Assembly: GCF_900167975.1 (NCBI RefSeq)
Contig: NZ_FUZU01000004.1
Coordinates: 186,001-250,000, forward strand
From: Ohtaekwangia koreensis
GTDB lineage: Bacteria > Bacteroidota > Bacteroidia > Cytophagales > Cyclobacteriaceae
Direction of reading: 5' to 3'
Length of the DNA: 64,000 nt
Shown: piece after piece, positions 1 through 64,000 of the stretch
How the letters are laid out: the number at the start of each line of letters is the position of its first letter
Position numbering within the stretch: the stretch's first letter is position 1
The notes under the pieces: generated by a model
Told to the model about the DNA's origin: nothing
The model's database searches: none
Seen by the model: the letters and a program-made list of their open reading frames with translations, nothing else
Program-made: the position numbers and the translations under genes

Positions 1-2
1 AT

Positions 3-509
3 GTATTCAGCAGCGGCAACCTTAAGCTTGATCTTCTGCATAATTTCTTTTTGGAATGTGGCGCCCGTGGTAACAAAATGAGAGTATATGAAATGACAAC
101 GGACCCTACAGCGCGTGAAATGGTAGGCTATCTTTTAGTACGCGGTGGTGTTCACATTGTAGCGTATGCCCGAGCCCTGGAACATCTTACGGGAGTGGAT
201 GTAAAGAAGCTTGTACCGGTGCCTGATTTAAGTAACAAAGCTTTTCCGGAAACACGCAAGTATGAAGACAGCGGTGTGCACCGGATATTATATACCTTCA
301 GCAAAGACGATTATCAGAAAGCAGGCATCATCTTCAATGGTCCGCATCCGGAAGATGGCAAGCCGCTTGAAGTTGTATTCGGAGCACCAGAGGGCGCTCC
401 TGTACCTGACCTCGATGAAGAAGTTCAACTGAATGCTCCGGGGGCTGACGACTTCGATACAGAAATGTTCGCAGACATTGCAAAAAAATTAGGCATTAAG
501 TATCCATAA
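3..509 (+). CDS. Manganese catalase, C-terminal part (runs in from the left edge)
   Basis: The reading frame is open from the first bases of the window, so the start codon lies to the left and only the C-terminal ~168 residues are seen. The frame reads through a helix with LLHNFFLECGAR and later REMVGYLLVRGGVH. The family (dimanganese, ferritin-like catalase) uses a Glu in the first helix and a His in the second as metal ligands, and both are present. The product breaks down hydrogen peroxide, probably in the cytoplasm. The C-terminal tail is acidic. A strong terminator follows 14 bases after the stop. An internal ATG at 51 is not the real start, because conserved helix residues lie before it. 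Confidence 0.9.
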   Translation, partial: VFSSGNLKLDLLHNFFLECGARGNKMRVYEMTTDPTAREMVGYLLVRGGVHIVAYARALEHLTGVDVKKLVPVPDLSNKAFPETRKYEDSGVHRILYTFSKDDYQKAGIIFNGPHPEDGKPLEVVFGAPEGAPVPDLDEEVQLNAPGADDFDTEMFADIAKKLGIKYP

Positions 510-522
510 AGTCAACTGAAAC

Positions 523-574
523 AAAACGCCACGGTCGATTGAATCTCAATTGATCCGTGGCGTTTTCATTTTTT
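523..574 (+). terminator. Rho-independent terminator after the catalase
   Basis: A perfect 12-bp stem, AAAACGCCACGG at 523-534 and CCGTGGCGTTTT at 555-566, closes a 20-nt loop. It is followed by a T-rich run up to 574. It separates the catalase from ligA. Confidence 0.85.
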
Positions 575-595
575 GCTATAACTTTAAGCGCTTAA

Positions 596-2623
<2,028 letters not shown>

Positions 2624-2631
2624 CTTTAGCG

Positions 2632-3138
2632 ATGAGGCTTAACTTTCTGAAATTCAAAACAAATGCGATTCTTAAGAAGAACAAAGCTTCACGCGCTAAT
2701 GTGGGTTATAAACAAGCTAAAACGGTAGGGATAATCTTTACTGTTGAAGACAAGCAGAAGCATTACATCGTAAAAGAATTCATAAAAAAACTGGAGCTTG
2801 ATGAAAAACATGTTCAGGTACTGGAATATCTTCCGGCCAAACATGATAACTACGAATTCAAGTTTGATTTTTTTACGGAGAAGGATCTTACCTTCTGGGG
2901 AAACATAACGTCATCCAGTGCACAGCAATTTGCGCAGGCACCGTTCGATTTTTTATTCTACATTGACCTTACTCCAAATGTACTCGTGCTACATTTGCTG
3001 GCCAAGAGTAAAGCAAAGTGCCGCGTAGGCAAGTTCTTCGATCAAGGGCAGCTATACCTCGAACTCATGATCGAGTCGGTTGCCAACACGCAAGCACTTG
3101 TTGACGGCATGTATAAATATGCAACCCAACTGAAGTAA
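2632..3138 (+). CDS. DUF6913-like conserved protein
   Basis: A 168-residue basic protein without signal peptide or membrane segment. The N-terminus is Lys-rich (KFKTNAILKKNKASR). The middle alternates short strands and helices, including FDFLFYIDLTPN, and it ends in a helical LVDGMYKYATQL segment. From memory it resembles the DUF6913 family, a small Bacteroidota family found beside ligA and dapA; this assignment rests on context and general look, not on a search. It sits 8 bases after ligA and 31 bases before dapA on the same strand, so co-transcription is likely. Function is unknown. Confidence 0.75.
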   Translation: MRLNFLKFKTNAILKKNKASRANVGYKQAKTVGIIFTVEDKQKHYIVKEFIKKLELDEKHVQVLEYLPAKHDNYEFKFDFFTEKDLTFWGNITSSSAQQFAQAPFDFLFYIDLTPNVLVLHLLAKSKAKCRVGKFFDQGQLYLELMIESVANTQALVDGMYKYATQLK

Positions 3139-3169
3139 AATACATTTACGAATTTCAATACCACTCTTT

Positions 3170-4045
3170 ATGAAAAAGTTTTATGGAACAGGTGTAGCGT
3201 TGGTTACTCCGTTCACGGAATCACTGGAAGTAGATTATAAGGCCCTCAAAAAATTACTCAATCATACGGCCAAGGGTGCGGATTACTATGTAGTGTTAGG
3301 CACTACGGGTGAATCGCCAACCGTTACCAGTGAAGAGAAGAAGAAGATATTGCAATTCGTAAAAGAGAACAACAGTAAGAACCTTCCCATCGTGTACGGC
3401 ATCGGGGGTAACAATACTGACGAAGTGCTCGAAGCTATTCATGATGCAGATCTGAAAGGCGTTGATGCTATTCTTTCGGTTAGTCCATATTACAATAAAC
3501 CTTCACAGGAAGGAATATACCAGCACTTCAAAAAAGTTGCTGATGCGAGCCCTGTCCCTGTAATCTTATATAACATTCCAGGAAGAACAGGTTCTAATAT
3601 GAGTGCGGAGACAACGCTACGGCTAGCCGAACACAAGAACGTTATTGGCATCAAGGAATCATCCGGCAACCTGGAGCAGTGCATCAAGATTGCGAAGTAT
3701 ATGCCGAAAGATTTCCTGTTGATTTCAGGTGATGATATGCTGGCAATTCCACTTTATTCCATTGGTGGTAAAGGGGTGATCTCGGTATTAGCGAATCCAT
3801 TTCCGGCTATATTCCGTAAAACGAAGGAGTATGTTTTTGCAGGCAACTATTCAAAGGCATCGCAGGAACTGTACAAGCTCTCGGATATTAACGGACCTGT
3901 ATACGAAGAAGGAAACCCGGTGGGCGTTAAATATATACTGTCGTTGTTAGGCATCACAACACCATTCTTACGGTTGCCGCATGCGGCTGCATCGGATGCT
4001 TTGAAAAAGAAGATTGATGCGGCTTATGAGCTGATAAAGAAGTAA
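3170..4045 (+). CDS. dapA: 4-hydroxy-tetrahydrodipicolinate synthase DapA
   Basis: A 291-residue TIM barrel that condenses pyruvate with aspartate semialdehyde, the first committed step to lysine and meso-diaminopimelate. Key residues are in place: the GTTGES motif with Thr45 and Thr46, Tyr134 in LYNIPGRTG, and the Schiff-base Lys162 in GIKESSG. Length is normal for the family. It is the third gene of the ligA run, and a strong hairpin lies just after the stop. The product supplies both lysine and cell-wall cross-links. Confidence 0.96.
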   Translation: MKKFYGTGVALVTPFTESLEVDYKALKKLLNHTAKGADYYVVLGTTGESPTVTSEEKKKILQFVKENNSKNLPIVYGIGGNNTDEVLEAIHDADLKGVDAILSVSPYYNKPSQEGIYQHFKKVADASPVPVILYNIPGRTGSNMSAETTLRLAEHKNVIGIKESSGNLEQCIKIAKYMPKDFLLISGDDMLAIPLYSIGGKGVISVLANPFPAIFRKTKEYVFAGNYSKASQELYKLSDINGPVYEEGNPVGVKYILSLLGITTPFLRLPHAAASDALKKKIDAAYELIKK

Positions 4046-4052
4046 TCATTTT

Positions 4053-4084
4053 TAGTGTCTGTTCTTCTCAAAGAACAGACACTA
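4053..4084. terminator. Perfect hairpin between converging dapA and a secreted-protein gene
   Basis: A perfect 14-bp stem (TAGTGTCTGTTCTT at 4053-4066, its complement at 4071-4084) with a CTCA loop. It lies between two converging genes and probably ends both transcripts. Neither side has a clear T tract, so it may instead be a 3'-end stabilising hairpin. Confidence 0.6.
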
Positions 4085-4108
4085 TATATACCTCCTACCA
4101 AGAAGATA

Positions 4109-5968
4109 TTACTTTATAAATAGCTTTTCAGTATACACGGAGTCATCAAGTATTACCTGTAGGATATACATTCCCGGAGTTGTTGCTGGAAGATCGATCG
4201 TTACCTCGTTATTCTGAATTTCATTGACTCCATATTGTCTCGCGTATAGTTCTTCACCGGATGTATCCATCACTTTTACATATACCGGGTGCTCGCCTGG
4301 GTTTGTAACGTGTATCGTAAACTTTAAATCTTGTGCAGGGTTGGGAGAAATCACAATCTGCTCCTTTGCATTGAGCGTTGCCGCACGTATACCCAGGTAC
4401 TCGTAGTTTCCATCGAGGTCAGTTTGCTTCAATCTATAGTACGATAATCCCGTGAAGGGCATCGCGTCCAGTATACTATACGATTGTTTTGTATTGGTAG
4501 TGTTCGCGCCTTGAACGCGTTCAACTTCCTGAAATATATATCCGTCTGCCGAGCGCTCAACCGTAAAGTAATCATTGTCACGTTCCGTAGCGGTCGTCCA
4601 TTTTACTTCAACCTTACGCTCCTGCTCAAGCGGAGAGACCGTAAAAGATACTAGTTCTACCGGCAATGGTGTTTGCGTAGCATTGGAAGTACCCAGTGTA
4701 AAACGCATGTTGTTAGCAATTGCGCTCACACCTGTAAAAGCATATATATTACTGCCGAGCGATGTTGCCCCGGTAATGGGCGTCTCATCCGAAAATACTC
4801 CATCATTATCACTATCTACCAGCAAGCGCAGATCGGTAATTACAACTGTACCCAGATTAGAAAGATCGAACCTTATATCTATACTTCCAACATCTACCGC
4901 TGCACCTGCAGAACTCGCTTCACTGACTCTCCATACGCGTGCAAACCTTGCGGCAACGCCAGCAGGAACATCGCTTGTCTCATTCGCCAGCAAGGCACCA
5001 TTATTATGACCCCATATAAAGAATTCATCGTTACCTAAATCTGTAGCATTGAGTATACGTACTATACCGGTGCCCCGTGAATCACTTTGAATGTTTGATG
5101 CGTCTGTTCTTCCAATACCGGCAACTTCGTAATCAAAATTACTTCCGGCATTGTCTTCGTCATATATATCGGAAGCCGAAAGGGTGATGTTATATTTCGC
5201 AGCCAGATAATTGTTAAGTATAATTCGTTGGGCAGTATTAATAGATGTACTATAGATAATGAGCTCGGCAATCTCGCCCTGAAAACTTCTACCACTGAAA
5301 TTGGCTGCGCCTAAATCATAGGCGTTGCTAACAGCCCAATCCAGGAATGTGCCGGTAGTGTTGAGAATGTTGGTGTTGTCGTTCCAGGCATTTACGGCGG
5401 TTCCGTTTTTGCTTAGCGTTCCTACATGCCATGCATCTTGTGTAACCGAATTAATAGCAGAGTAAGCATTGTTCGCTCCGTTACGTAATCGCAGTCTGTC
5501 ATTTGTTACAGTAAATGTTCCATAGTCCACTGATTCCCCTGACGAAGGTCCCATGATCTCACAGTTATTTAGATTACCGGTAAACTTGAATACATATAAA
5601 AACGTCCGGTTATCAGAAGCAGTGATCGATGTGATTGTATTGCTCAGGTTAAGTCTTTCAAAATTAGACTGAACAAACTGCATGGCTCCATGTCCGTTCA
5701 CAAAGCTGGTTATAAACTCAGGGACAGCGGTACCTGCACCTGTCATGTTTAAGCCATTGCCCGATTGATCGGCCCAATTTGTAACATCAGTAGCACTTCC
5801 TCCAGAGCCGGTATTATTCGTTGTTGTTATACCTTTATCAATGTCAAGCCAAAGCTCCAGCGTTGAAGAACCATCGCTTGCACCAATCCCGGCAGGGCCT
5901 GTTTGTGACCAACCGAGGTATGGCATAAACGCCAATGATACAATCACCCAATTTTTAAACATAACCAC
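4109..5968 (-). CDS. Secreted LamG-like protein with type IX sorting domain
   Basis: A 619-residue extracellular protein. Residues 1-21 form a signal peptide ending WSQ. Residues ~35-260 look like a concanavalin/LamG-type sandwich (LELWLDID near the start, GEIAELIIYS near the end). A following module with YEVAGIGRTDAS resembles the DUF8202 region seen in similar Bacteroidota surface proteins. From ~440 comes a fibronectin-like strand region (PVELVSFTV), and the last ~80 residues form a type A sorting domain (ISPNPAQ, then TPGMYILQV and a basic end). It is probably exported through the type IX system and attached to the surface or released. No catalytic residues are recognised. It stands alone, facing dapA. 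Confidence 0.85.
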   Translation of the reverse strand: MVMFKNWVIVSLAFMPYLGWSQTGPAGIGASDGSSTLELWLDIDKGITTTNNTGSGGSATDVTNWADQSGNGLNMTGAGTAVPEFITSFVNGHGAMQFVQSNFERLNLSNTITSITASDNRTFLYVFKFTGNLNNCEIMGPSSGESVDYGTFTVTNDRLRLRNGANNAYSAINSVTQDAWHVGTLSKNGTAVNAWNDNTNILNTTGTFLDWAVSNAYDLGAANFSGRSFQGEIAELIIYSTSINTAQRIILNNYLAAKYNITLSASDIYDEDNAGSNFDYEVAGIGRTDASNIQSDSRGTGIVRILNATDLGNDEFFIWGHNNGALLANETSDVPAGVAARFARVWRVSEASSAGAAVDVGSIDIRFDLSNLGTVVITDLRLLVDSDNDGVFSDETPITGATSLGSNIYAFTGVSAIANNMRFTLGTSNATQTPLPVELVSFTVSPLEQERKVEVKWTTATERDNDYFTVERSADGYIFQEVERVQGANTTNTKQSYSILDAMPFTGLSYYRLKQTDLDGNYEYLGIRAATLNAKEQIVISPNPAQDLKFTIHVTNPGEHPVYVKVMDTSGEELYARQYGVNEIQNNEVTIDLPATTPGMYILQVILDDSVYTEKLFIK

Positions 5969-6214
5969 CTATAATTAATCCTGCCAAGGTAGGTATTACG
6001 ACAGTTTTCAGTGATCCTGAAAATCACTCATAGAAGCATCAGTAATAATACGTAGAAATAGCTACGTTAAAAAGAAAGAAGGCAACTGCCGCAGCAACCC
6101 AACCTTACATTCTCCACTTGGAATTGATGACCGGAGCTCCAGGCTATTCGTCTAAAAATCATTTGCATAACCAATTCCGGAATTGTTAATTGCTGATTGT
6201 AAATACAATAAAGC

Positions 6215-7189
6215 GTGGCCTGGTATCGTGAATTTGGACTAACGGAAATCATCTTTATCACATTGTTCGTGATATTGTATGCCCTCTATGTTATTCGTGT
6301 CGTTAAAATTGCAAGAGGTTTAAATACACCTTACTATACTATCTTCTTCAAGCTGGGAATTCGTATTCTATACTTTGCTCTTTTCATAATTGCCATGTTG
6401 GGCCCTTCATTCGGAGGCTCTAAAAAAGAAGTGAAGTCAGTAGGCAAAGACATTATGATCTGCATCGATCTTTCTAAATCAATGGACGCGTTTGACATTC
6501 AACCGACACGATTGGAGAAAATCAAGTTTGAAATGAAAAGACTTGTAGATGCGTTTAGTTCCGATCGCATTGGAATTATCATCTTCAGTTCGGAAGCATT
6601 TATGCAATGCCCGCTTACATACGACCAAAATGCTTTGAATCTTTTTATTGAAACCATGAACTCAAGCCTTGTGCCAAGCTCGGGTACCGACTTCGGTCCT
6701 CCACTGCGAATGGCTTTACAGAAACTTGAGGATGACGAGAAGACCGGACCCGCCACACAATCAAAATCAAAAGTGATTATTCTCATCAGTGATGGCGAAG
6801 ATTTTGGTGAGGAGACTGAAGAGGTTTCCCGCGATATAGAAAATAAGAACATCAAATTGTTTACGCTTGGTGTTGGCACTGAATCGGGTGGCAATATTTA
6901 TTCGGGCCGGGGACTTAAAAATGATAAGAATGGAAGGCCGGTGTTATCGAAATTGAATTCCAAATCGCTTCGTGACCTTGCGAATAAAACGGATGGCCAG
7001 TATTTTGAGATTAATGAAACTAAAAATGATGTTTCGCGATTGATAAATACAATTGGAAAGATTGAAGGTGAACTGCGGGATGCGCGGTATGTTGATGTGA
7101 CAGCGAATAAGTACTTTTACTTTCTGGCAGCAGCAGTGGTGTTGTTATTGCTGGATGTACTGATCAATGTGCCTACTTTTAAAATATGA
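6215..7189 (+). CDS. batB: VWA-domain membrane protein, BatB-like
   Basis: A 324-residue membrane protein with two N-terminal membrane segments (about 9-29 and 45-63), a von Willebrand A domain (about 78-270) and a C-terminal membrane segment (about 302-319). The metal-ion adhesion site is complete: DLSKS at 85-89, the Thr in SSGTDFG, and ISDGED. In Bacteroides the Bat proteins form a membrane complex linked to aerotolerance, but the biochemical role is unclear. The start is the GTG at 6215, because an in-frame stop lies two codons upstream and no early ATG exists; MAWYREF fits other BatB N-termini. Two TPR-type genes follow in the same direction. Confidence 0.85.
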   Translation: MAWYREFGLTEIIFITLFVILYALYVIRVVKIARGLNTPYYTIFFKLGIRILYFALFIIAMLGPSFGGSKKEVKSVGKDIMICIDLSKSMDAFDIQPTRLEKIKFEMKRLVDAFSSDRIGIIIFSSEAFMQCPLTYDQNALNLFIETMNSSLVPSSGTDFGPPLRMALQKLEDDEKTGPATQSKSKVIILISDGEDFGEETEEVSRDIENKNIKLFTLGVGTESGGNIYSGRGLKNDKNGRPVLSKLNSKSLRDLANKTDGQYFEINETKNDVSRLINTIGKIEGELRDARYVDVTANKYFYFLAAAVVLLLLDVLINVPTFKI

Positions 7190-7250
7190 ATTCATTCGCA
7201 CACCTATACATTTCACACAACAGCTTATTAACGTTTTATAACACGTACGC

Positions 7251-7847
7251 ATGAAGTATATTTTTGTTTCTCTATTTGTGATTGGCTTCTTTACTGATCC
7301 CTTCCGGATCGGCAGGATCAATCATGCAAAAACAGAAGCCAGAGACGCCTATACTTCCGGAGACTATAAAACCGCTATAGGAAAATTTCATCTGTTGATT
7401 GACTCGATGAAAATAATGGAAGATGAGTTACAGCTCAACCTCGCCCATTCATATTTTCAATTGAACGATACTGCGAACGCTGTCATCACGTATGAATCAC
7501 TTACGGGAAGCAAGCAAAGTGAGGTACGTTCAAAAGCGCAGCAACAACTCGGCATCCTAAACTATCGCAAGCAAAAGTTTGAAGAAGCACTTAATAATTT
7601 CAAGCTTGCTCTGAAAGCGAATCCCGACAATATGGATGCCCGCTATAATTACGAGTTATTGAAAAAGAAACTCGATTACCCGGAAATGATTATGAGTACG
7701 ATAAGATCGCTCGTGAAACAACATAAGTATAAACTTGCTTATGATATACTTCAGGAAGCCATTCAGAAAGATCCTGAAGTTGACAAAAGGAATCCGGGTT
7801 ATTCGCAACGTTTAGAGAACATCGTTAAAATAGATAGCCATGAATAA
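7251..7847 (+). CDS. TPR-repeat protein of the Bat cluster
   Basis: A 198-residue protein with an N-terminal hydrophobic segment (residues 1-16) that is probably a signal peptide or anchor. About three TPR units follow: one around AYTSGDYKTAIGKF, one around AHSYFQLNDTANAV and one around LNYRKQKFEEALNNF with KANPDNMDARYNY. The C-terminal part is helical. It overlaps the next gene by 8 bases, which implies translational coupling. In Bat operons TPR proteins of this kind (BatC or BatE type) probably scaffold the VWA proteins in the periplasm. Which of the two it matches cannot be told by eye. Confidence 0.8.
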   Translation: MKYIFVSLFVIGFFTDPFRIGRINHAKTEARDAYTSGDYKTAIGKFHLLIDSMKIMEDELQLNLAHSYFQLNDTANAVITYESLTGSKQSEVRSKAQQQLGILNYRKQKFEEALNNFKLALKANPDNMDARYNYELLKKKLDYPEMIMSTIRSLVKQHKYKLAYDILQEAIQKDPEVDKRNPGYSQRLENIVKIDSHE

Positions 7848-8514
7848 ACTATTGCTAAGTATACTTCTCCTCGTAGCCGTTGTTCATGTACGGGCACAGT
7901 CTCTTGCAGATGGAAAATTTCATCAGGCATCCAATCAGTATGTTAACAATGATTTAAACGGAGCACTTGCATCTGTAAAGCAAGGCTTGAAAGAGAAACC
8001 TGGTGATAAAAAACTTGAAGAATTGCGAAAGATCCTGGAGAAAGAAAAAGAGCAGCAGAAGGAGCAGGAAAAAAAGGATCAGCAACAAAAAGATCAGGAG
8101 AATAAGGATCAAGAGAAGAAAGATCAGCAGCAAAAAGACCAGGAAAAGAAAGATCAAGAGAAAAAGGATCAGGAGAAAAAAGATCAGGAAAAGAAAGACC
8201 AGGAGAAAAAGGATCAGCAGAATAAAGACGAGAAGAGCAAAGAACAGCAGGAGAAGGAACAGAAGGAAAAAGAAGAACAGGAAAAGAAAGACCAGGAGAA
8301 AAAAGAAAAGGATCAACAAAATCCTGAACAGAAAGACGACCAGGAAAAGAAAAAACCAAATCCTCAGCTCTCTGAAAAATTAGAGCAGATGAAGATGAGC
8401 GAGCAGAAAGCGCGCATGATTCTGGAAGCCATGAAGAACCAGGAAATTCAATACCTGCAGCAAAATAAGCGCAAGGCTACAAAACCACGAGACAAAAGTA
8501 AGCCTGACTGGTAA
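7840..8514 (+). CDS. batC: BatC-like TPR protein with KDQEK low-complexity tract
   Basis: A 224-residue protein with a signal peptide ending VRAQS, a short TPR-like helix pair (FHQASNQYVNNDLNGAL, then VKQGLKEKPGDKKLEEL), a highly charged tract of about 100 residues built from K, D, Q and E, and a conserved tail (KARMILEAMKNQEIQYLQ and a final KSKPDW). The tail is typical of BatC. The middle is a 5-residue-period repeat that would form a long charged helix in the periplasm. It overlaps the preceding TPR gene by 8 bases. No BatD follows, which is unusual for the cluster. Confidence 0.82.
   Translation: MNKLLLSILLLVAVVHVRAQSLADGKFHQASNQYVNNDLNGALASVKQGLKEKPGDKKLEELRKILEKEKEQQKEQEKKDQQQKDQENKDQEKKDQQQKDQEKKDQEKKDQEKKDQEKKDQEKKDQQNKDEKSKEQQEKEQKEKEEQEKKDQEKKEKDQQNPEQKDDQEKKKPNPQLSEKLEQMKMSEQKARMILEAMKNQEIQYLQQNKRKATKPRDKSKPDW
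8047..8340 (+). repeat. 15-bp-period coding microsatellite inside the BatC-like gene
   Basis: The stretch is an imperfect tandem repeat, most regular between about 8100 and 8220, with units close to AAGAAAGATCAGGAG (KKDQE). It is very purine-rich on the plus strand. The lack of T leaves long open frames on the other strand that are not genes. Copy number can be expected to vary by slippage in whole 15-bp steps, which keeps the frame. Confidence 0.85.
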
Positions 8515-8538
8515 TCTCATCTGTAAATATAGCTGGTG

Positions 8539-8566
8539 ATCTATAGTCGCTGGCTTGACTATAGAT
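8539..8566 (+). terminator. Hairpin after the Bat cluster
   Basis: Perfect 10-bp stem (ATCTATAGTC at 8539-8548, complement at 8557-8566) with an 8-nt loop, 25 bases after the BatC-like stop. No T tract follows, so terminator function is only probable. Confidence 0.45.
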
Positions 8567-8614
8567 ATGCCGTTGGCAGTTGCTATCGTTTATCATCGTT
8601 AAACTCATTAACCC

Positions 8615-9793
8615 ATGAAAGAAGTATATATCATTTCCGCTGTGCGCACTCCGATCGGAAGTTTCGGAGGAAGCCTGGCATCTTTAACCGCTACTGCATT
8701 AGGCTCTATTGCTGTAAAAGGTGCTATTGAAAAAGCAGGCGTTGATCCCAAACTTATACAAGAGGTATTTATAGGGAACGTTATCGCAGCTGGATTAGGG
8801 CAGGCTCCGGCTACACAAATAGCAGCAGGTGCCGGATTAGGTTTTGAAATTCCTTGTACAATAATAAATAAGGTTTGTGCCTCTGGAATGAAAGCCATTA
8901 TGGTTGGGGCGCAGTCTATTATATTGGGGCAAAACGATGTCGTTGTTGCTGGTGGTACGGAAAGTATGAGCAACATTCCATACTATCTTTTAAAGGCACG
9001 CTATGGATATAAATATGGTAACAGTGAACTGATCGATGGTTTGCAACATGACGGCCTCACGGATGTATATAATCATTGTGCGATGGGCGTTTGCTCGGAT
9101 AACACAGCAAAGGAAATGAATATATCTCGCCAGGACCAGGATGCTTATGCCATCAATTCGTATAAGCGCTCGGCCGCATCATGGGCTGCTGGTAAATTCA
9201 AAGATGAAATTATAGCTGTAGAAATAACAGATCGCAAAGGCAACTTAACACGTTTCGCAGAAGACGAAGAGTATAAAAGTGTAAACTTCGATAAGATCCC
9301 CGGATTGAAACCTGCGTTTACAAAAGATGGTACCGCTACAGCGGCTAATGCCTCCACCTTAAATGACGGTGCTTCTGCTTTGGTACTAATGAGCAAAGAA
9401 AAAGCCGAGGCGTTAGGCTTGAAACCCATTGCTAAAATATTAGGCTTTGCCGATGCAGCACAGGACCCGATGTGGTTCACCACTACCCCATCTATAGCTA
9501 TACCGAAGGCTATAAAACATGCGGGTATCGATAAGAAAGATATTTCGTATTATGAAATCAACGAAGCATTCTCCGCTGTTGCGCTTGCCAATAATATAAA
9601 GTTGGGACTTGATAGTGAGAAAGTAAACGTCAACGGAGGCGCTGTTGCATTAGGACATCCACTCGGAGCATCGGGTGCGCGTATCACCACTACACTCATC
9701 AACGTTCTTAAACAGAATAACGGGGGTATAGGCGTAGCCGGAATTTGTAACGGAGGGGGCGGAGCCTCCGCCATCGTAATCGAAAATATATAA
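8615..9793 (+). CDS. Acetyl-CoA C-acetyltransferase (thiolase)
   Basis: A 392-residue cytoplasmic thiolase of normal length. The catalytic residues match the well-studied bacterial biosynthetic thiolase: Cys88 in NKVCASGMKA, His348 in GHPLGASGAR and Cys378 in GICNGGGGAS. The enzyme joins two acetyl-CoA to acetoacetyl-CoA or runs the reverse reaction. With no beta-oxidation partners next door, direction and physiological pathway (ketone body, isoprenoid precursor or fatty-acid breakdown) remain open. It is a single-gene unit with its own terminator. Confidence 0.94.
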   Translation: MKEVYIISAVRTPIGSFGGSLASLTATALGSIAVKGAIEKAGVDPKLIQEVFIGNVIAAGLGQAPATQIAAGAGLGFEIPCTIINKVCASGMKAIMVGAQSIILGQNDVVVAGGTESMSNIPYYLLKARYGYKYGNSELIDGLQHDGLTDVYNHCAMGVCSDNTAKEMNISRQDQDAYAINSYKRSAASWAAGKFKDEIIAVEITDRKGNLTRFAEDEEYKSVNFDKIPGLKPAFTKDGTATAANASTLNDGASALVLMSKEKAEALGLKPIAKILGFADAAQDPMWFTTTPSIAIPKAIKHAGIDKKDISYYEINEAFSAVALANNIKLGLDSEKVNVNGGAVALGHPLGASGARITTTLINVLKQNNGGIGVAGICNGGGGASAIVIENI

Positions 9794-9799
9794 AGCAAC

Positions 9800-9826
9800 A
9801 TCCCGGGAAACCGGGATTTGTTTTTT
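9800..9826 (+). terminator. Rho-independent terminator after the thiolase gene
   Basis: Stem ATCCCGG (9800-9806) and CCGGGAT (9811-9817) with a GAAA tetraloop, followed by TTGTTTTTT. A classic intrinsic terminator 7 bases after the stop. Confidence 0.9.
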
Positions 9827-9964
9827 AGTGCCTTCAGGATATATATATTCCTTTTTTTTGCAATTCCTCACTCGTTCATACATCACCACCTTCTATATAA
9901 AATAACCCGCCCGTCTGAACGTTTAAAATGCATACTTTACGGCTTCAAACAATTTAAAAGGATC

Positions 9965-11275
9965 ATGAGATTAGTCTGGTTACTGGCATTACTACTTCCA
10001 CTTAAAACTTTTTCCCAGAAAGAAGTAAAGACGTATTATGATCCTCAGAAAAAACATATACAGGAAATTTATATAGCCTCTGCTGAAGACGACCAGAAGA
10101 TCGCTGGTAAATACCAACGGTATTACGAGAATGGGAACGTCATGCTGGAGGGTATATTTGACGAAGGTGTAAAGTCGGGGCTCTTTACAGAGTATCATGA
10201 AAATGGAAAGCTGGCACGGAAAATAAGCTTCGTCAACGGACTTCGTCACGGGCCGGTAGTGGTATTCAATGAGGAAGGCAAAGCAGTACAAAAAGCGTAT
10301 TATCAAAATGATATACTTACTGACAGCATCCAATTTTATTTCGACAACGGTAATCTGAAAAGTGAAAGTTACTTTGTAAAAGGTAAACCCGAAGGGCTGG
10401 TAAAAGAGTTCTTTACATCGGGGAAATTAAAAAAAGAGATCAACTATAAGAATGGAAAACCCAATGGTATAGCCCGTACTTTTTTTGAAGACGGCAAAAT
10501 AGAAACCGAAGCGAATTACAAGGAAGGTATATTAACAGGCTTCTATAAGAATTACTATCCGAATGGGCAGCTTGAAACAGTCTCCACGATGGCTGAAGGT
10601 TCGCGCAATGGACAATTTAAAACCTACGACCGTGGAGGACACCTTATAGCGGAAGGAAGTTTTCTATATGGTAAACTTCACGGAGATAACACTGGCTATT
10701 TTGAAGATGGTTCAATCCGGCATCGTTTCAAGTATAAAGAAGGAAAGAAAACAGGTGTCAATTATGAATACTATCCATCAGGAAAAGTAAAGGTAAAAGA
10801 GCAAGTAGCATCCAATGGCATTGACGCAACGGTAGAGGTACTGGCAGAAAACGGAGCGCTTCAATCCATCAAAAAATTCAGAAATGAAAAGCCACACGGC
10901 TTGTGGACGATCTACTACGAAGATGGAAAAACAGTAAAAGAAAAGGAGACTTATGAAGCCGGAAAACGCAACGGCATTCGCTATAGCTACTACCCTTCCG
11001 GCAAACTTCAACGCGAAGAGTCCTGGAAGTTTGATTTGCTCGCAGGGCCATCAAAAACATATTTCGAAAGTGGAACACTTCAATCCTCTTCCGAGTATCG
11101 CAATAGCCGCAAGCATGGGTTATATACATCATACCATGAAAATGGCAAAGTGAAAGAGCAAGGCGAATATACCGCTGACAAAAAAAATAAGGAGTGGAAA
11201 GAGTATGATGCTGATGGGAAACTTGTCAGCACTTCCATGTATCGCGCAGGGAAACTCGTAACAGGTAAGCCCTGA
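9965..11275 (+). CDS. Secreted MORN_2/YwqK-type repeat protein
   Basis: The product of 436 residues starts with a signal peptide (MRLVWLLALLLPLKTFSQ). The ATG at 9965 is chosen over an upstream in-frame ATG at 9818 because that one lies inside the thiolase terminator and would bury the signal peptide. The rest is about 14 copies of a ~23-residue MORN_2 unit of the form YYxNGxLxxExxFxxGxxxG, for example YYPNGQLETV and YYPSGKVKVKE. Databases often name such proteins YwqK-family antitoxin, but nothing here suggests a toxin pair. In Bacteroidota they are common envelope proteins of unknown role. Confidence 0.85.
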   Translation: MRLVWLLALLLPLKTFSQKEVKTYYDPQKKHIQEIYIASAEDDQKIAGKYQRYYENGNVMLEGIFDEGVKSGLFTEYHENGKLARKISFVNGLRHGPVVVFNEEGKAVQKAYYQNDILTDSIQFYFDNGNLKSESYFVKGKPEGLVKEFFTSGKLKKEINYKNGKPNGIARTFFEDGKIETEANYKEGILTGFYKNYYPNGQLETVSTMAEGSRNGQFKTYDRGGHLIAEGSFLYGKLHGDNTGYFEDGSIRHRFKYKEGKKTGVNYEYYPSGKVKVKEQVASNGIDATVEVLAENGALQSIKKFRNEKPHGLWTIYYEDGKTVKEKETYEAGKRNGIRYSYYPSGKLQREESWKFDLLAGPSKTYFESGTLQSSSEYRNSRKHGLYTSYHENGKVKEQGEYTADKKNKEWKEYDADGKLVSTSMYRAGKLVTGKP

Positions 11276-11378
11276 CTCGTTCTTACTCCCTAATGTTTTA
11301 GTGTTTAAACTCATAATCTTTGATTTAACGCATAAAGGCACGGATAGCGACTATATCTTTCATTTCCAACAATTCCCT

Positions 11379-11386
11379 TACCTTTG
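11379..11386 (+). promoter_or_regulatory. Bacteroidota -7 promoter element before the FabH-type gene
   Basis: TACCTTTG matches the Bacteroidota sigma-A -7 consensus TAnnTTTG exactly and sits 20 bases before the ATG at 11406. A good TTG at -33 is not obvious, so this is a probable promoter based on one box. Confidence 0.5.
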
Positions 11387-11405
11387 CGATCTTAAATTCA
11401 ATCGA

Positions 11406-12407
11406 ATGCGCTATTCCAAAATTGTCGGCCTTGGTCACCATGTTCCAGAGACTGTAATCACCAATGAATACCTGTCTACGATCATGGATACCAATAATGA
11501 ATGGATCGTTGAACGCACTGGAATTCATGAACGCAGATGGATGAATCCTGAAAAGGATACCGTTGCCAACATGGCCGCGAAGGCTACACGCATGGCGCTT
11601 GAGCGTGCTAAACTAAAAGAGACGGATATAGACTTCATTGTATTCGCTACGATTACACCCGACTATTTCTTTCCTGGATCCGGAGTGTTGTTGCAACGTG
11701 AGTTGGGTCTTGATGGAAAAATAGCTGCACTCGATATTCGTAATGCCTGCTCCGGATTTATATATGCACTTTCCGTTGCCGATCAGTTTATCAAGACGGG
11801 TATGTATAAAACCATTTTAGTGGTGGGCGCAGAGATACAATCCACAGCCCTCGACATCACGACACGAGGAAGAAATACAGCCGTTATTTTTGGTGATGGT
11901 GCAGGCGCTGTTATACTTCAGGGATCCGATAAGCAAGGTATACTTTCCACGCATCTTCACTCTGATGGGAACTTCGCGGAAGAGCTATATGTAAAAGACC
12001 CGGGCAGCAGTCGCCCACATACGGAAAGACAACCCGAGCAAATTACAGATACCTCCACCTTTAAAGTTGTGATGAACGGCAACCAGGTTTTTAAACATGC
12101 CGTGGTTCGGTTCATGGAAGTGATCCAGGAAGCGCTGGATGCAAACAAGCTCACAAAAGATGATATCAACCTGCTGGTGCCTCACCAGGCAAACCTGCGT
12201 ATCAGTCAATATATCCAGGAGAAACTCGCGCTCACAAACGATCAAGTCTATAACAATATCATGCGGTATGGAAATACTACTGCAGCTTCTATCCCGATTG
12301 CATTAAGCGAAGCGTGGGCTGAAGGTAAAATCAAAGAAAATGACTTAATTTGTTTAGCCGCCTTCGGCAGTGGCTTCACATGGGCCTCTGCGTTGATCCG
12401 GTGGTAG
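11406..12407 (+). CDS. 3-oxoacyl-ACP synthase III (FabH family)
   Basis: A 333-residue ketosynthase III. The triad is present: Cys115 in RNACSGFIYA, the His in LVPHQANLRI and the Asn in YGNTTAASIP. The family condenses acyl-CoA, usually acetyl-CoA, with malonyl-ACP to start fatty-acid chains. The ATG at 11406 (MRYSKIVGLG) is preferred over an in-frame codon at 11301, which lies before the probable promoter box at 11379. The usual rpmF-plsX neighbours of the housekeeping copy are missing, so this may be a paralogue with another acyl-CoA preference. Confidence 0.9.
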   Translation: MRYSKIVGLGHHVPETVITNEYLSTIMDTNNEWIVERTGIHERRWMNPEKDTVANMAAKATRMALERAKLKETDIDFIVFATITPDYFFPGSGVLLQRELGLDGKIAALDIRNACSGFIYALSVADQFIKTGMYKTILVVGAEIQSTALDITTRGRNTAVIFGDGAGAVILQGSDKQGILSTHLHSDGNFAEELYVKDPGSSRPHTERQPEQITDTSTFKVVMNGNQVFKHAVVRFMEVIQEALDANKLTKDDINLLVPHQANLRISQYIQEKLALTNDQVYNNIMRYGNTTAASIPIALSEAWAEGKIKENDLICLAAFGSGFTWASALIRW

Positions 12408-12509
12408 AGCCATTATCCGTTACCGGTTATATAGTTCGTATAACTCCGATCGCGATTAATGCATAAACCTGTAACGACTGATGGATAACTGAAAAACAAA
12501 TAACCAACA

Positions 12510-12734
12510 ATGAAGACTTCCTCCTATAATCCAAGTCCGATTGAAGTTGATTTCGCCAATGCGCTATATATTCTTCAGAAAGAAATTGAAAAGCATCTCC
12601 AAGACAATCAGGTAATTCATGTAGAGACCAACATTCGCAGAGATAATCCGATGGTTCGTTTCAGCCTGCTGGATAAAGATGGCGATCCACATGAAATCGT
12701 ACTTCGCATCATTCAGGTACCTGATAAGTTTTAG
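12510..12734 (+). CDS. Small conserved-looking protein of unknown function
   Basis: A 74-residue soluble protein without signal peptide. It consists of a helix (VDFANALYILQKEIEKHL), two strands (HVETNIRRDNPMVRFSLLD) and a further strand (HEIVLRIIQVPDKF), a plausible small alpha-beta fold. Codon use matches the neighbours and the ATG is well placed about 100 bases after the FabH-type gene. I do not recognise the family, and function is unknown. Confidence 0.65.
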   Translation: MKTSSYNPSPIEVDFANALYILQKEIEKHLQDNQVIHVETNIRRDNPMVRFSLLDKDGDPHEIVLRIIQVPDKF

Positions 12735-12842
12735 TTACAAAGCCACTTACTTTACGACATGCGTCTTCTTCCTGAATATCTCAGGAATGAAGCCTGTTTT
12801 TATATATACTATACTTCTACTCAATTTTATAATCTCTCTCCG

Positions 12843-13604
12843 CTACTTCTTCCGGATATAAATATGCTTCACATTCTTACGGCCGGTTTCGCGTTCTTCG
12901 ATTTCAAATTTACCGATGCTTTTGATCAGCGATAACATCTTGGGGTGGCCATAATTCCGGGAATCAAAGTCGGGCTTCTTCTTTTGCACCAGGCTTCCCA
13001 GTTCGGCTAATGATGTCCAGCCGTTTTCATCTTCGAGGTCATCCACACTATAGGTTAGCAGTTTCACAATCTCAGGATCAACGCGGCTTAGAGGTTCTTT
13101 GGAAGATTTCGTTGGGTTTTTGGATATACCTTTATTACTGGTTTCCTTCTGCGGTTCAGACGCAGGCTTCAGAATCTCTATATAGATAAACTTGTCACAC
13201 GCGGTTATGAATGGATTCAAGGTCTTCTTCTCTCCTATACCTATAACTTTCATACCGGCTTCCCGAAGCCTTGTGGCAAGCCTGGTAAAGTCGCTGTCGC
13301 TTGAAACAATACAGAAGCCGTCTACTTTGCCGGTATATAAAATGTCCATCGCGTCAATGATGAGTGCACTATCGGTAGCATTCTTTCCGGTCGAGTAACT
13401 ATATTGTTGTATCGGTGTAATCGCATTCTCAAGCAACACATTCTTCCACCCCGACACAGTCGGCTTGGTCCAGTCTGCATAGATCCGTTTGAATGTAGGC
13501 GTTCCGTATTTAGCAATCTCCTCAAACATCTCCTTCACATTAGCGTACGGCACATTGTCAGCATCAATCAGTACTGCCAGTTTCAGGTCGTTAGTCGTTT
13601 CCAT
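12843..13604 (-). CDS. NYN-domain putative RNase with C-terminal LOTUS/OST-HTH domain
   Basis: A 253-residue protein. Residues 8-145 form a NYN (PIN-like) domain with the acidic metal-binding set: Asp14 and Asp16 in VLIDADNVPY, Asp78 and Asp84 in NATDSALIIDAMD, Asp103 and Asp105 in VSSDSDFTRLA. Family members cut RNA. A charged linker (about 147-172) leads to a LOTUS/OST-HTH domain (about 175-250; LTYSVDDLEDENGWTSLAEL, then a conserved NYGHPKMLSLI), which binds RNA, often G-rich structures. The combination suggests a cytoplasmic RNase directed to structured RNA. It stands alone, opposite to its neighbours. Confidence 0.88.
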   Translation of the reverse strand: METTNDLKLAVLIDADNVPYANVKEMFEEIAKYGTPTFKRIYADWTKPTVSGWKNVLLENAITPIQQYSYSTGKNATDSALIIDAMDILYTGKVDGFCIVSSDSDFTRLATRLREAGMKVIGIGEKKTLNPFITACDKFIYIEILKPASEPQKETSNKGISKNPTKSSKEPLSRVDPEIVKLLTYSVDDLEDENGWTSLAELGSLVQKKKPDFDSRNYGHPKMLSLIKSIGKFEIEERETGRKNVKHIYIRKK

Positions 13605-13881
13605 GTTGTTATCGAATAAGTATATATTGATTCCTACGCGGTGGTAAAAGCGAATAAAGATCGTAAAATCATCATAAGAATTCCCATAAAAGCAATTTGT
13701 AATATTTTATAGTGTGCTCGGCGCACATGAAATATAAGGCAATGATGCCAAGACAGGACATCCTCAGAACCAATCTCCGCTTCATGACGAATTCATTCCA
13801 CTTAAAAAACTTCGCTGCATATTCCTGATATTTTCATTAGTTTCGTCAACATCAACCAATCATTAAACCACTCGCTCAACG

Positions 13882-15354
13882 ATGTCGCTGATCATTATAG
13901 TAATTTGCATTATAGTGCTAATAGCACAAATCGTCCGCTTCAGAGCATCCCGTTCCTTTCTAATCCTGTCAATTCCGTCAGCTATATATTTGAGCGTCAA
14001 AGCACTGATGAGATTGAGTACGGTATTGAGTCCACAGGTGATGTCACTGGTCATCATATTCTATTGTATCGTTCTCCTGATTATACTCATCTCATTGTGT
14101 AAAGTAAATGCGTTCCTCGCATTCCTGATCATATCCATTGTAGCCGGGGCGCTGCTGGGTATAGATGCAACACAGATCACGCGCTCTGTGCAAAAAGGCA
14201 TTGGCGACATGCTGGGGTCGCTTGTAATTGTAATTGTATGTGGGGCGATGTTGGGCAAGCTTGTAGCCGACAGCGGTGCTGCACAGCAAATTGCCTCGTA
14301 TATGGTAAAGCTTTTCGGACAACGCTATATTCAGTGGGCACTCATGCTGACAGGCTTTATCATTGGTATACCTTTGTTTTACAACGTAGGTTTTGTACTT
14401 GTTGTCCCCTTGATCTTTTCAGTGGCACTACGCTATAAATTGCCTGCAGTATATATAGGTTTGCCGATGCTCGCATCCCTTTCCGTTACACACGGCTTTC
14501 TTCCGCCACATCCTTCGCCTACCGCACTCGTTGCTCAGTTCCATGCCGACATGGGTATGACGTTGCTATACGGTGTAATCATTGGGCTGCCAACCGTAAT
14601 TATAGCAGGGCCCATTTTTTCAAAGACATTGAAAAAGATAAATCCTCCGGCACCCAAAATATTCGAGAATGCGGCTGCTGTTGCCACAGATAAACTACCC
14701 AGTCTCGGCACCAGTATATTTTCTTCGCTTCTTCCGGTGATATTGCTTGCACTCACTACACTACTCGCTTCAAGCGTTGCAGAGCCGCAATTAAAAGATG
14801 CGATAACATTTATAAGTGACCCTGCGATCGTGATGATTATTTCATTGACAGTAGCCACGTTCACCCTGGGAATCCGCCAGGGTATGGATATGAAAAAGGT
14901 AATGGATATATATGGCGAATCGGTTAAAGATATAGCGATGATCCTGTTGATCATGGGAGGTGCCGGTGCGTTGAAACAAATTCTTATCGATAGCGGTGTA
15001 AGCAATAATATAGCGGTGTTGTTAAGTGATGTTAACATACATCCGTTAGTATTGGGCTGGACGATTGCGTGTCTTATCCGTGTTTGTGTTGGCTCTGCCA
15101 CGGTAGCAGGTTTAACGGCCGCGGGTATTATTGCTCCGATGCTGGCCGGTATGAATGTAGACCCTAACCTCATGGTACTTTCAATCGGTGCCGGCAGCCT
15201 TATGTTCTCGCATGTAAATGATACCGGTTTCTGGCTATATAAAGAATATTTTAACTTAAGTATACGACAAACTATTCAGTCCTGGTCGCTTATGGAAACC
15301 ATTGTATCCGTGTGTGGATTAATTGGTGTGCTCATCATTCAATATCTCAAATAA
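13882..15354 (+). CDS. GntP-family permease (gluconate or D-amino-acid type)
   Basis: An inner-membrane carrier with about 12-13 hydrophobic segments. LFYNVGFVLVVPLIF, THGFLPPHPSPTA and HVNDTGFWLYKEYF are typical GntP/GntT motifs. The family moves gluconate and related acids, and in some members D-serine, with protons. Two starts are possible: ATG at 13882 (490 residues) or ATG at 14041 (437 residues, the usual family length). The extra 53 residues look like a degenerate copy of the normal N-terminus. The next genes in the same direction are hemolysin III-like, RidA, a D-threonine-aldolase-type enzyme and a dipeptidase, which points to uptake of a D-amino acid or hydroxy acid. Confidence 0.88.
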   Translation: MSLIIIVICIIVLIAQIVRFRASRSFLILSIPSAIYLSVKALMRLSTVLSPQVMSLVIIFYCIVLLIILISLCKVNAFLAFLIISIVAGALLGIDATQITRSVQKGIGDMLGSLVIVIVCGAMLGKLVADSGAAQQIASYMVKLFGQRYIQWALMLTGFIIGIPLFYNVGFVLVVPLIFSVALRYKLPAVYIGLPMLASLSVTHGFLPPHPSPTALVAQFHADMGMTLLYGVIIGLPTVIIAGPIFSKTLKKINPPAPKIFENAAAVATDKLPSLGTSIFSSLLPVILLALTTLLASSVAEPQLKDAITFISDPAIVMIISLTVATFTLGIRQGMDMKKVMDIYGESVKDIAMILLIMGGAGALKQILIDSGVSNNIAVLLSDVNIHPLVLGWTIACLIRVCVGSATVAGLTAAGIIAPMLAGMNVDPNLMVLSIGAGSLMFSHVNDTGFWLYKEYFNLSIRQTIQSWSLMETIVSVCGLIGVLIIQYLK

Positions 15355-15423
15355 AAAATCGAACATCATTGAAATCTTTGGCGCCCTTCTTACGTTCCAT
15401 TGAAAATACAAGATTTCGAATTC

Positions 15424-16056
15424 ATGGGAAGCGCTGTTAGTACACGAAAAGAAGAATTGGCAAATGCTATTACACACGGGCTGGGCGCTGTACTCGCCAT
15501 GGCAGGTCTCGTGCTTTTAATTGTTCTCGCAGTAATTTATGGAAGCACGTTGCAAGTCGTTAGCTTCACCGTGTTCGGGGCAACCATGGTGATGCTATAC
15601 CTTGCATCTACACTGTATCATAGTATACCGCATCAAAGGGCAAAAGTATTTTTCCGTAAGGTAGACCACATGTCGATCTTCCTGCTTATAGCAGGTACCT
15701 ATACTCCGTTCTGTCTCTCGCTGCACAGCTGGATTGGCTGGACGATGTTTGGATTAATCTGGGGTTGCGCGCTCGTTGGTATAGTACTTAAAGCTTTCTT
15801 CACAGGAAAAAAAGAATTACTCTCCACCATCCTATATGTTGTTATGGGATGGCTTGGTATACTCATCTTCAAGCAACTATACGACACTATTCCTTTTTCA
15901 AGTTTTGTATTTCTGATTTTGGGAGGAGTGTTTTATACCGCAGGAACATTCTTTTTCATAAAAGATAAAACACGATACTTCCACAGTATCTGGCATTTAT
16001 TTGTGCTTGCCGGAAGCACGGCACATTTCTTTTCCGTGATTGGGTTGCTCGGGTAA
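15424..16056 (+). CDS. Hemolysin III family membrane protein (PAQR-like)
   Basis: A product of about 210 residues with seven membrane segments. Family marks are the N-terminal KEELANAITHGLG, the LYHSIP motif with its conserved His, and the final HSIWHLFVLAGSTAHFFSV, where conserved His residues probably bind zinc. The family is homologous to eukaryotic PAQR receptors; a true haemolytic role is doubtful for most members. I chose ATG 15424 (MGSAVSTRKEEL); a TTG at 15400 would add 8 residues. It lies between the GntP and RidA genes with short gaps, so it is probably co-transcribed, though its link to that pathway is unclear. Confidence 0.85.
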   Translation: MGSAVSTRKEELANAITHGLGAVLAMAGLVLLIVLAVIYGSTLQVVSFTVFGATMVMLYLASTLYHSIPHQRAKVFFRKVDHMSIFLLIAGTYTPFCLSLHSWIGWTMFGLIWGCALVGIVLKAFFTGKKELLSTILYVVMGWLGILIFKQLYDTIPFSSFVFLILGGVFYTAGTFFFIKDKTRYFHSIWHLFVLAGSTAHFFSVIGLLG

Positions 16057-16094
16057 TCATTGAATGATTATCTTTTCAGCTCAATTTAAATTCT

Positions 16095-16565
16095 ATGTCA
16101 ACAGTTTCTCCCGACCAACGCTTTGAAGAGTTAAAGCTAACGCTACCTCCTGCCCCTAAACCTCTAGGTGTTTACAAACCTTTTCTGATTGTCGGTAACA
16201 TGGTATATGTATCCGGCCACGGAACGGTAAAAGAAGATGGTTCGCTGATCATCGGAAGAATTGGAAAAGATCTCACCATAGACGAAGGCAAGCTGGCAGC
16301 TCGCCAGGTGGGCCTCGCTATATTAGCAACACTCAAAGCCAATCTCGGCAGCTTTAATAAAATCAAACGTGTTGTTAAAGTTTTAGGAATGGTAAACGCT
16401 GTTCCTGAATTTGAACGTCATCCCTTTGTTATCAATGGCTGCAGTGAACTTTTCGCCAGTGTATGGGGTGAAGAAAATGGTATCGGTGTGCGCAGTGCTG
16501 TCGGCATGGGCTCTCTGCCGGATAATATACCGGTTGAAATTGAAGCGCTGTTCGAACTCCAATAA
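16095..16565 (+). CDS. RidA (YjgF/UK114) family protein
   Basis: A 156-residue cytoplasmic protein of the RidA family. Family members hydrolyse reactive enamine or imine intermediates made by PLP enzymes such as threonine and serine dehydratases. Here YVSGHGTV, the LAILATLK helix and the C-terminal GSLPDNIPVEIEALFEL fit the fold. The stop lies 11 bases before the PLP-enzyme gene, so the two are almost certainly co-expressed, which suits removal of 2-aminoacrylate or a related side product. The N-terminal extension (EELKLTLPPAPKPLG) marks the longer subgroup often found in such catabolic clusters. Confidence 0.9.
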   Translation: MSTVSPDQRFEELKLTLPPAPKPLGVYKPFLIVGNMVYVSGHGTVKEDGSLIIGRIGKDLTIDEGKLAARQVGLAILATLKANLGSFNKIKRVVKVLGMVNAVPEFERHPFVINGCSELFASVWGEENGIGVRSAVGMGSLPDNIPVEIEALFELQ

Positions 16566-16576
16566 ACTTTATAGTA

Positions 16577-17689
16577 ATGACTCAACCGGAATGGTTCTCT
16601 ATTCAGAATATAGATATGCTGGATACCCCAGCCCTTGTCGTTTATCCTGATCGCGTTCGTGAAAACATCCGCATTGTGAAAACATTTGTTCCGGATGTAA
16701 CACGTCTTCGGCCACACATGAAGACGAATAAATCATCGGAGGTGACAGCGATGTTGATCCGGGAAGGAATAAAAAAATTCAAGTGTGCAACAATAGCGGA
16801 AGCCGAGATGCTGGCACAAGCTGGTGCTGAAGATATACTCCTGGCATATCAACCCGTTGGACCGAAAGCCAATCGTCTTGCCGAGCTTGTTAAAAAATTC
16901 CCCAAGACGATCTTTGCTTGCCTTGTCGATAATCTGCCAACCGCGCAACACATCAGCGCTATATTTGAGCATGGTCAATTAAAGCTTAACGTTTTCATTG
17001 ACCTGAATGTAGGCATGAACAGAACCGGCATTCGTCCTGCCGATGCACTTGCACTCTACAAGCAATTACTTTCGCTACCGGGTATATATGCAAAAGGCCT
17101 GCATGCTTACGATGGACATTTACGTGATCCAGATTTCGAAGTACGCACCAAAAAATGCAATGATGGTTTTGCACTTGTAGAACAGCTGCGTGAAGATATA
17201 CTTCAACAGACCGGCAACACTATAACGGTAGTAGCCGGTGGCACGCCTACATTTCCAATTCACGCTAAGCGTGAAAACGTTGAGTGTAGTCCCGGCACCT
17301 ATATATATTGGGATAAAGGATATCAGAGTACTTTATTGGAGCAACCATTTTTATTCGCAGCGTTGGTTGTTACACGGGTGATCTCTATACCAACGGAAGA
17401 TACGATCTGCATTGATCTTGGACATAAATCTATAGCATCGGAGAATTCACTCAATAATCGGGTGACATTTCTGAATGCCCCGGAGCTGGAGCCGATTGGC
17501 CATAGCGAAGAACACATGATCTTACGTACCGGCAAGACAAATCCATTTAAGGTGGGCGATGTACTATACGGTGTACCATACCACGTATGCCCTACTGTCG
17601 CGCTGCATGATCGGGCCGCTGTGGCGATCAACAACACCGTAAAAGAATACTGGAATACGCTTGCGCGGAACCGGGTGATCACCGTGTAA
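16577..17689 (+). CDS. D-threonine aldolase/DSD1-family PLP enzyme
   Basis: A 370-residue fold-type III PLP enzyme (alanine-racemase-like barrel). Lys49 in RPHMKTNK is the expected PLP Schiff-base residue. The C-terminal HVCPTVALHDRA carries the His and Cys that bind the catalytic metal in D-threonine aldolase and D-serine dehydratase. The reaction is therefore cleavage of D-threonine or other D-3-hydroxy amino acids to glycine and an aldehyde, or D-serine deamination; the sequence alone cannot separate these. It lies 11 bases after RidA and 75 bases before the dipeptidase. Confidence 0.88.
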   Translation: MTQPEWFSIQNIDMLDTPALVVYPDRVRENIRIVKTFVPDVTRLRPHMKTNKSSEVTAMLIREGIKKFKCATIAEAEMLAQAGAEDILLAYQPVGPKANRLAELVKKFPKTIFACLVDNLPTAQHISAIFEHGQLKLNVFIDLNVGMNRTGIRPADALALYKQLLSLPGIYAKGLHAYDGHLRDPDFEVRTKKCNDGFALVEQLREDILQQTGNTITVVAGGTPTFPIHAKRENVECSPGTYIYWDKGYQSTLLEQPFLFAALVVTRVISIPTEDTICIDLGHKSIASENSLNNRVTFLNAPELEPIGHSEEHMILRTGKTNPFKVGDVLYGVPYHVCPTVALHDRAAVAINNTVKEYWNTLARNRVITV

Positions 17690-17763
17690 GTATACATGTG
17701 CTCCGTCAGATATATACTGATGATACAGTTTTAAATTAACGACATCCCCTCAAACTACATAAA

Positions 17764-18843
17764 ATGAACGCTCCTTTTATCATCGATGCTCACCTTGACT
17801 TGGCGATGAACGCCATGGAATGGAATCGCGATTACCGGAAATCAATCCATGAAATCCGCAACCGCGAAAAAGCATGGACAGATAAACCGGATCGTGGCAA
17901 CGGTGTAGTTTGTTTCGAAGAATTACGAAAGGGAAATATAGGGCTTGTAGTCGCCACGCAAATTGCACGCTATGTGGCACCCGATAATTCATTACCGGGA
18001 TGGCATTCCCCCGAGCAGGCCTGGGCACAAACACAGGCACAACTCGCCTGGTATAAAGCGATGGAAGAAGCCGGTGAGTTAATTCAAATCACCAACCTGG
18101 CAGCATTGGAAAAACATCTGCAACGGTGGAATGACGGAACACCAAACGATAAAAAACCAATCGGGTATATATTAAGCCTCGAAGGTGCTGATTCTATAGT
18201 ATCGGTTAACTATCTGGAGCGTGCCTATAACTATGGACTTCGTGCTATAGGACCAGGACACTATGGACCTGGCAGGTATGCGCAGGGTACAAATGCAACG
18301 GGTGGTATAGGGCAAGCAGGTCGCGAATTATTAAAAGAGATGGAGCGTCTCAATATTATACTCGATGCTACACATCTCTGTGACGAAAGCTTTTGGGAGG
18401 CTATGGATCATTTTCATGGTAACGTATGGGCGAGTCATAATAATTGTAGAGCCGTTGTAAATCACAATCGTCAGTTCAGCGATGAACAGATCAAAGAACT
18501 GATCAGTCGTGGTGCCGTTATTGGTGGCGTAATGGATGCATGGATGATGGTACCTGAATGGATTAAGAAAGTATCTACACCACTCAGCATGGATTGTGGA
18601 TTGGAGAAGTTAATCGACCACATGGATCACATTTGTCAGATCGCAGGTAACGCCAACCATATAGCGATCGGCTCCGACCTTGATGGTGCCTTTGGTAAAG
18701 AGCAAAGTCCTTACGACATAGAAACTATAGCTGATCTGCAGAAGCTGCCTGCTTTACTATCAAAACGCGGTTATTCCGATGATGATATCGCGAATGTATT
18801 GCATGGTAACTGGCTTCGCTTTCTTCGTAAAGCGTGGAAGTAA
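17764..18843 (+). CDS. M19 family (renal-type) dipeptidase
   Basis: A 359-residue metallohydrolase with DAHLDLAMNA (metal-binding HxD), LEGADS (bridging Glu), ILDATHLCDESFW, WASHNNCRAV and a final GSDLDGAF, in the order expected for M19. M19 enzymes split dipeptides and accept a D-residue at the C-terminal position. There is no signal peptide, so it should act in the cytoplasm on imported peptides. It closes the GntP-RidA-PLP enzyme run, which suggests that D-containing dipeptides, for example from cell-wall turnover, are cut here and the freed D-amino acid passed to the preceding enzyme. Confidence 0.9.
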   Translation: MNAPFIIDAHLDLAMNAMEWNRDYRKSIHEIRNREKAWTDKPDRGNGVVCFEELRKGNIGLVVATQIARYVAPDNSLPGWHSPEQAWAQTQAQLAWYKAMEEAGELIQITNLAALEKHLQRWNDGTPNDKKPIGYILSLEGADSIVSVNYLERAYNYGLRAIGPGHYGPGRYAQGTNATGGIGQAGRELLKEMERLNIILDATHLCDESFWEAMDHFHGNVWASHNNCRAVVNHNRQFSDEQIKELISRGAVIGGVMDAWMMVPEWIKKVSTPLSMDCGLEKLIDHMDHICQIAGNANHIAIGSDLDGAFGKEQSPYDIETIADLQKLPALLSKRGYSDDDIANVLHGNWLRFLRKAWK

Positions 18844-18978
18844 CGTGTTATAGTTAACAGTATAGACACAAGCTATACAACAGAATTCTACCACTCATCA
18901 TTTTTCTTACATCATTTGTAGCGAACGCCACGTATCAGCGACCAATGTGCGTGATCCATTCTTAACTACCCATGATTT

Positions 18979-19725
18979 ATGAAATTTAAACTTTTGTTAG
19001 TTCTCCTCTTTATCAACGCAGCCGCGGCTTTTGCCCAGGTTGACACTATCAATACTAAAAATCTAAAGCTAAATATAGCGGCCTTAAAAGAAGGCAGAAG
19101 CTCGTATGCAGTATACTTTGAAGATAGTCTGGGAAGACGCCTAAGCTCTGCAGCGCTCTGGGATAGAACGATCAGTTTCTCTAAAGACGCAACCGGCAAA
19201 AAAATATATCACTTCGAGTGGGACTGGTATCAAAAGGATTCGTTACTCGCTCATGTTGAAGCTACCGGAGAATTACCTTCTCTCAAGCCCATCTCACATT
19301 ATGCGAACTATAAAAAGCGTGGGAAGTTTACCTATATCTTCAACGGGAATGTCGTAACGGTTCCGGATTCTTCGAAGCATACTAAAAAGGACAGCACCTT
19401 TCAAGTTGTGATGAACCCTCCTGCATTCGAATTCCCTATGGACCTTGAAATTTTTCCGCTACTCCCTTTCAAGAAAGTTGGTCAGCAGTTCGCCATTGCG
19501 TTCTACGAACCGGGCACTCCAAAATCAGATTATTATTCATTAACCGTTACCGGAAAAGAAGACTTGCAGTTGAATAACAGCGTTAAAGTTTCATGCTGGC
19601 TACTAAAGATTAATTATGGTCGAGGTTCGTACGCTACATTCTGGATCGCAGATAAATCAAGGGAAGTATTGAAAATGAAAGAATACTTCCGAGGCCGTTA
19701 CCGGTTGAAAGTAAAATTATACTAA
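18979..19725 (+). CDS. Exported protein of unknown function, DUF3108-like
   Basis: A 248-residue protein with a signal peptide (MKFKLLLVLLFINAAAAFAQ). The rest is mainly beta-strand, with repeated two-strand units such as HFEWDWYQKDSLLAHVEAT and an ending of alternating basic and hydrophobic residues (YRLKVKLY). This pattern resembles DUF3108-type periplasmic barrels, but the match is by general look only. It is monocistronic and faces the M16 protease gene across a shared terminator. Function unknown. Confidence 0.75.
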   Translation: MKFKLLLVLLFINAAAAFAQVDTINTKNLKLNIAALKEGRSSYAVYFEDSLGRRLSSAALWDRTISFSKDATGKKIYHFEWDWYQKDSLLAHVEATGELPSLKPISHYANYKKRGKFTYIFNGNVVTVPDSSKHTKKDSTFQVVMNPPAFEFPMDLEIFPLLPFKKVGQQFAIAFYEPGTPKSDYYSLTVTGKEDLQLNNSVKVSCWLLKINYGRGSYATFWIADKSREVLKMKEYFRGRYRLKVKLY

Positions 19726-19729
19726 AACA

Positions 19730-19763
19730 AAAATCCCTCCGGGAATTAGCTCGGAGGGATTTT
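19730..19763. terminator. Bidirectional terminator between converging genes
   Basis: Stem AAAATCCCTCCG (19730-19741) and CGGAGGGATTTT (19752-19763) closes a 10-nt loop. T tracts lie on both sides (TTTTG to the right; on the other strand TTTTTGTTTTAG), so it can end both the exported-protein gene and the M16 gene. Confidence 0.88.
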
Positions 19764-19787
19764 GTTATCTATACCTATATTTGGTTT

Positions 19788-22769
19788 CTATTGATTTGGT
19801 TTCTCCAGGTCAATCTTTTGAACTTTCTCGTAGCCGAAGATCTCATCAAGTGTAAGCTCTTTCACTTCGCCATACTGTTTGAGTTCCTTGAAATTGATCT
19901 TTTCTCTATTTCCAATCAATACAATGTTATAGTTCTTTCCTTTTATATACTGCTCCTGAAATTTCTGAACATCTGCAAGGGTAAATTTCTGCACTTGTTC
20001 ATATACATCTTTACGTATATCAGAGGTAAGTCCACGCTTCTTCGCCGTTTCATAATCGAAAAGTATACGCGCCTTCGTGATGCGTTCGCTTTCAATCTGG
20101 TTCAATATAGCATTACGGGCTACTTCAAAACCTCCTTCGGATTTCGGGAAGTCTGTCAACAAACCTTTCATTGCTTTCATCGCTTCCGGTTGTTTATCAG
20201 CCTGCGTTCCTATATAAGCGTAGAATAAATCATTGCCTACAGGTTTATCAGCGGTGCCATAATATGCAAATGCAGAGTACGCCAGTCCTTGTGCTTCTCT
20301 TAATTCCTGGAATACCGGGGAGCTCATATTACCACCGAAGTATTCGTTGAACATTCTGCTTATCGGCATGCGCGTCTTATCAAAACCATCACCTTTGGAA
20401 AGGAACATGATTTCTTCCTGCACCATATCATAATCAGCCCAGTATACCGCTGGCTTGCTTACGTCTTGCATTTTGAATTCAACCGGAGGTGGTACTGGTT
20501 TTAACTGGTCAGGCAACGTATGATATTGATTGAGGGAAGCAACTACTTCTTCACCTTTCTTCGGGCCATAATATAGCACGCGATGCTGTGTCTTTGTAAA
20601 TTCTTTGATGATGTCAATCAACTCATCAGCCTTTACTTCACGAAGTTCTCTATTACTCAATACATTGGTGAACGGAGATTTCGGACCATATAATCCATAG
20701 TTCATCAATCCCTCAAACATAATAGTACCCTTATTCTTTTTACTGTCTTCGCGTTTCTTGAAAATGCCATCCAACATTTTCTTCAATGCTTCGTCATCTG
20801 CTTTAGGAGCTGCCAGCAACTTTTCAAAAAGCTGCATCGCTTTGTCCATATGCTCACTAAGACCAGTAAGATATATATAGGTTTGATCCTCTCCTGCTGA
20901 CACACCAAAGTTACAGCCTAGTTTATAAAACTCTTTCTTGAAATCTTCCGCGGCCATCTCCTCTGTACCCAGATACTGTAGATATTCCACGGCTACATTC
21001 ATTTTCGGATTGTTGTTACTTCCCACATCCGACAAATAGTATAGCGAGAACAATTCATTTTCTGTATTGGGAGTATAGAGCACCTCAACTTCCTTATTCA
21101 TCTTCAGCTTCTGTATATCTTTTTCGTAATCGATAAATACAGGCTTCAGTTTCTCGGCTTTATTTTTAAGGATCGTTTCGTGGAAAGGAGATTTGTCCTC
21201 TTTGTTTAAAGTCACTTTCGTGATCGCTGGCTTATCTACCTTCAGCGCATTCGGATCTTTACCACTGCGTTTATATACCACCACGTAATTTTCCTTGTAA
21301 TGCTCATTGGCAAACTTCACAATATCTTCTTTGGTGATCTTGCGCAGATCGTCTGTCTCCGAAATATAGTTTTGCCATGGTATATTATTGGTGAACGCCA
21401 TCACCAGATCATTTGAGCGCGACCAGTTACGCTCGGATCCCTGGATCTTTGATTTCTTCAAGTCGTTGATCGTGGCTTCCAGAAGCCAATCTTCAAACTC
21501 GCCCTTCTTTACCAGTTCAACTTGTTCCAGCAATAACTTCTTCACGTCTTCCAGACTTTGTCCTTCCCGGGGGCGACCTGAAAATGTATGGATCGCATAA
21601 TCGTTAAGCTCGTCTACATACGTTGATGGCTCTATTACTTTTTGTTTCTGCTTCAAGTTTATATCCATAACCCCAGCCTGTGAATTGGACAAGATCATAT
21701 CTGTTAACGTAAGCAATTTATAGTCCTCGCTATTTCTTCCATTGAACCTGAAGCCGATGTTAATCCATTCTGCATCCGGGCCATACACTTCTTTTGCTAT
21801 AGGGGTTGCAATCGGATCTTCATCCACCTTGCTCCATGTCGGCAGTTGCTCATTGGGTTTCCAGTTACCAAATGATTTGTCGATCAACGCTATCGTTTTA
21901 TCATAATCGAGATCACCGCTCAAACAGATTGCCACGTTGTTCGGACGATAGTATGTATCAAAGTAATTCTTGATTTCGGTTATAGAAGGATTCTTAAGAT
22001 GATCAATAGTACCGATAACCGTTTGTGTCCCGTAAGGATGCTTTGTAAATATAGCGCTGTATAACGTTTCAAAAGTCTTCCAATAATCATTGTCCAGACT
22101 TCGGTTTTTCTCTTCATATACGGCCTCGAGTTCAGTGTGGAATAAACGGGGCACAATTTTCTGAAAGCGATTTCCCTCCAGTTGCAACCAGTTTTCCAAT
22201 TGATTCACAGGAATATCGTTGATATATACTGTACGATCTTCCGAAGTATAGGCATTGGTACCACGCGCTCCCAGTTCGCTCACCATTTTATCATACTCGT
22301 TCGCAATAGCATACTTGGATGCTTCGTTAGATACCTGGTCGATGAGCTTATAATATTCTACACGCTCGATAGAATCTTTTAAGGTCCCATAGTGTGTAAA
22401 CATATGCTCAATACTGTCGAGGTATACCGATTCTTTTTTCCAATCGAGTGTACCAAAATCCGCAGTACCTTTAAACATGATGTGTTCAAGGTAATGCGCG
22501 AGACCTGTGTTCGTGGCGGGATCGTTTTTACCACCGGCCTTCACCGCAATCTGAGTTTGAATACGAGGCTCCGCATTGTATTGGCTCAGGTAGACTTTCA
22601 AACCGTTCTTTAACGTATAAATTCTTACCTTCAGAGGGTCGTTGGTGACATACTCATACGAGTAGCCGTTGCTTTCGCCTGTTTTGAGCTCATACTTACT
22701 GTTTTTATTTTGACAAGCGCATAAAAAAAGCAGGGCGACTATAGCAGTACGCCAAAAGGTTTTGATCAT
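19788..22769 (-). CDS. M16 family zinc protease, lipoprotein
   Basis: A 993-residue two-module insulinase-type protease. The N-terminal module has the inverted zinc motif HYLEH at 92-96 and the distal Glu in ELEAVYEEKNRS. The second module (from about residue 540) lacks the motif, as is normal for the paired inactive half. The signal sequence ends LLFLCACQ, so it is probably lipidated at Cys17 or Cys19 and held at the inner face of the outer membrane. M16 enzymes degrade peptides up to small-protein size inside a closed chamber. It stands alone and diverges from the S41 protease gene. Confidence 0.92.
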   Translation of the reverse strand: MIKTFWRTAIVALLFLCACQNKNSKYELKTGESNGYSYEYVTNDPLKVRIYTLKNGLKVYLSQYNAEPRIQTQIAVKAGGKNDPATNTGLAHYLEHIMFKGTADFGTLDWKKESVYLDSIEHMFTHYGTLKDSIERVEYYKLIDQVSNEASKYAIANEYDKMVSELGARGTNAYTSEDRTVYINDIPVNQLENWLQLEGNRFQKIVPRLFHTELEAVYEEKNRSLDNDYWKTFETLYSAIFTKHPYGTQTVIGTIDHLKNPSITEIKNYFDTYYRPNNVAICLSGDLDYDKTIALIDKSFGNWKPNEQLPTWSKVDEDPIATPIAKEVYGPDAEWINIGFRFNGRNSEDYKLLTLTDMILSNSQAGVMDINLKQKQKVIEPSTYVDELNDYAIHTFSGRPREGQSLEDVKKLLLEQVELVKKGEFEDWLLEATINDLKKSKIQGSERNWSRSNDLVMAFTNNIPWQNYISETDDLRKITKEDIVKFANEHYKENYVVVYKRSGKDPNALKVDKPAITKVTLNKEDKSPFHETILKNKAEKLKPVFIDYEKDIQKLKMNKEVEVLYTPNTENELFSLYYLSDVGSNNNPKMNVAVEYLQYLGTEEMAAEDFKKEFYKLGCNFGVSAGEDQTYIYLTGLSEHMDKAMQLFEKLLAAPKADDEALKKMLDGIFKKREDSKKNKGTIMFEGLMNYGLYGPKSPFTNVLSNRELREVKADELIDIIKEFTKTQHRVLYYGPKKGEEVVASLNQYHTLPDQLKPVPPPVEFKMQDVSKPAVYWADYDMVQEEIMFLSKGDGFDKTRMPISRMFNEYFGGNMSSPVFQELREAQGLAYSAFAYYGTADKPVGNDLFYAYIGTQADKQPEAMKAMKGLLTDFPKSEGGFEVARNAILNQIESERITKARILFDYETAKKRGLTSDIRKDVYEQVQKFTLADVQKFQEQYIKGKNYNIVLIGNREKINFKELKQYGEVKELTLDEIFGYEKVQKIDLEKPNQ

Positions 22770-22911
22770 GTAATAAAGATTTTTAGGAATCGATAAAAAT
22801 AACGAAGAATACCATACATCCTTACACTTTTTATATTTAAAATGATGAATTTTCCAGTACTTAAATTAAAATCATTCGTGAGCTAAGATTTTGCGTTGAA
22901 TAGAATTACCC

Positions 22912-24561
22912 ATGATTACAAGAAAAAAATTATTCGCCTTTTCAATTGTTCTGGTTGCGCTGATAGCCCTGTCGTTTACCAAACCGGCTGAGCGCTATTT
23001 CGAAATCGCCAAGAACCTCGACATATTCGCGACTCTCTTCAAAGAGGTGAATGCGCTATATGTAGATGATGTTAATCCCAACAAACTCATTCGCACAGGT
23101 ATAGATGCGATGCTGAATTCGCTTGATCCGTATACAAACTATATACCGGAAGATGAGGTAGAAGACTATAGAACGGTAAATACCGGACAGTACGGAGGCA
23201 TTGGTGCTATAACGCGGGAAATCGGTAACCGTACCGTTGTAACAATGATTATGGAAGGTTATGGCGCACAGAAGGGCGGTTTAAAAATCGGAGATGAGAT
23301 TCAGAAGATAAATGATATAGAGCTTGCAAAACTTACACGCGAGGAATCTGGCCATTTGATGAAAGGCCAGGTAGGAACACCGGTTACGCTTACGGTGAAG
23401 CGTAAAGGTGTAGAGCAGCCGTTGCGTATAGAATTCAAGCGCGAAAAGATCAAAGTAAACAATGTACCATACTATGGCATGGTGGGCAATGACGTGGCCT
23501 ATATCCAGCTGTCGGACTTTACACCTGATGCAGCCAAAGAAGTAAAGAATGCACTTACGGCGTTGAAAGAGAAAGGCGCTAAAAGTGTGATACTCGACCT
23601 TCGCGGAAATCCGGGAGGACTTTTAATTGAAGCGGTAAACATCACAAACCTGTTTCTTCCAAAAGGAAAATTGGTGGTGAGCACAAAGGGAAAGATACCC
23701 GAGAACAATCTGAACTACGAAACTTTGAATACTCCGGTGGATACTGAAATCCCGGTAACGGTTCTCATTAACCGCGGCAGTGCATCGGCTTCTGAAATTG
23801 TTGCTGGTACGCTTCAGGATTACGATCGTGGTGTGATCATTGGAGAAAAGTCGTACGGTAAAGGACTGGTGCAGGTAAGTCGTCCTCTCTCCTATAATTC
23901 CCAATTAAAAGTTACAACAGCAAAATATTATACGCCTACAGGCCGCTGCATCCAGGTGCTCGACTATACACATCGCAGGGAAGATGGAAGTGTTGGCTCT
24001 ATTCCGGATTCTATCAAGCGTGCATTCAAAACTTCTTCAGGACGTACGGTATACGATGGTGGTGGCATTGACCCGGATATTAAAACAGAACCAAAAGAAG
24101 CGCATGTACTCACGCAGGTTTTATTTGAAAAGGGATTTCTGTTTGACTTCGCTACGCAGTATGCATTCAAACATCCAGAACCAGTAAACCCGCGCACGTT
24201 TTCTTTAACGGAAGAAGAATACCAGCAATTTATAGTTTGGATGAAGGACAAAAACTATAAGTATAAATCATATCTCGAATACGAGCTGCAGGAATTTTCT
24301 GAAGAAGCGAAGAAAGAGAAATACTATAGCGAACTGAAAGGCCAGCTCGATCAGATCAGCAACCGGATTGCTGAAAGTAAAAAGAATGAATTGGTACTCT
24401 ACAAAGATGAGATCAAGCTGTTACTGGAAGAAGATATAGTTGCTCGTTACCATCTTGAAAAAGGCAGCATTGAAGCTGGCTTCAAGTATGATGATGATGT
24501 GAAGAAAGCCACTGAAATTCTACACGACAACGCAAAGTATAAAAAGCTGCTGAACCTCTAA
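22912..24561 (+). CDS. S41 family C-terminal processing peptidase
   Basis: A 549-residue envelope protease: an N-terminal signal anchor (residues 8-23), a helical cap, a PDZ domain (about 95-175; YGGIGAI start) and the S41 core. The catalytic Ser lies in NRGSASASEIVAG and the Lys in GEKSYGKGLVQ. The long charged helical C-terminus (after residue 430) is common in Bacteroidota versions. The enzyme removes C-terminal segments from exported proteins in the periplasm. It diverges from the M16 gene; the shared 142-bp gap holds both promoters. Confidence 0.92.
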   Translation: MITRKKLFAFSIVLVALIALSFTKPAERYFEIAKNLDIFATLFKEVNALYVDDVNPNKLIRTGIDAMLNSLDPYTNYIPEDEVEDYRTVNTGQYGGIGAITREIGNRTVVTMIMEGYGAQKGGLKIGDEIQKINDIELAKLTREESGHLMKGQVGTPVTLTVKRKGVEQPLRIEFKREKIKVNNVPYYGMVGNDVAYIQLSDFTPDAAKEVKNALTALKEKGAKSVILDLRGNPGGLLIEAVNITNLFLPKGKLVVSTKGKIPENNLNYETLNTPVDTEIPVTVLINRGSASASEIVAGTLQDYDRGVIIGEKSYGKGLVQVSRPLSYNSQLKVTTAKYYTPTGRCIQVLDYTHRREDGSVGSIPDSIKRAFKTSSGRTVYDGGGIDPDIKTEPKEAHVLTQVLFEKGFLFDFATQYAFKHPEPVNPRTFSLTEEEYQQFIVWMKDKNYKYKSYLEYELQEFSEEAKKEKYYSELKGQLDQISNRIAESKKNELVLYKDEIKLLLEEDIVARYHLEKGSIEAGFKYDDDVKKATEILHDNAKYKKLLNL

Positions 24562-24577
24562 GTAAACAGATTTAATT

Positions 24578-24610
24578 TAAACCCCTTCTCCAACGAGAAG
24601 GGGTTTATAT
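24578..24610 (+). terminator. Terminator after the S41 protease gene
   Basis: Stem TAAACCCCTTCTC (24578-24590) and its complement (24595-24607) with a CAAC loop, followed by TATATTTT. It ends the S41 transcript 17 bases after the stop. Confidence 0.85.
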
Positions 24611-24690
24611 TTTAAGAACGTTTCGCGTAAACCTGATCACGATAACTACTCACCAATAATCATTAACTGCTATACTTAACGGACAGGACA

Positions 24691-25551
24691 ATGAAGCGAA
24701 TAAAGATCATCATCCTAATCGTGTTTGTTGCTATAATGACAGGTATGCATGCGTGCATGACGTTTCGCATGAGTCCGAAAGAAGTCGACAAGTTTTTTAC
24801 AGAGAATAATATACAGGGATCACAACACTCCTATAAAAGTGGCTTTCGCGAAATACATTATGTTGAAGCCGGTGATACATCCAAGCCACTCGTGTTGTTT
24901 GTTCACGGCTCTCCCGGTTCACTCAGTGCCTTCATTCATTTCCTGAAAGATACAACGCTATCACACCAGGCGTTATTAATTACAACGGACAGGCCAGGGT
25001 TCGGCTACTCCAACTTCGGTAACGGAGAAGGTTCTCTGCACAAGCAGGCTTTATTATTGAAACCCATACTTGAAAAGCACAACGCGAATCGTCCGATTAT
25101 ACTGGTGGGTCATTCATTAGGAGGTCCACTCATTGCGCGTATGGCTATGGATTACCCAGAGCTTGTGGATGGACTGATCATTGTAGCCGGGTCTATTGAT
25201 CCGGAGCTGGAACCTGATGAGACTTGGTTTCGTGCGCCACTCGCTACACCTTTTCTCAGCTGGATTTTACCACGATCGTTTCGCGCATCCAATGAAGAGA
25301 TCTACCATTTGAAACCTCAACTGGAAGAGATGCTTCCGTTGTGGAAAAATATCAAGTGCCCTGTAATTGTTATACAGGGACAGAAAGATGTATTGGTTGA
25401 TCCTGCGAATGCAGACTTTGCAAAAAAAATGTTAGTAAATGCTCCTGTCGATTTTGTGATGGTGGATAGTATGAATCACTTTGTTCCGTGGAGCAATCCT
25501 GAACTCATTCATGATGCCGTTGTAAAGATGCTGCATACGCATCAGCAGTAG
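24691..25551 (+). CDS. Alpha/beta hydrolase, probably exported lipoprotein
   Basis: A 286-residue hydrolase. The N-terminus is a hydrophobic signal segment ending in MTGMHAC, a possible though weak lipobox. The fold signals are HGSPGS (oxyanion region), the nucleophile elbow GHSLGGP, an Asp in QGQKDVLVDP and a final His in SMNHFVPWS. The substrate cannot be told. Its stop is only 4 bases from the stop of the converging VOC gene. Confidence 0.87.
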   Translation: MKRIKIIILIVFVAIMTGMHACMTFRMSPKEVDKFFTENNIQGSQHSYKSGFREIHYVEAGDTSKPLVLFVHGSPGSLSAFIHFLKDTTLSHQALLITTDRPGFGYSNFGNGEGSLHKQALLLKPILEKHNANRPIILVGHSLGGPLIARMAMDYPELVDGLIIVAGSIDPELEPDETWFRAPLATPFLSWILPRSFRASNEEIYHLKPQLEEMLPLWKNIKCPVIVIQGQKDVLVDPANADFAKKMLVNAPVDFVMVDSMNHFVPWSNPELIHDAVVKMLHTHQQ

Positions 25552-25555
25552 CCTG

Positions 25556-25918
25556 CTAGGGCAACTTAAATTCAGGGTTATAAATTATACCGAGTATATT
25601 TCCCCATGGATCTTTTACGGTTGCTACCATAATCTCCCCTCCTACATTCTGAGGCTCTTCGTGATTCGTAGCGCCAAGTTCAATGAGCCGTTTATACTCC
25701 TGGTTTACATTTGTAACACCCCAGTATACCAGTACGCTTTCATTCTTAACGGTAACAGGAGTCTCTTCCGGTTGCAAGCCTAATTCGTAACCACCGATGT
25801 TATAGCCTATATAGAACGGCTCATCAAAGTATGGTTTTGTATGAAAGACTTTAGTATACCATTCCCTTGCTTCTTGCAAATCGGATACCTTATAGATCGC
25901 TGTTCGAAGTCCGAGCAT
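25556..25918 (-). CDS. VOC family (glyoxalase-like) protein
   Basis: A 120-residue protein with two beta-alpha-beta-beta-beta modules: AIYKVSDLQEAREWY at the start and VTNVNQEYKRLIELGA at the second module, closing with VKDPWGNILGIIYNP. Metal-binding His/Glu positions are only partly obvious, so it may be a binding or resistance protein rather than a glyoxalase. Single gene, converging with the alpha/beta hydrolase. Confidence 0.85.
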   Translation of the reverse strand: MLGLRTAIYKVSDLQEAREWYTKVFHTKPYFDEPFYIGYNIGGYELGLQPEETPVTVKNESVLVYWGVTNVNQEYKRLIELGATNHEEPQNVGGEIMVATVKDPWGNILGIIYNPEFKLP

Positions 25919-26019
25919 AAAATGAAGAGATTATTTTATGCACGAATATCTTTTTTCCATCGTACTATTCAAATCACACGATGAAATAAATTCTCTTCCG
26001 ATTTATAAATTATTTCATC

Positions 26020-27711
26020 TTAGAGCAAAGATCGATTGATCAATATGCCTCCCGCCATCTCTCCCTGTTTACGAAGAGCTTCTTCCAGTTGATCTTTCAT
26101 ATCTTCTTCTTCTAATCTACTTTCATTCTGCTCAAGCACTTTGCCATACGCCTTTAGCTCCTCTTTTAATTTGAAGATCTGCTGCATATACTCCTTCTCC
26201 TTGCGCGCCAGTTCCTCTTGTGTGGCTTGCATTTCTTCCATGCTCTGTCGCATCTCTTCTTCCTGTGCGTGTAGTCTTACCGTTTGCTCCTGTGACTGGT
26301 ATAGCAACTCTTTCGTTTTCTCGGCCGTCTGCACATTCGCCAAGGTAGAGGCTATATTCTCTGCAATCTTTTCCAGGAAATTTAACTCATGGGATTCTAT
26401 ATCCTGAAATGAAGCGATCTCGATCATTCCATAGACGACTTCATTTATTTTCAAAGGAAGGATAACCAGGTTGCGTGGTGCCGCGGTACCAAGTCCTGAA
26501 GTAATTCGTATATAGTCGCCTGGTATATCCCGGAGATACATCATCGAACCCTCCTGCCATACTTGTCCTGTAAGCCCGTTTCCTTTTTCAATCTCATGCT
26601 GACGTTGCTTCTTTTTATCCCATGCATAAGCGGCTTTTAGCATGAGTACTTCCTGGTCTTCTTTTTCTTCAACGGTATAGAAAAAAGCTTGGTTTACTTT
26701 CAAATATTTCACCAGGTATGAAAGAACATGTTCAGCAAAGCTTTCAATGTCATGTGATTCCCTTCGGCTGATCTCCACATACTTCGCCATGCCATTCAAT
26801 GTCCAATTCCGCTTTTCATCTTCCTGCGAAACCTTCTTCAGATTATTACGCATTTCCAAAAGCGAGTGTCCTAGTTGATCGTACTCACTCAGTGCTTTAT
26901 ACTCTGCATTCAGGTTTCCTTTCCCTACCTGCACAGCAAACTTCACAGTCTCGGTAACTGAATCAAGATAATTATTCAGTGACTTTAACATCACTCCCAC
27001 TTCGTCTGATCCCGTAGCATCATTTCGTTCCGGAAGTTTTCCTATACTCACTTCCGAAATAATATTGCTGGCACGATTGATCCGTCTAGAAATTCTATTT
27101 GAGATTAATATACTTATGACAATTGATCCTAATATCGAGAATATAGAGATTGAAAATATACCTGACAGTGATGCCTTTGCAGTAGAATTACTTTCTTCTT
27201 CGAGTATAGCATAATTTCGTTGAATGTTCGCGTTTAATACATTCATCGGCACTACAAGACTATTGTATAATGCCGGGAAGTCATTTATAATAAGAAAAGA
27301 CTCTGCATCACCATCCATCTCCTTTGAGAACAGTGTTGTTGAAAAAACAGCGAACTCTTTTGCCTTCGCATTAATCTGACTCAGTAGTGAATCTGTATCA
27401 TCCATTTCTACAAGCCGCTCCGTATTCGAGATGAATGCATTCAGTTGTGTCTGGAATTCATCTTTAATTTCGGTGATTTCTTTCTCATTGGAGCGGTCTA
27501 CGGCGAAACCTCTATAAATAATTCCACGCACATTATCGCGCATGTTCTGTGCTACCAGCAGGTAGTTTAACTGCCTTGCTTTATGTACAAAGTTATCCCT
27601 CGCGCTATTGATATTAACAATACCGGAATAGCTGATATATAGTACCAGTATAATCAAAACGGAATTAATACCAATCAATAATAGAATCTGTTGACGGATG
27701 TTGAGTTTCAT
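26020..27711 (-). CDS. Membrane sensor: 4-helix sensor, HAMP, GAF, coiled coil, no kinase
   Basis: A 563-residue protein. A membrane segment (about 9-29), a periplasmic helical bundle of the chemoreceptor 4HB type (about 30-180), a second membrane segment (about 186-206), a HAMP domain (about 207-260) with a repeated HAMP-like stretch to about 300, a GAF domain (about 325-465; FFYTVEEKE to MIEIASFQD) and a long coiled coil (about 465-550). No HisKA, HATPase, GGDEF or methyl-accepting hairpin follows, so it should act by protein contact. Bacteroidota have other GAF proteins of this build. Single gene. Confidence 0.82.
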   Translation of the reverse strand: MKLNIRQQILLLIGINSVLIILVLYISYSGIVNINSARDNFVHKARQLNYLLVAQNMRDNVRGIIYRGFAVDRSNEKEITEIKDEFQTQLNAFISNTERLVEMDDTDSLLSQINAKAKEFAVFSTTLFSKEMDGDAESFLIINDFPALYNSLVVPMNVLNANIQRNYAILEEESNSTAKASLSGIFSISIFSILGSIVISILISNRISRRINRASNIISEVSIGKLPERNDATGSDEVGVMLKSLNNYLDSVTETVKFAVQVGKGNLNAEYKALSEYDQLGHSLLEMRNNLKKVSQEDEKRNWTLNGMAKYVEISRRESHDIESFAEHVLSYLVKYLKVNQAFFYTVEEKEDQEVLMLKAAYAWDKKKQRQHEIEKGNGLTGQVWQEGSMMYLRDIPGDYIRITSGLGTAAPRNLVILPLKINEVVYGMIEIASFQDIESHELNFLEKIAENIASTLANVQTAEKTKELLYQSQEQTVRLHAQEEEMRQSMEEMQATQEELARKEKEYMQQIFKLKEELKAYGKVLEQNESRLEEEDMKDQLEEALRKQGEMAGGILINRSLL

Positions 27712-28118
27712 GTATCAATAAATTAAGTATTACGGACAACCAATATGGATAGTAATGCCAGTCTGCACGGTATATACGCGCAGATGTATAGAGAAAAAGT
27801 ATCTAATCTAATGATCTCCCGGTGGCCCGCAGGGGATGGAAAGAAAATGCTTTACAGGAAGAGGGAGTTTTTTATTTGCTTTCATATAGCGGAAAATTCA
27901 TTTACATCGGCTATCATATTCCGAAACTTTTTTCGGCTAGAATAACAAGGGGCACAACGGGTAACTCCTGCATTCATGAAAGTAAACTAACAGAATTCCT
28001 GGAACTTTAGAATCAGGGATAGACTGATTTTTGAATTTAAGTGAAAGGATTAGCCAATACACCTGCGTTTAAACATGGTATATGTATAGGGAATATCCGG
28101 ACAAATATGCCTCTATAA
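27712..28118. other. 407-bp gap without a gene
   Basis: Short open frames exist on both strands, but none has conserved-looking content or a fitting start. The right end should hold downstream sequence of the beta-lactamase gene and the left end the promoter of the sensor gene. No hairpin or repeat was recognised. Confidence 0.5.
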
Positions 28119-29018
28119 TTACTGACCTGTATAATAATCATAGGCAACCTTTGCGATCTTCGCGATGGCCTCCTCAGCTTTTTTCTCATCGGTAGTTCGC
28201 GATATATATACTGCAATGGCAATATGCTTACCATTCGGCAAGGTAACGATACCAACATCATTGATGGCACCTATAACACCTTTATCATCCGGGCCACCTG
28301 TGCCGGTTTTGTGCGCAACAATAGTTCCGGCAGGTAGTAATTCTTTAATTCTGTGCGCACCGGTTGGAGTTTCTATCATCCATTTTAAAAGCAGCTCGGT
28401 ATTGTCTTTGGAAAGTGCTTTCTGTTTATACAAAATATCGAGCAACTGTACCATGGCGACCGGCTCACACCAATTGGTGAATTGTACACTCCATTCACGG
28501 TGCATCTCTTCCTCTGTAGCAACAATAGCGATTGATTTTATACCTAAATCATGAATATACTTCTGCACATTTTTAACACCTCCCATCAACCGAAATAGTA
28601 TATCACACGTACTGTTATCGCTGAAGGATACAGTATACATCAGCAGCTCGTGCAACGGCACGTCTACATTTCCCTCAGGATATTTCTTAGCCATCGGACT
28701 CCAGGTATTAGCAAGCAGATCTTCCTTCCGGACATGGATTTTTTGATCGAGGGTAAATTTACCTTCCTCTACCGCATGCAACACAGCCATCGCTAACGGA
28801 AATTTAAAAACGCTTTGCATCGGGAAATGCGCTTTACCATGAACCGATACAGTATCTCTGTTTTCGATATGAAGTATAGCAACTCCGGTCTGGGCATCAA
28901 TGGATCGAACAACCTGATCAATCGCCGTGGCGAGTGATTTCTTTTGAGCCTTACCATTTGCATGGACAGCAAAAAGTATAACGACAAGCAAGAGAGTTTT
29001 AATCCGGGAAGTAATCAT
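28119..29018 (-). CDS. Class A beta-lactamase (subclass A2-like)
   Basis: A 299-residue periplasmic serine hydrolase with a signal peptide ending NGKAQ. The motifs are SVFK (Ser69, Lys72), SDN at 133-135, an omega loop with TEEEMHREW, and HKTGTGG near the end. The EEEMH omega loop and the NWCEP stretch after it resemble the A2 subgroup common in Bacteroidota (CfxA, PER and CME type). The role should be hydrolysis of penicillins or cephalosporins; the spectrum cannot be read from sequence. It has no linked regulator and no mobile-element marks, so it is likely an intrinsic chromosomal gene. Confidence 0.9.
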   Translation of the reverse strand: MITSRIKTLLLVVILFAVHANGKAQKKSLATAIDQVVRSIDAQTGVAILHIENRDTVSVHGKAHFPMQSVFKFPLAMAVLHAVEEGKFTLDQKIHVRKEDLLANTWSPMAKKYPEGNVDVPLHELLMYTVSFSDNSTCDILFRLMGGVKNVQKYIHDLGIKSIAIVATEEEMHREWSVQFTNWCEPVAMVQLLDILYKQKALSKDNTELLLKWMIETPTGAHRIKELLPAGTIVAHKTGTGGPDDKGVIGAINDVGIVTLPNGKHIAIAVYISRTTDEKKAEEAIAKIAKVAYDYYTGQ

Positions 29019-29085
29019 ATAGATACATCAAGATGTAAGTATACGCTTCTATCGAACGAAATGAAACAGATATTATATAAATCCA

Positions 29086-29183
29086 GAACACAAAGAGCAC
29101 TAAGGAATGCGCACAAAGTTGCACACAGAGATCTTCAAATACCTCTGTGTAACTTTGTGTATCCTTTGTGTCCTTCGTGCACC
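29086..29183. repeat. CTTTGTG-rich imperfect inverted repeat
   Basis: Left arm GCACAAAGTTGCACACAGAG at 29111-29130 pairs with CTCTGTGTAACTTTGTG at about 29143-29159. The arms extend further through weaker matches (GCACTAAGGA on the left, TCCTTCGTGC on the right). The CTTTGTG word recurs. It resembles short palindromic intergenic repeats known in several bacterial phyla. It fills most of the gap between the beta-lactamase start and the oxidoreductase stop, and could also form a transcript-end hairpin. Confidence 0.6.
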
Positions 29184-29191
29184 GATTAAAT

Positions 29192-30076
29192 TTACTTGAC
29201 AACCTCCTCACTCTGCTCTCTCAAATACGAAACCAACATAGGCAGGTCTTTCTTTCCTCCTCCTGCAGCAATGATTGCCTCAAAGTGAGTTCGCACTACT
29301 TCTGCCAATGGCAACTGGGCACCAACCTCCGATGCAGTTTCCTGCGCAAGGCGAAGGTCTTTGTTAGCGAGTTGCGTTCCAAAGCCATTGGGGTTGTCTT
29401 CTTCTTTTATGATCAGAGGGCCATAGATCTTTACCACCGGAGCACCATATATAGTATTCAACATAGTGTCCAACAATATATTTTTATCGATACCAGACTT
29501 CTCGGCCATCAGCATTACTTCACTCAACAGCTCTACGATTGTAAAGATCATGAAGTTCATCATAAGCTTTACAGTATGTGAAGTATAGGGCGCGTCACCA
29601 AAATCAAAAGTTCGCTGACTGATTGCACTAAGTACAGGCTTTACTTTTTCTTTGGCGGCAGCGTCACCCGAGAGGAGTATAAATAGCTGCCGCGCTTCCG
29701 CAGCCGGAGGACGGCCCATAACGGGTGAAGCGAGGTAGACGGCACCGCGTGCTTCATGTTTTTCCGCCAGTTGTTTGGATGTATCCGCTTTGATGGTACT
29801 CATCGACAAATGTATACTTCCCCTCTTGAGTGCTGGAAGTATCTCTTCAGAGACTGCGTTTACGGCATGATCATCGCTTAACATGGTAATGACTATATCT
29901 GCAGATTTAACGGCTTCGCCTATCGTTGAAGCTGAATGACCACCCAATGCAACTAAGCCTTTTACTTTTTCCGGGGATCTATTATATAGTTTAACCGTAT
30001 AGCCACTGGCGATTAAATTTTTAGCAATGGGAGTTCCCATGTTGCCCAATCCTATAAATGCAATTGTTTCACTCAT
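29192..30076 (-). CDS. NAD(P)-dependent oxidoreductase, 3-hydroxyisobutyrate dehydrogenase family
   Basis: A 294-residue cytoplasmic enzyme with a Rossmann motif at the N-terminus (IGLGNMGTPIAKNL), the NRSPEKV segment that suggests NADP preference, the substrate region SPVMGRPPAA and the catalytic Lys in SHTVKLMMNFM. The family reduces or oxidises beta-hydroxy acids or small aldehydes. The substrate is not clear. It may be co-transcribed with the upstream aldo/keto reductase, which ends 61 bases before it. Confidence 0.88.
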   Translation of the reverse strand: MSETIAFIGLGNMGTPIAKNLIASGYTVKLYNRSPEKVKGLVALGGHSASTIGEAVKSADIVITMLSDDHAVNAVSEEILPALKRGSIHLSMSTIKADTSKQLAEKHEARGAVYLASPVMGRPPAAEARQLFILLSGDAAAKEKVKPVLSAISQRTFDFGDAPYTSHTVKLMMNFMIFTIVELLSEVMLMAEKSGIDKNILLDTMLNTIYGAPVVKIYGPLIIKEEDNPNGFGTQLANKDLRLAQETASEVGAQLPLAEVVRTHFEAIIAAGGGKKDLPMLVSYLREQSEEVVK

Positions 30077-30137
30077 GCTTTTTTGTTTTATATTTTTAAT
30101 CTCTTACAAATAAATATAGGCACAGGTATATTTTTCA

Positions 30138-31118
30138 TTAATGATTCACCATCTTCAAGGCTCCTTCACTATACCGGTTGCCTATATTTGGAAATTCATT
30201 TACCAATGTTTCCAACGTACGCAGATCTGAGGGCGTCAATATTATGTCCGCTGCTTTTGCATTCTCTTCCAGGTACTTTCTTTTCTTCGTACCCGGAATC
30301 GGGATCACATCATCACCCTGAGCCAACACCCATGCTATAGCAAGTTGTGCCGGTGTACATTGACGTTGTGCAGCAAGGGTCGCAAAACGATTTGCCAGTT
30401 GCTCGTTGTTATCCCAGTGTTGATCATCGAAACGCGGCAGATTTCTTCTGAAATCTGTTGCAGCAAGTGAATCCTTATGTACTGTGTTGGTTACAAGCCC
30501 ACGAGCCAACGGACTATATGGAACGAATGTTATACCCAACTCACGACACACCGGAAGTATTTCTTTTTCGACATCGCGTGTAAGCAGCGAGTATTCACTT
30601 TGCAGTGCCGTGATGGGATGTATAGCATGTGCCTTACGAATAGAAGCCACCGATGCTTCGGACAATCCCAGGTAACGTACCTTTCCCTGCGTAACAAGAT
30701 CTGCCATCGCTCCTACCATTTCTTCTACCGGTACATTTGGATCTATACGATGGGCATAGTATAGATCGATCACATCCACCTTCAATCGTTTCAAACTTCC
30801 CTCTACGGCAGTACGCAGGTATTCCGGTGAACCATCAAAATAGGTAGTCTTGTCATCGCGAAAGCGAAAACCGAATTTACTCGCGATAAAAACTTTATTA
30901 CGATTTGGTACGAGTACCTGTGAGATCAATTCTTCATTTGTATACGGTCCATACATATCTGCCGTATCCCAGAAATTTATACCCAGATCCAGCGCGCGGT
31001 GTAATGTTGCAATCGACTCTTTATCATCGGTTGCTCCATACGCAAAACTCATTCCCATACATCCCAGCCCTATAGCGGAAAGTTTTTCAGGGGTGTTGCC
31101 TAATTTTCTGTACTTCAT
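30138..31118 (-). CDS. Aldo/keto reductase
   Basis: A 326-residue TIM-barrel oxidoreductase that uses NADPH. Catalytic residues are Tyr in [14 protein letters not shown], Lys in [10 protein letters not shown] and His in LYYAHRID. The end ([17 protein letters not shown]) is the NADPH-binding region. The start is taken as the ATG at 31118 ([17 protein letters not shown]), the normal family N-terminus; an open extension of 46 codons upstream has no family similarity. The substrate is unknown. The next gene downstream is also an oxidoreductase. Confidence 0.9.
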
Positions 31119-31473
31119 GGTCTTTTCATGTTTATGGTTACTAAACGGAGTCAGTACTATATATAAAATTATTCCCCGCAGATTACGCCTGGTGCTCAGG
31201 ATATCAATGCCACCAGAAGCAGCGGAACTAACAAGAACAGATTGTACTGACTTCAAATCGATTTAACACAACAAATGTATCGGATCACGAAAAGGCAGGC
31301 TTACAATTTTCAAACCATTTACTATAAAATTCGAACAACTTAAAAATGACCAGGTAGTCCTGCCGTTGCTAACAAAACCTCGTCAGAATTCACGGGAATC
31401 TACACCTTTAGAACTTTTTCTGCTTTTAGATCATCAGCATTCGGTACCTTTGGATCTTTAAATTATCATCTGG

Positions 31474-32007
31474 TTGAAACAATTCTTTATAGGTATGGTT
31501 CTGGGATTGCTACTCGCTGTCCCTGCCTGTATTGCCCAAAAGCAACTTGTGTTGCTCAAAGGTGAAAAAATAAAACTGCGCCTATATATAGGCGATGAGA
31601 TTATCTACAAAGTAAAAGGAAGTTCAAATCGTAAAAGAAGCTACGTCAGCAATGTATATGACACGGCTGTGCTGGCGCATAAAGATATAGTACCATTCCA
31701 TTCCATCGAACGCATTTACTTTCATCAGCATAGTTTCAGAAATGTAGTAGGTGGACTACTGGTAATCGGCGGTGCCGGGTATTTTTTGATTGACCAGATC
31801 AATGTTTCTATCGTAAAGGGGGATCAAAGTTTTGATCAGGATGTTACGAGGGCTTCCATCATTATGGTTGCTGCCGGATTGCCAATGATGCTGATCCGGA
31901 AAAAGTCACAACGCATTGGTGGCAGATATAGGTTGTTGTTAGTCGAGAAGGGCTCACCTTTCTATAGGCCGGATTTGAAAAGAATGGAGTCAATGATGGA
32001 TAACTAG
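31474..32007 (+). CDS. Small membrane or exported protein of unknown function
   Basis: A 177-residue protein. The frame starts at a TTG (31474) that gives a full signal peptide, MKQFFIGMVLGLLLAVPACIAQ; the ATG at 31495 would cut the signal, so TTG is preferred. After the signal come a strand-rich part (LKGEKIKLRLYIGDEIIYKV, HSIERIYFHQ), two hydrophobic segments (about 92-110 and 126-142) and a basic C-terminus. Similar small proteins are common in Bacteroidota, but I do not recognise a named family. It converges with the WYL regulator gene at a distance of 11 bases. Confidence 0.7.
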   Translation: MKQFFIGMVLGLLLAVPACIAQKQLVLLKGEKIKLRLYIGDEIIYKVKGSSNRKRSYVSNVYDTAVLAHKDIVPFHSIERIYFHQHSFRNVVGGLLVIGGAGYFLIDQINVSIVKGDQSFDQDVTRASIIMVAAGLPMMLIRKKSQRIGGRYRLLLVEKGSPFYRPDLKRMESMMDN

Positions 32008-32018
32008 TAGGTTCACTT

Positions 32019-32987
32019 CTAATACATCGCCCCTACTTTTACATAGTGCGCGTAGAGTTCCTCAACCAGTTCTTGTGTAATAGTTTTTGCTTCTTCCGGA
32101 GATTCAATCTCTACTGTGCTCCCTTGCTGCAATACACCGCGACAAAAATGGCGCAGGTTACCCACCAGAAAATTCATTCTTACTTTATCCCCGAGATCTT
32201 CCTCTGACACCAAGCCGTAATAATGTTTGGCATAGGACATATAACCCGTTACCGGTTTATCAAAAAGTAATTTTACTTCCTGCATATCCTGATTAGAGTG
32301 CTTGAGACTCTGCAGGTATTCTTTCAAGGTATAGCGATTGCGATCATCAAAAGTTGAACCTGTATTTTTCAGATTCATGATGCGGTCTGTTCTGAAATCG
32401 CGGTAGCCATTTCGCAACCTGCACCAGGCTATAAGATGCCAGGCAAAGCTATAGTAGAACAACCCGATAGGCTCAATGATACGCTCCGTGACATCACCTT
32501 GATTGCTGCTATAATCTATGCGTACAACTTGTTTGCTGACGATAGCTTTCTGTATATCTGTCATGAAGTTATCCGGAAATTCATTTTTCTCGGAAGCAAA
32601 CGACTTATACACTTGTATATAGGTCTGTAAATTTTCAAGGTGATCCTTTTCATTGTCATTCAACACAGCTTTGATTTTCATCAGAGCTGATTCAAATGTT
32701 TTCTGGATCGATTTATCCGTCATGCGCTCTACCAGCTTGGACGCTACGAGCATGGCACTGGCTTCTTCCTGTGTGAACATGACGGGAGGAAGATGGAAGC
32801 CATCGACAATGAAGTATCCTTTGCCGGCTTCAGAACCAATCGGAACGCCCGCTTCCATCAAAGCCTTCACATCACGGTAAACAGTTCGGAGACTGATTTC
32901 GAATCGTTCAGCCATTTCTTCTGCCTTTACAACGCGTTTCGTCTGAAGGTGGATTAATATAGCGGTAAGTCGGTCGATACGGTTCAT
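32019..32987 (-). CDS. YafY-type transcriptional regulator with WYL domain
   Basis: A 322-residue regulator. Residues 1-60 form a winged helix (RLTAILIHLQTKRVVKAEEM, then SLRTVYRDVKALMEAG), and residues about 140-215 form a WYL domain (VRIDYSSNQGD, IIEPIGLFYYSFAWHLIAWC, RDFRTDRI). A WCX-like C-terminal extension ends the protein. WYL proteins sense nucleic acids or nucleotides in DNA-damage and phage-defence settings, but many control ordinary metabolism. The gene starts next to the unusual repeat array, which therefore forms its upstream region. No adjacent defence genes are visible. Confidence 0.88.
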   Translation of the reverse strand: MNRIDRLTAILIHLQTKRVVKAEEMAERFEISLRTVYRDVKALMEAGVPIGSEAGKGYFIVDGFHLPPVMFTQEEASAMLVASKLVERMTDKSIQKTFESALMKIKAVLNDNEKDHLENLQTYIQVYKSFASEKNEFPDNFMTDIQKAIVSKQVVRIDYSSNQGDVTERIIEPIGLFYYSFAWHLIAWCRLRNGYRDFRTDRIMNLKNTGSTFDDRNRYTLKEYLQSLKHSNQDMQEVKLLFDKPVTGYMSYAKHYYGLVSEEDLGDKVRMNFLVGNLRHFCRGVLQQGSTVEIESPEEAKTITQELVEELYAHYVKVGAMY

Positions 32988-33127
32988 AGTGTGAAGATAA
33001 GAAGTTATTGTCAGAAGTGGTAGGTTGTTGATGGGATGATTGTTTCAATTTTTACTGGTCAGTGATGTACCCGATAATACAGGTTTTTTATGGGCTCTTT
33101 TTTCGAGTGAGCGATGTTCATAAAGTA

Positions 33128-33375
33128 AGTTGCGTTGGGATTGCTTGCGTTGAATAAAGTTTTCGTTACGGAAATCGGCAGGTTGCTCGAATGGTGGTGC
33201 ATTGATCGCTTGATGCAATTTTGCGCGGGAATGATATAGTTTTTCATAGGAAAATCGCAGGAGCGCAATTAAAAAATTTCAGTGTTCGCAAATCTGCGAT
33301 TCGCGAACCACTGAAATTTTTACTTTATCGACCGCTAGCGGTCGGCAAAGCATGAAGTATATAATTCATTGTAGC
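33128..33375 (+). repeat. Array unit 1
   Basis: Box 33221-33268, closed by TTGCGC and GCGCAA. Hairpin 33273-33320 with AATC-TGC-GATT apex and one bulge plus one mismatch. Palindrome CGACCGCTAGCGGTCG at 33329-33344. The closing pairs of the box differ from units 2 and 3 (TTGCGC instead of ATGCGC) but the partner arm has changed in step. Confidence 0.8.
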
Positions 33376-33628
33376 GAAGCTGACTGAGGATTGCTTATCG
33401 CCGTGAAGAACCATTCTTCTATCGAAGACAGCAAGTTGCTCGAATAGTGGTGCATTGATTGCTTGATCTAATTATGCGCGGGAATGATATAGTTTTTCAT
33501 AGAGAAATCGCAGGCGCGCATTGAAAAAGTTTCAGTGTTCGTAAATCTGCGATTCACGAACTGCTGAAACTTTTACTTTATCGACCGCTAGCGGTCGGCA
33601 AAGCATAAAGTATATAATTCATTGTTAT
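33376..33628 (+). repeat. Array unit 2
   Basis: Box 33474-33521, closed by ATGCGCG and CGCGCAT. Hairpin 33525-33574 with AATC-TGC-GATT apex. Palindrome CGACCGCTAGCGGTCG at 33582-33597. Very close to unit 1; the differences in the hairpin include paired changes (AAATTTCAG to AAGTTTCAG with the matching A-to-G-side change opposite, and TTCGC to TTCGT with GCGAA to ACGAA). Confidence 0.82.
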
Positions 33629-33875
33629 GAAGCTGACTGGGGATTTCTTATCTCCATGAAAAATACGTTCCCTATCGAAGTTGCGCGAATGCAAAAGCAT
33701 TGATGCTCGATATAAATATGCGCGGGAACGATATACTTTTTCATAGACAAATCGCAGGCGCGCATTAAAAAAAATGATTGGTTCGCAAATCGTTGATTTG
33801 CGAACCAATCATTTTTAAGATTTCTTTGACCGCTAGCGGCCAAAAGTGTTAAATGTATATACCTCATAAAGTAAT
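33629..33875 (+). repeat. Array unit 3
   Basis: Box 33718-33765, closed by ATGCGCG and CGCGCAT. Hairpin 33770-33816 is a perfect 22-bp stem with GTT loop; the apical half (GGTTCGCAAATC) resembles unit 1 while the basal half is replaced on both arms. Palindrome 33825-33844 (TTTGACCGCTAGCGG, then CCAAA) with one mismatch. Confidence 0.82.
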
Positions 33876-34125
33876 GAAGCTGACTGGCAATTACTTGTCA
33901 GCAGAAAAACAATATCCCTCCACGAAATAGGTAAGTAAATCGATTTGCCGCATTGATGCTCTGATATACTAGCACTGGGACAATATATTTTTATCGCAGT
34001 CAACATTAAGTATAAGCAAATTACAAATCACTAGTTCTTCAAACCAGAAAATTACGGTTCATCTCTTTGCAGAACGGTGGCGGCCTGCAAGAGGCAAGAG
34101 TATACTCCATAAGTGCTATTTGCGT
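33876..34125 (+). repeat. Array unit 4 (eroded)
   Basis: Keeps GAAGCTGACTGG, GCATTGATGCTC and a trace of the palindrome (CTTTGCAGAACGGTGGCGGCC at 34065-34085, then CTGCAAG). The box stem and long hairpin are lost. An internal stretch (AATCACTAGTTCTTCAAACC) is shared with unit 5 only. Confidence 0.6.
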
Positions 34126-34375
34126 AAGAACTGTTGTCCGTTAGAAACAACTTCTCCTCAACCGAAAATTAGCAAGCTGATCGATGTGTTGACTGCTCGA
34201 TATGCTATACGCAGGGCCAATATATTTTTTACAGCAAATCGAAGGCGCATGTTTACGGCAAGTAAAATTGAAGATCACTAATTCTCCAAACTATAGCGTC
34301 TGTATTTCCGGAAAGATGTCCTTGGAGGATTACAATCTTACCCTAAAAACTTGAGCTTAAAGTATTTTAAAAAAC
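34126..34375 (+). repeat. Array unit 5 (strongly eroded)
   Basis: Recognised by GACTGCTCGATATGCTATACGC at 34191-34212, which aligns with the GCATTGATGCTC region of units 3 and 4, by CAATATATTTTT, and by GATCACTAATTCTCCAAACT shared with unit 4. No hairpin of the core remains. Confidence 0.5.
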
Positions 34376-34560
34376 GTCATATTGCATCTCTTTTGCAGAC
34401 CGCTGGCGGTCTGCAAAAGTATAGGTATCTTCTGTGATGCATGACAATCTTTGATTGTCATGCATCACAGAAGATTACAATGCGCGACTGCGCTATAACT
34501 ATGAAATGGAATATTATCACCGCGCATCGGCTATGCAAAATGATCCGAGCAATCGTCCTC
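34376..34560 (-). repeat. Array unit 6, inverted copy
   Basis: Read on the minus strand it has the same order as units 1-3: box 34527-34480, closed by ATGCGCG and CGCGCAT and again 48 nt long; hairpin 34474-34428, a perfect 22-bp stem with a 3-nt loop and the AATC/GATT apex; palindrome 34419-34390 with 14-bp arms (CTTTTGCAGACCGC). The stem sequence is unrelated to the other copies except at the apex. Confidence 0.8.
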
Positions 34561-34600
34561 GATGAAATAAAACTCATTTTATACAACATCTATATCTTCT

Positions 34601-34637
34601 AAAAACAAAAGGCCCGGATAAATTATCCGAGCCTTTT
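34601..34637 (-). terminator. Terminator of the symporter gene
   Basis: Stem AGGCCCGGATA (34610-34620) and TATCCGAGCCT (34624-34634), one mismatch, 3-nt loop. Read leftwards it is followed by TTTTGTTTTT. It marks the right edge of the repeat array. Confidence 0.85.
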
Positions 34638-34684
34638 TATTCAAATTATCAACATTAATTATGTTGACATTAACGACAAACCTT

Positions 34685-36358
34685 TTACCAGAATACAATA
34701 TATAGCATCGCTAAAATTCCTACTACGATCATAGCACCAACGGCAAACGCACCTTTTGGTTTGAACATGCTCGCATCAACTTCAAGGCCTTTCGGATTTT
34801 TCTTGCTGTTCGGATCCATCAACGTTAATACTACCATGACGAAAACACAGATGAGAAATACAAAACCCATCCGATCGAGGAATGGAATTTCATAGAGACC
34901 TGTTTCAGCGTTCAGCGCAGAGAAGCCCATGCCGCTCAGGAAAGATAAGTCGGTCATCTTTGGCAAGAACTTCAACAGGATTGATAACGGGAACGTAATC
35001 AACGCTGCGGCCATTGCAGCTGCAGAATTCGTACGCTTCCAGAAGAACCCTAAAATAAAGATGGCAAATATACCAGGAGACACGAAGCCGGTATATTCCT
35101 GAATATACTGGAAGCCTCCCTTCTTATCGATGCCCAGGAATGGTGATATAATGATCGCGATGATCATCGCTACTACTACGGCTACACGTCCGATGTATAC
35201 AAGTTGCTTTTCTGAAGCATTAGCGTTGAAGAACTTCTTATATATATCCAGCGTAAAGATGGTAGATATACTGTTTGCTTTCCCCGCAAGGGATGCAACG
35301 ATCGCGGCTGTTAACGCTGCGAACGCAAGCCCTTTTAATCCTACAGGAAGCAAGTTCAACAATACGGGATAAGCACGGTCCGGATTTAATTCACCGTTGG
35401 CAAGCATATCCTGTTGGAACATTCCATCCTGGTATAGAACATAAGCCGCTATACCGGGAAGTACAACGATGATCGGCATCAGCAACTTCAAAAACGCTGC
35501 GAACAAGATACCGTTACGCGCTGTAGGAAGATCAGCTCCCAACGCACGTTGTGTTATATACTGGTTGCAGCCCCAATAGTTCAGGTTTACAATCCACATA
35601 CCACCAATTAAAATCGTAAGACCGGGAAGATCGAGATAACTCGGATTACTCTTATCGAGTACCATGTGAAAATGGTCGTTCGCTTTAGACATCATCAAGT
35701 TGAAGCCCTCTCCTACACCCGTTGTATTGAAATGTTGTGATACCAAATCCATGGCGAGATACGTTGTAGCAAGTCCACCGAGGATCAGGAAGAATACCTG
35801 TATAACATCGGTATACCCGATCACCTTCATTCCACCCAGTGTGATAAAGATTGCAAACACGGCAAGACCGATCATACACGTCCAGAAAGGTATACCGGAT
35901 ACAGTGGTCACGGCAAGTGCCCCAAGATATAGTATAGAAGTAAGATTCACGACTACATATAGCAACAGCCAGAAGATCGCCATGATGGTACTTACTGTCG
36001 GACCATATCGCTGTGTAAGGAACTGCGGCATGGTATAGATCTTATTTTTAAGATAGATCGGCATGAAGAAAATAGCCACGATCATCAGCGTAGCGGCAGC
36101 CATCCACTCGTACGTTGCAATGGCGAGTCCCATTTTAAATCCTGAGCCCGACATTCCGATAAACTGCTCGGCAGATATATTGGAAGCAATCAGCGAAGCA
36201 CCTATCGCCCACCAGGTGAGCGATCCTTCTGCGAGGAAGAAATCTTTAGAATCGGTAGCTGTTTTTTTCTTTTTGTGATAGATCCAGTAGCCATAACCGG
36301 CCACGATGACGAAGTAAATCAGGAAGACTACGTAGTCAACAGTTTGTAATTGTCGCAT
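34685..36358 (-). CDS. Sodium/sugar symporter (SSS family, SGLT-type)
   Basis: A 557-residue inner-membrane carrier with about 14 hydrophobic helices. The N-terminal ASLIASNISAEQFIGMSGSGF, the middle LNYWGCNQYITQRALGA and FAALTAAIVASLAGKANSISTI are typical of sodium/sugar symporters related to the Vibrio galactose carrier. It lies directly downstream of the gal operon but after a terminator, so it has its own promoter in 36359-36510. The neighbourhood suggests galactose, perhaps glucose or arabinose, as substrate. Confidence 0.9.
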   Translation of the reverse strand: MRQLQTVDYVVFLIYFVIVAGYGYWIYHKKKKTATDSKDFFLAEGSLTWWAIGASLIASNISAEQFIGMSGSGFKMGLAIATYEWMAAATLMIVAIFFMPIYLKNKIYTMPQFLTQRYGPTVSTIMAIFWLLLYVVVNLTSILYLGALAVTTVSGIPFWTCMIGLAVFAIFITLGGMKVIGYTDVIQVFFLILGGLATTYLAMDLVSQHFNTTGVGEGFNLMMSKANDHFHMVLDKSNPSYLDLPGLTILIGGMWIVNLNYWGCNQYITQRALGADLPTARNGILFAAFLKLLMPIIVVLPGIAAYVLYQDGMFQQDMLANGELNPDRAYPVLLNLLPVGLKGLAFAALTAAIVASLAGKANSISTIFTLDIYKKFFNANASEKQLVYIGRVAVVVAMIIAIIISPFLGIDKKGGFQYIQEYTGFVSPGIFAIFILGFFWKRTNSAAAMAAALITFPLSILLKFLPKMTDLSFLSGMGFSALNAETGLYEIPFLDRMGFVFLICVFVMVVLTLMDPNSKKNPKGLEVDASMFKPKGAFAVGAMIVVGILAMLYIVFW

Positions 36359-36510
36359 GGTTCAGGAAAATTCAGTTTGGTTTAGCAAAATAATTATAGG
36401 TAAAGCGCACTTCACACGTTCGTTCAATCGATAAAAATGAATGTTCTTTTTGAAACGACAAAATATTTCTTCGTTGTATTCCACATCTGGCAAATTTTTT
36501 AATGACCATC

Positions 36511-36556
36511 GGCAAAAAAGAAGCTGTTCCTGAAATCATATTCAGAAACAGCTTCG
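36511..36556 (-). terminator. Terminator of the galKETM operon
   Basis: Stem GAAGCTGTTCCTGAA (36520-36534) and TTCAGAAACAGCTTC (36541-36555), one mismatch. On the minus strand it is followed by TTTTTTGCC, so it ends the gal operon 25 bases after the galM stop. Confidence 0.87.
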
Positions 36557-36580
36557 CTTTTATTCTTAATACACAATCAA

Positions 36581-37747
36581 TTACTTGGTCGAGAATTTAT
36601 AGGTAGTCTGCGTGGAGTATGTCTCCCCCGGGTTCAGTACTACGCTGGGGAAAGCAGGTTTGTTTGGTGAATCCGGATAGTGCTCAGTCTCGAGGCAAAG
36701 TCCATAACGATGCTTATACTGTACTCCGCCTTTTCCGGTAAGAGAGCCATCCAGGAAATTTCCGGAATAAAACTGGATCCCTGGTTCGGAGGTATATACT
36801 TCCAGGTAGCGACCGGATGTAGGCTCATATACACTGGCAGCAAGCTTCACGCTGTCGCTTGATGAAAGCACCCAGCAATGGTCATAGCCAAGGCCTAATT
36901 CAAGTTGTTGATCTTTATCATTGATTCTCGCTCCGATTACAGTTTCATTTCTGAAATCAAAAGGTGTGTTGGTCACGTCCGTTAATTCCCCGGTAGGGAT
37001 CAATACTTTATCTACTGGTACAAGTTTATCGGCATGCAAGGTGAGTTTATGCTCGAGGATGTCACGCTTTGCATTTCCCGTAAGGTTGAAATAAGAATGT
37101 TGTGTAAGATTAACGATCGTCTTCTTATCTGTGGTGGCTTTATATTCGATCTTCCACTCGTTGTTGTCGGTGAGTATATATAGGACTTCAACGTTCAGGT
37201 TACCGGGATAACCTTCTTCCATATCTTTACTGAGATAGGTAAGTTTAAGCGCTACACCTTCCGTGGATGGTGCTTCTTCTATATTCCAGAATACTTTATC
37301 AAAGCCTTTCAATCCTCCGTGAAGATGCTGGCCATTGTTATTCTGTGCAAGGGTATATTCTTTACCATCGAGTTTGAATTTACCTTTGCCGATACGGTTT
37401 CCATAGCGTCCTACAACGGCTCCGAAATATGGAGCAGGGGTAAGATAGCCGGCTAATGAATCAAAGCCGAGCACGATGTCTTCCAATGTACCATTCTTAT
37501 CAGGTGCTTTCAGTGAGGTAACAATAGCACCGTAGTTGATCACTTGTAATTCGATGCCGTTCTTATTCTTTAGTGTATATACACTCACCTCTTGTCCATC
37601 GGGTAACTTTCCGAACGAAGCTTTGGTAACAGAGGCTTTCGCAACGGCTACGGTATCGGCCGCTGGAGTTTGTATTTCTTCTTTCTTTTTACAGGCTTGT
37701 GACATAATTACACTTACGAATAAGGTATAGATAATAAGCTTTCGCAT
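36581..37747 (-). CDS. galM: Aldose 1-epimerase (mutarotase), probable lipoprotein
   Basis: A 388-residue beta-sandwich enzyme that interconverts alpha and beta galactose. Marks are GRYGNRIGKGKF, the His of NGQHLHGGLKGFDK, TQHSYFNLTGNA, and the final catalytic region LCLETEHYPDSPNKPAFPS. The N-terminus MRKLIIYTLFVSVIMSQAC is a lipoprotein-type signal with cleavage before Cys19, so this copy should act in the envelope, before uptake, unlike the other three Leloir enzymes. It is the last gene of the operon, 4 bases after galT. Confidence 0.93.
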   Translation of the reverse strand: MRKLIIYTLFVSVIMSQACKKKEEIQTPAADTVAVAKASVTKASFGKLPDGQEVSVYTLKNKNGIELQVINYGAIVTSLKAPDKNGTLEDIVLGFDSLAGYLTPAPYFGAVVGRYGNRIGKGKFKLDGKEYTLAQNNNGQHLHGGLKGFDKVFWNIEEAPSTEGVALKLTYLSKDMEEGYPGNLNVEVLYILTDNNEWKIEYKATTDKKTIVNLTQHSYFNLTGNAKRDILEHKLTLHADKLVPVDKVLIPTGELTDVTNTPFDFRNETVIGARINDKDQQLELGLGYDHCWVLSSSDSVKLAASVYEPTSGRYLEVYTSEPGIQFYSGNFLDGSLTGKGGVQYKHRYGLCLETEHYPDSPNKPAFPSVVLNPGETYSTQTTYKFSTK

Positions 37748-37751
37748 AAAC

Positions 37752-38822
37752 TTAGGGGTTTGGTATCTCAGAAACTACTCGATTTTTGAAATGAATATCA
37801 GAAAGTGAACGCAGGCGATCGGCGCTGAATTCTGGGGTAATGTCTCTTTGCGGATTGGCCAGCATTTCATATCCCACCATAAATTTCTTCACGGTGGCAG
37901 ATCGCAACAACGGAGGATAAAACACCATGTGCCAATGCCATTCGGCATGCGCTTCACCATCGCTGGGTGCCTGATGTATACCTGCTGAATATGGGAACGA
38001 CACTTCAAACAGGTTATCGTAACGTGCAGCCATTCTGCGATAGGCATCTGCAAAAGTATCGCGCTCCGCTTCAGTCATGTCCGTGATGCGGGCCATAGCA
38101 CGCTTCGGAATGATCATGGTTTCGAAAGGCCATATTGCCCAGAAGGGAACGACTACAGCAAAGTGATCATTCTCGAAAACAATACGCTCTTTATATTTCA
38201 ACTCCAGATTCCAATAATCCGAAAGTATAGTAGTGCCTTTACGTTTGAAGTATTCAAACTGGTGCTGCTGCTTTTTAGCAGGCTCTACAGGTATAGATTG
38301 CTGTGCCCAGATTTGTCCGTGCGGGTGCGGATTGGAACATCCCATCACGGCACCTTTATTTTCAAAGATCTGGATATACTCGATGTTCTTGTTTTTGCTG
38401 AGCGTGGTATACTCTTCAATCCACAGGTCTACAACGCTACGGATACCGGCCGTATCCATTTCGGCTACCGTGAGATCATGACGAGGTGAGAAACAAATAA
38501 CGCGGCAGACTCCTGCTTCACTTTTCGCTATGAGTAATTCGCTGTCGCGGAATTCACCTGTTGGAACATCATCCACCAATGCAGCGAAGTCATTTGTAAA
38601 CGCATAGGTCGAAGTATAGGCAGGATTCACTTCTCCGTTCGCCCGCACGTTGCCGGGACAGAGGTAGCACGTTGGATCGAATGCGACCAGCGTCTGCGTA
38701 CCCGTCTTCTCAACCTGGCCTTGCCACGGCCGCTTCGAACGGTGTGGTGAAACCTGAATCCACTCTCCGGTCAACGGATTATAGCGTCTATGGGAATGAT
38801 CCTTTAAATCAAACTGCGTCAT
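37752..38822 (-). CDS. galT: Galactose-1-phosphate uridylyltransferase
   Basis: A 356-residue HIT-superfamily enzyme that swaps UMP between UDP-glucose and galactose 1-phosphate. The active-site motif is NPHPHGQIW, with the nucleophilic His at about 168. Zinc ligands are CYLC (52-55) plus the later His. The second half repeats the fold with HQAPSDGEAHAEWHWHMVF. The start ATG and length are normal. It lies between galE (73 bases) and galM (4 bases). Confidence 0.95.
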   Translation of the reverse strand: MTQFDLKDHSHRRYNPLTGEWIQVSPHRSKRPWQGQVEKTGTQTLVAFDPTCYLCPGNVRANGEVNPAYTSTYAFTNDFAALVDDVPTGEFRDSELLIAKSEAGVCRVICFSPRHDLTVAEMDTAGIRSVVDLWIEEYTTLSKNKNIEYIQIFENKGAVMGCSNPHPHGQIWAQQSIPVEPAKKQQHQFEYFKRKGTTILSDYWNLELKYKERIVFENDHFAVVVPFWAIWPFETMIIPKRAMARITDMTEAERDTFADAYRRMAARYDNLFEVSFPYSAGIHQAPSDGEAHAEWHWHMVFYPPLLRSATVKKFMVGYEMLANPQRDITPEFSADRLRSLSDIHFKNRVVSEIPNP

Positions 38823-38895
38823 CGTTCTTCAGATATATACTTTAAAAATCCATTTCACAAGTGCATCCAGAGAGCACCTGCATCCATGGAGGTAT

Positions 38896-39924
38896 TTATA
38901 CTTTTGCAGCAAGTTTCTGCTGCCACTGCCAGGCTGAGCGCATCATCTCTTCAACGCCAAGTTTGGTCTCCCATCCCAGTTCTTTATTCGCCAGTGTAGT
39001 ATCTGCATAGATCTTCTCTACATCGCCCGCTCTGCGATCTACAACTTTATAGTTTAGCTTGAGATTGTTTACTTTCTCAAACACCTGGATGAGTTGCAAT
39101 ACTGTTAAGCCTTTGCCCGTGCCGAGGTTAAAGAACTCGTAATTACTTTTTTGTTTCTTATCGATCAGCCTCTTCAACGCGATAACGTGGGCAACAGCAA
39201 GATCAACCACATGTATATAGTCGCGCATAGCTGATCCATCGGGAGTATCATAATCTTTACCGAACACCATTAACTGCTGACGTATACCGGCAGCGGTTTG
39301 TGTAATGAACGGAACGAGGTTTGCCGGAACACCATTTGGCAATTCACCGATCAGTGCAGATTCATGTGCACCTACGGGATTAAAATACCGCAGGGATATA
39401 GCCTGTATATCTTTGTTTACGCGGCAGGTGTCGCGAAGTATTTCTTCTCCGATCTGCTTGGTATTTCCATAAGGAGATTCAGCAGGCTTAAAGGGTGTTG
39501 CTTCAGTTACCGGAAGCTTATCCGGCTGACCATATACTGTGCATGAAGATGAAAATACGATGTTTGGAATTTGATACTTCTTCATCGCTTCGAGCAACAA
39601 CACAAGGGAGAGCACATTGTTCTTATAGTATAACAACGGCTTCTCTACCGATTCACCAACAGCTTTGCTGGCTGCGAAGTGAATGATCGAGTCTATGTCT
39701 TTATTTTTTTCGAAGAAGGCGGTGAGTTTTGCTTCATCACAAAGATTGAATTCGACAAACTCAGGACGTACTCCGGAGATCTTTTCAATGCCGTTCAATA
39801 CGTCTGCCTGTGAATTGGAAAGGTCATCGATGATGATTACATCGAAGCCGTTCTTAATAAGTTCTACTGCGGTGTGAGAGCCGATGTATCCCGTGCCACC
39901 GGTTACTAATACTTTTTTTTTCAT
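38896..39924 (-). CDS. galE: UDP-glucose 4-epimerase
   Basis: A 342-residue short-chain dehydrogenase-type enzyme that interconverts UDP-galactose and UDP-glucose. NAD binding is through GGTGYIGSH at residues 9-17. The catalytic group is SSSCTVYG with Tyr152 and Lys156 in SPYGNTKQ. The gene starts 3 bases after the galK stop, so translation is coupled. Confidence 0.95.
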   Translation of the reverse strand: MKKKVLVTGGTGYIGSHTAVELIKNGFDVIIIDDLSNSQADVLNGIEKISGVRPEFVEFNLCDEAKLTAFFEKNKDIDSIIHFAASKAVGESVEKPLLYYKNNVLSLVLLLEAMKKYQIPNIVFSSSCTVYGQPDKLPVTEATPFKPAESPYGNTKQIGEEILRDTCRVNKDIQAISLRYFNPVGAHESALIGELPNGVPANLVPFITQTAAGIRQQLMVFGKDYDTPDGSAMRDYIHVVDLAVAHVIALKRLIDKKQKSNYEFFNLGTGKGLTVLQLIQVFEKVNNLKLNYKVVDRRAGDVEKIYADTTLANKELGWETKLGVEEMMRSAWQWQQKLAAKV

Positions 39925-39927
39925 GCC

Positions 39928-41112
39928 CTAATGTAAAGTAATTTTCTCGATTGACTTGCTAACGCTGGTGCCATCTTTAATATTAACGATATAGGTTTCC
40001 ATGGCAATGCCGAAGCGGTCAGCGTATGCTTGCCTTACTGTGGACAGGAATGAACCGACTTCTTCTTTCTTTACCAGGTTGATGGTGCAGCCACCAAATC
40101 CTCCGCCCATTACACGCGCACCCCATACTCCTGAAAAAGCTTTCGCCTGTTCCACCAGGAAGTCCAGCTCGGGACAACTTACTTCATATAGTTTCGATAA
40201 TCCTTCGTGTGTCTCAAACATCTTTTCTCCGAAGGCTTTCAGATCATGACGCTCGAGGTCCTGACTCGCCAGCTGTACACGCGCGATCTCTTGCACTACA
40301 TATAGGCAACGATCAAATACTTTTCCTTTCAACTCATCTTTATGCTTGCGCACCATGTCTTCCGTTGCATCGCGCAAGCTGTTAATAGCAGGATAATATT
40401 TTTTAAGTATCGCTACACCTTGCTCGCATTCATTTCTGCGTGTGTTATACTCGGAGTCAACCAGGGAGTGCTTTACTTTTGAATCGCATAGTACAATGGT
40501 AAAGTCTTTTAGCTCCAGAGGTGAGTAGCGGTATTCAAGCGAACGGCAGTCGAGCAGGATCACGTGATTTTCAGAACCCATCATGGAAGCAAACTGATCC
40601 ATGATGCCACACTTCACGCCTACGAAATTATGCTCCGACCACTGCGCTATTTTTATAAGCTCTTTCTTGTCGATGGCATGATGATTCAATTCATTCAACG
40701 CAAAAGCAAATCCACATTCAACAGAAGCGGATGACGACAAACCTGCACCCATGGGTATATTTCCACCAAACACACAACGGAATGGTTTCAATGTATACCC
40801 TTTATCTACAAACTGACGGATAACGCCCAGTAAATAATTCGCCCAGGCCGGAGCCTTCACAGGCTGTGGGTTATTCAGATCTACAGAATAATGTTGATTA
40901 TATTTGATGGAGTATATCTCTGACTTTCCATCGGTTGATTCGCTGATCGCAAAAACTGTTTCGCGGTCTATAGCCGCAGGCATTACGAAGCCATCATTGT
41001 AATCGGTGTGCTCGCCTATCAAGTTGATGCGTCCCGGTGAGCGAACTACCAGCGGCTCTTTCTGGTATAGTTCTTTGAACTTGCTCTGTACATCCTGCAC
41101 GGTCAATTCCAC
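39928..41112 (-). CDS. galK: Galactokinase
   Basis: A 394-residue GHMP kinase that phosphorylates alpha-galactose at C1. Signature 1 is PGRINLIGEHTDYNDGF, the ATP loop is NIPMGAGLSSSASVE, the catalytic Asp lies in CGIMDQFAS, and motif 3 is GARVMGGGFGGCT. It is the first gene of the gal operon. Its 160-bp leader contains a perfect hairpin and, further upstream, a perfect LacI-type operator palindrome. Confidence 0.96.
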   Translation of the reverse strand: MELTVQDVQSKFKELYQKEPLVVRSPGRINLIGEHTDYNDGFVMPAAIDRETVFAISESTDGKSEIYSIKYNQHYSVDLNNPQPVKAPAWANYLLGVIRQFVDKGYTLKPFRCVFGGNIPMGAGLSSSASVECGFAFALNELNHHAIDKKELIKIAQWSEHNFVGVKCGIMDQFASMMGSENHVILLDCRSLEYRYSPLELKDFTIVLCDSKVKHSLVDSEYNTRRNECEQGVAILKKYYPAINSLRDATEDMVRKHKDELKGKVFDRCLYVVQEIARVQLASQDLERHDLKAFGEKMFETHEGLSKLYEVSCPELDFLVEQAKAFSGVWGARVMGGGFGGCTINLVKKEEVGSFLSTVRQAYADRFGIAMETYIVNIKDGTSVSKSIEKITLH

Positions 41113-41147
41113 AAGTAAATTCGGTTTAGGTGTTCTCTTAAATAGTA

Positions 41148-41178
41148 ACCGGAGATCAAACTTCTTTCGATCTCCGGT
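41148..41178 (-). promoter_or_regulatory. Leader hairpin before galK
   Basis: Perfect 10-bp stem ACCGGAGATC (41148-41157) and GATCTCCGGT (41169-41178) with an 11-nt loop, 36 bases before the galK ATG. There is no T tract after it, so it is not a clear terminator. It may be a leader RNA structure or an additional protein site. Confidence 0.55.
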
Positions 41179-41272
41179 ACTTAACCAATCAATTAACCCA
41201 AAATGTTAATGACTGGTGTGAAGTACTGAATTCAACGCGACATTATAAACAAAACACGCGTTTCCAGTCCAA

Positions 41273-41296
41273 AATAACGTTTCCGGAAACGTTATT
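41273..41296 (-). promoter_or_regulatory. LacI-type operator upstream of galK
   Basis: A perfect 24-bp palindrome with half sites AATAACGTTTCC and GGAAACGTTATT and the central CG step typical of LacI-family sites. A second version with 21 of 24 matching positions lies beside the LacI-type gene at 56230-56253. The site is 161 bases before galK and 83 bases after the end of the GH5-like gene. Activation or repression cannot be told. Confidence 0.75.
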
Positions 41297-41378
41297 AAGT
41301 ATTATTTCTTCAGTGGCCAGTCCTACTAATGAGTCTTCCAATACTCTTTTTCATGCTATACTTTAAGTCGTGATGAAG

Positions 41379-42485
41379 CTATTTTCCGGTGAGCTTCTTG
41401 ATCAATGCTACTTCTTCCTTGCTGTAGGGTGTACCATCTTTACGGAAGATATCATGGAACCATACCTTCGGCTCTTTACCATCCGCCATCGGTGTGTCCC
41501 ACGCATAAATCGTATTGGTTTTACCCGCTACCAATCCCCAGTTATAGGCCCCTATATTTTCTTCCTTCAACATGGGAAGCACATTGTCAAAACGACTGTT
41601 GCGTGTACGCGCCATATACTCTGTGCAGATTAATGGACGGCCAGTGGTACGCAAGCTATCGATCCATTTTTTATGCTCTTGTGGTTCAGCGTAATTGTGA
41701 TAGGTTGTAACATCTGAGTTGTCAAGCTGATAATGATTCAGATCAACGAGATCTTTATTCCAGACGCCAACCGATAAGGGCTGTGAAGGATTTACTTCCC
41801 TCCCCCACTGGAACGCTTTTTTCAACAGCCGCATTGACTTGTTACCATAACCGGAGTTACCGGGTTCGTTGTATAGATCCCACAACACAATGCGCTTATC
41901 ATTTGCAAAATGGGAGAGTATATCTTTCGTATACCGCCCCAGCGTAATATATAGTGTTGAATCTTCATGAATTTTATCCCCAGGATCGCGTACCCAGCCC
42001 GAGTTGTGAATGCCGGGTTTAGGGTCTGGTTGTTTGCCTGCCTTATAGGTTGGATTCCAGCAATCATCAAACAGAACAAACAATGTAGAGATCTTATGCT
42101 TGTCTGCGATGTTGAGGTATTCATTTACTCTGTTCTTGAATCCGGTGGAGTCTACCTCCCAGGCAAGGTGATGTAAGTATACACGCATGGAATTAAAACC
42201 GATCGACTCAGCCCAGCCCAATTCGCGGTTTATAGTAGCGGTATCAAAAGATTCAGCTTGCCACATTTCAAGTTGATTGATCGCGGTACTCGGAATGAAG
42301 TCACTGCCCCGCAGCCAGCCCCATTGCTTATACCATTCATTGGCTTGCTCTTTCGACCATATCTCCCTTACAGCAGGTACCGGTACCGTTGTATCCTTCT
42401 CCTGAACGGTCTCCTTTCGTTGACATCCCGCGAACATCATTGCACTGACAGCTACTGCCAGCAGTAGTTTACTGATTTGTTTCAT
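41379..42485 (-). CDS. GH5-like (clan GH-A) glycoside hydrolase, lipoprotein
   Basis: A 368-residue enzyme. The signal MKQISKLLLAVAVSAMMFAGC has a good lipobox, so it is probably anchored in the envelope. The barrel carries a clan GH-A acid/base Glu in WDLYNEPGN and a candidate nucleophile in ICTEYMARTR, with SMRVYLHHLAWEVDS as an early strand. Relatives in Bacteroidota are often named cellulase or 1,4-beta-xylanase, but the exact substrate is unproven. Its place between arabinofuranosidase-type enzymes and the gal operon suggests a galactan, arabinogalactan or xylan-type backbone. Confidence 0.83.
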   Translation of the reverse strand: MKQISKLLLAVAVSAMMFAGCQRKETVQEKDTTVPVPAVREIWSKEQANEWYKQWGWLRGSDFIPSTAINQLEMWQAESFDTATINRELGWAESIGFNSMRVYLHHLAWEVDSTGFKNRVNEYLNIADKHKISTLFVLFDDCWNPTYKAGKQPDPKPGIHNSGWVRDPGDKIHEDSTLYITLGRYTKDILSHFANDKRIVLWDLYNEPGNSGYGNKSMRLLKKAFQWGREVNPSQPLSVGVWNKDLVDLNHYQLDNSDVTTYHNYAEPQEHKKWIDSLRTTGRPLICTEYMARTRNSRFDNVLPMLKEENIGAYNWGLVAGKTNTIYAWDTPMADGKEPKVWFHDIFRKDGTPYSKEEVALIKKLTGK

Positions 42486-42487
42486 AG

Positions 42488-42646
42488 TTATTTAGTATTG
42501 ATTTTCTTTCTGATAATAGGAACTGGTTTGGATTGTATACCCGGACTTTGTGTTTCGATGAAAGGCCAGCCGTCTTTATACTGCAGCCGGTCAACGCGTA
42601 CAACAGCTAGGTCAGCAAAATCCAATTGAAAAACATTATTACACAT
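42488..42646 (-). pseudogene. Remnant of a glycoside hydrolase C-terminus
   Basis: A 52-codon frame in the gap between the GH43 and GH5-like genes, from an ATG at 42646 to a TAA at 42490. The segment ADLAVVRVDRLQYKDGWPFI, followed by a Pro-rich end, reads like the last strand and tail of a GH43-type enzyme (compare VDRL...GWP endings in that family). No upstream part of such a gene exists in frame; an in-frame stop lies four codons before the ATG. The best reading is a leftover of a deleted or recombined GH43 gene. A tiny expressed protein is less likely. Confidence 0.55.
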
Positions 42647-42672
42647 ATATATAATTTACTATACGGCATATA

Positions 42673-43722
42673 CTATTTCTTGTCAGAGGGTATAGCAAGC
42701 ACAGCTCCTTCACGTACGGGTATACCGAAGTTTGGTGTGCCATCCGGATTCCAGGTGAATTTCTGCGCACGCGGAGAACGATGCTTACCACAACCTTGTC
42801 CCGGTTCTGAATTTGCGTGATATAAAATCCAATCTTCCTTTCCATCCGGAGATTTAAAAAAGGAATTATGCCCGGGGGCATATACTTTGTTTTCAGAAGA
42901 TTCTTTGAATACAGGCTGCAGAGATTTCTTCCACGAAGCTGCATTCAGTAAATTACTATTGGCAGAAGCAGTAAGCATACCCAGAGCGTAGAAATCTGTC
43001 CAGCAACCGCTCGCAGAGTATATAATGTATAGTTTATCTTTATTTTTCAGCAACTGTGGGCCTTCGTTAACATCAACATGCGGTGGGTTATTCGGATCAT
43101 TCAGGTCTCCGTGTCGTTCCCAATCATGTTCCGGATGTGAAATCATAACACGCTTCCCTTCTATAGTCCACGGATTTTTAAGCTTCGCTATATATAAGTC
43201 CTGCCTTCCGTTGGTGTCGCCCTCCCACCCCGACCAAGTCAAATAGAGTTGCCCGTTGTGCTCAAAGACAGAACCATCAATGGCCCATTTATCAGAGGGG
43301 TCTGAAATCCTTCCTTTGAAGGTCCACGTTCCTTTGAGAGGGTCCGGTGAAGCATTCTCCAACACGTATAGTCGGTGATTGTCATTTTTACCATCATCCG
43401 CAGCAAAGTATACATACCATTTCCCTTGCAGGAAATGAATTTCGGGTGCCCAGATTTCTTTTGAATATAACGTGTCTGCAGGAGGTATCCAGATTGTTTT
43501 ACGCTCTGCCGTTTTGAGATCAGCAAGGTTTTTAGTCCTCCAGATGTCAATGCGATTCCCCAGGGTATTGGTATAATAGTAATATCCATCTTTATATATA
43601 CTCCATGGATCTGCTCCGGATGGTAGCAACGGATTGGTAAACGTTGACTGCGCAAAGCCTGTAACGGTTAACAGCACCAAACAAAAAGATATATACATTC
43701 TCATCATAGCAACTCTATTCAT
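42673..43722 (-). CDS. GH43 family glycoside hydrolase (copy 1)
   Basis: A secreted five-bladed-propeller enzyme of about 349 residues. Signal peptide ends TVTGFAQ. Catalytic acids are the Asp in SGADPWSIYKDG (base), the Asp in WAIDGSVFEH (modulator) and the Glu in VNEGPQLL (acid). GH43 members act mostly on alpha-L-arabinofuranosides or beta-xylosides. The ATG at 43722 is preferred over an in-frame TTG at 43737 that would overlap the preceding gene; MMRMYISF a few codons on is another option. Downstream of the GH172 gene and similar to the other two GH43 enzymes here, especially copy 2. Confidence 0.9.
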   Translation of the reverse strand: MNRVAMMRMYISFCLVLLTVTGFAQSTFTNPLLPSGADPWSIYKDGYYYYTNTLGNRIDIWRTKNLADLKTAERKTIWIPPADTLYSKEIWAPEIHFLQGKWYVYFAADDGKNDNHRLYVLENASPDPLKGTWTFKGRISDPSDKWAIDGSVFEHNGQLYLTWSGWEGDTNGRQDLYIAKLKNPWTIEGKRVMISHPEHDWERHGDLNDPNNPPHVDVNEGPQLLKNKDKLYIIYSASGCWTDFYALGMLTASANSNLLNAASWKKSLQPVFKESSENKVYAPGHNSFFKSPDGKEDWILYHANSEPGQGCGKHRSPRAQKFTWNPDGTPNFGIPVREGAVLAIPSDKK

Positions 43723-43733
43723 TTGTAAAAGTA

Positions 43734-44882
43734 TCAATTAACTTCGAGGTCATTTTTTACCGGAAGCTTGGGAAATGACGCATGCGGTTCAGCCTGATAC
43801 CAGAACACGACCGAACTTATATCGGATTGCTGTGGTAAATATCTCCCTTCACTGCGCCATCCTAAATCCTGTATAGTAATCTTCAACTCTTTTTCAAAAC
43901 GCACGGGGTCTATAATATGCCAACGATACATTCCAAAACGCTGTTGCGAAGTATATACTCCATCAGGTCGTATTACCTGGTGTAGCCCCGCATAAGCCGT
44001 TGAGAATTCCTGGTATTGGTGCGTCTTTTTGTTTTCAAAATTATAGGAGCCACAGAAGTAATCTTCCGTACCCGTACCGTTGATAGTCGGAAACTTTGAA
44101 TCACCATCCATATAGAATTTGATTTCACCCTCACCCCACCAACCGTTGTTATTTACACCCCACGCTATATACGTACCAACATACTGTCCTTTGCCTTTGA
44201 TACCATCTACCAAAGTATAGATCGATCCTTTCGTAGGATTGCTTCTTCTGAACTGTGCATGAAAGTAGGCGGCATCCGCAGGGACATCTGTCAATGTATA
44301 GTCTATCTGGTAATATAGGCGCATCTTTTCGGTTGCTATATTTTCCATGGTAATCCTGCATTTCTTCCGGAACGGCATTACCCAGTAACAATTGAAAGCG
44401 CTGCCCGGATTAACTGTAATCGCCAATGAATTCAGCGTTGCAAATTCGCCCCATCCCATACCAAAAAAATCTCCGACAGGGACTTCGATGGATGGCTCTT
44501 TTTCATCATCCCAATAAAACCGTAAAACAGAATAGCGCCAGTTGCCGGTGGGCGTCATCCAGATGTGTTGTATAGCACCTGAACCGTTGATCTCTGCAAG
44601 TGTAAAAGTCTGGCCGGGTTCGATGACTATAAATGGATTTACTTTCCAGCCTTGTCCCAATTCGCGCGCCTCATGACCTGCGCTTCCTTTTTCCGGTAAC
44701 GTCATTCCGCCTTTGCCGGGCTCACCGGTAAAATTCTCTGGACTAATCGAACGTGTCTTTGCATCCGACAACCGGTATAGGTTGCCGAGGTTCATGTGGA
44801 GTCCATCAAACGATTCGGATTTCTGCGCATAGGCCGACCGTATGAGTCCTATAGCAACAAAAAGAAAAATGATATACTTCAT
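43734..44882 (-). CDS. GH172 family (DUF2961) enzyme
   Basis: A 382-residue secreted protein with signal peptide MKYIIFLFVAIGLIRSAYAQ. The DUF2961 fold (now GH172) is shown by GAIQHIWMT near residue 105, SVLRFYWDDEKEPSIEVPVGDFFG, and the acid-rich GTGTEDYFCGSYNF near 270. Characterised GH172 members are D-fructofuranosidases or D-arabinofuranosidases that work as trimers. Here it sits between GH43 genes, which suggests removal of an unusual furanose side group. It is 17 bases from GH43 copy 2 and 11 bases from copy 1. Confidence 0.88.
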   Translation of the reverse strand: MKYIIFLFVAIGLIRSAYAQKSESFDGLHMNLGNLYRLSDAKTRSISPENFTGEPGKGGMTLPEKGSAGHEARELGQGWKVNPFIVIEPGQTFTLAEINGSGAIQHIWMTPTGNWRYSVLRFYWDDEKEPSIEVPVGDFFGMGWGEFATLNSLAITVNPGSAFNCYWVMPFRKKCRITMENIATEKMRLYYQIDYTLTDVPADAAYFHAQFRRSNPTKGSIYTLVDGIKGKGQYVGTYIAWGVNNNGWWGEGEIKFYMDGDSKFPTINGTGTEDYFCGSYNFENKKTHQYQEFSTAYAGLHQVIRPDGVYTSQQRFGMYRWHIIDPVRFEKELKITIQDLGWRSEGRYLPQQSDISSVVFWYQAEPHASFPKLPVKNDLEVN

Positions 44883-44899
44883 GACTATGTTGTTTAAGT

Positions 44900-45901
44900 T
44901 TATTTAGCAGCAGAAGGCGCGGGTTGCAGGGAATCTGTTTTTACCGGTATCCCAAAATCAGGTATACCATTTTCTTTCCAGTGAAATTGTTGCATGCGTG
45001 GTGATCTGCGATGATCACATCCCTGACCCGGACCTGTATTGGCATGATACAAAATCCAGTGCTCTTTTCCATCCGGTGATGTGAAGAATGAATTGTGACC
45101 CGGTGCAAATACATTATTCTCGGGCGACTGTTTGAACACTGGTTGTGTCGATTTTATCCACGAAGATGGATTCAGAAGATCAGATGCTTCATCTGCCGTG
45201 AGCATGCCCAGAGAATATTCATCAGCCCAACAAGCGCTCGCGGAATATATAATGAATACCTGCTTCTGATGATGAGTGAGAAACTGCGGTCCTTCCAGGA
45301 TTTCGCGACCACCGAATTTCTCCCATGCTTGTGTCGGCTTTGCAATCACGATCTGTTGATCAGCCAGTGTCCATGGATTTTTCATTCGGGAAATTACCAA
45401 TGCGCTTTGTGGCCCTATATACGCAGAGTATATAAAGTAGCGTTGGCCCCGGTGCTCAAATACAGAACCATCCAATCCGGAATATACAGTATTAACTTTT
45501 CCCTTATCGATCCATGTTCCGCTTAATGGGTCAGCAGATTTATTCTCCAGCACAAATATATACCGTGAGGCATCGCCAGCGTTGTTGACATCGGTAGCTG
45601 TATAGTATAGGTACCATTTGCCGTCCAGGAAATGTAATTCAGGTGCCCAGATAGCTTTTGAATTAGGACCTTTCGATGGTGGTGTCCAAACGGTTTTAGG
45701 AGCAACGTCCCGAAGATCCTGGAGCGCTTTGGTCTTCCATAGGTTAATCTTCGTACCTACCGTATGAGTATAGTAATAGAATCCATCCTTATAGATAACC
45801 CATGGATCGGCCCCGGAAGGAAGTAATGGATTTTTAAATTCAGCCTGCCCAAACGAGCTAATGCTTAGCAGAATAAAAAAGGACAGTATGCTATATTTCA
45901 T
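44900..45901 (-). CDS. GH43 family glycoside hydrolase (copy 2)
   Basis: A 333-residue secreted enzyme with signal peptide ending ISSFGQ. Catalytic Asp in SGADPWVIYKDG, Asp in GLDGSVFEH and Glu in LEGPQFL are intact. It shares the start (NPLLPSGADPW), the middle (WAPELHFLDGKWYLYY) and the end (APGHNSFFTSPDGKEHWILY) with copy 1, so the two are recent paralogues. It overlaps the end of copy 3 by 4 bases (ATGA), a sign of coupled translation. Confidence 0.9.
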   Translation of the reverse strand: MKYSILSFFILLSISSFGQAEFKNPLLPSGADPWVIYKDGFYYYTHTVGTKINLWKTKALQDLRDVAPKTVWTPPSKGPNSKAIWAPELHFLDGKWYLYYTATDVNNAGDASRYIFVLENKSADPLSGTWIDKGKVNTVYSGLDGSVFEHRGQRYFIYSAYIGPQSALVISRMKNPWTLADQQIVIAKPTQAWEKFGGREILEGPQFLTHHQKQVFIIYSASACWADEYSLGMLTADEASDLLNPSSWIKSTQPVFKQSPENNVFAPGHNSFFTSPDGKEHWILYHANTGPGQGCDHRRSPRMQQFHWKENGIPDFGIPVKTDSLQPAPSAAK

Positions 45902-47643
45902 TTTTCGATCATCACTTTCATGGTAAATTCTTTTTGATTCGTTCGCACCTTCAACAGGTATATACCACCAGGGATGTTACTGGTATCTATAACAGACTCA
46001 TCTTCTGTATCGATAATCTGTTCATGATATACCGTTCTGGACAACAGGTCTGTTAACATCACTTCGCGCAGTATGAAAGAATGCTTTTTCTCTATGACCA
46101 GAGAGCCCCTGACAGGATTCGGGTATACGAACACAGATTCCGCTATATTTTCCTCGGAGTCTGTTACTATTTCGTCAGAAGCTATAATATACCAGCGTTG
46201 TCCATCGGCAGCGGACCAGTCTTGTTGCAAAACATTAGCGCCTTCGGCAGTAGAATTCGTCACTACCGTTAACGCCTTGTTACTGTTGCGCGCCAGTAGA
46301 CGATACGAGCCATCGCCTGCGTCTTCTATTTTCCATTGCTGGCAGGGAGCACCATTGGGTGCCCAGGTTTGTACATTGGCGAAATTATCATTTGAGCAAC
46401 CGGCTACATCCAATGCCAATCCACCTTGCAGCGATGTCAAAACAAAAAAGCCATCGCCCGTTGCCTGCACATTCCAGCGCTGACAACGCTTACCGAACCA
46501 GCTGTTTTGAATTACATCTGCACCAAGTCCTGCCGAGCATCCTGCAATGTCCAGCACCTTTGTACTGGCTTTGGAGACAAACCTATATATACCATTCGGC
46601 AGTGTTACAGATATAGGTACATCGATTTCTCCTGTAGGGGCGGCAAGTGTATCGCCTGCTGTTACCGGCACTCCAAAATCGGGTGTTCCATCAGGCTTCC
46701 ATTCAACCTTTTGTGCTCGGGTTGTGCGCGTGAAATTACATGCGCCTGCCGCTACCGTTGTGGCATGGTATACATTCCATATCTCTGTCCCATCCGGTGA
46801 TGAGAAGAAACCATTGTGCCCGGGACCATATGCATTCGCGGAAGCACGGGTACTGAAAACAGGCTGCGCGGATTTTGTCCACGAAGCTATATTCATCGGG
46901 TTGTCAGCTTCGTTCATCGTTAACATGCCAAGCGCATAGTCCGGGGTCCAGCAGCCACTCGCAGAATACACCAGGAACACTTTGCCATTTTGCTTCATTA
47001 CCACAGGGCCTTCATTTACTTCACCATTTCGCTCCCAGCTATAGTCCGGACTCGATAATAACACGCGTGGCCCGGTCAACGTCCAGGGGTTACTCATTTC
47101 AGCTATGTATATACGCTGTATGGTGTTAGACTCATTGCTATATCCTGACCACAAGAAATAATTTTTATTATTCAGCGATAGAATCGAACCGTCAATCGCC
47201 CAAAAGTCTTCAGTAGGATGAAATATTTGCCCCTTGTTAGTCCAGGTGCCTGTTATCGGATCATCGGATGAGTTCTCAATTACCCAGGTGCGTTGTGAAG
47301 CAAGGTTTGTGTTTGTTCCACCGGTATAGTATATATACCATTTGTTACCGATGCGATGCAATTCAGGTGCCCAGAAATTACAACACGGTCCACCTGAAGC
47401 AACTGTGAAGACCACAACACCGGCTGCAAATTTTAATGCATTGAGTGTTGCTGCCTTTTTTACGGTGATGTTATTGCCGGTCGTCCCGGTCAGGTAGTAA
47501 CTACCGTTATAGTATGTGATGTGCGGATCTGCCAGGTCTGCTATAGGGTTGGAGAATGTCTGTGCCAAGCTTGCCGTTTTCAGTACAAGTATCATCAGCA
47601 CCGTTATCAACAATCGCACCCTGAGTATATATCTTTGTATCAT
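45898..47643 (-). CDS. GH43 enzyme with ricin-type lectin and type IX sorting domains (copy 3)
   Basis: A 581-residue multidomain protein. Signal peptide ends ASLAQ. The GH43 propeller spans about 28-340 with Asp in DLADPHITYY, Asp in WAIDGSILS and Glu in VNEGPVVM. A ricin B-type lectin (CBM13-like) spans about 355-490, with three QxW repeats (CQRWNVQ, CQQWKIE, GQRWYII). The last ~80 residues form a type A sorting domain (VYPNPVRGSLVIE and GGIYLLKV). It should be secreted by the type IX system and bind its substrate through the lectin, so it is probably the extracellular member of the GH43 set. Confidence 0.9.
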   Translation of the reverse strand: MIQRYILRVRLLITVLMILVLKTASLAQTFSNPIADLADPHITYYNGSYYLTGTTGNNITVKKAATLNALKFAAGVVVFTVASGGPCCNFWAPELHRIGNKWYIYYTGGTNTNLASQRTWVIENSSDDPITGTWTNKGQIFHPTEDFWAIDGSILSLNNKNYFLWSGYSNESNTIQRIYIAEMSNPWTLTGPRVLLSSPDYSWERNGEVNEGPVVMKQNGKVFLVYSASGCWTPDYALGMLTMNEADNPMNIASWTKSAQPVFSTRASANAYGPGHNGFFSSPDGTEIWNVYHATTVAAGACNFTRTTRAQKVEWKPDGTPDFGVPVTAGDTLAAPTGEIDVPISVTLPNGIYRFVSKASTKVLDIAGCSAGLGADVIQNSWFGKRCQRWNVQATGDGFFVLTSLQGGLALDVAGCSNDNFANVQTWAPNGAPCQQWKIEDAGDGSYRLLARNSNKALTVVTNSTAEGANVLQQDWSAADGQRWYIIASDEIVTDSEENIAESVFVYPNPVRGSLVIEKKHSFILREVMLTDLLSRTVYHEQIIDTEDESVIDTSNIPGGIYLLKVRTNQKEFTMKVMIEK

Positions 47644-47644
47644 G

Positions 47645-49408
47645 CTAATCTGTTAAAAATAAAGGCGACCACGTATAGGGAGCATCGGTAACATTTCCCG
47701 ATAGAGGTTCTGTATAATCATGCTTTATGCCGTTTGAGGTTTCGCGTAACTCGGCATGAAATCCAATGCGTGTATCTTTTTCAGGACGACCGTTTAGAGC
47801 AGACCAAGGTATGGCGGCTTCTATACTATATCCTGACTCCGTTGCCGCAACTTTCGTTTGAACACCGGCAGGATTCCAATCCACCCAATGGCCATCTTTA
47901 CCTTGTGTATAAAATATTTTACCACTGGCCGTCATCGTGAACGAAAAGAAATTTGCCACAGGCGCTCTGGCGGCCAGGTTCTTCGGATCAATATATACCC
48001 GGATGCCATCATCTTTTTGCGCATCACCGGAAGATGCAAATACGTTTGTATCGTTCACCTCCGCCATCAGGTAAAGCATATCTTCGCTCCATGCGGTGTG
48101 CATTTCAACCGAGGTGCTTCCGTATCCGCCTATGTATACAGAAGGTGCCGCGCTCCAAAGAGGTTCTGACTCTGAGCCATCAACTGTAATGAACGCGCGA
48201 TGTGATTTTATGGGACGCAGCACTCGACCTTTGATCATCCATACGGCAGTCTTGTCTCCAAACCCATTGGTGGAACCAAGCGCGATCACCGTTGTATCAT
48301 TTTCAATCGCGATGGAATTCCATAGTGAAGTTTTCGCGGTATCGGATATATAAAAAGGTATACTCTTCCGGTTGAAATTTCTCCCATCGGAAGATCCTAT
48401 GGCCACGATCATGTCACTGCGATCCCATTGGTAGTCTTTACGATACTCATTTCCCTGGTACGATAGCAATACCTCACCTGAAGAGAGCTGACGGATATAG
48501 GGAGCTCCTGCATACTTTGTAACCGGCACGCGATTCAATTTATCCAAAGCATGTTCACGATCAGTGCTGGATGCCAGCACCGGTGCGTTGTTCCAACTGT
48601 TGCTTGCCGTTGTGCGGATGATGACCGGTTTAAATTCTCCCGGATCTATACCATTGTCTTCAATGGCAAAAAGTATAGTTTGTTTATTTTGTAATAACAA
48701 TGGTACAGGCATACCATCGCGGTAGCCGCTTCGAAAACTTACCTTCTCCCCTGCTGTCCACGTGGTGCCATTATCAACCGAACGGAACATCGTAATCTCC
48801 TGCTCATCACTTTGTGTATAGGGACCTTCATTTGCTATATATAGCTGGATCTCTCCGGAGGGCAACTGAATCTGGGCCGGCTCCCAACAGCCATTCTTAA
48901 ATTCATATCCGGCAGTATATACCTGTACAGCTGATGACCAGTGTTTACCACCATCGTCACTGCGCTTTACCTGTATAGCAAATCGCTTGTCAGGATTTGT
49001 GTTATTACCGGTAGGCCGCAGGTTGTATGAGATCAGTATACTTTGGTCCTGCAATTGCAGAACTTCCGGCACGGCACGTGCTATATCATTTTCACGCGCG
49101 GCAATCATCACTGGTTCACTCCAGTGTTCACCACCATCGTTGCTAGTTACGGCTTGTGTATTACCATCACTTTCAAAAACACAGAACAGCGTACCATCGT
49201 GGAGTTTAATCATACGCGCATAGCCCGCGTAACCGGCTTCTGCAGGAGACACTTGACGGAGCGTTTTATAGTCCCACGCAATGCGTATACCATCCACCGG
49301 TTCTTCCGATTCTATAGTCCTCGGTTCGGCATGGTCTTCGTTCTTACAACTGCTTACGATCAAAAAAATAAAAGCGATCGTATGAATTCGCTTTACGACT
49401 TCATCCAT
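47645..49408 (-). CDS. Asp-box propeller (sialidase/GH93-like) lipoprotein with CBM9-like domain
   Basis: The 587-residue product starts with a lipoprotein signal, MDEVVKRIHTIAFIFLIVSSC. Residues ~45-390 form a six-bladed propeller with three Asp boxes (SNDGGEHWSE, SDDGGKHWSS, SVDNGTTWTA). The last ~190 residues look like a CBM9/DOMON-type sandwich (VYIGGYGSTSVEMHTAWSED, IRVYIDPKN, YSIEAAIPW). The propeller belongs to the sialidase superfamily; in an arabinose-type locus an exo-arabinanase (GH93-like) is as likely as a sialidase. ATG 49408 is preferred over a TTG at 49420. It follows SusD. Confidence 0.8.
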   Translation of the reverse strand: MDEVVKRIHTIAFIFLIVSSCKNEDHAEPRTIESEEPVDGIRIAWDYKTLRQVSPAEAGYAGYARMIKLHDGTLFCVFESDGNTQAVTSNDGGEHWSEPVMIAARENDIARAVPEVLQLQDQSILISYNLRPTGNNTNPDKRFAIQVKRSDDGGKHWSSAVQVYTAGYEFKNGCWEPAQIQLPSGEIQLYIANEGPYTQSDEQEITMFRSVDNGTTWTAGEKVSFRSGYRDGMPVPLLLQNKQTILFAIEDNGIDPGEFKPVIIRTTASNSWNNAPVLASSTDREHALDKLNRVPVTKYAGAPYIRQLSSGEVLLSYQGNEYRKDYQWDRSDMIVAIGSSDGRNFNRKSIPFYISDTAKTSLWNSIAIENDTTVIALGSTNGFGDKTAVWMIKGRVLRPIKSHRAFITVDGSESEPLWSAAPSVYIGGYGSTSVEMHTAWSEDMLYLMAEVNDTNVFASSGDAQKDDGIRVYIDPKNLAARAPVANFFSFTMTASGKIFYTQGKDGHWVDWNPAGVQTKVAATESGYSIEAAIPWSALNGRPEKDTRIGFHAELRETSNGIKHDYTEPLSGNVTDAPYTWSPLFLTD

Positions 49409-49474
49409 AAAGATTAGCAAAGTAAATGAAGACGAAAGAGAAGCACGATCTATAGTGTGCTTCCCTTCAATCCA

Positions 49475-51007
49475 TTAATAAGGTGTATTCTGATTGAGGT
49501 TTGTATTATTCTCCACCTCGATTTGAGGAAGTGGCAAACGATGATGTTTACCCAATACAAAATTATTGAAGTCAGGATCACGCGTCTTCAACTCATTTAT
49601 ACCTTCCTGCGATGTAAGATCGCCCCAACGTTTCAAATCCATCCAGCGGAAACTCTCGCCTGCAAGCTCCAGTACACGTTCGGTTTTCAATCGATCAAGG
49701 AATTTATCATAATCTGTTCCGATCTCAGGATACGCTTCTTCAAGCGGTGCCATGTTTGCACGGGCACGCACTATATTTACATACTGGTATGCATCGGCTG
49801 TGGTGCTAAGTTCATTCAGTACTTCTGCATAGAGCAAGAGTATATCTGCATAGCGGATGACACGTTGATTTATCTGTGAATAGTAATCTTCATTGGTGCG
49901 ATAGTAATCACGCTGATATTTTCTGAACCAGGCTTCATCCGCTCCCCACTCCCAACTTCTGCCATACGTCTTGTCTCCGAAATCCGCCTCGAGCGAACTA
50001 TAAAATAGTGTGTGACGTAAGCGCTCATCTATATTTCCATCTACATCAGGTTCATTCTTGAATTCATTTACCAACCAGATGCGCGCCTGTCCATCAGACC
50101 ATCCTATACTTCGGGGAGCAAAGAATTGTGCACGTGTATTGCCCATCGAAGCATTAGGGTCGTCTGCATCGCCACCTTTGTTTACATCCGAAAACTGAAT
50201 CTCAAAAACAGACTCAATGTTATTCTCATTGGTATGCGTGAAGTTGTCTTTATAGTTCGGCACGAGCCCGTAAAATCCTTTACCTTCTCCGGTAACCAGA
50301 TAGTCCAATGCAGCTTTTGCTTCAGGCCATTCACGTTGTTGCATGTGCGCTTTTCCAAGTAACGCTAATGCAGCGCCTTTCGTGGGTCTTCCTACTTCAC
50401 CACTTATTTCCCATTTGCCGGGTAACACTTGTGATGCTTCGGTAAGATCTTTTTCAACCTGTGCCCATACTTCTGCCTGTGTATTTTGTACCGGCAGATC
50501 ATCGGGTTCGGATGGCTCCAATACCAATGGAACATCTTCCCATAATATAGCCATGTTGAAATAATAAAACGCGCGCAGAAATTTCGCCTGTGCGAGGATG
50601 CGTTCTTTTTTCGTTGCATCAAATTCAATCAGCGGAACATTCGCTAACACTTGATTACAACGAAACACAGCTTTATAGTGGTCGCGCCAACTGTTATTAT
50701 TCCCCTCCCAAAAATTATAGTTTACATATTGAAAACGCGTCCAGTCGGCAAGCTCTGTCCAAGGGCTGTTGCTAAAACCTTCGTCAGAGGTGAGATCATA
50801 CCGGAAGTACATCCAGCGTGACCATGAACCTGTTTTATAGAACATCGCATACGCGGCATTCAATCCGTTCTGAGCATCTTGTTCTGTTTTCCAAAACTCT
50901 GTAACCGTTAGTGAGTTCGGATTTTTTTGATCCAATAGATCTTCACTGCAGGATGCTGCCACCTCTAGTATTGCGAACAGTGAAAGGATATATATACTCT
51001 TTTTCAT
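49475..51007 (-). CDS. SusD/RagB family glycan-binding lipoprotein
   Basis: A 510-residue outer-membrane lipoprotein. Signal MKKSIYILSLFAILEVAASC ends in a lipobox. The SusD fold shows FWKTEQDAQNGLNAAYAMF early, TPR-like helices (AKFLRAFYYFNMAILW, ALALLGKAHMQQREWPEAK), and the conserved YADILLLYAEVLNEL, ERVLELAGESFRWMDLKRWG and GKHHRLPLPQ end. It forms the lid on the SusC channel and binds oligosaccharide at the cell surface. It is 18 bases after susC. Confidence 0.95.
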   Translation of the reverse strand: MKKSIYILSLFAILEVAASCSEDLLDQKNPNSLTVTEFWKTEQDAQNGLNAAYAMFYKTGSWSRWMYFRYDLTSDEGFSNSPWTELADWTRFQYVNYNFWEGNNNSWRDHYKAVFRCNQVLANVPLIEFDATKKERILAQAKFLRAFYYFNMAILWEDVPLVLEPSEPDDLPVQNTQAEVWAQVEKDLTEASQVLPGKWEISGEVGRPTKGAALALLGKAHMQQREWPEAKAALDYLVTGEGKGFYGLVPNYKDNFTHTNENNIESVFEIQFSDVNKGGDADDPNASMGNTRAQFFAPRSIGWSDGQARIWLVNEFKNEPDVDGNIDERLRHTLFYSSLEADFGDKTYGRSWEWGADEAWFRKYQRDYYRTNEDYYSQINQRVIRYADILLLYAEVLNELSTTADAYQYVNIVRARANMAPLEEAYPEIGTDYDKFLDRLKTERVLELAGESFRWMDLKRWGDLTSQEGINELKTRDPDFNNFVLGKHHRLPLPQIEVENNTNLNQNTPY

Positions 51008-51025
51008 AGCCGTTGCATTCAGGAA

Positions 51026-54000
51026 TTAAAATGTGAATTGTAAGCCCAGTGATACCGTTCTCACATTGGGGAAAACACCAAAGTCATAGCCTTTCTCGTA
51101 GATCGTAGGACCGTTGAATTCAGGATCGAGTCCTTTATACTTGGTAAACGTGAGCAGGTTTTGTCCGGAGATAGAAACCTTTGCAGACTCTATTCCGATT
51201 TTGCTGATGAGCTCAGTAGGCAATGTATAGGCTATGCTCACAAACTTCAGGCGTGTAAAGCTTCCGCTTTCGAGCCAGCGATCTATATCACCGCGTGAGT
51301 TGAGTGTAGAGGCATATAGCGCGCGCGGTACATCCGTATTGGGATTCTCTTCCGTCCAAGGCTGAATGCCTGCACGGTAATTTGAGTTATCATCAAAACG
51401 ATCCATTACACTGCGCGGACCGTTGAATATTTTTGCTCCGTACGATCCAAACCACGTCATGGTAAACTCTATACCTTTATAAGACGCTCCCAGGTTCAAG
51501 CCTAACTCTATATCTGGCCACGGACTTCCCACGACTACTTTATCTTCGTTGTTTATCGTTCCGTTATCATCGGTATCTTTAAAGCGGATGTCTCCAGGTT
51601 TTGCATCCGGCTGTATAACGGTGCCGGTGCTGTTCCTATAGTTTTGCACTTCTTCCAGATTCTGAAACAAGCCATCCGTTTCCAATACATACCACATACC
51701 AATGGGCTGTCCTATTTCTGTACGCGTGTTGCCTACATATATATCTGTTCTGCCATAACCTAAATTTTTCACTTTGTTATTGATCGTAGTGAGGTTGGCG
51801 GTTACAAAGTAATTTAGCGGGCGAGCGCTTTCACGATACGTCACAGAGAATTCGAAGCCTTTGTTTTGCAAGGATGCAGCATTCACTACCGGGTTGCCTC
51901 CATCATTACCGGTGGTCATCGCGATGGGCATTTGTGTGAGTACATCTTTTGTATCCGATATATAGTATTCTGCAGTAACACTGACTTTATCATTCAGAAA
52001 AGCTCCATCTATACCGAAGTTCTTTTGTGTAACGGTCTCCCACTTCAAATCGGTGTTTACCAGTTTTACTTGTGTAGCACCTGTTTCAGTATGCTGATCA
52101 TTACCAAAAGCAACGGATGAGAATGTATTGACTACGGGTTGAAAATCATACGGACCAATGTTACTGCTTCCCAACGTTCCATAGTTTGCACGTATTTTCA
52201 GATCGGAGATCCAGGACACCTGGAAGAAATTTTCCTGGCTGATCCTCCACGCTGCAGATATAGAGGGATAGCTGTCCCAGCGATTTGCTTTACTCAGGCG
52301 TGAGCTTCCATCTCTTCGAACCACGGCACTGAATAAATATTTATCATCATAGTCATACGTGAGTCGGCCGAGATAGGATAGCAGTACCGTTGTATTCGCA
52401 TACCCACCGGCCTGCGGATCGGTAACTCCGGCATCCAATACGGAGTAATAGGCACCACTTGAATTTGAGATCAGGTTTCGCTTTGTTCCCCAGATCTGTC
52501 CATAATTATCTTTCTGAAAAGTTTGTCCTGCCAATATATTCAGACTATGCTTCCCGAATTCTTTATCGAAGGTCAGTGTGTTTTCTACCAGTGCCATATA
52601 GGAGCGTGCGCGATTTTCATTGGCGATGGATGGATCTGCAGGTTGATTTAAAGTCCAGTTACCGACCTTGCGCAGATACCTGTAATTATCGCTGCTGGTT
52701 TCATAACCGAGATTGATCCTATATTTCAAATACGGACGCAGCTTTAACTCGGACCATACATTTCCTCGTACACGGAAATTCTCGTTGGTGCGATCTTCCA
52801 AATCCGCGATAGCGATCGGGTTTGTTCCAAACGTACGAGCCTTGGCTTCATCACCATAACCATATCCACCCGGATGACTGGCATCGTATACCGGTATCGT
52901 TGGGAGCAGGCGTACAACATCTAATATAGGATTGCCCGACATCTCATCGGCCTTTGCATTGCTGATGGCTATATTTTCGCCAATGCTAAATATACCTTTG
53001 GAAGCTTGTGTGTTAACGCGGAAACTCAGTCGCTCGAACGCGGTGCTGATCACTGTTCCTTTATTGCTGAAATAATTTCCGGATACCAGGTAACTACCGT
53101 TTTTACCACCACCGGAAAAACTTAAATTATAATCCTGGATAGAGCCCGTCTGAAATGTTTCATCCTGCCAATCGGTATCAACAGAAAGATCAAGGTTCTG
53201 ACGAGTCTTCCCTGCATTATCATACGCCATATAGTTCAGTCGCGCGAATTCTTCCGTACCAGCGAGATCATAACGTGGTATAGTTTGAACACCAGTCTTT
53301 CCGGAGAACTCAACTTTCATCGGTCCCTCCTTCCCTTTTTTCGTAGTGATGATGATCACACCGTTAGCGGCACGTGATCCATATATAGCGGCCGCGGATG
53401 CATCTTTTAAAATTTGTATAGACTCTATATCATTCGGGTTGAAATCGCGATTGGCGGTTGATACCAGCCCATCGATAACATATAGCGGGTTCGCTCCGTT
53501 GAAACTTTTCAAACCACGAATCTGTACTTGTGCTTCCGAACCGGGTTGTCCTCCGCCACGAATGTTAACACCGGTAGCCAAGCCTTGCATCGCTTCGGCA
53601 ATGGTTGTGGCTTGTCGTTGTTGTACAGCTTTCGAATCTACAATGGAAACCGCACCGGTGAGGTCTTTCTTTTCCTGTTCACCATAGCCGATCACTACGA
53701 TCTCCTGCATGGTGGTAACATCCTGAATCAATTGTATACTCAGTGAAGTTTGTGATCCCACCGTAACTTCCTGCGAGGTATAGCCTATAAATGAAAAGAC
53801 GAGAACACTGTTTTCGTCCTGAACCTGCATGGTAAATTCTCCGTTCGCATCGGAAGAAGTTCCATTCGCCGTTCCCTTCTCGAGTATATTTACACCCGGT
53901 AACGGATCACCGGCTTCATCTTTTATAGTTCCTCGTATCGGTATAGCAACCTGTACGGCTTTAACGATTCGCGCTTCTTTGGTAGTAACCGAAATGGTTT

Positions 54001-54328
54001 TGTTGATGCGCTTGAATTCGATAGATGCTTGTGCAGAAAGATCTTCCAGCACCTGCCGAAGCGAAACATTTTTATAGTGCAAGTCGAATGATTTATCGAC
54101 CGATCCCAACTGTGCGGAGTACGCGAACACGAATCGTGTTTTCTCTTCCAACGCTTTAAACACAGTGGTAAGCGAAGCGTCATCCAGCGAAAGCGAGACT
54201 TTTACCTTGTCCAGGCTCTGGCTGTTGGTGGACGCTGCAAAGCCCAGATTCATACAAATTACCTGTATGATAAAAAGGCGCAATGTGTACTTCGATATAA
54301 GCATGAACAGCTTACGTAAAAATTTCAT
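51026..54328 (-). CDS. SusC/RagA TonB-dependent transporter with STN domain
   Basis: A 1100-residue outer-membrane transporter. After a signal sequence (about 1-32) comes a STN domain (about 45-115), which contacts the FecR antisigma factor. Then come a carboxypeptidase-like beta-sandwich (about 127-205; GVNILEKGTANGTSSDANG), the plug (about 215-330; RGGGQPGSEAQVQIRG) and a 22-strand barrel that ends in SLGLQFTF. It imports oligosaccharide with TonB energy together with SusD. The STN domain, with the sigma/FecR pair upstream, indicates substrate-induced transcription. Confidence 0.95.
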   Translation of the reverse strand: MKFLRKLFMLISKYTLRLFIIQVICMNLGFAASTNSQSLDKVKVSLSLDDASLTTVFKALEEKTRFVFAYSAQLGSVDKSFDLHYKNVSLRQVLEDLSAQASIEFKRINKTISVTTKEARIVKAVQVAIPIRGTIKDEAGDPLPGVNILEKGTANGTSSDANGEFTMQVQDENSVLVFSFIGYTSQEVTVGSQTSLSIQLIQDVTTMQEIVVIGYGEQEKKDLTGAVSIVDSKAVQQRQATTIAEAMQGLATGVNIRGGGQPGSEAQVQIRGLKSFNGANPLYVIDGLVSTANRDFNPNDIESIQILKDASAAAIYGSRAANGVIIITTKKGKEGPMKVEFSGKTGVQTIPRYDLAGTEEFARLNYMAYDNAGKTRQNLDLSVDTDWQDETFQTGSIQDYNLSFSGGGKNGSYLVSGNYFSNKGTVISTAFERLSFRVNTQASKGIFSIGENIAISNAKADEMSGNPILDVVRLLPTIPVYDASHPGGYGYGDEAKARTFGTNPIAIADLEDRTNENFRVRGNVWSELKLRPYLKYRINLGYETSSDNYRYLRKVGNWTLNQPADPSIANENRARSYMALVENTLTFDKEFGKHSLNILAGQTFQKDNYGQIWGTKRNLISNSSGAYYSVLDAGVTDPQAGGYANTTVLLSYLGRLTYDYDDKYLFSAVVRRDGSSRLSKANRWDSYPSISAAWRISQENFFQVSWISDLKIRANYGTLGSSNIGPYDFQPVVNTFSSVAFGNDQHTETGATQVKLVNTDLKWETVTQKNFGIDGAFLNDKVSVTAEYYISDTKDVLTQMPIAMTTGNDGGNPVVNAASLQNKGFEFSVTYRESARPLNYFVTANLTTINNKVKNLGYGRTDIYVGNTRTEIGQPIGMWYVLETDGLFQNLEEVQNYRNSTGTVIQPDAKPGDIRFKDTDDNGTINNEDKVVVGSPWPDIELGLNLGASYKGIEFTMTWFGSYGAKIFNGPRSVMDRFDDNSNYRAGIQPWTEENPNTDVPRALYASTLNSRGDIDRWLESGSFTRLKFVSIAYTLPTELISKIGIESAKVSISGQNLLTFTKYKGLDPEFNGPTIYEKGYDFGVFPNVRTVSLGLQFTF

Positions 54329-54369
54329 AGGTTTGTTATGGTTTGAGTTTTATCACTAATTCTCAGGCT

Positions 54370-54413
54370 ATAGTCCGGGCAACCATCGGCCAAAATGTTT
54401 GTACCCGGACTAT
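54370..54413 (-). promoter_or_regulatory. Hairpin in the fecR-susC gap
   Basis: Perfect 10-bp stem ATAGTCCGGG (54370-54379) and CCCGGACTAT (54404-54413) with a 24-nt loop, 41 bases before the susC ATG. No T tract is present. It may stabilise or attenuate the susC message relative to sigma-fecR. Confidence 0.5.
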
Positions 54414-54476
54414 CTTTTACTCTCAACTGTGTTGAGATCCTGAATATCTACGGTGGATTTAATCTGGTCTTTTCGG

Positions 54477-55487
54477 TCATATATTGTTTTGTTTGGGTTT
54501 CATGTTGCATCCGTTGCCCTGCATCACCACGGTGTTCCCTTTTTGTGTGCAGGTTATCTTGAGCATATACTCCATACTTTTCAAAATATTCGGCAGCGTT
54601 TCTTTTTGATAGGTAGCGTTGATCACGCAATTACCCAGTGCAGGGTCCTGAAAAATTATATCTACATTATACCACTGCTCGAGCAATGCGGCTGCCTCGC
54701 GCACGGTGATGTTGTTGAAGTGAAGGATGTTGTCTTTCCAATCTATATAGTATGATACATCTACTTTTTTTGTAACAATGGCTTCGTTATTTCCACTGAC
54801 AATAGCTTGCTGATTGGGCGCGAGAATAACTGCATGTACCTGTTTGGTATAGAGGCCAGAACCTACATTTACTTTTCCTTCTACCAGGGTTATCTCTGTA
54901 ATTTTATTTGCTGATAATGACCGTACATTAAAAGATGTACCCAACACCGTTGTGTTTGCAGATGCAGTATGTACTATAAATGGTTTTGAAGAATCGTGTG
55001 CCACATGAAAGTATGCTTCACCTTCCAGGTATACTTCGCGCGTTGTACCAGTAAACTGTTGTGGAAACCTGAGCTTGCTATTTGCATTAAGAACTACTTC
55101 ACTGCCATCAATCAACTCGATCTTTAATCGTTGTCCGGGTATAGTCTCGGCAGTCTGCTCCTGCATCACAAGTACTTCCGGCTTTGCCATCTCTTCCTTC
55201 TTTTTATATACCAGGAAATAGAGCATGGTTATACACAACAATACCGTTGCTGCGATAGAGTACCATGGCGAAAGTGAAAGTCTGTTGACGGGTTGACGGT
55301 CTTCCAGTTTCCCGGAAAGCTTCATCCATAGCTCGTGTTTGATGTCGTCATCTTTCTGCGAGATGCGCTGTTCTGCTTCCGGGTAAGAAGCAAAGAAATC
55401 ATCCAGCAGTTTTTTTTCAGCCGGAGAAGCTGTGCCTTGAATGTAGGCATCCAGCAATTTCTGGAATTGGCGTTCGTCTATTTTCAT
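54477..55487 (-). CDS. FecR-family anti-sigma factor
   Basis: A 336-residue inner-membrane regulator. A cytoplasmic N-terminal sigma-binding part (LDAYIQGTASPAEKKLLDDF), one membrane segment (about 76-93), a FecR beta-domain (about 115-215; LIDGSEVVLNANSKLRFPQ, then EVYLEGEAYFHVAHD) and a C-terminal STN-contact domain (DWKDNILHFNNITVREAAALL). It holds the sigma factor until the SusC N-terminal domain signals substrate. It is 59 bases after the sigma gene. Confidence 0.93.
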   Translation of the reverse strand: MKIDERQFQKLLDAYIQGTASPAEKKLLDDFFASYPEAEQRISQKDDDIKHELWMKLSGKLEDRQPVNRLSLSPWYSIAATVLLCITMLYFLVYKKKEEMAKPEVLVMQEQTAETIPGQRLKIELIDGSEVVLNANSKLRFPQQFTGTTREVYLEGEAYFHVAHDSSKPFIVHTASANTTVLGTSFNVRSLSANKITEITLVEGKVNVGSGLYTKQVHAVILAPNQQAIVSGNNEAIVTKKVDVSYYIDWKDNILHFNNITVREAAALLEQWYNVDIIFQDPALGNCVINATYQKETLPNILKSMEYMLKITCTQKGNTVVMQGNGCNMKPKQNNI

Positions 55488-55546
55488 GATCTGTACTATA
55501 GTTGCACACGATTGTGTTAGCCCCTATCGTCAGATCAGATTTTTTT

Positions 55547-56119
55547 TCAGGAAGGAAAACTGAGCAGTACCGAAGCCAGCATCACGAGTTTGTCCAACGA
55601 GAGTCGGAGCATGCGAAGTGCTTTTGTTATTTGGTTCTCAACGGTCTTCGGTGAGATGTGCAGTTGCTCTGCAATTTTCTTATTGGGCAGAAGTTCGTAT
55701 CGGCTCATGTAAAATATCTCGCGGCATTTTTCCGGAAGAGTCGCGATGCTTTCCTCCAGTGCTGTTTGTAATTCAGCAGCATGAAGTGTTTCCTCTGTTT
55801 CGTTTGCCGTGGCAACGAGGTTAATATGTTCGAGATGTTTTTTAGAGATAGCACCAGAGCGTAAGTGCATAAAACATTGCAGTCGTACAGCCTGGTATAG
55901 GTACGCACCGATGTTGAGTATATTTCGATCGCGTCCTTTTTCCCATAGCGAAATAAGTACATCCTGCACGATATCCTGTGCCACGGTTTCATCTTCGATT
56001 ACGCGACAGGCTGCCTGGTAAAGTCGTTTCCAATGGCGATCAAAAAGAATAGAAAAAGCGCGTTGATCGCCTTGACATACCCTATCAAATAATTCCTGAT
56101 CGTCTTTCTTATCAAGCAT
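55547..56119 (-). CDS. ECF sigma factor of the polysaccharide locus
   Basis: A 190-residue RNA polymerase sigma factor with region 2 (FSILFDRHWKRLYQAACRV, then AQDIVQDVLISLWEKG) and region 4 (EKCREIFYMSRYELLPNKKI, then LHISPKTVENQITKALRML). The FecR gene follows. It is the first gene of the leftward glycan locus and starts 111 bases from the operator-like palindrome at 56230-56253, so LacI-type control may set its basal level. Confidence 0.93.
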   Translation of the reverse strand: MLDKKDDQELFDRVCQGDQRAFSILFDRHWKRLYQAACRVIEDETVAQDIVQDVLISLWEKGRDRNILNIGAYLYQAVRLQCFMHLRSGAISKKHLEHINLVATANETEETLHAAELQTALEESIATLPEKCREIFYMSRYELLPNKKIAEQLHISPKTVENQITKALRMLRLSLDKLVMLASVLLSFPS

Positions 56120-56229
56120 AGTTTGGGTTTAGGAAAGAAGCCTCTAACCGAATAAAAGCTTCGAACTTGCACATGGCGAAATAATTGAATTGTTTCAATT
56201 AGGATGCTCACGCAAAATTATATTTTAAA

Positions 56230-56253
56230 AATAACGATTCCGGAAACGTTGTC
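56230..56253. promoter_or_regulatory. Operator-like palindrome between sigma and LacI-type genes
   Basis: The halves AATAACGATTCC and GGAAACGTTGTC match 21 of the 24 positions of the perfect palindrome before galK. The site lies about midway between the two divergent starts, so the LacI-type protein can control its own gene and the glycan locus. A weaker half site (CTGGAAATCGTTTG) lies at 56289-56302. Confidence 0.65.
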
Positions 56254-56370
56254 AAATAAGAATTTATCTATCATTTCAGAACATTATTCTGGAAATCGTT
56301 TGCATATTACAACACCTTAAGCGGTTTTGATATTACCTTATGACCTTGTACTATTGAGCCATTTTCTGTG

Positions 56371-57390
56371 ATGAAAAACCCCCAGGCTACCATTCGCGAT
56401 CTCGCTCTCAAGCTTAATATTTCTATTTCTACGGTTTCTCGTGCACTTCGAAATGCTCCGGATGTAAACCCGGAAACCAAAAAAGCTGTGCTCGAACTGG
56501 CCAAGCAATTACATTACGAACCGAATCGTGTAGCGCAAAGTCTCCGGATCAAAAAGACGAACACCATTGGTGTAGTGGTTCCCGAAATCGCGATGCATTT
56601 CTTTTCATCGGTGATCAGCGGCATCCAGGAATATTCTGCCAAGCATGATTATAGCATTATGATCTGTCAGTCAATGGAATCATTGCGCACAGAAAAGTCA
56701 AACATTCACATGCTGGTTTCGAATCGTGTGGACGGTTTGCTGATCTCACTTTCAAGTCAGACAAAAAACGTAGAACACCTCGAGCACCTTATCGCGAAAC
56801 AAATTCCGATCGTATTGTTTGATCGTATTACGAGCGACCTCGATGTTTCCAAAGTGGTGGTTGATGATCACAACGGTGCCTTTAAAGGTGTCGAGCATTT
56901 GATCAAGACAGGATGTAAACGGATCGCATTTATAGGAGGACCTGATTCGCTATATGTGAGCGATCAGCGTTTACGCGGCTATCGTGATGCTATACGAAAC
57001 TATAATATAGCGTTTGATGAAGAACTGGTGATACACTGTAAAGATCTTCATACGGACCCAACCGAAGCAACGCATAAACTTCTCGATTTACCTCAACGAC
57101 CTGATGCTATATTTTGCATGAACGACCCTGTGGCAATTCTGGCGATGCAAGTGTTAAAAGAAAAAGGTATACGTATACCGGATGAAATATCGTTGGTGGG
57201 ATTTACCAATGAGCCGGTATCGCAGTTCATTGAACCATCGCTTACTACTATCGCACAGCCTGCTTACCAGATGGGACAAACCGCGGCCAAACTTTTCATC
57301 CAGCAACTGGACAACAAGCAAGAATTCAAGCCCATCACGAAAGTGCTGCCTACGGAACTCATTATCAGAAATACTACGAGGAAGCTTTAA
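56371..57390 (+). CDS. LacI-family transcriptional regulator
   Basis: A 339-residue regulator. The helix-turn-helix and hinge (ATIRDLALKLNISISTVSRA, then NRVAQSLRIKKTNTIG) are followed by a periplasmic-binding-protein-type sensor (IGVVVPEIAMHFFSSVISG, VDGLLISLS, VLFDRITSDLDVSKVVVDD, IPDEISLVGFTNEPVSQFI). Members of this family bind sugars or sugar phosphates. ATG 56371 is preferred to the GTG at 56368. It diverges from the ECF sigma gene; matching palindromes here and before galK suggest that it controls the glycan locus and the gal operon. Confidence 0.93.
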   Translation: MKNPQATIRDLALKLNISISTVSRALRNAPDVNPETKKAVLELAKQLHYEPNRVAQSLRIKKTNTIGVVVPEIAMHFFSSVISGIQEYSAKHDYSIMICQSMESLRTEKSNIHMLVSNRVDGLLISLSSQTKNVEHLEHLIAKQIPIVLFDRITSDLDVSKVVVDDHNGAFKGVEHLIKTGCKRIAFIGGPDSLYVSDQRLRGYRDAIRNYNIAFDEELVIHCKDLHTDPTEATHKLLDLPQRPDAIFCMNDPVAILAMQVLKEKGIRIPDEISLVGFTNEPVSQFIEPSLTTIAQPAYQMGQTAAKLFIQQLDNKQEFKPITKVLPTELIIRNTTRKL

Positions 57391-57535
57391 CGTTGCGATG
57401 GTGTGTGCGTGTTGGTGCGATGTGAACTATAAATACAGAGTATAATTATATCCGGTCTGTAAATACTTACTTGTTTTCTTCGCTGTGCGTAATAAAATCG
57501 CAATCTTTGATTTATACATTATCAATATTATAAAA

Positions 57536-58312
57536 ATGGCAAAAGGTTTATTAATTGACATGGATGGCGTTGTATATGGTGGTGATATACTTATACCTGG
57601 CGCTGATGAATTTATAGCCATGTTACTGGCAAAAGATATTCCCTTTATGTTCATGACGAATAATAGTCAGCGTACGCGACTTGAAGCTGTGCGTAAACTA
57701 AAGAAGCTGGGCATTAATGTTGACGTTAAGCATATCTATACCAGTGCGATGGCTACCGGTAAATTTCTGGCAGGACAAATTCCGAATGGCTCTGCCTATG
57801 TTTTAGGTGAAGGTGGATTACTTACGAGTTTACATGAAAATGGAATTTCGTTGGTAGAGACTGATCCTGATTTTGTGGTGTTAGGTGAGGGAAGAAATTT
57901 TACGTTAGAGATGGTACAACGTGCCGTGGATATGATTCTTGCCGGTGCTAAATTTATTACCACCAATCGTGATCCTTCTCCGAAAAAAGCAGGCTGGTCC
58001 AATCTCGGTATAGCGGCTACTACTGCGATGATTGAAGAAGCATCCGGTATAAAAGCATTTGTGATTGGTAAACCTGGTCCGGTAATGATGCGCTCTGCAC
58101 GTAAAGCGCTCGGACTTGAAACCGCTGATACCACTGTAATCGGTGATACAATGGATACCGACATTCAAGGTGGTGTACAGATGGGATATAAAACTATTCT
58201 TACGCTGAGCGGTATCACTCGCAAGGAAGACCTGATCAAGTATGCATTCAAACCCGATATGGTTGTAACCTCCGTTAATGAAATCAGGTTACCGTTGCCA
58301 TGGTGGGATTAA
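57536..58312 (+). CDS. HAD-IIA phosphatase, NagD-like
   Basis: A 258-residue cytoplasmic phosphatase. HAD motif I is LLIDMDGVVYGGD with Asp8 and Asp10, motif II is FMTNNSQRTR, motif III is the Lys in VIGKPGPVMM, and motif IV is VIGDTMDTDIQGG. The C2 cap lies between motifs II and III. NagD-type enzymes act on nucleotide monophosphates or sugar phosphates. ATG 57536 (MAKGLLIDMDG) fits the family; a GTG at 57485 would add 17 residues without similarity. It converges with the peroxiredoxin gene at 2 bases. Confidence 0.9.
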   Translation: MAKGLLIDMDGVVYGGDILIPGADEFIAMLLAKDIPFMFMTNNSQRTRLEAVRKLKKLGINVDVKHIYTSAMATGKFLAGQIPNGSAYVLGEGGLLTSLHENGISLVETDPDFVVLGEGRNFTLEMVQRAVDMILAGAKFITTNRDPSPKKAGWSNLGIAATTAMIEEASGIKAFVIGKPGPVMMRSARKALGLETADTTVIGDTMDTDIQGGVQMGYKTILTLSGITRKEDLIKYAFKPDMVVTSVNEIRLPLPWWD

Positions 58313-58314
58313 TC

Positions 58315-58788
58315 TCACAGAGCCTTCCGTGCCGCAGGTGCAGTAACATTTTCTACCATGGCCTTAATGTGCTTCTTCGATGAGAATATATTCTGATACA
58401 TCGCAAGAATGGTATGATCCTTATCCAGCAGATACGTTGTACGTTTGGTAAACATCGGTACAAAAGGCAATTGCGTATCATATAACTCGCAAACTTTCCC
58501 ACCATTATCTGCCAGTAAATCAAATGGAAGCGCCAACGTCTTTTTAAATTTCGCATGGCTTTCCAGCGTATCTCTACTGATGCCGATAATCGTGATGTTC
58601 AACTCCTTGAACACTTCAAATGTATCTCTGAAACTACACGCTTCATTGGTACAGCCTACTGAAAAATCCTTTGGATAAAAATACAATACGCACGGTTTGT
58701 TCTTCATATCCTTATACAAGGTAAAATCTCTTCCGCTGGTAGACCCTAATGTAAAATCCGGGGCCTTGGTTCCTGTTGCTAGTGGCAT
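58315..58788 (-). CDS. Peroxiredoxin, BCP/PrxQ type
   Basis: A thiol peroxidase of 157 residues that reduces hydrogen peroxide and organic peroxides. The start MPLATGTKAPDFTLGST is typical, and the active site is DFSVGCTNEACSFRD, with the peroxidatic Cys followed five residues later by the second Cys, the spacing of the BCP group. The ATG at 58788 is chosen; an in-frame extension to 58854 adds 22 residues without family similarity. Confidence 0.92.
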   Translation of the reverse strand: MPLATGTKAPDFTLGSTSGRDFTLYKDMKNKPCVLYFYPKDFSVGCTNEACSFRDTFEVFKELNITIIGISRDTLESHAKFKKTLALPFDLLADNGGKVCELYDTQLPFVPMFTKRTTYLLDKDHTILAMYQNIFSSKKHIKAMVENVTAPAARKAL

Positions 58789-58933
58789 ATCGTGTTGTTG
58801 GATTCTGTTATCAAAATTCGCAAAACCTTTGTAAAAAACTATTAACTTCTTCACTTACGTAATAGAAAGTAAACATGGTTTTCACTTCGAAAAATATATT
58901 CCTCTGTTTCGTTACAGAATACTGGGGTATCAT

Positions 58934-58967
58934 GAAAAAGCGGCAGACTATTATGTCATGCCGCTTT
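58934..58967 (-). terminator. Terminator of the DUF4097 operon
   Basis: Stem AAAGCGGCA (58938-58946) and TGCCGCTTT (58959-58967). Read leftwards it ends in CTTTTTCATG. It lies 63 bases after the stop of the second DUF4097 gene. Confidence 0.8.
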
Positions 58968-59029
58968 CCAATAAACCACTAAGTATATAAAGTCGCAATC
59001 TTCTCTATATCAACCTTGAAAAATATAGG

Positions 59030-59923
59030 TTATTTCTTCCTTACATAAATATCTCCGTTGTAGTTCTTCAGTGTGATCTCTGCTCCTCCCCCGTTTACAT
59101 CACCACGTTTATAGTCATCGATCGTAACACGGTATACACCAGACTTCGCATCTTTCTTCTGTACCGGACCGGTGTTGGTCATTTTCATATCGAAGCCGGT
59201 AAAGATTTCACCTTGTTCAGTTTTCATTTTAAAACTCGCTTTCAACGCCGCAGGAAATGTAAGGTCTATATCTCCATTGAAAGTAGAGAACGACATCGGT
59301 GCACCTTCTTTTACTTTATCGAATGTAACCTTTACTTCTCCATTATAGGTTGTCGCTACAACAGATCCCGAAATATTAAGGGCTGTGATCTCTCCGTTGT
59401 AGTTGGTGAGCTCAAGTTCTCCCTGCACATTGGTGATCATCAAATCGCCATCGTTATAAGTATGTACTTCCATATCAAAACCAGAAGGCACTTCAATTTC
59501 AAGATCAAGTTTGTTGTTCCATGAATTGGACTGAACTTTTACAAAGTTGCTCGCCTCTGTTACCTCCAGATCCATACCTCCTCCGCCAATTTTACGAAGT
59601 CCCTCCGTCCCTTTCGGATCTTTGCTTTTATTTTCACCACGATTACGATTATGGTTGCGATCATGCTCCTGCGTATCATCATCACAATCTTCGCAGTCGC
59701 CATCCTCTATAGCTTTATATTTTACCAGTACATCTTTTCTGGCAGTTCCTTTTACCGTGATCGATCCATAGTTTAAATGTGCCTTAAGCTTGCCTCGCTT
59801 GGACGGATCGCTGAGCGGTACCGTGAATTCATTATTGCTCTGCGCGTTTGTAATGGATGATGTTATCAATATCAACCCGAAGGTGATCAACACCAGGGCA
59901 ATTGCTAATACTTGATTTTTCAT
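59030..59923 (-). CDS. DUF4097-type exported beta-repeat protein (second copy)
   Basis: A 297-residue exported protein whose signal peptide ends SSITNAQS. It has an acidic Cys-containing insert (DGDCEDCDDDTQEHDRNHNR) and then a beta-helix-like series of strand pairs with turns such as NYNGEITAL, TYNGEVKVTF, TFNGDIDLTF and NYNGDIYVRK. This is the DUF4097 pattern, of unknown function and often found with an ECF sigma/anti-sigma pair. ATG 59923 is chosen; ATG 59953 would add 10 charged residues before the signal. It is the last gene of the operon. Confidence 0.82.
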   Translation of the reverse strand: MKNQVLAIALVLITFGLILITSSITNAQSNNEFTVPLSDPSKRGKLKAHLNYGSITVKGTARKDVLVKYKAIEDGDCEDCDDDTQEHDRNHNRNRGENKSKDPKGTEGLRKIGGGGMDLEVTEASNFVKVQSNSWNNKLDLEIEVPSGFDMEVHTYNDGDLMITNVQGELELTNYNGEITALNISGSVVATTYNGEVKVTFDKVKEGAPMSFSTFNGDIDLTFPAALKASFKMKTEQGEIFTGFDMKMTNTGPVQKKDAKSGVYRVTIDDYKRGDVNGGGAEITLKNYNGDIYVRKK

Positions 59924-60023
59924 ATAGTCTGTATTCTCTTTTTTCTGATTCATTTTACTTTCCTCGAGGGCAATCCTAGCGGATGCCTTCCGGCATAAAG
60001 ACACTTTATCTTCTGGTATATAT

Positions 60024-60914
60024 TTAGTTTGTTTTTTCCTTCAGGTATACATTACCATTAAAAGTTTCGAAGTCGAGTAGAATTCCGCCTGTACCAGCCT
60101 GATATCGGTTGCCGTTCACTTTGAAACGTATACCCTCTCCTTTCTGACTCTTTTCGATTTGCGCAGGCAGTGATTGCAGTTTATCGATGTTGGTATAAAA
60201 ATTACCATTGAAGCTTTCGAAACTTAAATTGGCAGCAAGTCCTTTTTGAAACCATGCGTTGATATCTCCATTGAGCGAATAGAAGCGACAGTCTTTCTTC
60301 GGGTTAGCCGCATACTCAACATCCAGGTTTCCATTGATGGTGCTAGCCTCTGCTTCGCGTACCAGGTTCTGTAACTTGATGCTGCCATTAATATTATTGG
60401 CCATTACTATACCAGTGATTCCCTGCACAACTACGTTGCCGTTGTTGATTGTACTTACATCTACGTTTACATGCGCTGGTACTTTCACCACAAAGTCTAG
60501 TTTCCAATCATACTCTGCGTGGCATTCTTTACAGTTGTTATTCCAGTTATACCGCCAGCTCTTTTTGTTTTTACTTCTGTTGTTTTCAGATGTACGTCCA
60601 AACGTGTTGCACTCGCCTTCAGAATACAGGATGATTGTATCTACAAGATCGATAACCCCAAGCTTGATTTCCTGTTTGCCTTTTTCAAGACGCTCTTGTG
60701 TTTTAGCCGTTATCGTTTTGGTAACTTCTACCAGGATCTTATCTCCGGTATATCCTTCTACCTGTATATTTCCATTTATGTTGGCAATCATGAGCGCGTT
60801 GGCAACATCTTTTTTCTCGAACGTAAATTCCTTTGTTATTTTCTCCGTATGAGTCTGTGCCTGTATCGCTACAGCACAAAGCATCATACAAACCAATAGT
60901 AATGCTGTTTTCAT
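60024..60914 (-). CDS. DUF4097-type exported beta-repeat protein (first copy)
   Basis: A 296-residue protein with signal peptide MKTALLLVCMMLCAVAIQAQ. The body is a series of short strands with turns of the type ANINGNIQVEG, TINNGNVVVQG, NNINGSIKL, TINGNLDVEY and SLNGDINAWF, ending TFNGNVYLKEK. A Cys-containing insert (NNCKECHAEYDW) matches in position the insert of the following gene, so both are paralogues of one tandem duplication. It may be an envelope scaffold or adhesin-like layer; function is unknown. Confidence 0.83.
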   Translation of the reverse strand: MKTALLLVCMMLCAVAIQAQTHTEKITKEFTFEKKDVANALMIANINGNIQVEGYTGDKILVEVTKTITAKTQERLEKGKQEIKLGVIDLVDTIILYSEGECNTFGRTSENNRSKNKKSWRYNWNNNCKECHAEYDWKLDFVVKVPAHVNVDVSTINNGNVVVQGITGIVMANNINGSIKLQNLVREAEASTINGNLDVEYAANPKKDCRFYSLNGDINAWFQKGLAANLSFESFNGNFYTNIDKLQSLPAQIEKSQKGEGIRFKVNGNRYQAGTGGILLDFETFNGNVYLKEKTN

Positions 60915-60990
60915 AATGCAGTTGTTTAGTAAACCTCAGCTATATATTTCACTCTTTCTTTTAAGCAGCCCGGGCATGCACCGGTTGCTA

Positions 60991-61782
60991 TCAGATAATT
61001 ACTTGTATACTTTCCTGTATTTTCTTCTTTACCTCTTTGGGAGTGTTCTTGTCCTGTAGGAGTTTCTCGAGTTCTTTTACAGAAGATTTAGCCTGGAGTG
61101 CTGCCATCAGCTCGGCAAGTTCAAGTTGCACCAGTGGTGATTCTTGTTTTGCTATCGAGCGAATCAATTCCTCACGCACAGCACTTTCTTTTGCATATGC
61201 TTTCAGAGCATCCAGTGCCGCGAGCCTTACGTTTACGTTGCTATCATTGTTAAGCGTTTCCAATAAGGCAAGGGTAACTTTATTGCTTACCTGATCCATA
61301 TCCTGTGTGAGACTTACTGCCTTCAACCGATCTGTCGCCGATTCTTTTTCAAGCAGTGAAAGCATCATCATCTCTTTGAGATCTGTAACCTGTTGGCTCA
61401 GCACAGCAATCTCTCCGTGGTTCGTATTACCTGCAGGCTGCTGGCGAATAAAATATCCTGCAGCAAGGCCGATGATTAACGTTACCGAAGCAAAAGCAAG
61501 ACGCGGTATAATTTCCGGCCAGGCAAAGAACTGCTTCCACGAAAATGTTTTAGCTTGTTTTTTTTCCTGTGCCAGCATGTGATAAAAACGATCATCCAGT
61601 TCTAAAGAAGGTGAAGGATCTTCCGCATGAATAACCTGTTCATTCAGCAAATTCAGCTTGTGAAGATCTGCCAAATCGATCACGCCTTCTTCAATGCATT
61701 TCTCGATCATCTTTACCTCTTCTGCATTTGCTTGCCCTGCATTATACTTCGTTAACAGCGCCCCTATATTTACCTGTTCCAT
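60991..61782 (-). CDS. Putative anti-sigma factor with HEAT repeats
   Basis: A 263-residue protein with an N-terminal helical region (about 1-90) that could hold the sigma factor, one membrane segment (about 94-112) and a C-terminal helical repeat (about 150-255) with the HEAT-like unit NDSNVNVRLAALDALKAYAK and the AKQESPLVQLELAELMAAL unit. It follows the ECF sigma gene by 34 bases. No zinc motif is visible, so the anti-sigma role is inferred from position and topology. Confidence 0.75.
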   Translation of the reverse strand: MEQVNIGALLTKYNAGQANAEEVKMIEKCIEEGVIDLADLHKLNLLNEQVIHAEDPSPSLELDDRFYHMLAQEKKQAKTFSWKQFFAWPEIIPRLAFASVTLIIGLAAGYFIRQQPAGNTNHGEIAVLSQQVTDLKEMMMLSLLEKESATDRLKAVSLTQDMDQVSNKVTLALLETLNNDSNVNVRLAALDALKAYAKESAVREELIRSIAKQESPLVQLELAELMAALQAKSSVKELEKLLQDKNTPKEVKKKIQESIQVII

Positions 61783-61816
61783 AATCTTGTTTTAAATCCT
61801 GTATCGGATACAATCT

Positions 61817-62392
61817 TTAGTATCGCGTCTCCAGCTTCTGATACATTTCCTTCAAGTCCTGTAGCGCTCTGAAAACTTTTACCTTCACGGCTCCTTCCGA
61901 GCACCCGAGTATCTCGCCAATCTCTTTATACTTCTTGTCCTGAAATTTGCTGAGCAACAAGATCTCTCGCTTTTCTTCCGGCAACCTGTCCATGGCCATG
62001 GAAAGTAGTTGCATCTCTTCTTCACGCTGCATGACAGACGAGCGATTCTCATCGCTTCCGAGTTTATCTTCCCATGCCTCCAGTGAATCCTTGGCAGCGA
62101 GCTTGTTCTTCCGGTGATGGTCGTGACTCACATTGCGCGCGATGTGAAACATCCAGGTTTTAAAGTCGCCCTCTCCGCGGAAGAGATAGCGATACTTCAG
62201 TATCCGGAAGAAAACATTCTGCACCAAATCTTCACTGAGCTCGGAATCTTTATTCATGTGGTAGAAAAAACCGAACAAAGGTTTCTTATACCGCTCGAAG
62301 AGCAAGCTCATTTTATCGAGATCGCCATCCCTGACTTTCAGCATCAAGGCATTGTCTGTAAGTGCGTCCAATTCAGAAGATAAAGTTTTCAA
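61817..62392 (-). CDS. ECF sigma factor (DUF4097 operon)
   Basis: A 191-residue sigma factor with region 2 (LLFERYKKPLFGFFYHMNKD, SEDLVQNVFFRILKYR, GDFKTWMFHIARNVSHD) and region 4 (LPEEKREILLLSKFQDKKYK, LGCSEGAVKVKVFRALQDL). It heads a leftward four-gene unit with the HEAT anti-sigma candidate and two DUF4097 proteins, a layout common for envelope-stress responses in Bacteroidota. It diverges from the histidine kinase gene. Confidence 0.92.
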   Translation of the reverse strand: MKTLSSELDALTDNALMLKVRDGDLDKMSLLFERYKKPLFGFFYHMNKDSELSEDLVQNVFFRILKYRYLFRGEGDFKTWMFHIARNVSHDHHRKNKLAAKDSLEAWEDKLGSDENRSSVMQREEEMQLLSMAMDRLPEEKREILLLSKFQDKKYKEIGEILGCSEGAVKVKVFRALQDLKEMYQKLETRY

Positions 62393-62571
62393 AAGGGGTA
62401 ACTTAAGGATTGCAGTTTGGTTACACGGAGTTCATAAAGTTTAAAAAAAATTAAGCTGCTGCTGAAATTTTTCGATTCCACTTCGCTCATAATTGTATAA
62501 CCTACACCATAAACCTGAATATTTTATAGGTCTTCCCGAGTTTTTGTGTTATCTTCCTCTGGCCCATCCAA

Positions 62572-64000
62572 ATGAAAACCTACAGCATTCTCATATTGCT
62601 GGTAAGCTCTATAGTACTTACCGGAATAAGTGCTGCTATAACGCACTTCGCAGTCCGCGACAGCCGGCACCGCGTAGAGTGGGTGTTTCATACTTACCAA
62701 GCTATCGGACAATCGTCAGAACTCCTCGCGCTTTTAAAGGACATGGAATCAAGTCAACGCGGTTATATATTAACCGGTAACACCGACTACCTTAAAAATA
62801 TGGAGAGCAACAGCCTTGTACTAATGATTACCGAAGATTCGCTTCTTCATCTTGTCTCTGATAATCCGCATCAGACATTCTTACTCACGAGCAAACTTTT
62901 TCCGATCATACAACAAAAGCATGACCTTATCCGGGACGCGATCCGGTATTATAGTATATATGGGAAAGACAGTGCATCCAATTTTGTAAAAAAAGGTAAA
63001 GGAAAAACACTGATGGATAGTATACAGGTACTGAAGTCAATCTTCAGTGGACACGAGAAAGTACTTCTGGCGGATCGTCTGCAACAAGTTATGCTTACCA
63101 ATAAACGGCAGACGATTGTACGCTACAGCAGTTTTACACTGATCGCTTTCGTTTCTCTTCTGGCGCTGATCACCATCGTGCAGAAAGATCGCAAGAACAA
63201 AGAACTGATCGGTCAGCTTAACACGGCTAATGAAGTGCTTGAGCAAAAAGTAAAGCAACGTACGCTTGAGCTGCAACAACAATCTGACTTAACGGAACAG
63301 CTAAATGAAGAGCTGCAACAAAATATGGAAGAGCTGGAAACATTTTATGAGACGCTGCAAGTGCGGCATATCAAAACAGAAGATGCTTTGCAGGAAGTAC
63401 AGGACCTCTATAACAACGCTCCCTGCGGCTATCATTCGCTATCTCCGGAAGGCATCATTATCCGGATGAACCAGACCGAATTAAAATGGCTTGGGTATAC
63501 CAAAGAAGAAGTACTGGGTAAAATGCAGATTACAAGTATACTTATACCGGAAGAGCATCAATCGTATTATGATGATTTTGCCAGTTTTAAAAAAACAGGA
63601 GCCATTCATAACAAGGAGCATACTTTTCTGCGAAAAGATGGGAGCACGTTTCCTGTGCTGCTAAATGCTACGGCTATATATAACGAAGACGGTACATACC
63701 TGATGAGCCGCGGAAATGTGACAGACATAACTGAAAGAAAGGAATACGAACGACAATTGATGGACGTCAATAAAAAGCTTGTGTACTTCAATGAAGAGAA
63801 AAACAATTTCCTCAGTATAGCAGCGCATGATTTAAAAAGCCCGATCAATAATATTATAGGTCTGATTAGCCTGATTAAAATGCAAAAAGGAAATGATCTC
63901 TCCAGCGATCAGAGTGAGTATATACACTATATACAACAGGCCTGTAACAACATGCAGAACCTCATTATCAATCTTCTTGACATCAACAAAATTGAACAAG
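62572..64000 (+). CDS. CHASE3-PAS histidine kinase, N-terminal part (leaves the window)
   Basis: The frame is open from ATG 62572 to the right edge (476 codons). A membrane segment (about 5-24), a CHASE3 sensor (about 30-175; KDMESSQRGYILTGN is the typical motif), a second membrane segment (about 184-204), a coiled coil rich in Gln and Glu (about 208-280), a PAS domain (about 285-405; DLYNNAPCGYHSLSPEG, ending SRGNVTDITERKEYE) and the HisKA start with the phospho-accepting His in FLSIAAHDLKSPINNI. The ATPase domain should lie beyond 64000. The substrate and partner are unknown. Confidence 0.88.
   Translation, partial: MKTYSILILLVSSIVLTGISAAITHFAVRDSRHRVEWVFHTYQAIGQSSELLALLKDMESSQRGYILTGNTDYLKNMESNSLVLMITEDSLLHLVSDNPHQTFLLTSKLFPIIQQKHDLIRDAIRYYSIYGKDSASNFVKKGKGKTLMDSIQVLKSIFSGHEKVLLADRLQQVMLTNKRQTIVRYSSFTLIAFVSLLALITIVQKDRKNKELIGQLNTANEVLEQKVKQRTLELQQQSDLTEQLNEELQQNMEELETFYETLQVRHIKTEDALQEVQDLYNNAPCGYHSLSPEGIIIRMNQTELKWLGYTKEEVLGKMQITSILIPEEHQSYYDDFASFKKTGAIHNKEHTFLRKDGSTFPVLLNATAIYNEDGTYLMSRGNVTDITERKEYERQLMDVNKKLVYFNEEKNNFLSIAAHDLKSPINNIIGLISLIKMQKGNDLSSDQSEYIHYIQQACNNMQNLIINLLDINKIEQ

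Follow-up and report, generated by a model that had tools for sequence, protein, structure and literature searches.

Intergenic repeat families of the ERIC, RU and SPRITE type generally retain recognisable stem sequence between their copies. ERIC/RU-1, RU-2/YPAL, RU-3, NEMIS and SPRITE/BOX/RUP are short, intergenic, present at multiple loci and able to form stem-loops; BOX, RUP and SPRITE occur bunched together, RU-2 carries internal inverted repeats, and RU-3, which has kept part of its sequence, has probably ceased to move (PMC2229807 and PMC10969869). REP/BIME elements, associated with RAYT transposases, are likewise extragenic palindromic units. In mitochondria, the double hairpin elements of Allomyces, yeast and sponges consist of neighbouring hairpins, occur in tandem and show complementary substitutions between some of their copies, and flanking duplications are noted as lacking for the Allomyces elements (portions of PMC2800124, citing Paquin et al. 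2000). Additionally, hairpins can be maintained by template switching, which leaves as footprints several compensatory changes at once and inverted loops when relatives are compared; the cases described in PMC8794818 are known RNA genes.

Here, we describe an array of structured repeats in Ohtaekwangia koreensis (genome G000), located within a window of 64,000 nucleotides, which is the whole stretch of DNA analysed. One element of about 250 bp consists of a stem-closed box of about 48 nt followed by a long hairpin with nearly perfect pairing; most loci also have a second palindrome. In contrast to the ERIC, RU and SPRITE families, its arms have a different sequence in each copy, whereas the box and apex are kept, and neither shared termini nor target duplications were recognised. 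The mitochondrial elements, which we compared by description, are organellar and shorter, with stems conserved in sponges, whereas the present element lies on a bacterial chromosome and carries a stem-closed box of 48 nt (same portions of PMC2800124). Unlike the reported template-switch cases, it involves no known RNA gene. In its behaviour the family resembles both bacterial intergenic repeats (ERIC, RU, SPRITE) and mitochondrial double hairpin elements; we assign it to neither group, as a conserved stem sequence is lacking and neither termini nor target duplications were recognised. Our literature searches returned no description of or name for such a family. On balance, we lean towards the view that the array is a copy, amplified in tandem and in part decayed, of a small, non-coding, hairpin-forming intergenic element whose family is lineage-specific and present at no fewer than five loci.

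The array spans 33.1-34.56 kb of the window, upstream of a WYL-type regulator gene and downstream of an SGLT-type symporter gene, and no credible gene was seen between the two (Table 1). Repeat finding, a 253-bp period picked up by TRF and reading of the open reading frames bear out the first-pass annotation, which had described structured repeats of about 250 bp in a gene-less gap. Its count of five direct units and one inverted unit holds in part: u1-u3, at spacings of 253 and 244-245, and the inverted u6 stand, while u4 and u5 (about 33921-34420) are degraded, with both the closed box and the long hairpin absent. A weak match to the covariance model R1 lies in u5 (34207-34418, E 1.1e-4). 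The segment 34475-34527 is inverted and 75% complementary to 33474-33526, the u2 box. The fixed geometry with variable sequence claimed for four copies was also recovered in u1, u2, u3 and u6, each of which has a box of exactly 48 nt, 3-4 nt, a hairpin of 47-50 nt, 1-8 nt and then the outer edge of a palindrome. The palindromes that follow the hairpins are of the GACCGCTAGCGGTC type; the palindrome GACCGCNNGCGGTC has three sites in G000, every one inside the array.

Table 1. Positions of the array units, their parts, the bordering genes and the five loci (window positions unless a genome and contig are given; G000, O. koreensis; G006, its sister species)
Feature	Position	Strand	Remark
WYL-type regulator gene	32019-32987	-	borders array; judged by eye
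SGLT-type symporter gene	34685-36358	-	borders array; judged by eye
Unit 1 (u1)	33171..33423	+	direct repeat family shared with u2
Unit 2 (u2)	33424..33676	+	86% identity to u1 over 253 nt
Unit 3 (u3)	33677..33920	+	112-nt core at 77%; 73% over about 230 nt of u2
Unit 4 (u4)	33921..34170	+	degenerate; palindrome decayed, without long hairpin
Unit 5 (u5)	34171..34420	+	degenerate; retains 30-nt palindrome common to u6
Unit 6 (u6)	34390..34562	-	inverted repeat; outer edge 34562 placed by eye
u1 box, 48 nt	33221..33268	+	complementary ends; one G-A mismatch at seventh pair
u2 box, 48 nt	33474..33521	+	
u3 box, 48 nt	33718..33765	+	
u6 box, 48 nt	34480..34527	-	
u1 long hairpin	33272..33321	+	bulge or mismatch present
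u2 long hairpin	33525..33574	+	bulge or mismatch present
u3 long hairpin	33770..33816	+	22 bp perfect arms, loop 3
u6 long hairpin	34427..34475	-	23 bp perfect, loop 3; arm sequence unlike other units
u1 second palindrome	33323..33350	.	
u2 second palindrome	33576..33603	.	
u3 second palindrome	33825..33844	.	
Second palindrome common to u5 and u6	34390..34419	.	apex inverted in sister species G006
Locus 1	window array (G000) / G006:C46:604k		
Locus 2	G000:C2:106394 / G006:C64:103552		
Locus 3	G000:C3:564702 / G006:C46:943541		
Locus 4	G000:C6:151437 / G006:C73		G006 partner located by flank DNA
Locus 5	G000:C5:69255 / G006:C74:73216		G006 partner placed from C74 and flank DNA

The two perfect hairpins stand out within the window. 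A hairpin scan, which allowed loops of 2-8 nt and a single mismatch and required arms of at least 13, returned the perfect hairpins of u3 and u6 as the longest in the 64 kb, the other eight having arms of 13-17, and the same scan of three Markov-simulated sequences found 0, 0 and 1. RNA folds of the four cores (u1, u2, u3 and u6) were each better than all 200 shuffles on either strand, with z between -3.8 and -11.4, u1 and u2 being entered minus their first five box bases. A search of the window against Rfam (release 15) yielded nothing at the gathering score; at a permissive E-value, six loci drew 16 matches, all below the gathering score and mostly of the microRNA hairpin type.

A DNA search of G000 gave significant matches confined to the array. 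Covariance models extended the family to at least five loci, namely the array and four single-copy relatives. R1, built from u1 and u2 only, recovers u3 (E 5.8e-26) and u6 (E 8.5e-17) despite the dissimilar arms of the u6 hairpin, and among 98 genomes it also matches G000:C2:106394 and G006:C46:943.5k. The broader models R2 and R3 add loci 3, 4 and 5 of G000 together with their G006 partners, the G000 copy of locus 5 going undetected by R2; R3 was derived from alignment A11, in which four partial matches to the reverse strand of these hairpins accompany the 12 full copies, and their inclusion loosens the hairpin part of the model. All five loci found in G000 are also occupied at orthologous places in G006.

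The loci found by R1 are built like the array units: the box reads GCGCGGG...AGG-CCGYGC, the hairpin of 23-24 bp has arms of its own sequence, and the second palindrome is shorter. At locus 5, a second palindrome is not clear by eye. The box can be aligned across loci, the arms are dissimilar between loci, and outside the box and apex the copies differ almost completely. At locus 3 (L145 1501-1640, against window 33272-33350), the two apex types are swapped relative to the window units: the long hairpin carries the GATCGC type and the second palindrome the GCAAATC-TGC-GATTTGC type, the reverse of the array.

One could suppose that the dispersed copies are unrelated ordinary terminators of similar look and that the array is a separate tandem duplication, since long hairpins without a box do lie near gene ends in G000 and its relatives (L211, L213, L132 and L134). 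The box already disfavours this reading, which we consider very unlikely: it aligns between loci, GCGCGG occurs in 0 of 18 weak matches that were read, and R3 separates full copies (67-95 bits) from weak matches outside the family (20-30 bits), with even the hairpin-less G006 copy of u6 scoring 45.5 bits.

The hairpin arms vary in a concerted manner. MAFFT alignments A1, A2, A3, A7 and A9 misplaced the hairpin arms of u6 or of u1 and u2, and A8 and model-fitted alignments were used. In A10, a model-fitted alignment of ten copies from which the E-value cut excluded both locus 5 copies, 95.8% of cells are paired overall and 97.2% in the hairpin, and changes on both sides occur at 19 of the 22 hairpin pairs, as compared with 1 of 7 pairs of the box stem. 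The hairpin covariation score was 0.806 in the structure-fitted alignment, versus 0.229 for shuffled and at most 0.138 for slid alignments; four of five covariation measures exceeded all 500 shuffles and the fifth all but 2. The hairpin is visible by eye in every alignment row. The kind of covariance-model check proposed at first pass found copies beyond the window at four G000 loci, and the hairpin arms covary strongly.

Close pairs of copies reveal the changes more directly. Between u1 and u2, 12 of 130 core positions differ; six of the 12 make up three compensated pairs, one turns a pair into a wobble, one breaks pair 7/42 in u1, and the remainder are unpaired. Between orthologs, as judged by eye, locus 2 shows two adjacent double changes, one wobble and one paired deletion, and locus 3 shows one flipped base pair; the apex is altered at both. 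One-arm deletions and single apex changes are seen in u3 and at locus 5. The apex of the second palindrome is inverted at locus 4 (TTT/AAA), as is the apex of u6 (CTGG/CCAG), again by eye, while the apices of loci 2, 3, 5 and u3 are changed and not inverted. These clustered paired changes and two inverted apices are of the kind that PMC8794818 attributes to template switching, and they fit such mutation as well as RNA selection, although two apex inversions of 2-4 nt each could be chance.

The first-pass annotation had suggested selection on a folded RNA or DNA; for RNA, such selection is one possible reading of these data. In the G006 array, u2 is missing, as are the box and hairpin of u1 and the u6 hairpin, and one arm is gone at locus 4. 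The G006 sequence is a metagenome assembly, so these hairpin losses could partly be assembly faults, yet taken as they stand they would speak against strong selection for the fold. The matching of the arms reads as owed, at least in part, to one arm templating the other.

The box behaves differently from the hairpin. Six boxes (loci 2, 3, 4, 5, u3 and u6) were compared between G000 and G006, those of u1 and u2 being excluded, since G006 has them only truncated or not at all. The six contain no gap event, whereas 16 fall within the 50 nt that precede them (Fisher p 1e-5). Passive drift would not predict indel-free boxes in six ortholog comparisons, which counts against our preferred reading. 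The main rival to our preferred reading starts from this observation: a functional structured small RNA family, in which the box is a conserved domain and the hairpin an intrinsic terminator that is free to vary as long as it pairs. We regard it as a real possibility, albeit one with clearly less than an even chance. Box substitutions are fewer than expected from four-fold sites of six neighbouring genes in the same two genomes (140 of 1053 differ, 13.3%; binomial p 0.0096), but their rate does not differ from that of the upstream 50 nt (25/289 versus 31/269, p 0.26), and the low count of loci 2-4 (3/145) concerns a subset chosen after the fact, locus 5 and u3 differing at 10/48 and 8/48. All eight aligned boxes share GCGC-GG on the 5' side, with AGG-CGCGC less strict on the 3' side, but the box interior has no consensus fold across them, and the damaged u1 and u2 boxes of G006 lie outside the count. 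Between 32900 and 34700, terminator-like sites are in excess (6 observed versus 1.4 expected), which favours the small RNA reading, but promoter-like sites are not (7 versus 5.4). Judged from these alignments, box length seems to be kept and constraint on box sequence is uncertain.

A small peptide or type I toxin encoded in the box was considered and rejected. The array units have a common short frame within the box, which in u2 and u3 reads MRGNDIVFHREIAGAH and a near copy of it; in a comparison of u1, u2, u3 and u6, loci 2-5 of G000 and loci 2, 3 and 5 of G006, the reading frame and its product were different at loci 2-5.

The known distribution of the family is narrow. R1 at E<=0.01 matched 2 of 98 genomes, G000 and G006, with up to 35 candidates scored per genome. 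With about 106-108 candidates scored per genome, R2 matched 14 of 38 relatives at E<=1, with only G000 and G006 below 0.01, and in an order-level sample 3 of 38 genomes at E<=0.01, namely G000 and two marginal matches (0.0025 and 0.0097) that we rejected as box-less hairpins when read. At the same depth, R3 matched 7 of 38 relatives at E<=1; those below 0.01 were G000, G006 and G007, and the G007 match, a hairpin without a box, was likewise rejected. In a phylum sample with ten candidates scored per genome, R3 at E<=1e-4 matched 1 of 395 genomes, G000 itself. The genome samples overlap, and with limited candidates scored in each, diverged copies may be missed. In the genomes sampled, G000 and G006 are the only ones with convincing members at this depth. 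Distant blastn with u2 gave no match in phage and plasmid collections, nor did one exact box pattern in viral contigs.

Among the weak matches, L132, L133, L134, L211 and L213 were rejected as members, the box being absent by eye, as were eighteen further ones, two of them overlapping, on the same ground. Two of these places in G000 carry long near-perfect box-less hairpins (L211 1531-1580 and L213 1501-1549), and the L211 apex (GGATC..GATCC) is similar to that of locus 2. A box-less long hairpin also lies by an apparent thyA-type gene in G005, G002 and G006 (L132, L134 and L159, about 1501-1605) and is matched weakly by R2.

Related genomes provide sites at which the element is absent. At locus 1, the orthologous regions of G002 (L026), Dawidia soli (G004, L027) and UBA5867 (G005, L031) contain short intergenic DNA and lack the array; at loci 4 and 5, G002 and G005 carry about 50-100 nt in place of the element. 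R3 at E<=0.1 gave no match in these seven regions, which cover loci 1, 4 and 5. The flanks of filled and empty sites are too diverged for the edges of the insert to be placed. Between G000 and G006 no insertion difference was seen, and since the five found loci are all shared, mobility would be historical at best.

A short, non-coding, intergenic and dispersed element that is absent from relatives at three tested loci recalls a classical MITE, for which the transposase of an insertion sequence would act in trans on terminal inverted repeats. We consider this improbable: no terminal inverted repeats, target duplications or mobiliser were recognised, there is little likeness between copies outside the box and apex, and both carrier species have all five found loci in common. 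The inverted repeats detected are internal, and the empty-site alignments do not define the element ends. Mobilisation by a RAYT (Y1) transposase, as for REP/BIME elements, would suit extragenic palindromes of which one copy, u6, is inverted, and the first-pass annotation had raised this link. It is hardly credible here: PF01797 (Y1_Tnp), although present in 6 of 7 genus genomes, has no match in G000, and its single match in G006 lies on C95, where no element was found. Moreover, the hairpin sequence is not conserved between copies, and GACCGCNNGCGGTC is limited to its array sites.

The four single copies of G000 all lie in gaps of 260-433 nt between convergent genes. Their neighbours, named from reading translations, are a hybrid sensor kinase and a VanW-like gene; a small gene and an outer-membrane surface-antigen-like gene; an S41-type peptidase and a nuclease-like gene; and RmuC-like and redoxin-like genes. 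If the element has a function, stopping transcription or protecting 3' ends between convergent genes is the most plausible one. A separate terminator-like hairpin (by eye) already follows the upstream gene ahead of the element at loci 3 and 4, and thus a terminator role of the element is unneeded there; several of the hairpins are also without a clear T-tract.

We propose that a lineage-specific hairpin family arose at these places as follows. The element would have spread in the common ancestor of G000 and G006 by a route that we leave unspecified, and its copies in the window would have multiplied through unequal recombination. During replication, one hairpin arm may template the repair of the other, so that changes are copied across; such templated copying would preserve pairing between the arms despite drift in their sequence, with an occasional inversion of the apex. 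A hairpin between convergent genes would be tolerated, and would probably stop transcription from both directions or stabilise 3' ends, which is the weakest step of the scheme. A bolder version is that an indel-free folded box joined to a long hairpin, continually rewritten in both arms by hairpin-templated synthesis, constitutes an undescribed class of bacterial element; we hold this to be rather unlikely. In this version, similarly doubtful, the element would be a module of RNA or DNA that is young within Cytophagales and passes on its structure but not its sequence.

If the hairpin-templating account is right, twelve related full copies and the sister-species orthologs would make it possible to separate template-switch stem rewriting from selection on an RNA fold. 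Confusing the two touches covariation-based searches for non-coding RNA, and the present family would serve as a warning that even very strong covariation need not imply a functional RNA. The list of repeat families would likewise grow by one for which our searches gave no name.

The remaining genes of the window were named by eye, without HMM. Next to the WYL-type regulator, a galactose-type cluster (34685-41112) comprises the SGLT-like symporter, an aldose epimerase, galT, galE and galK, and the gene order is identical in G006. It is followed at 41379-56119 by a polysaccharide-utilisation-like run with glycoside hydrolases, a SusD/SusC-like pair and anti-sigma and sigma genes. At the other side of the window, a 15/45-bp tandem repeat (8057-8303, inside the open reading frame 7840-8514) encodes a low-complexity protein region rich in K, D, Q and E.
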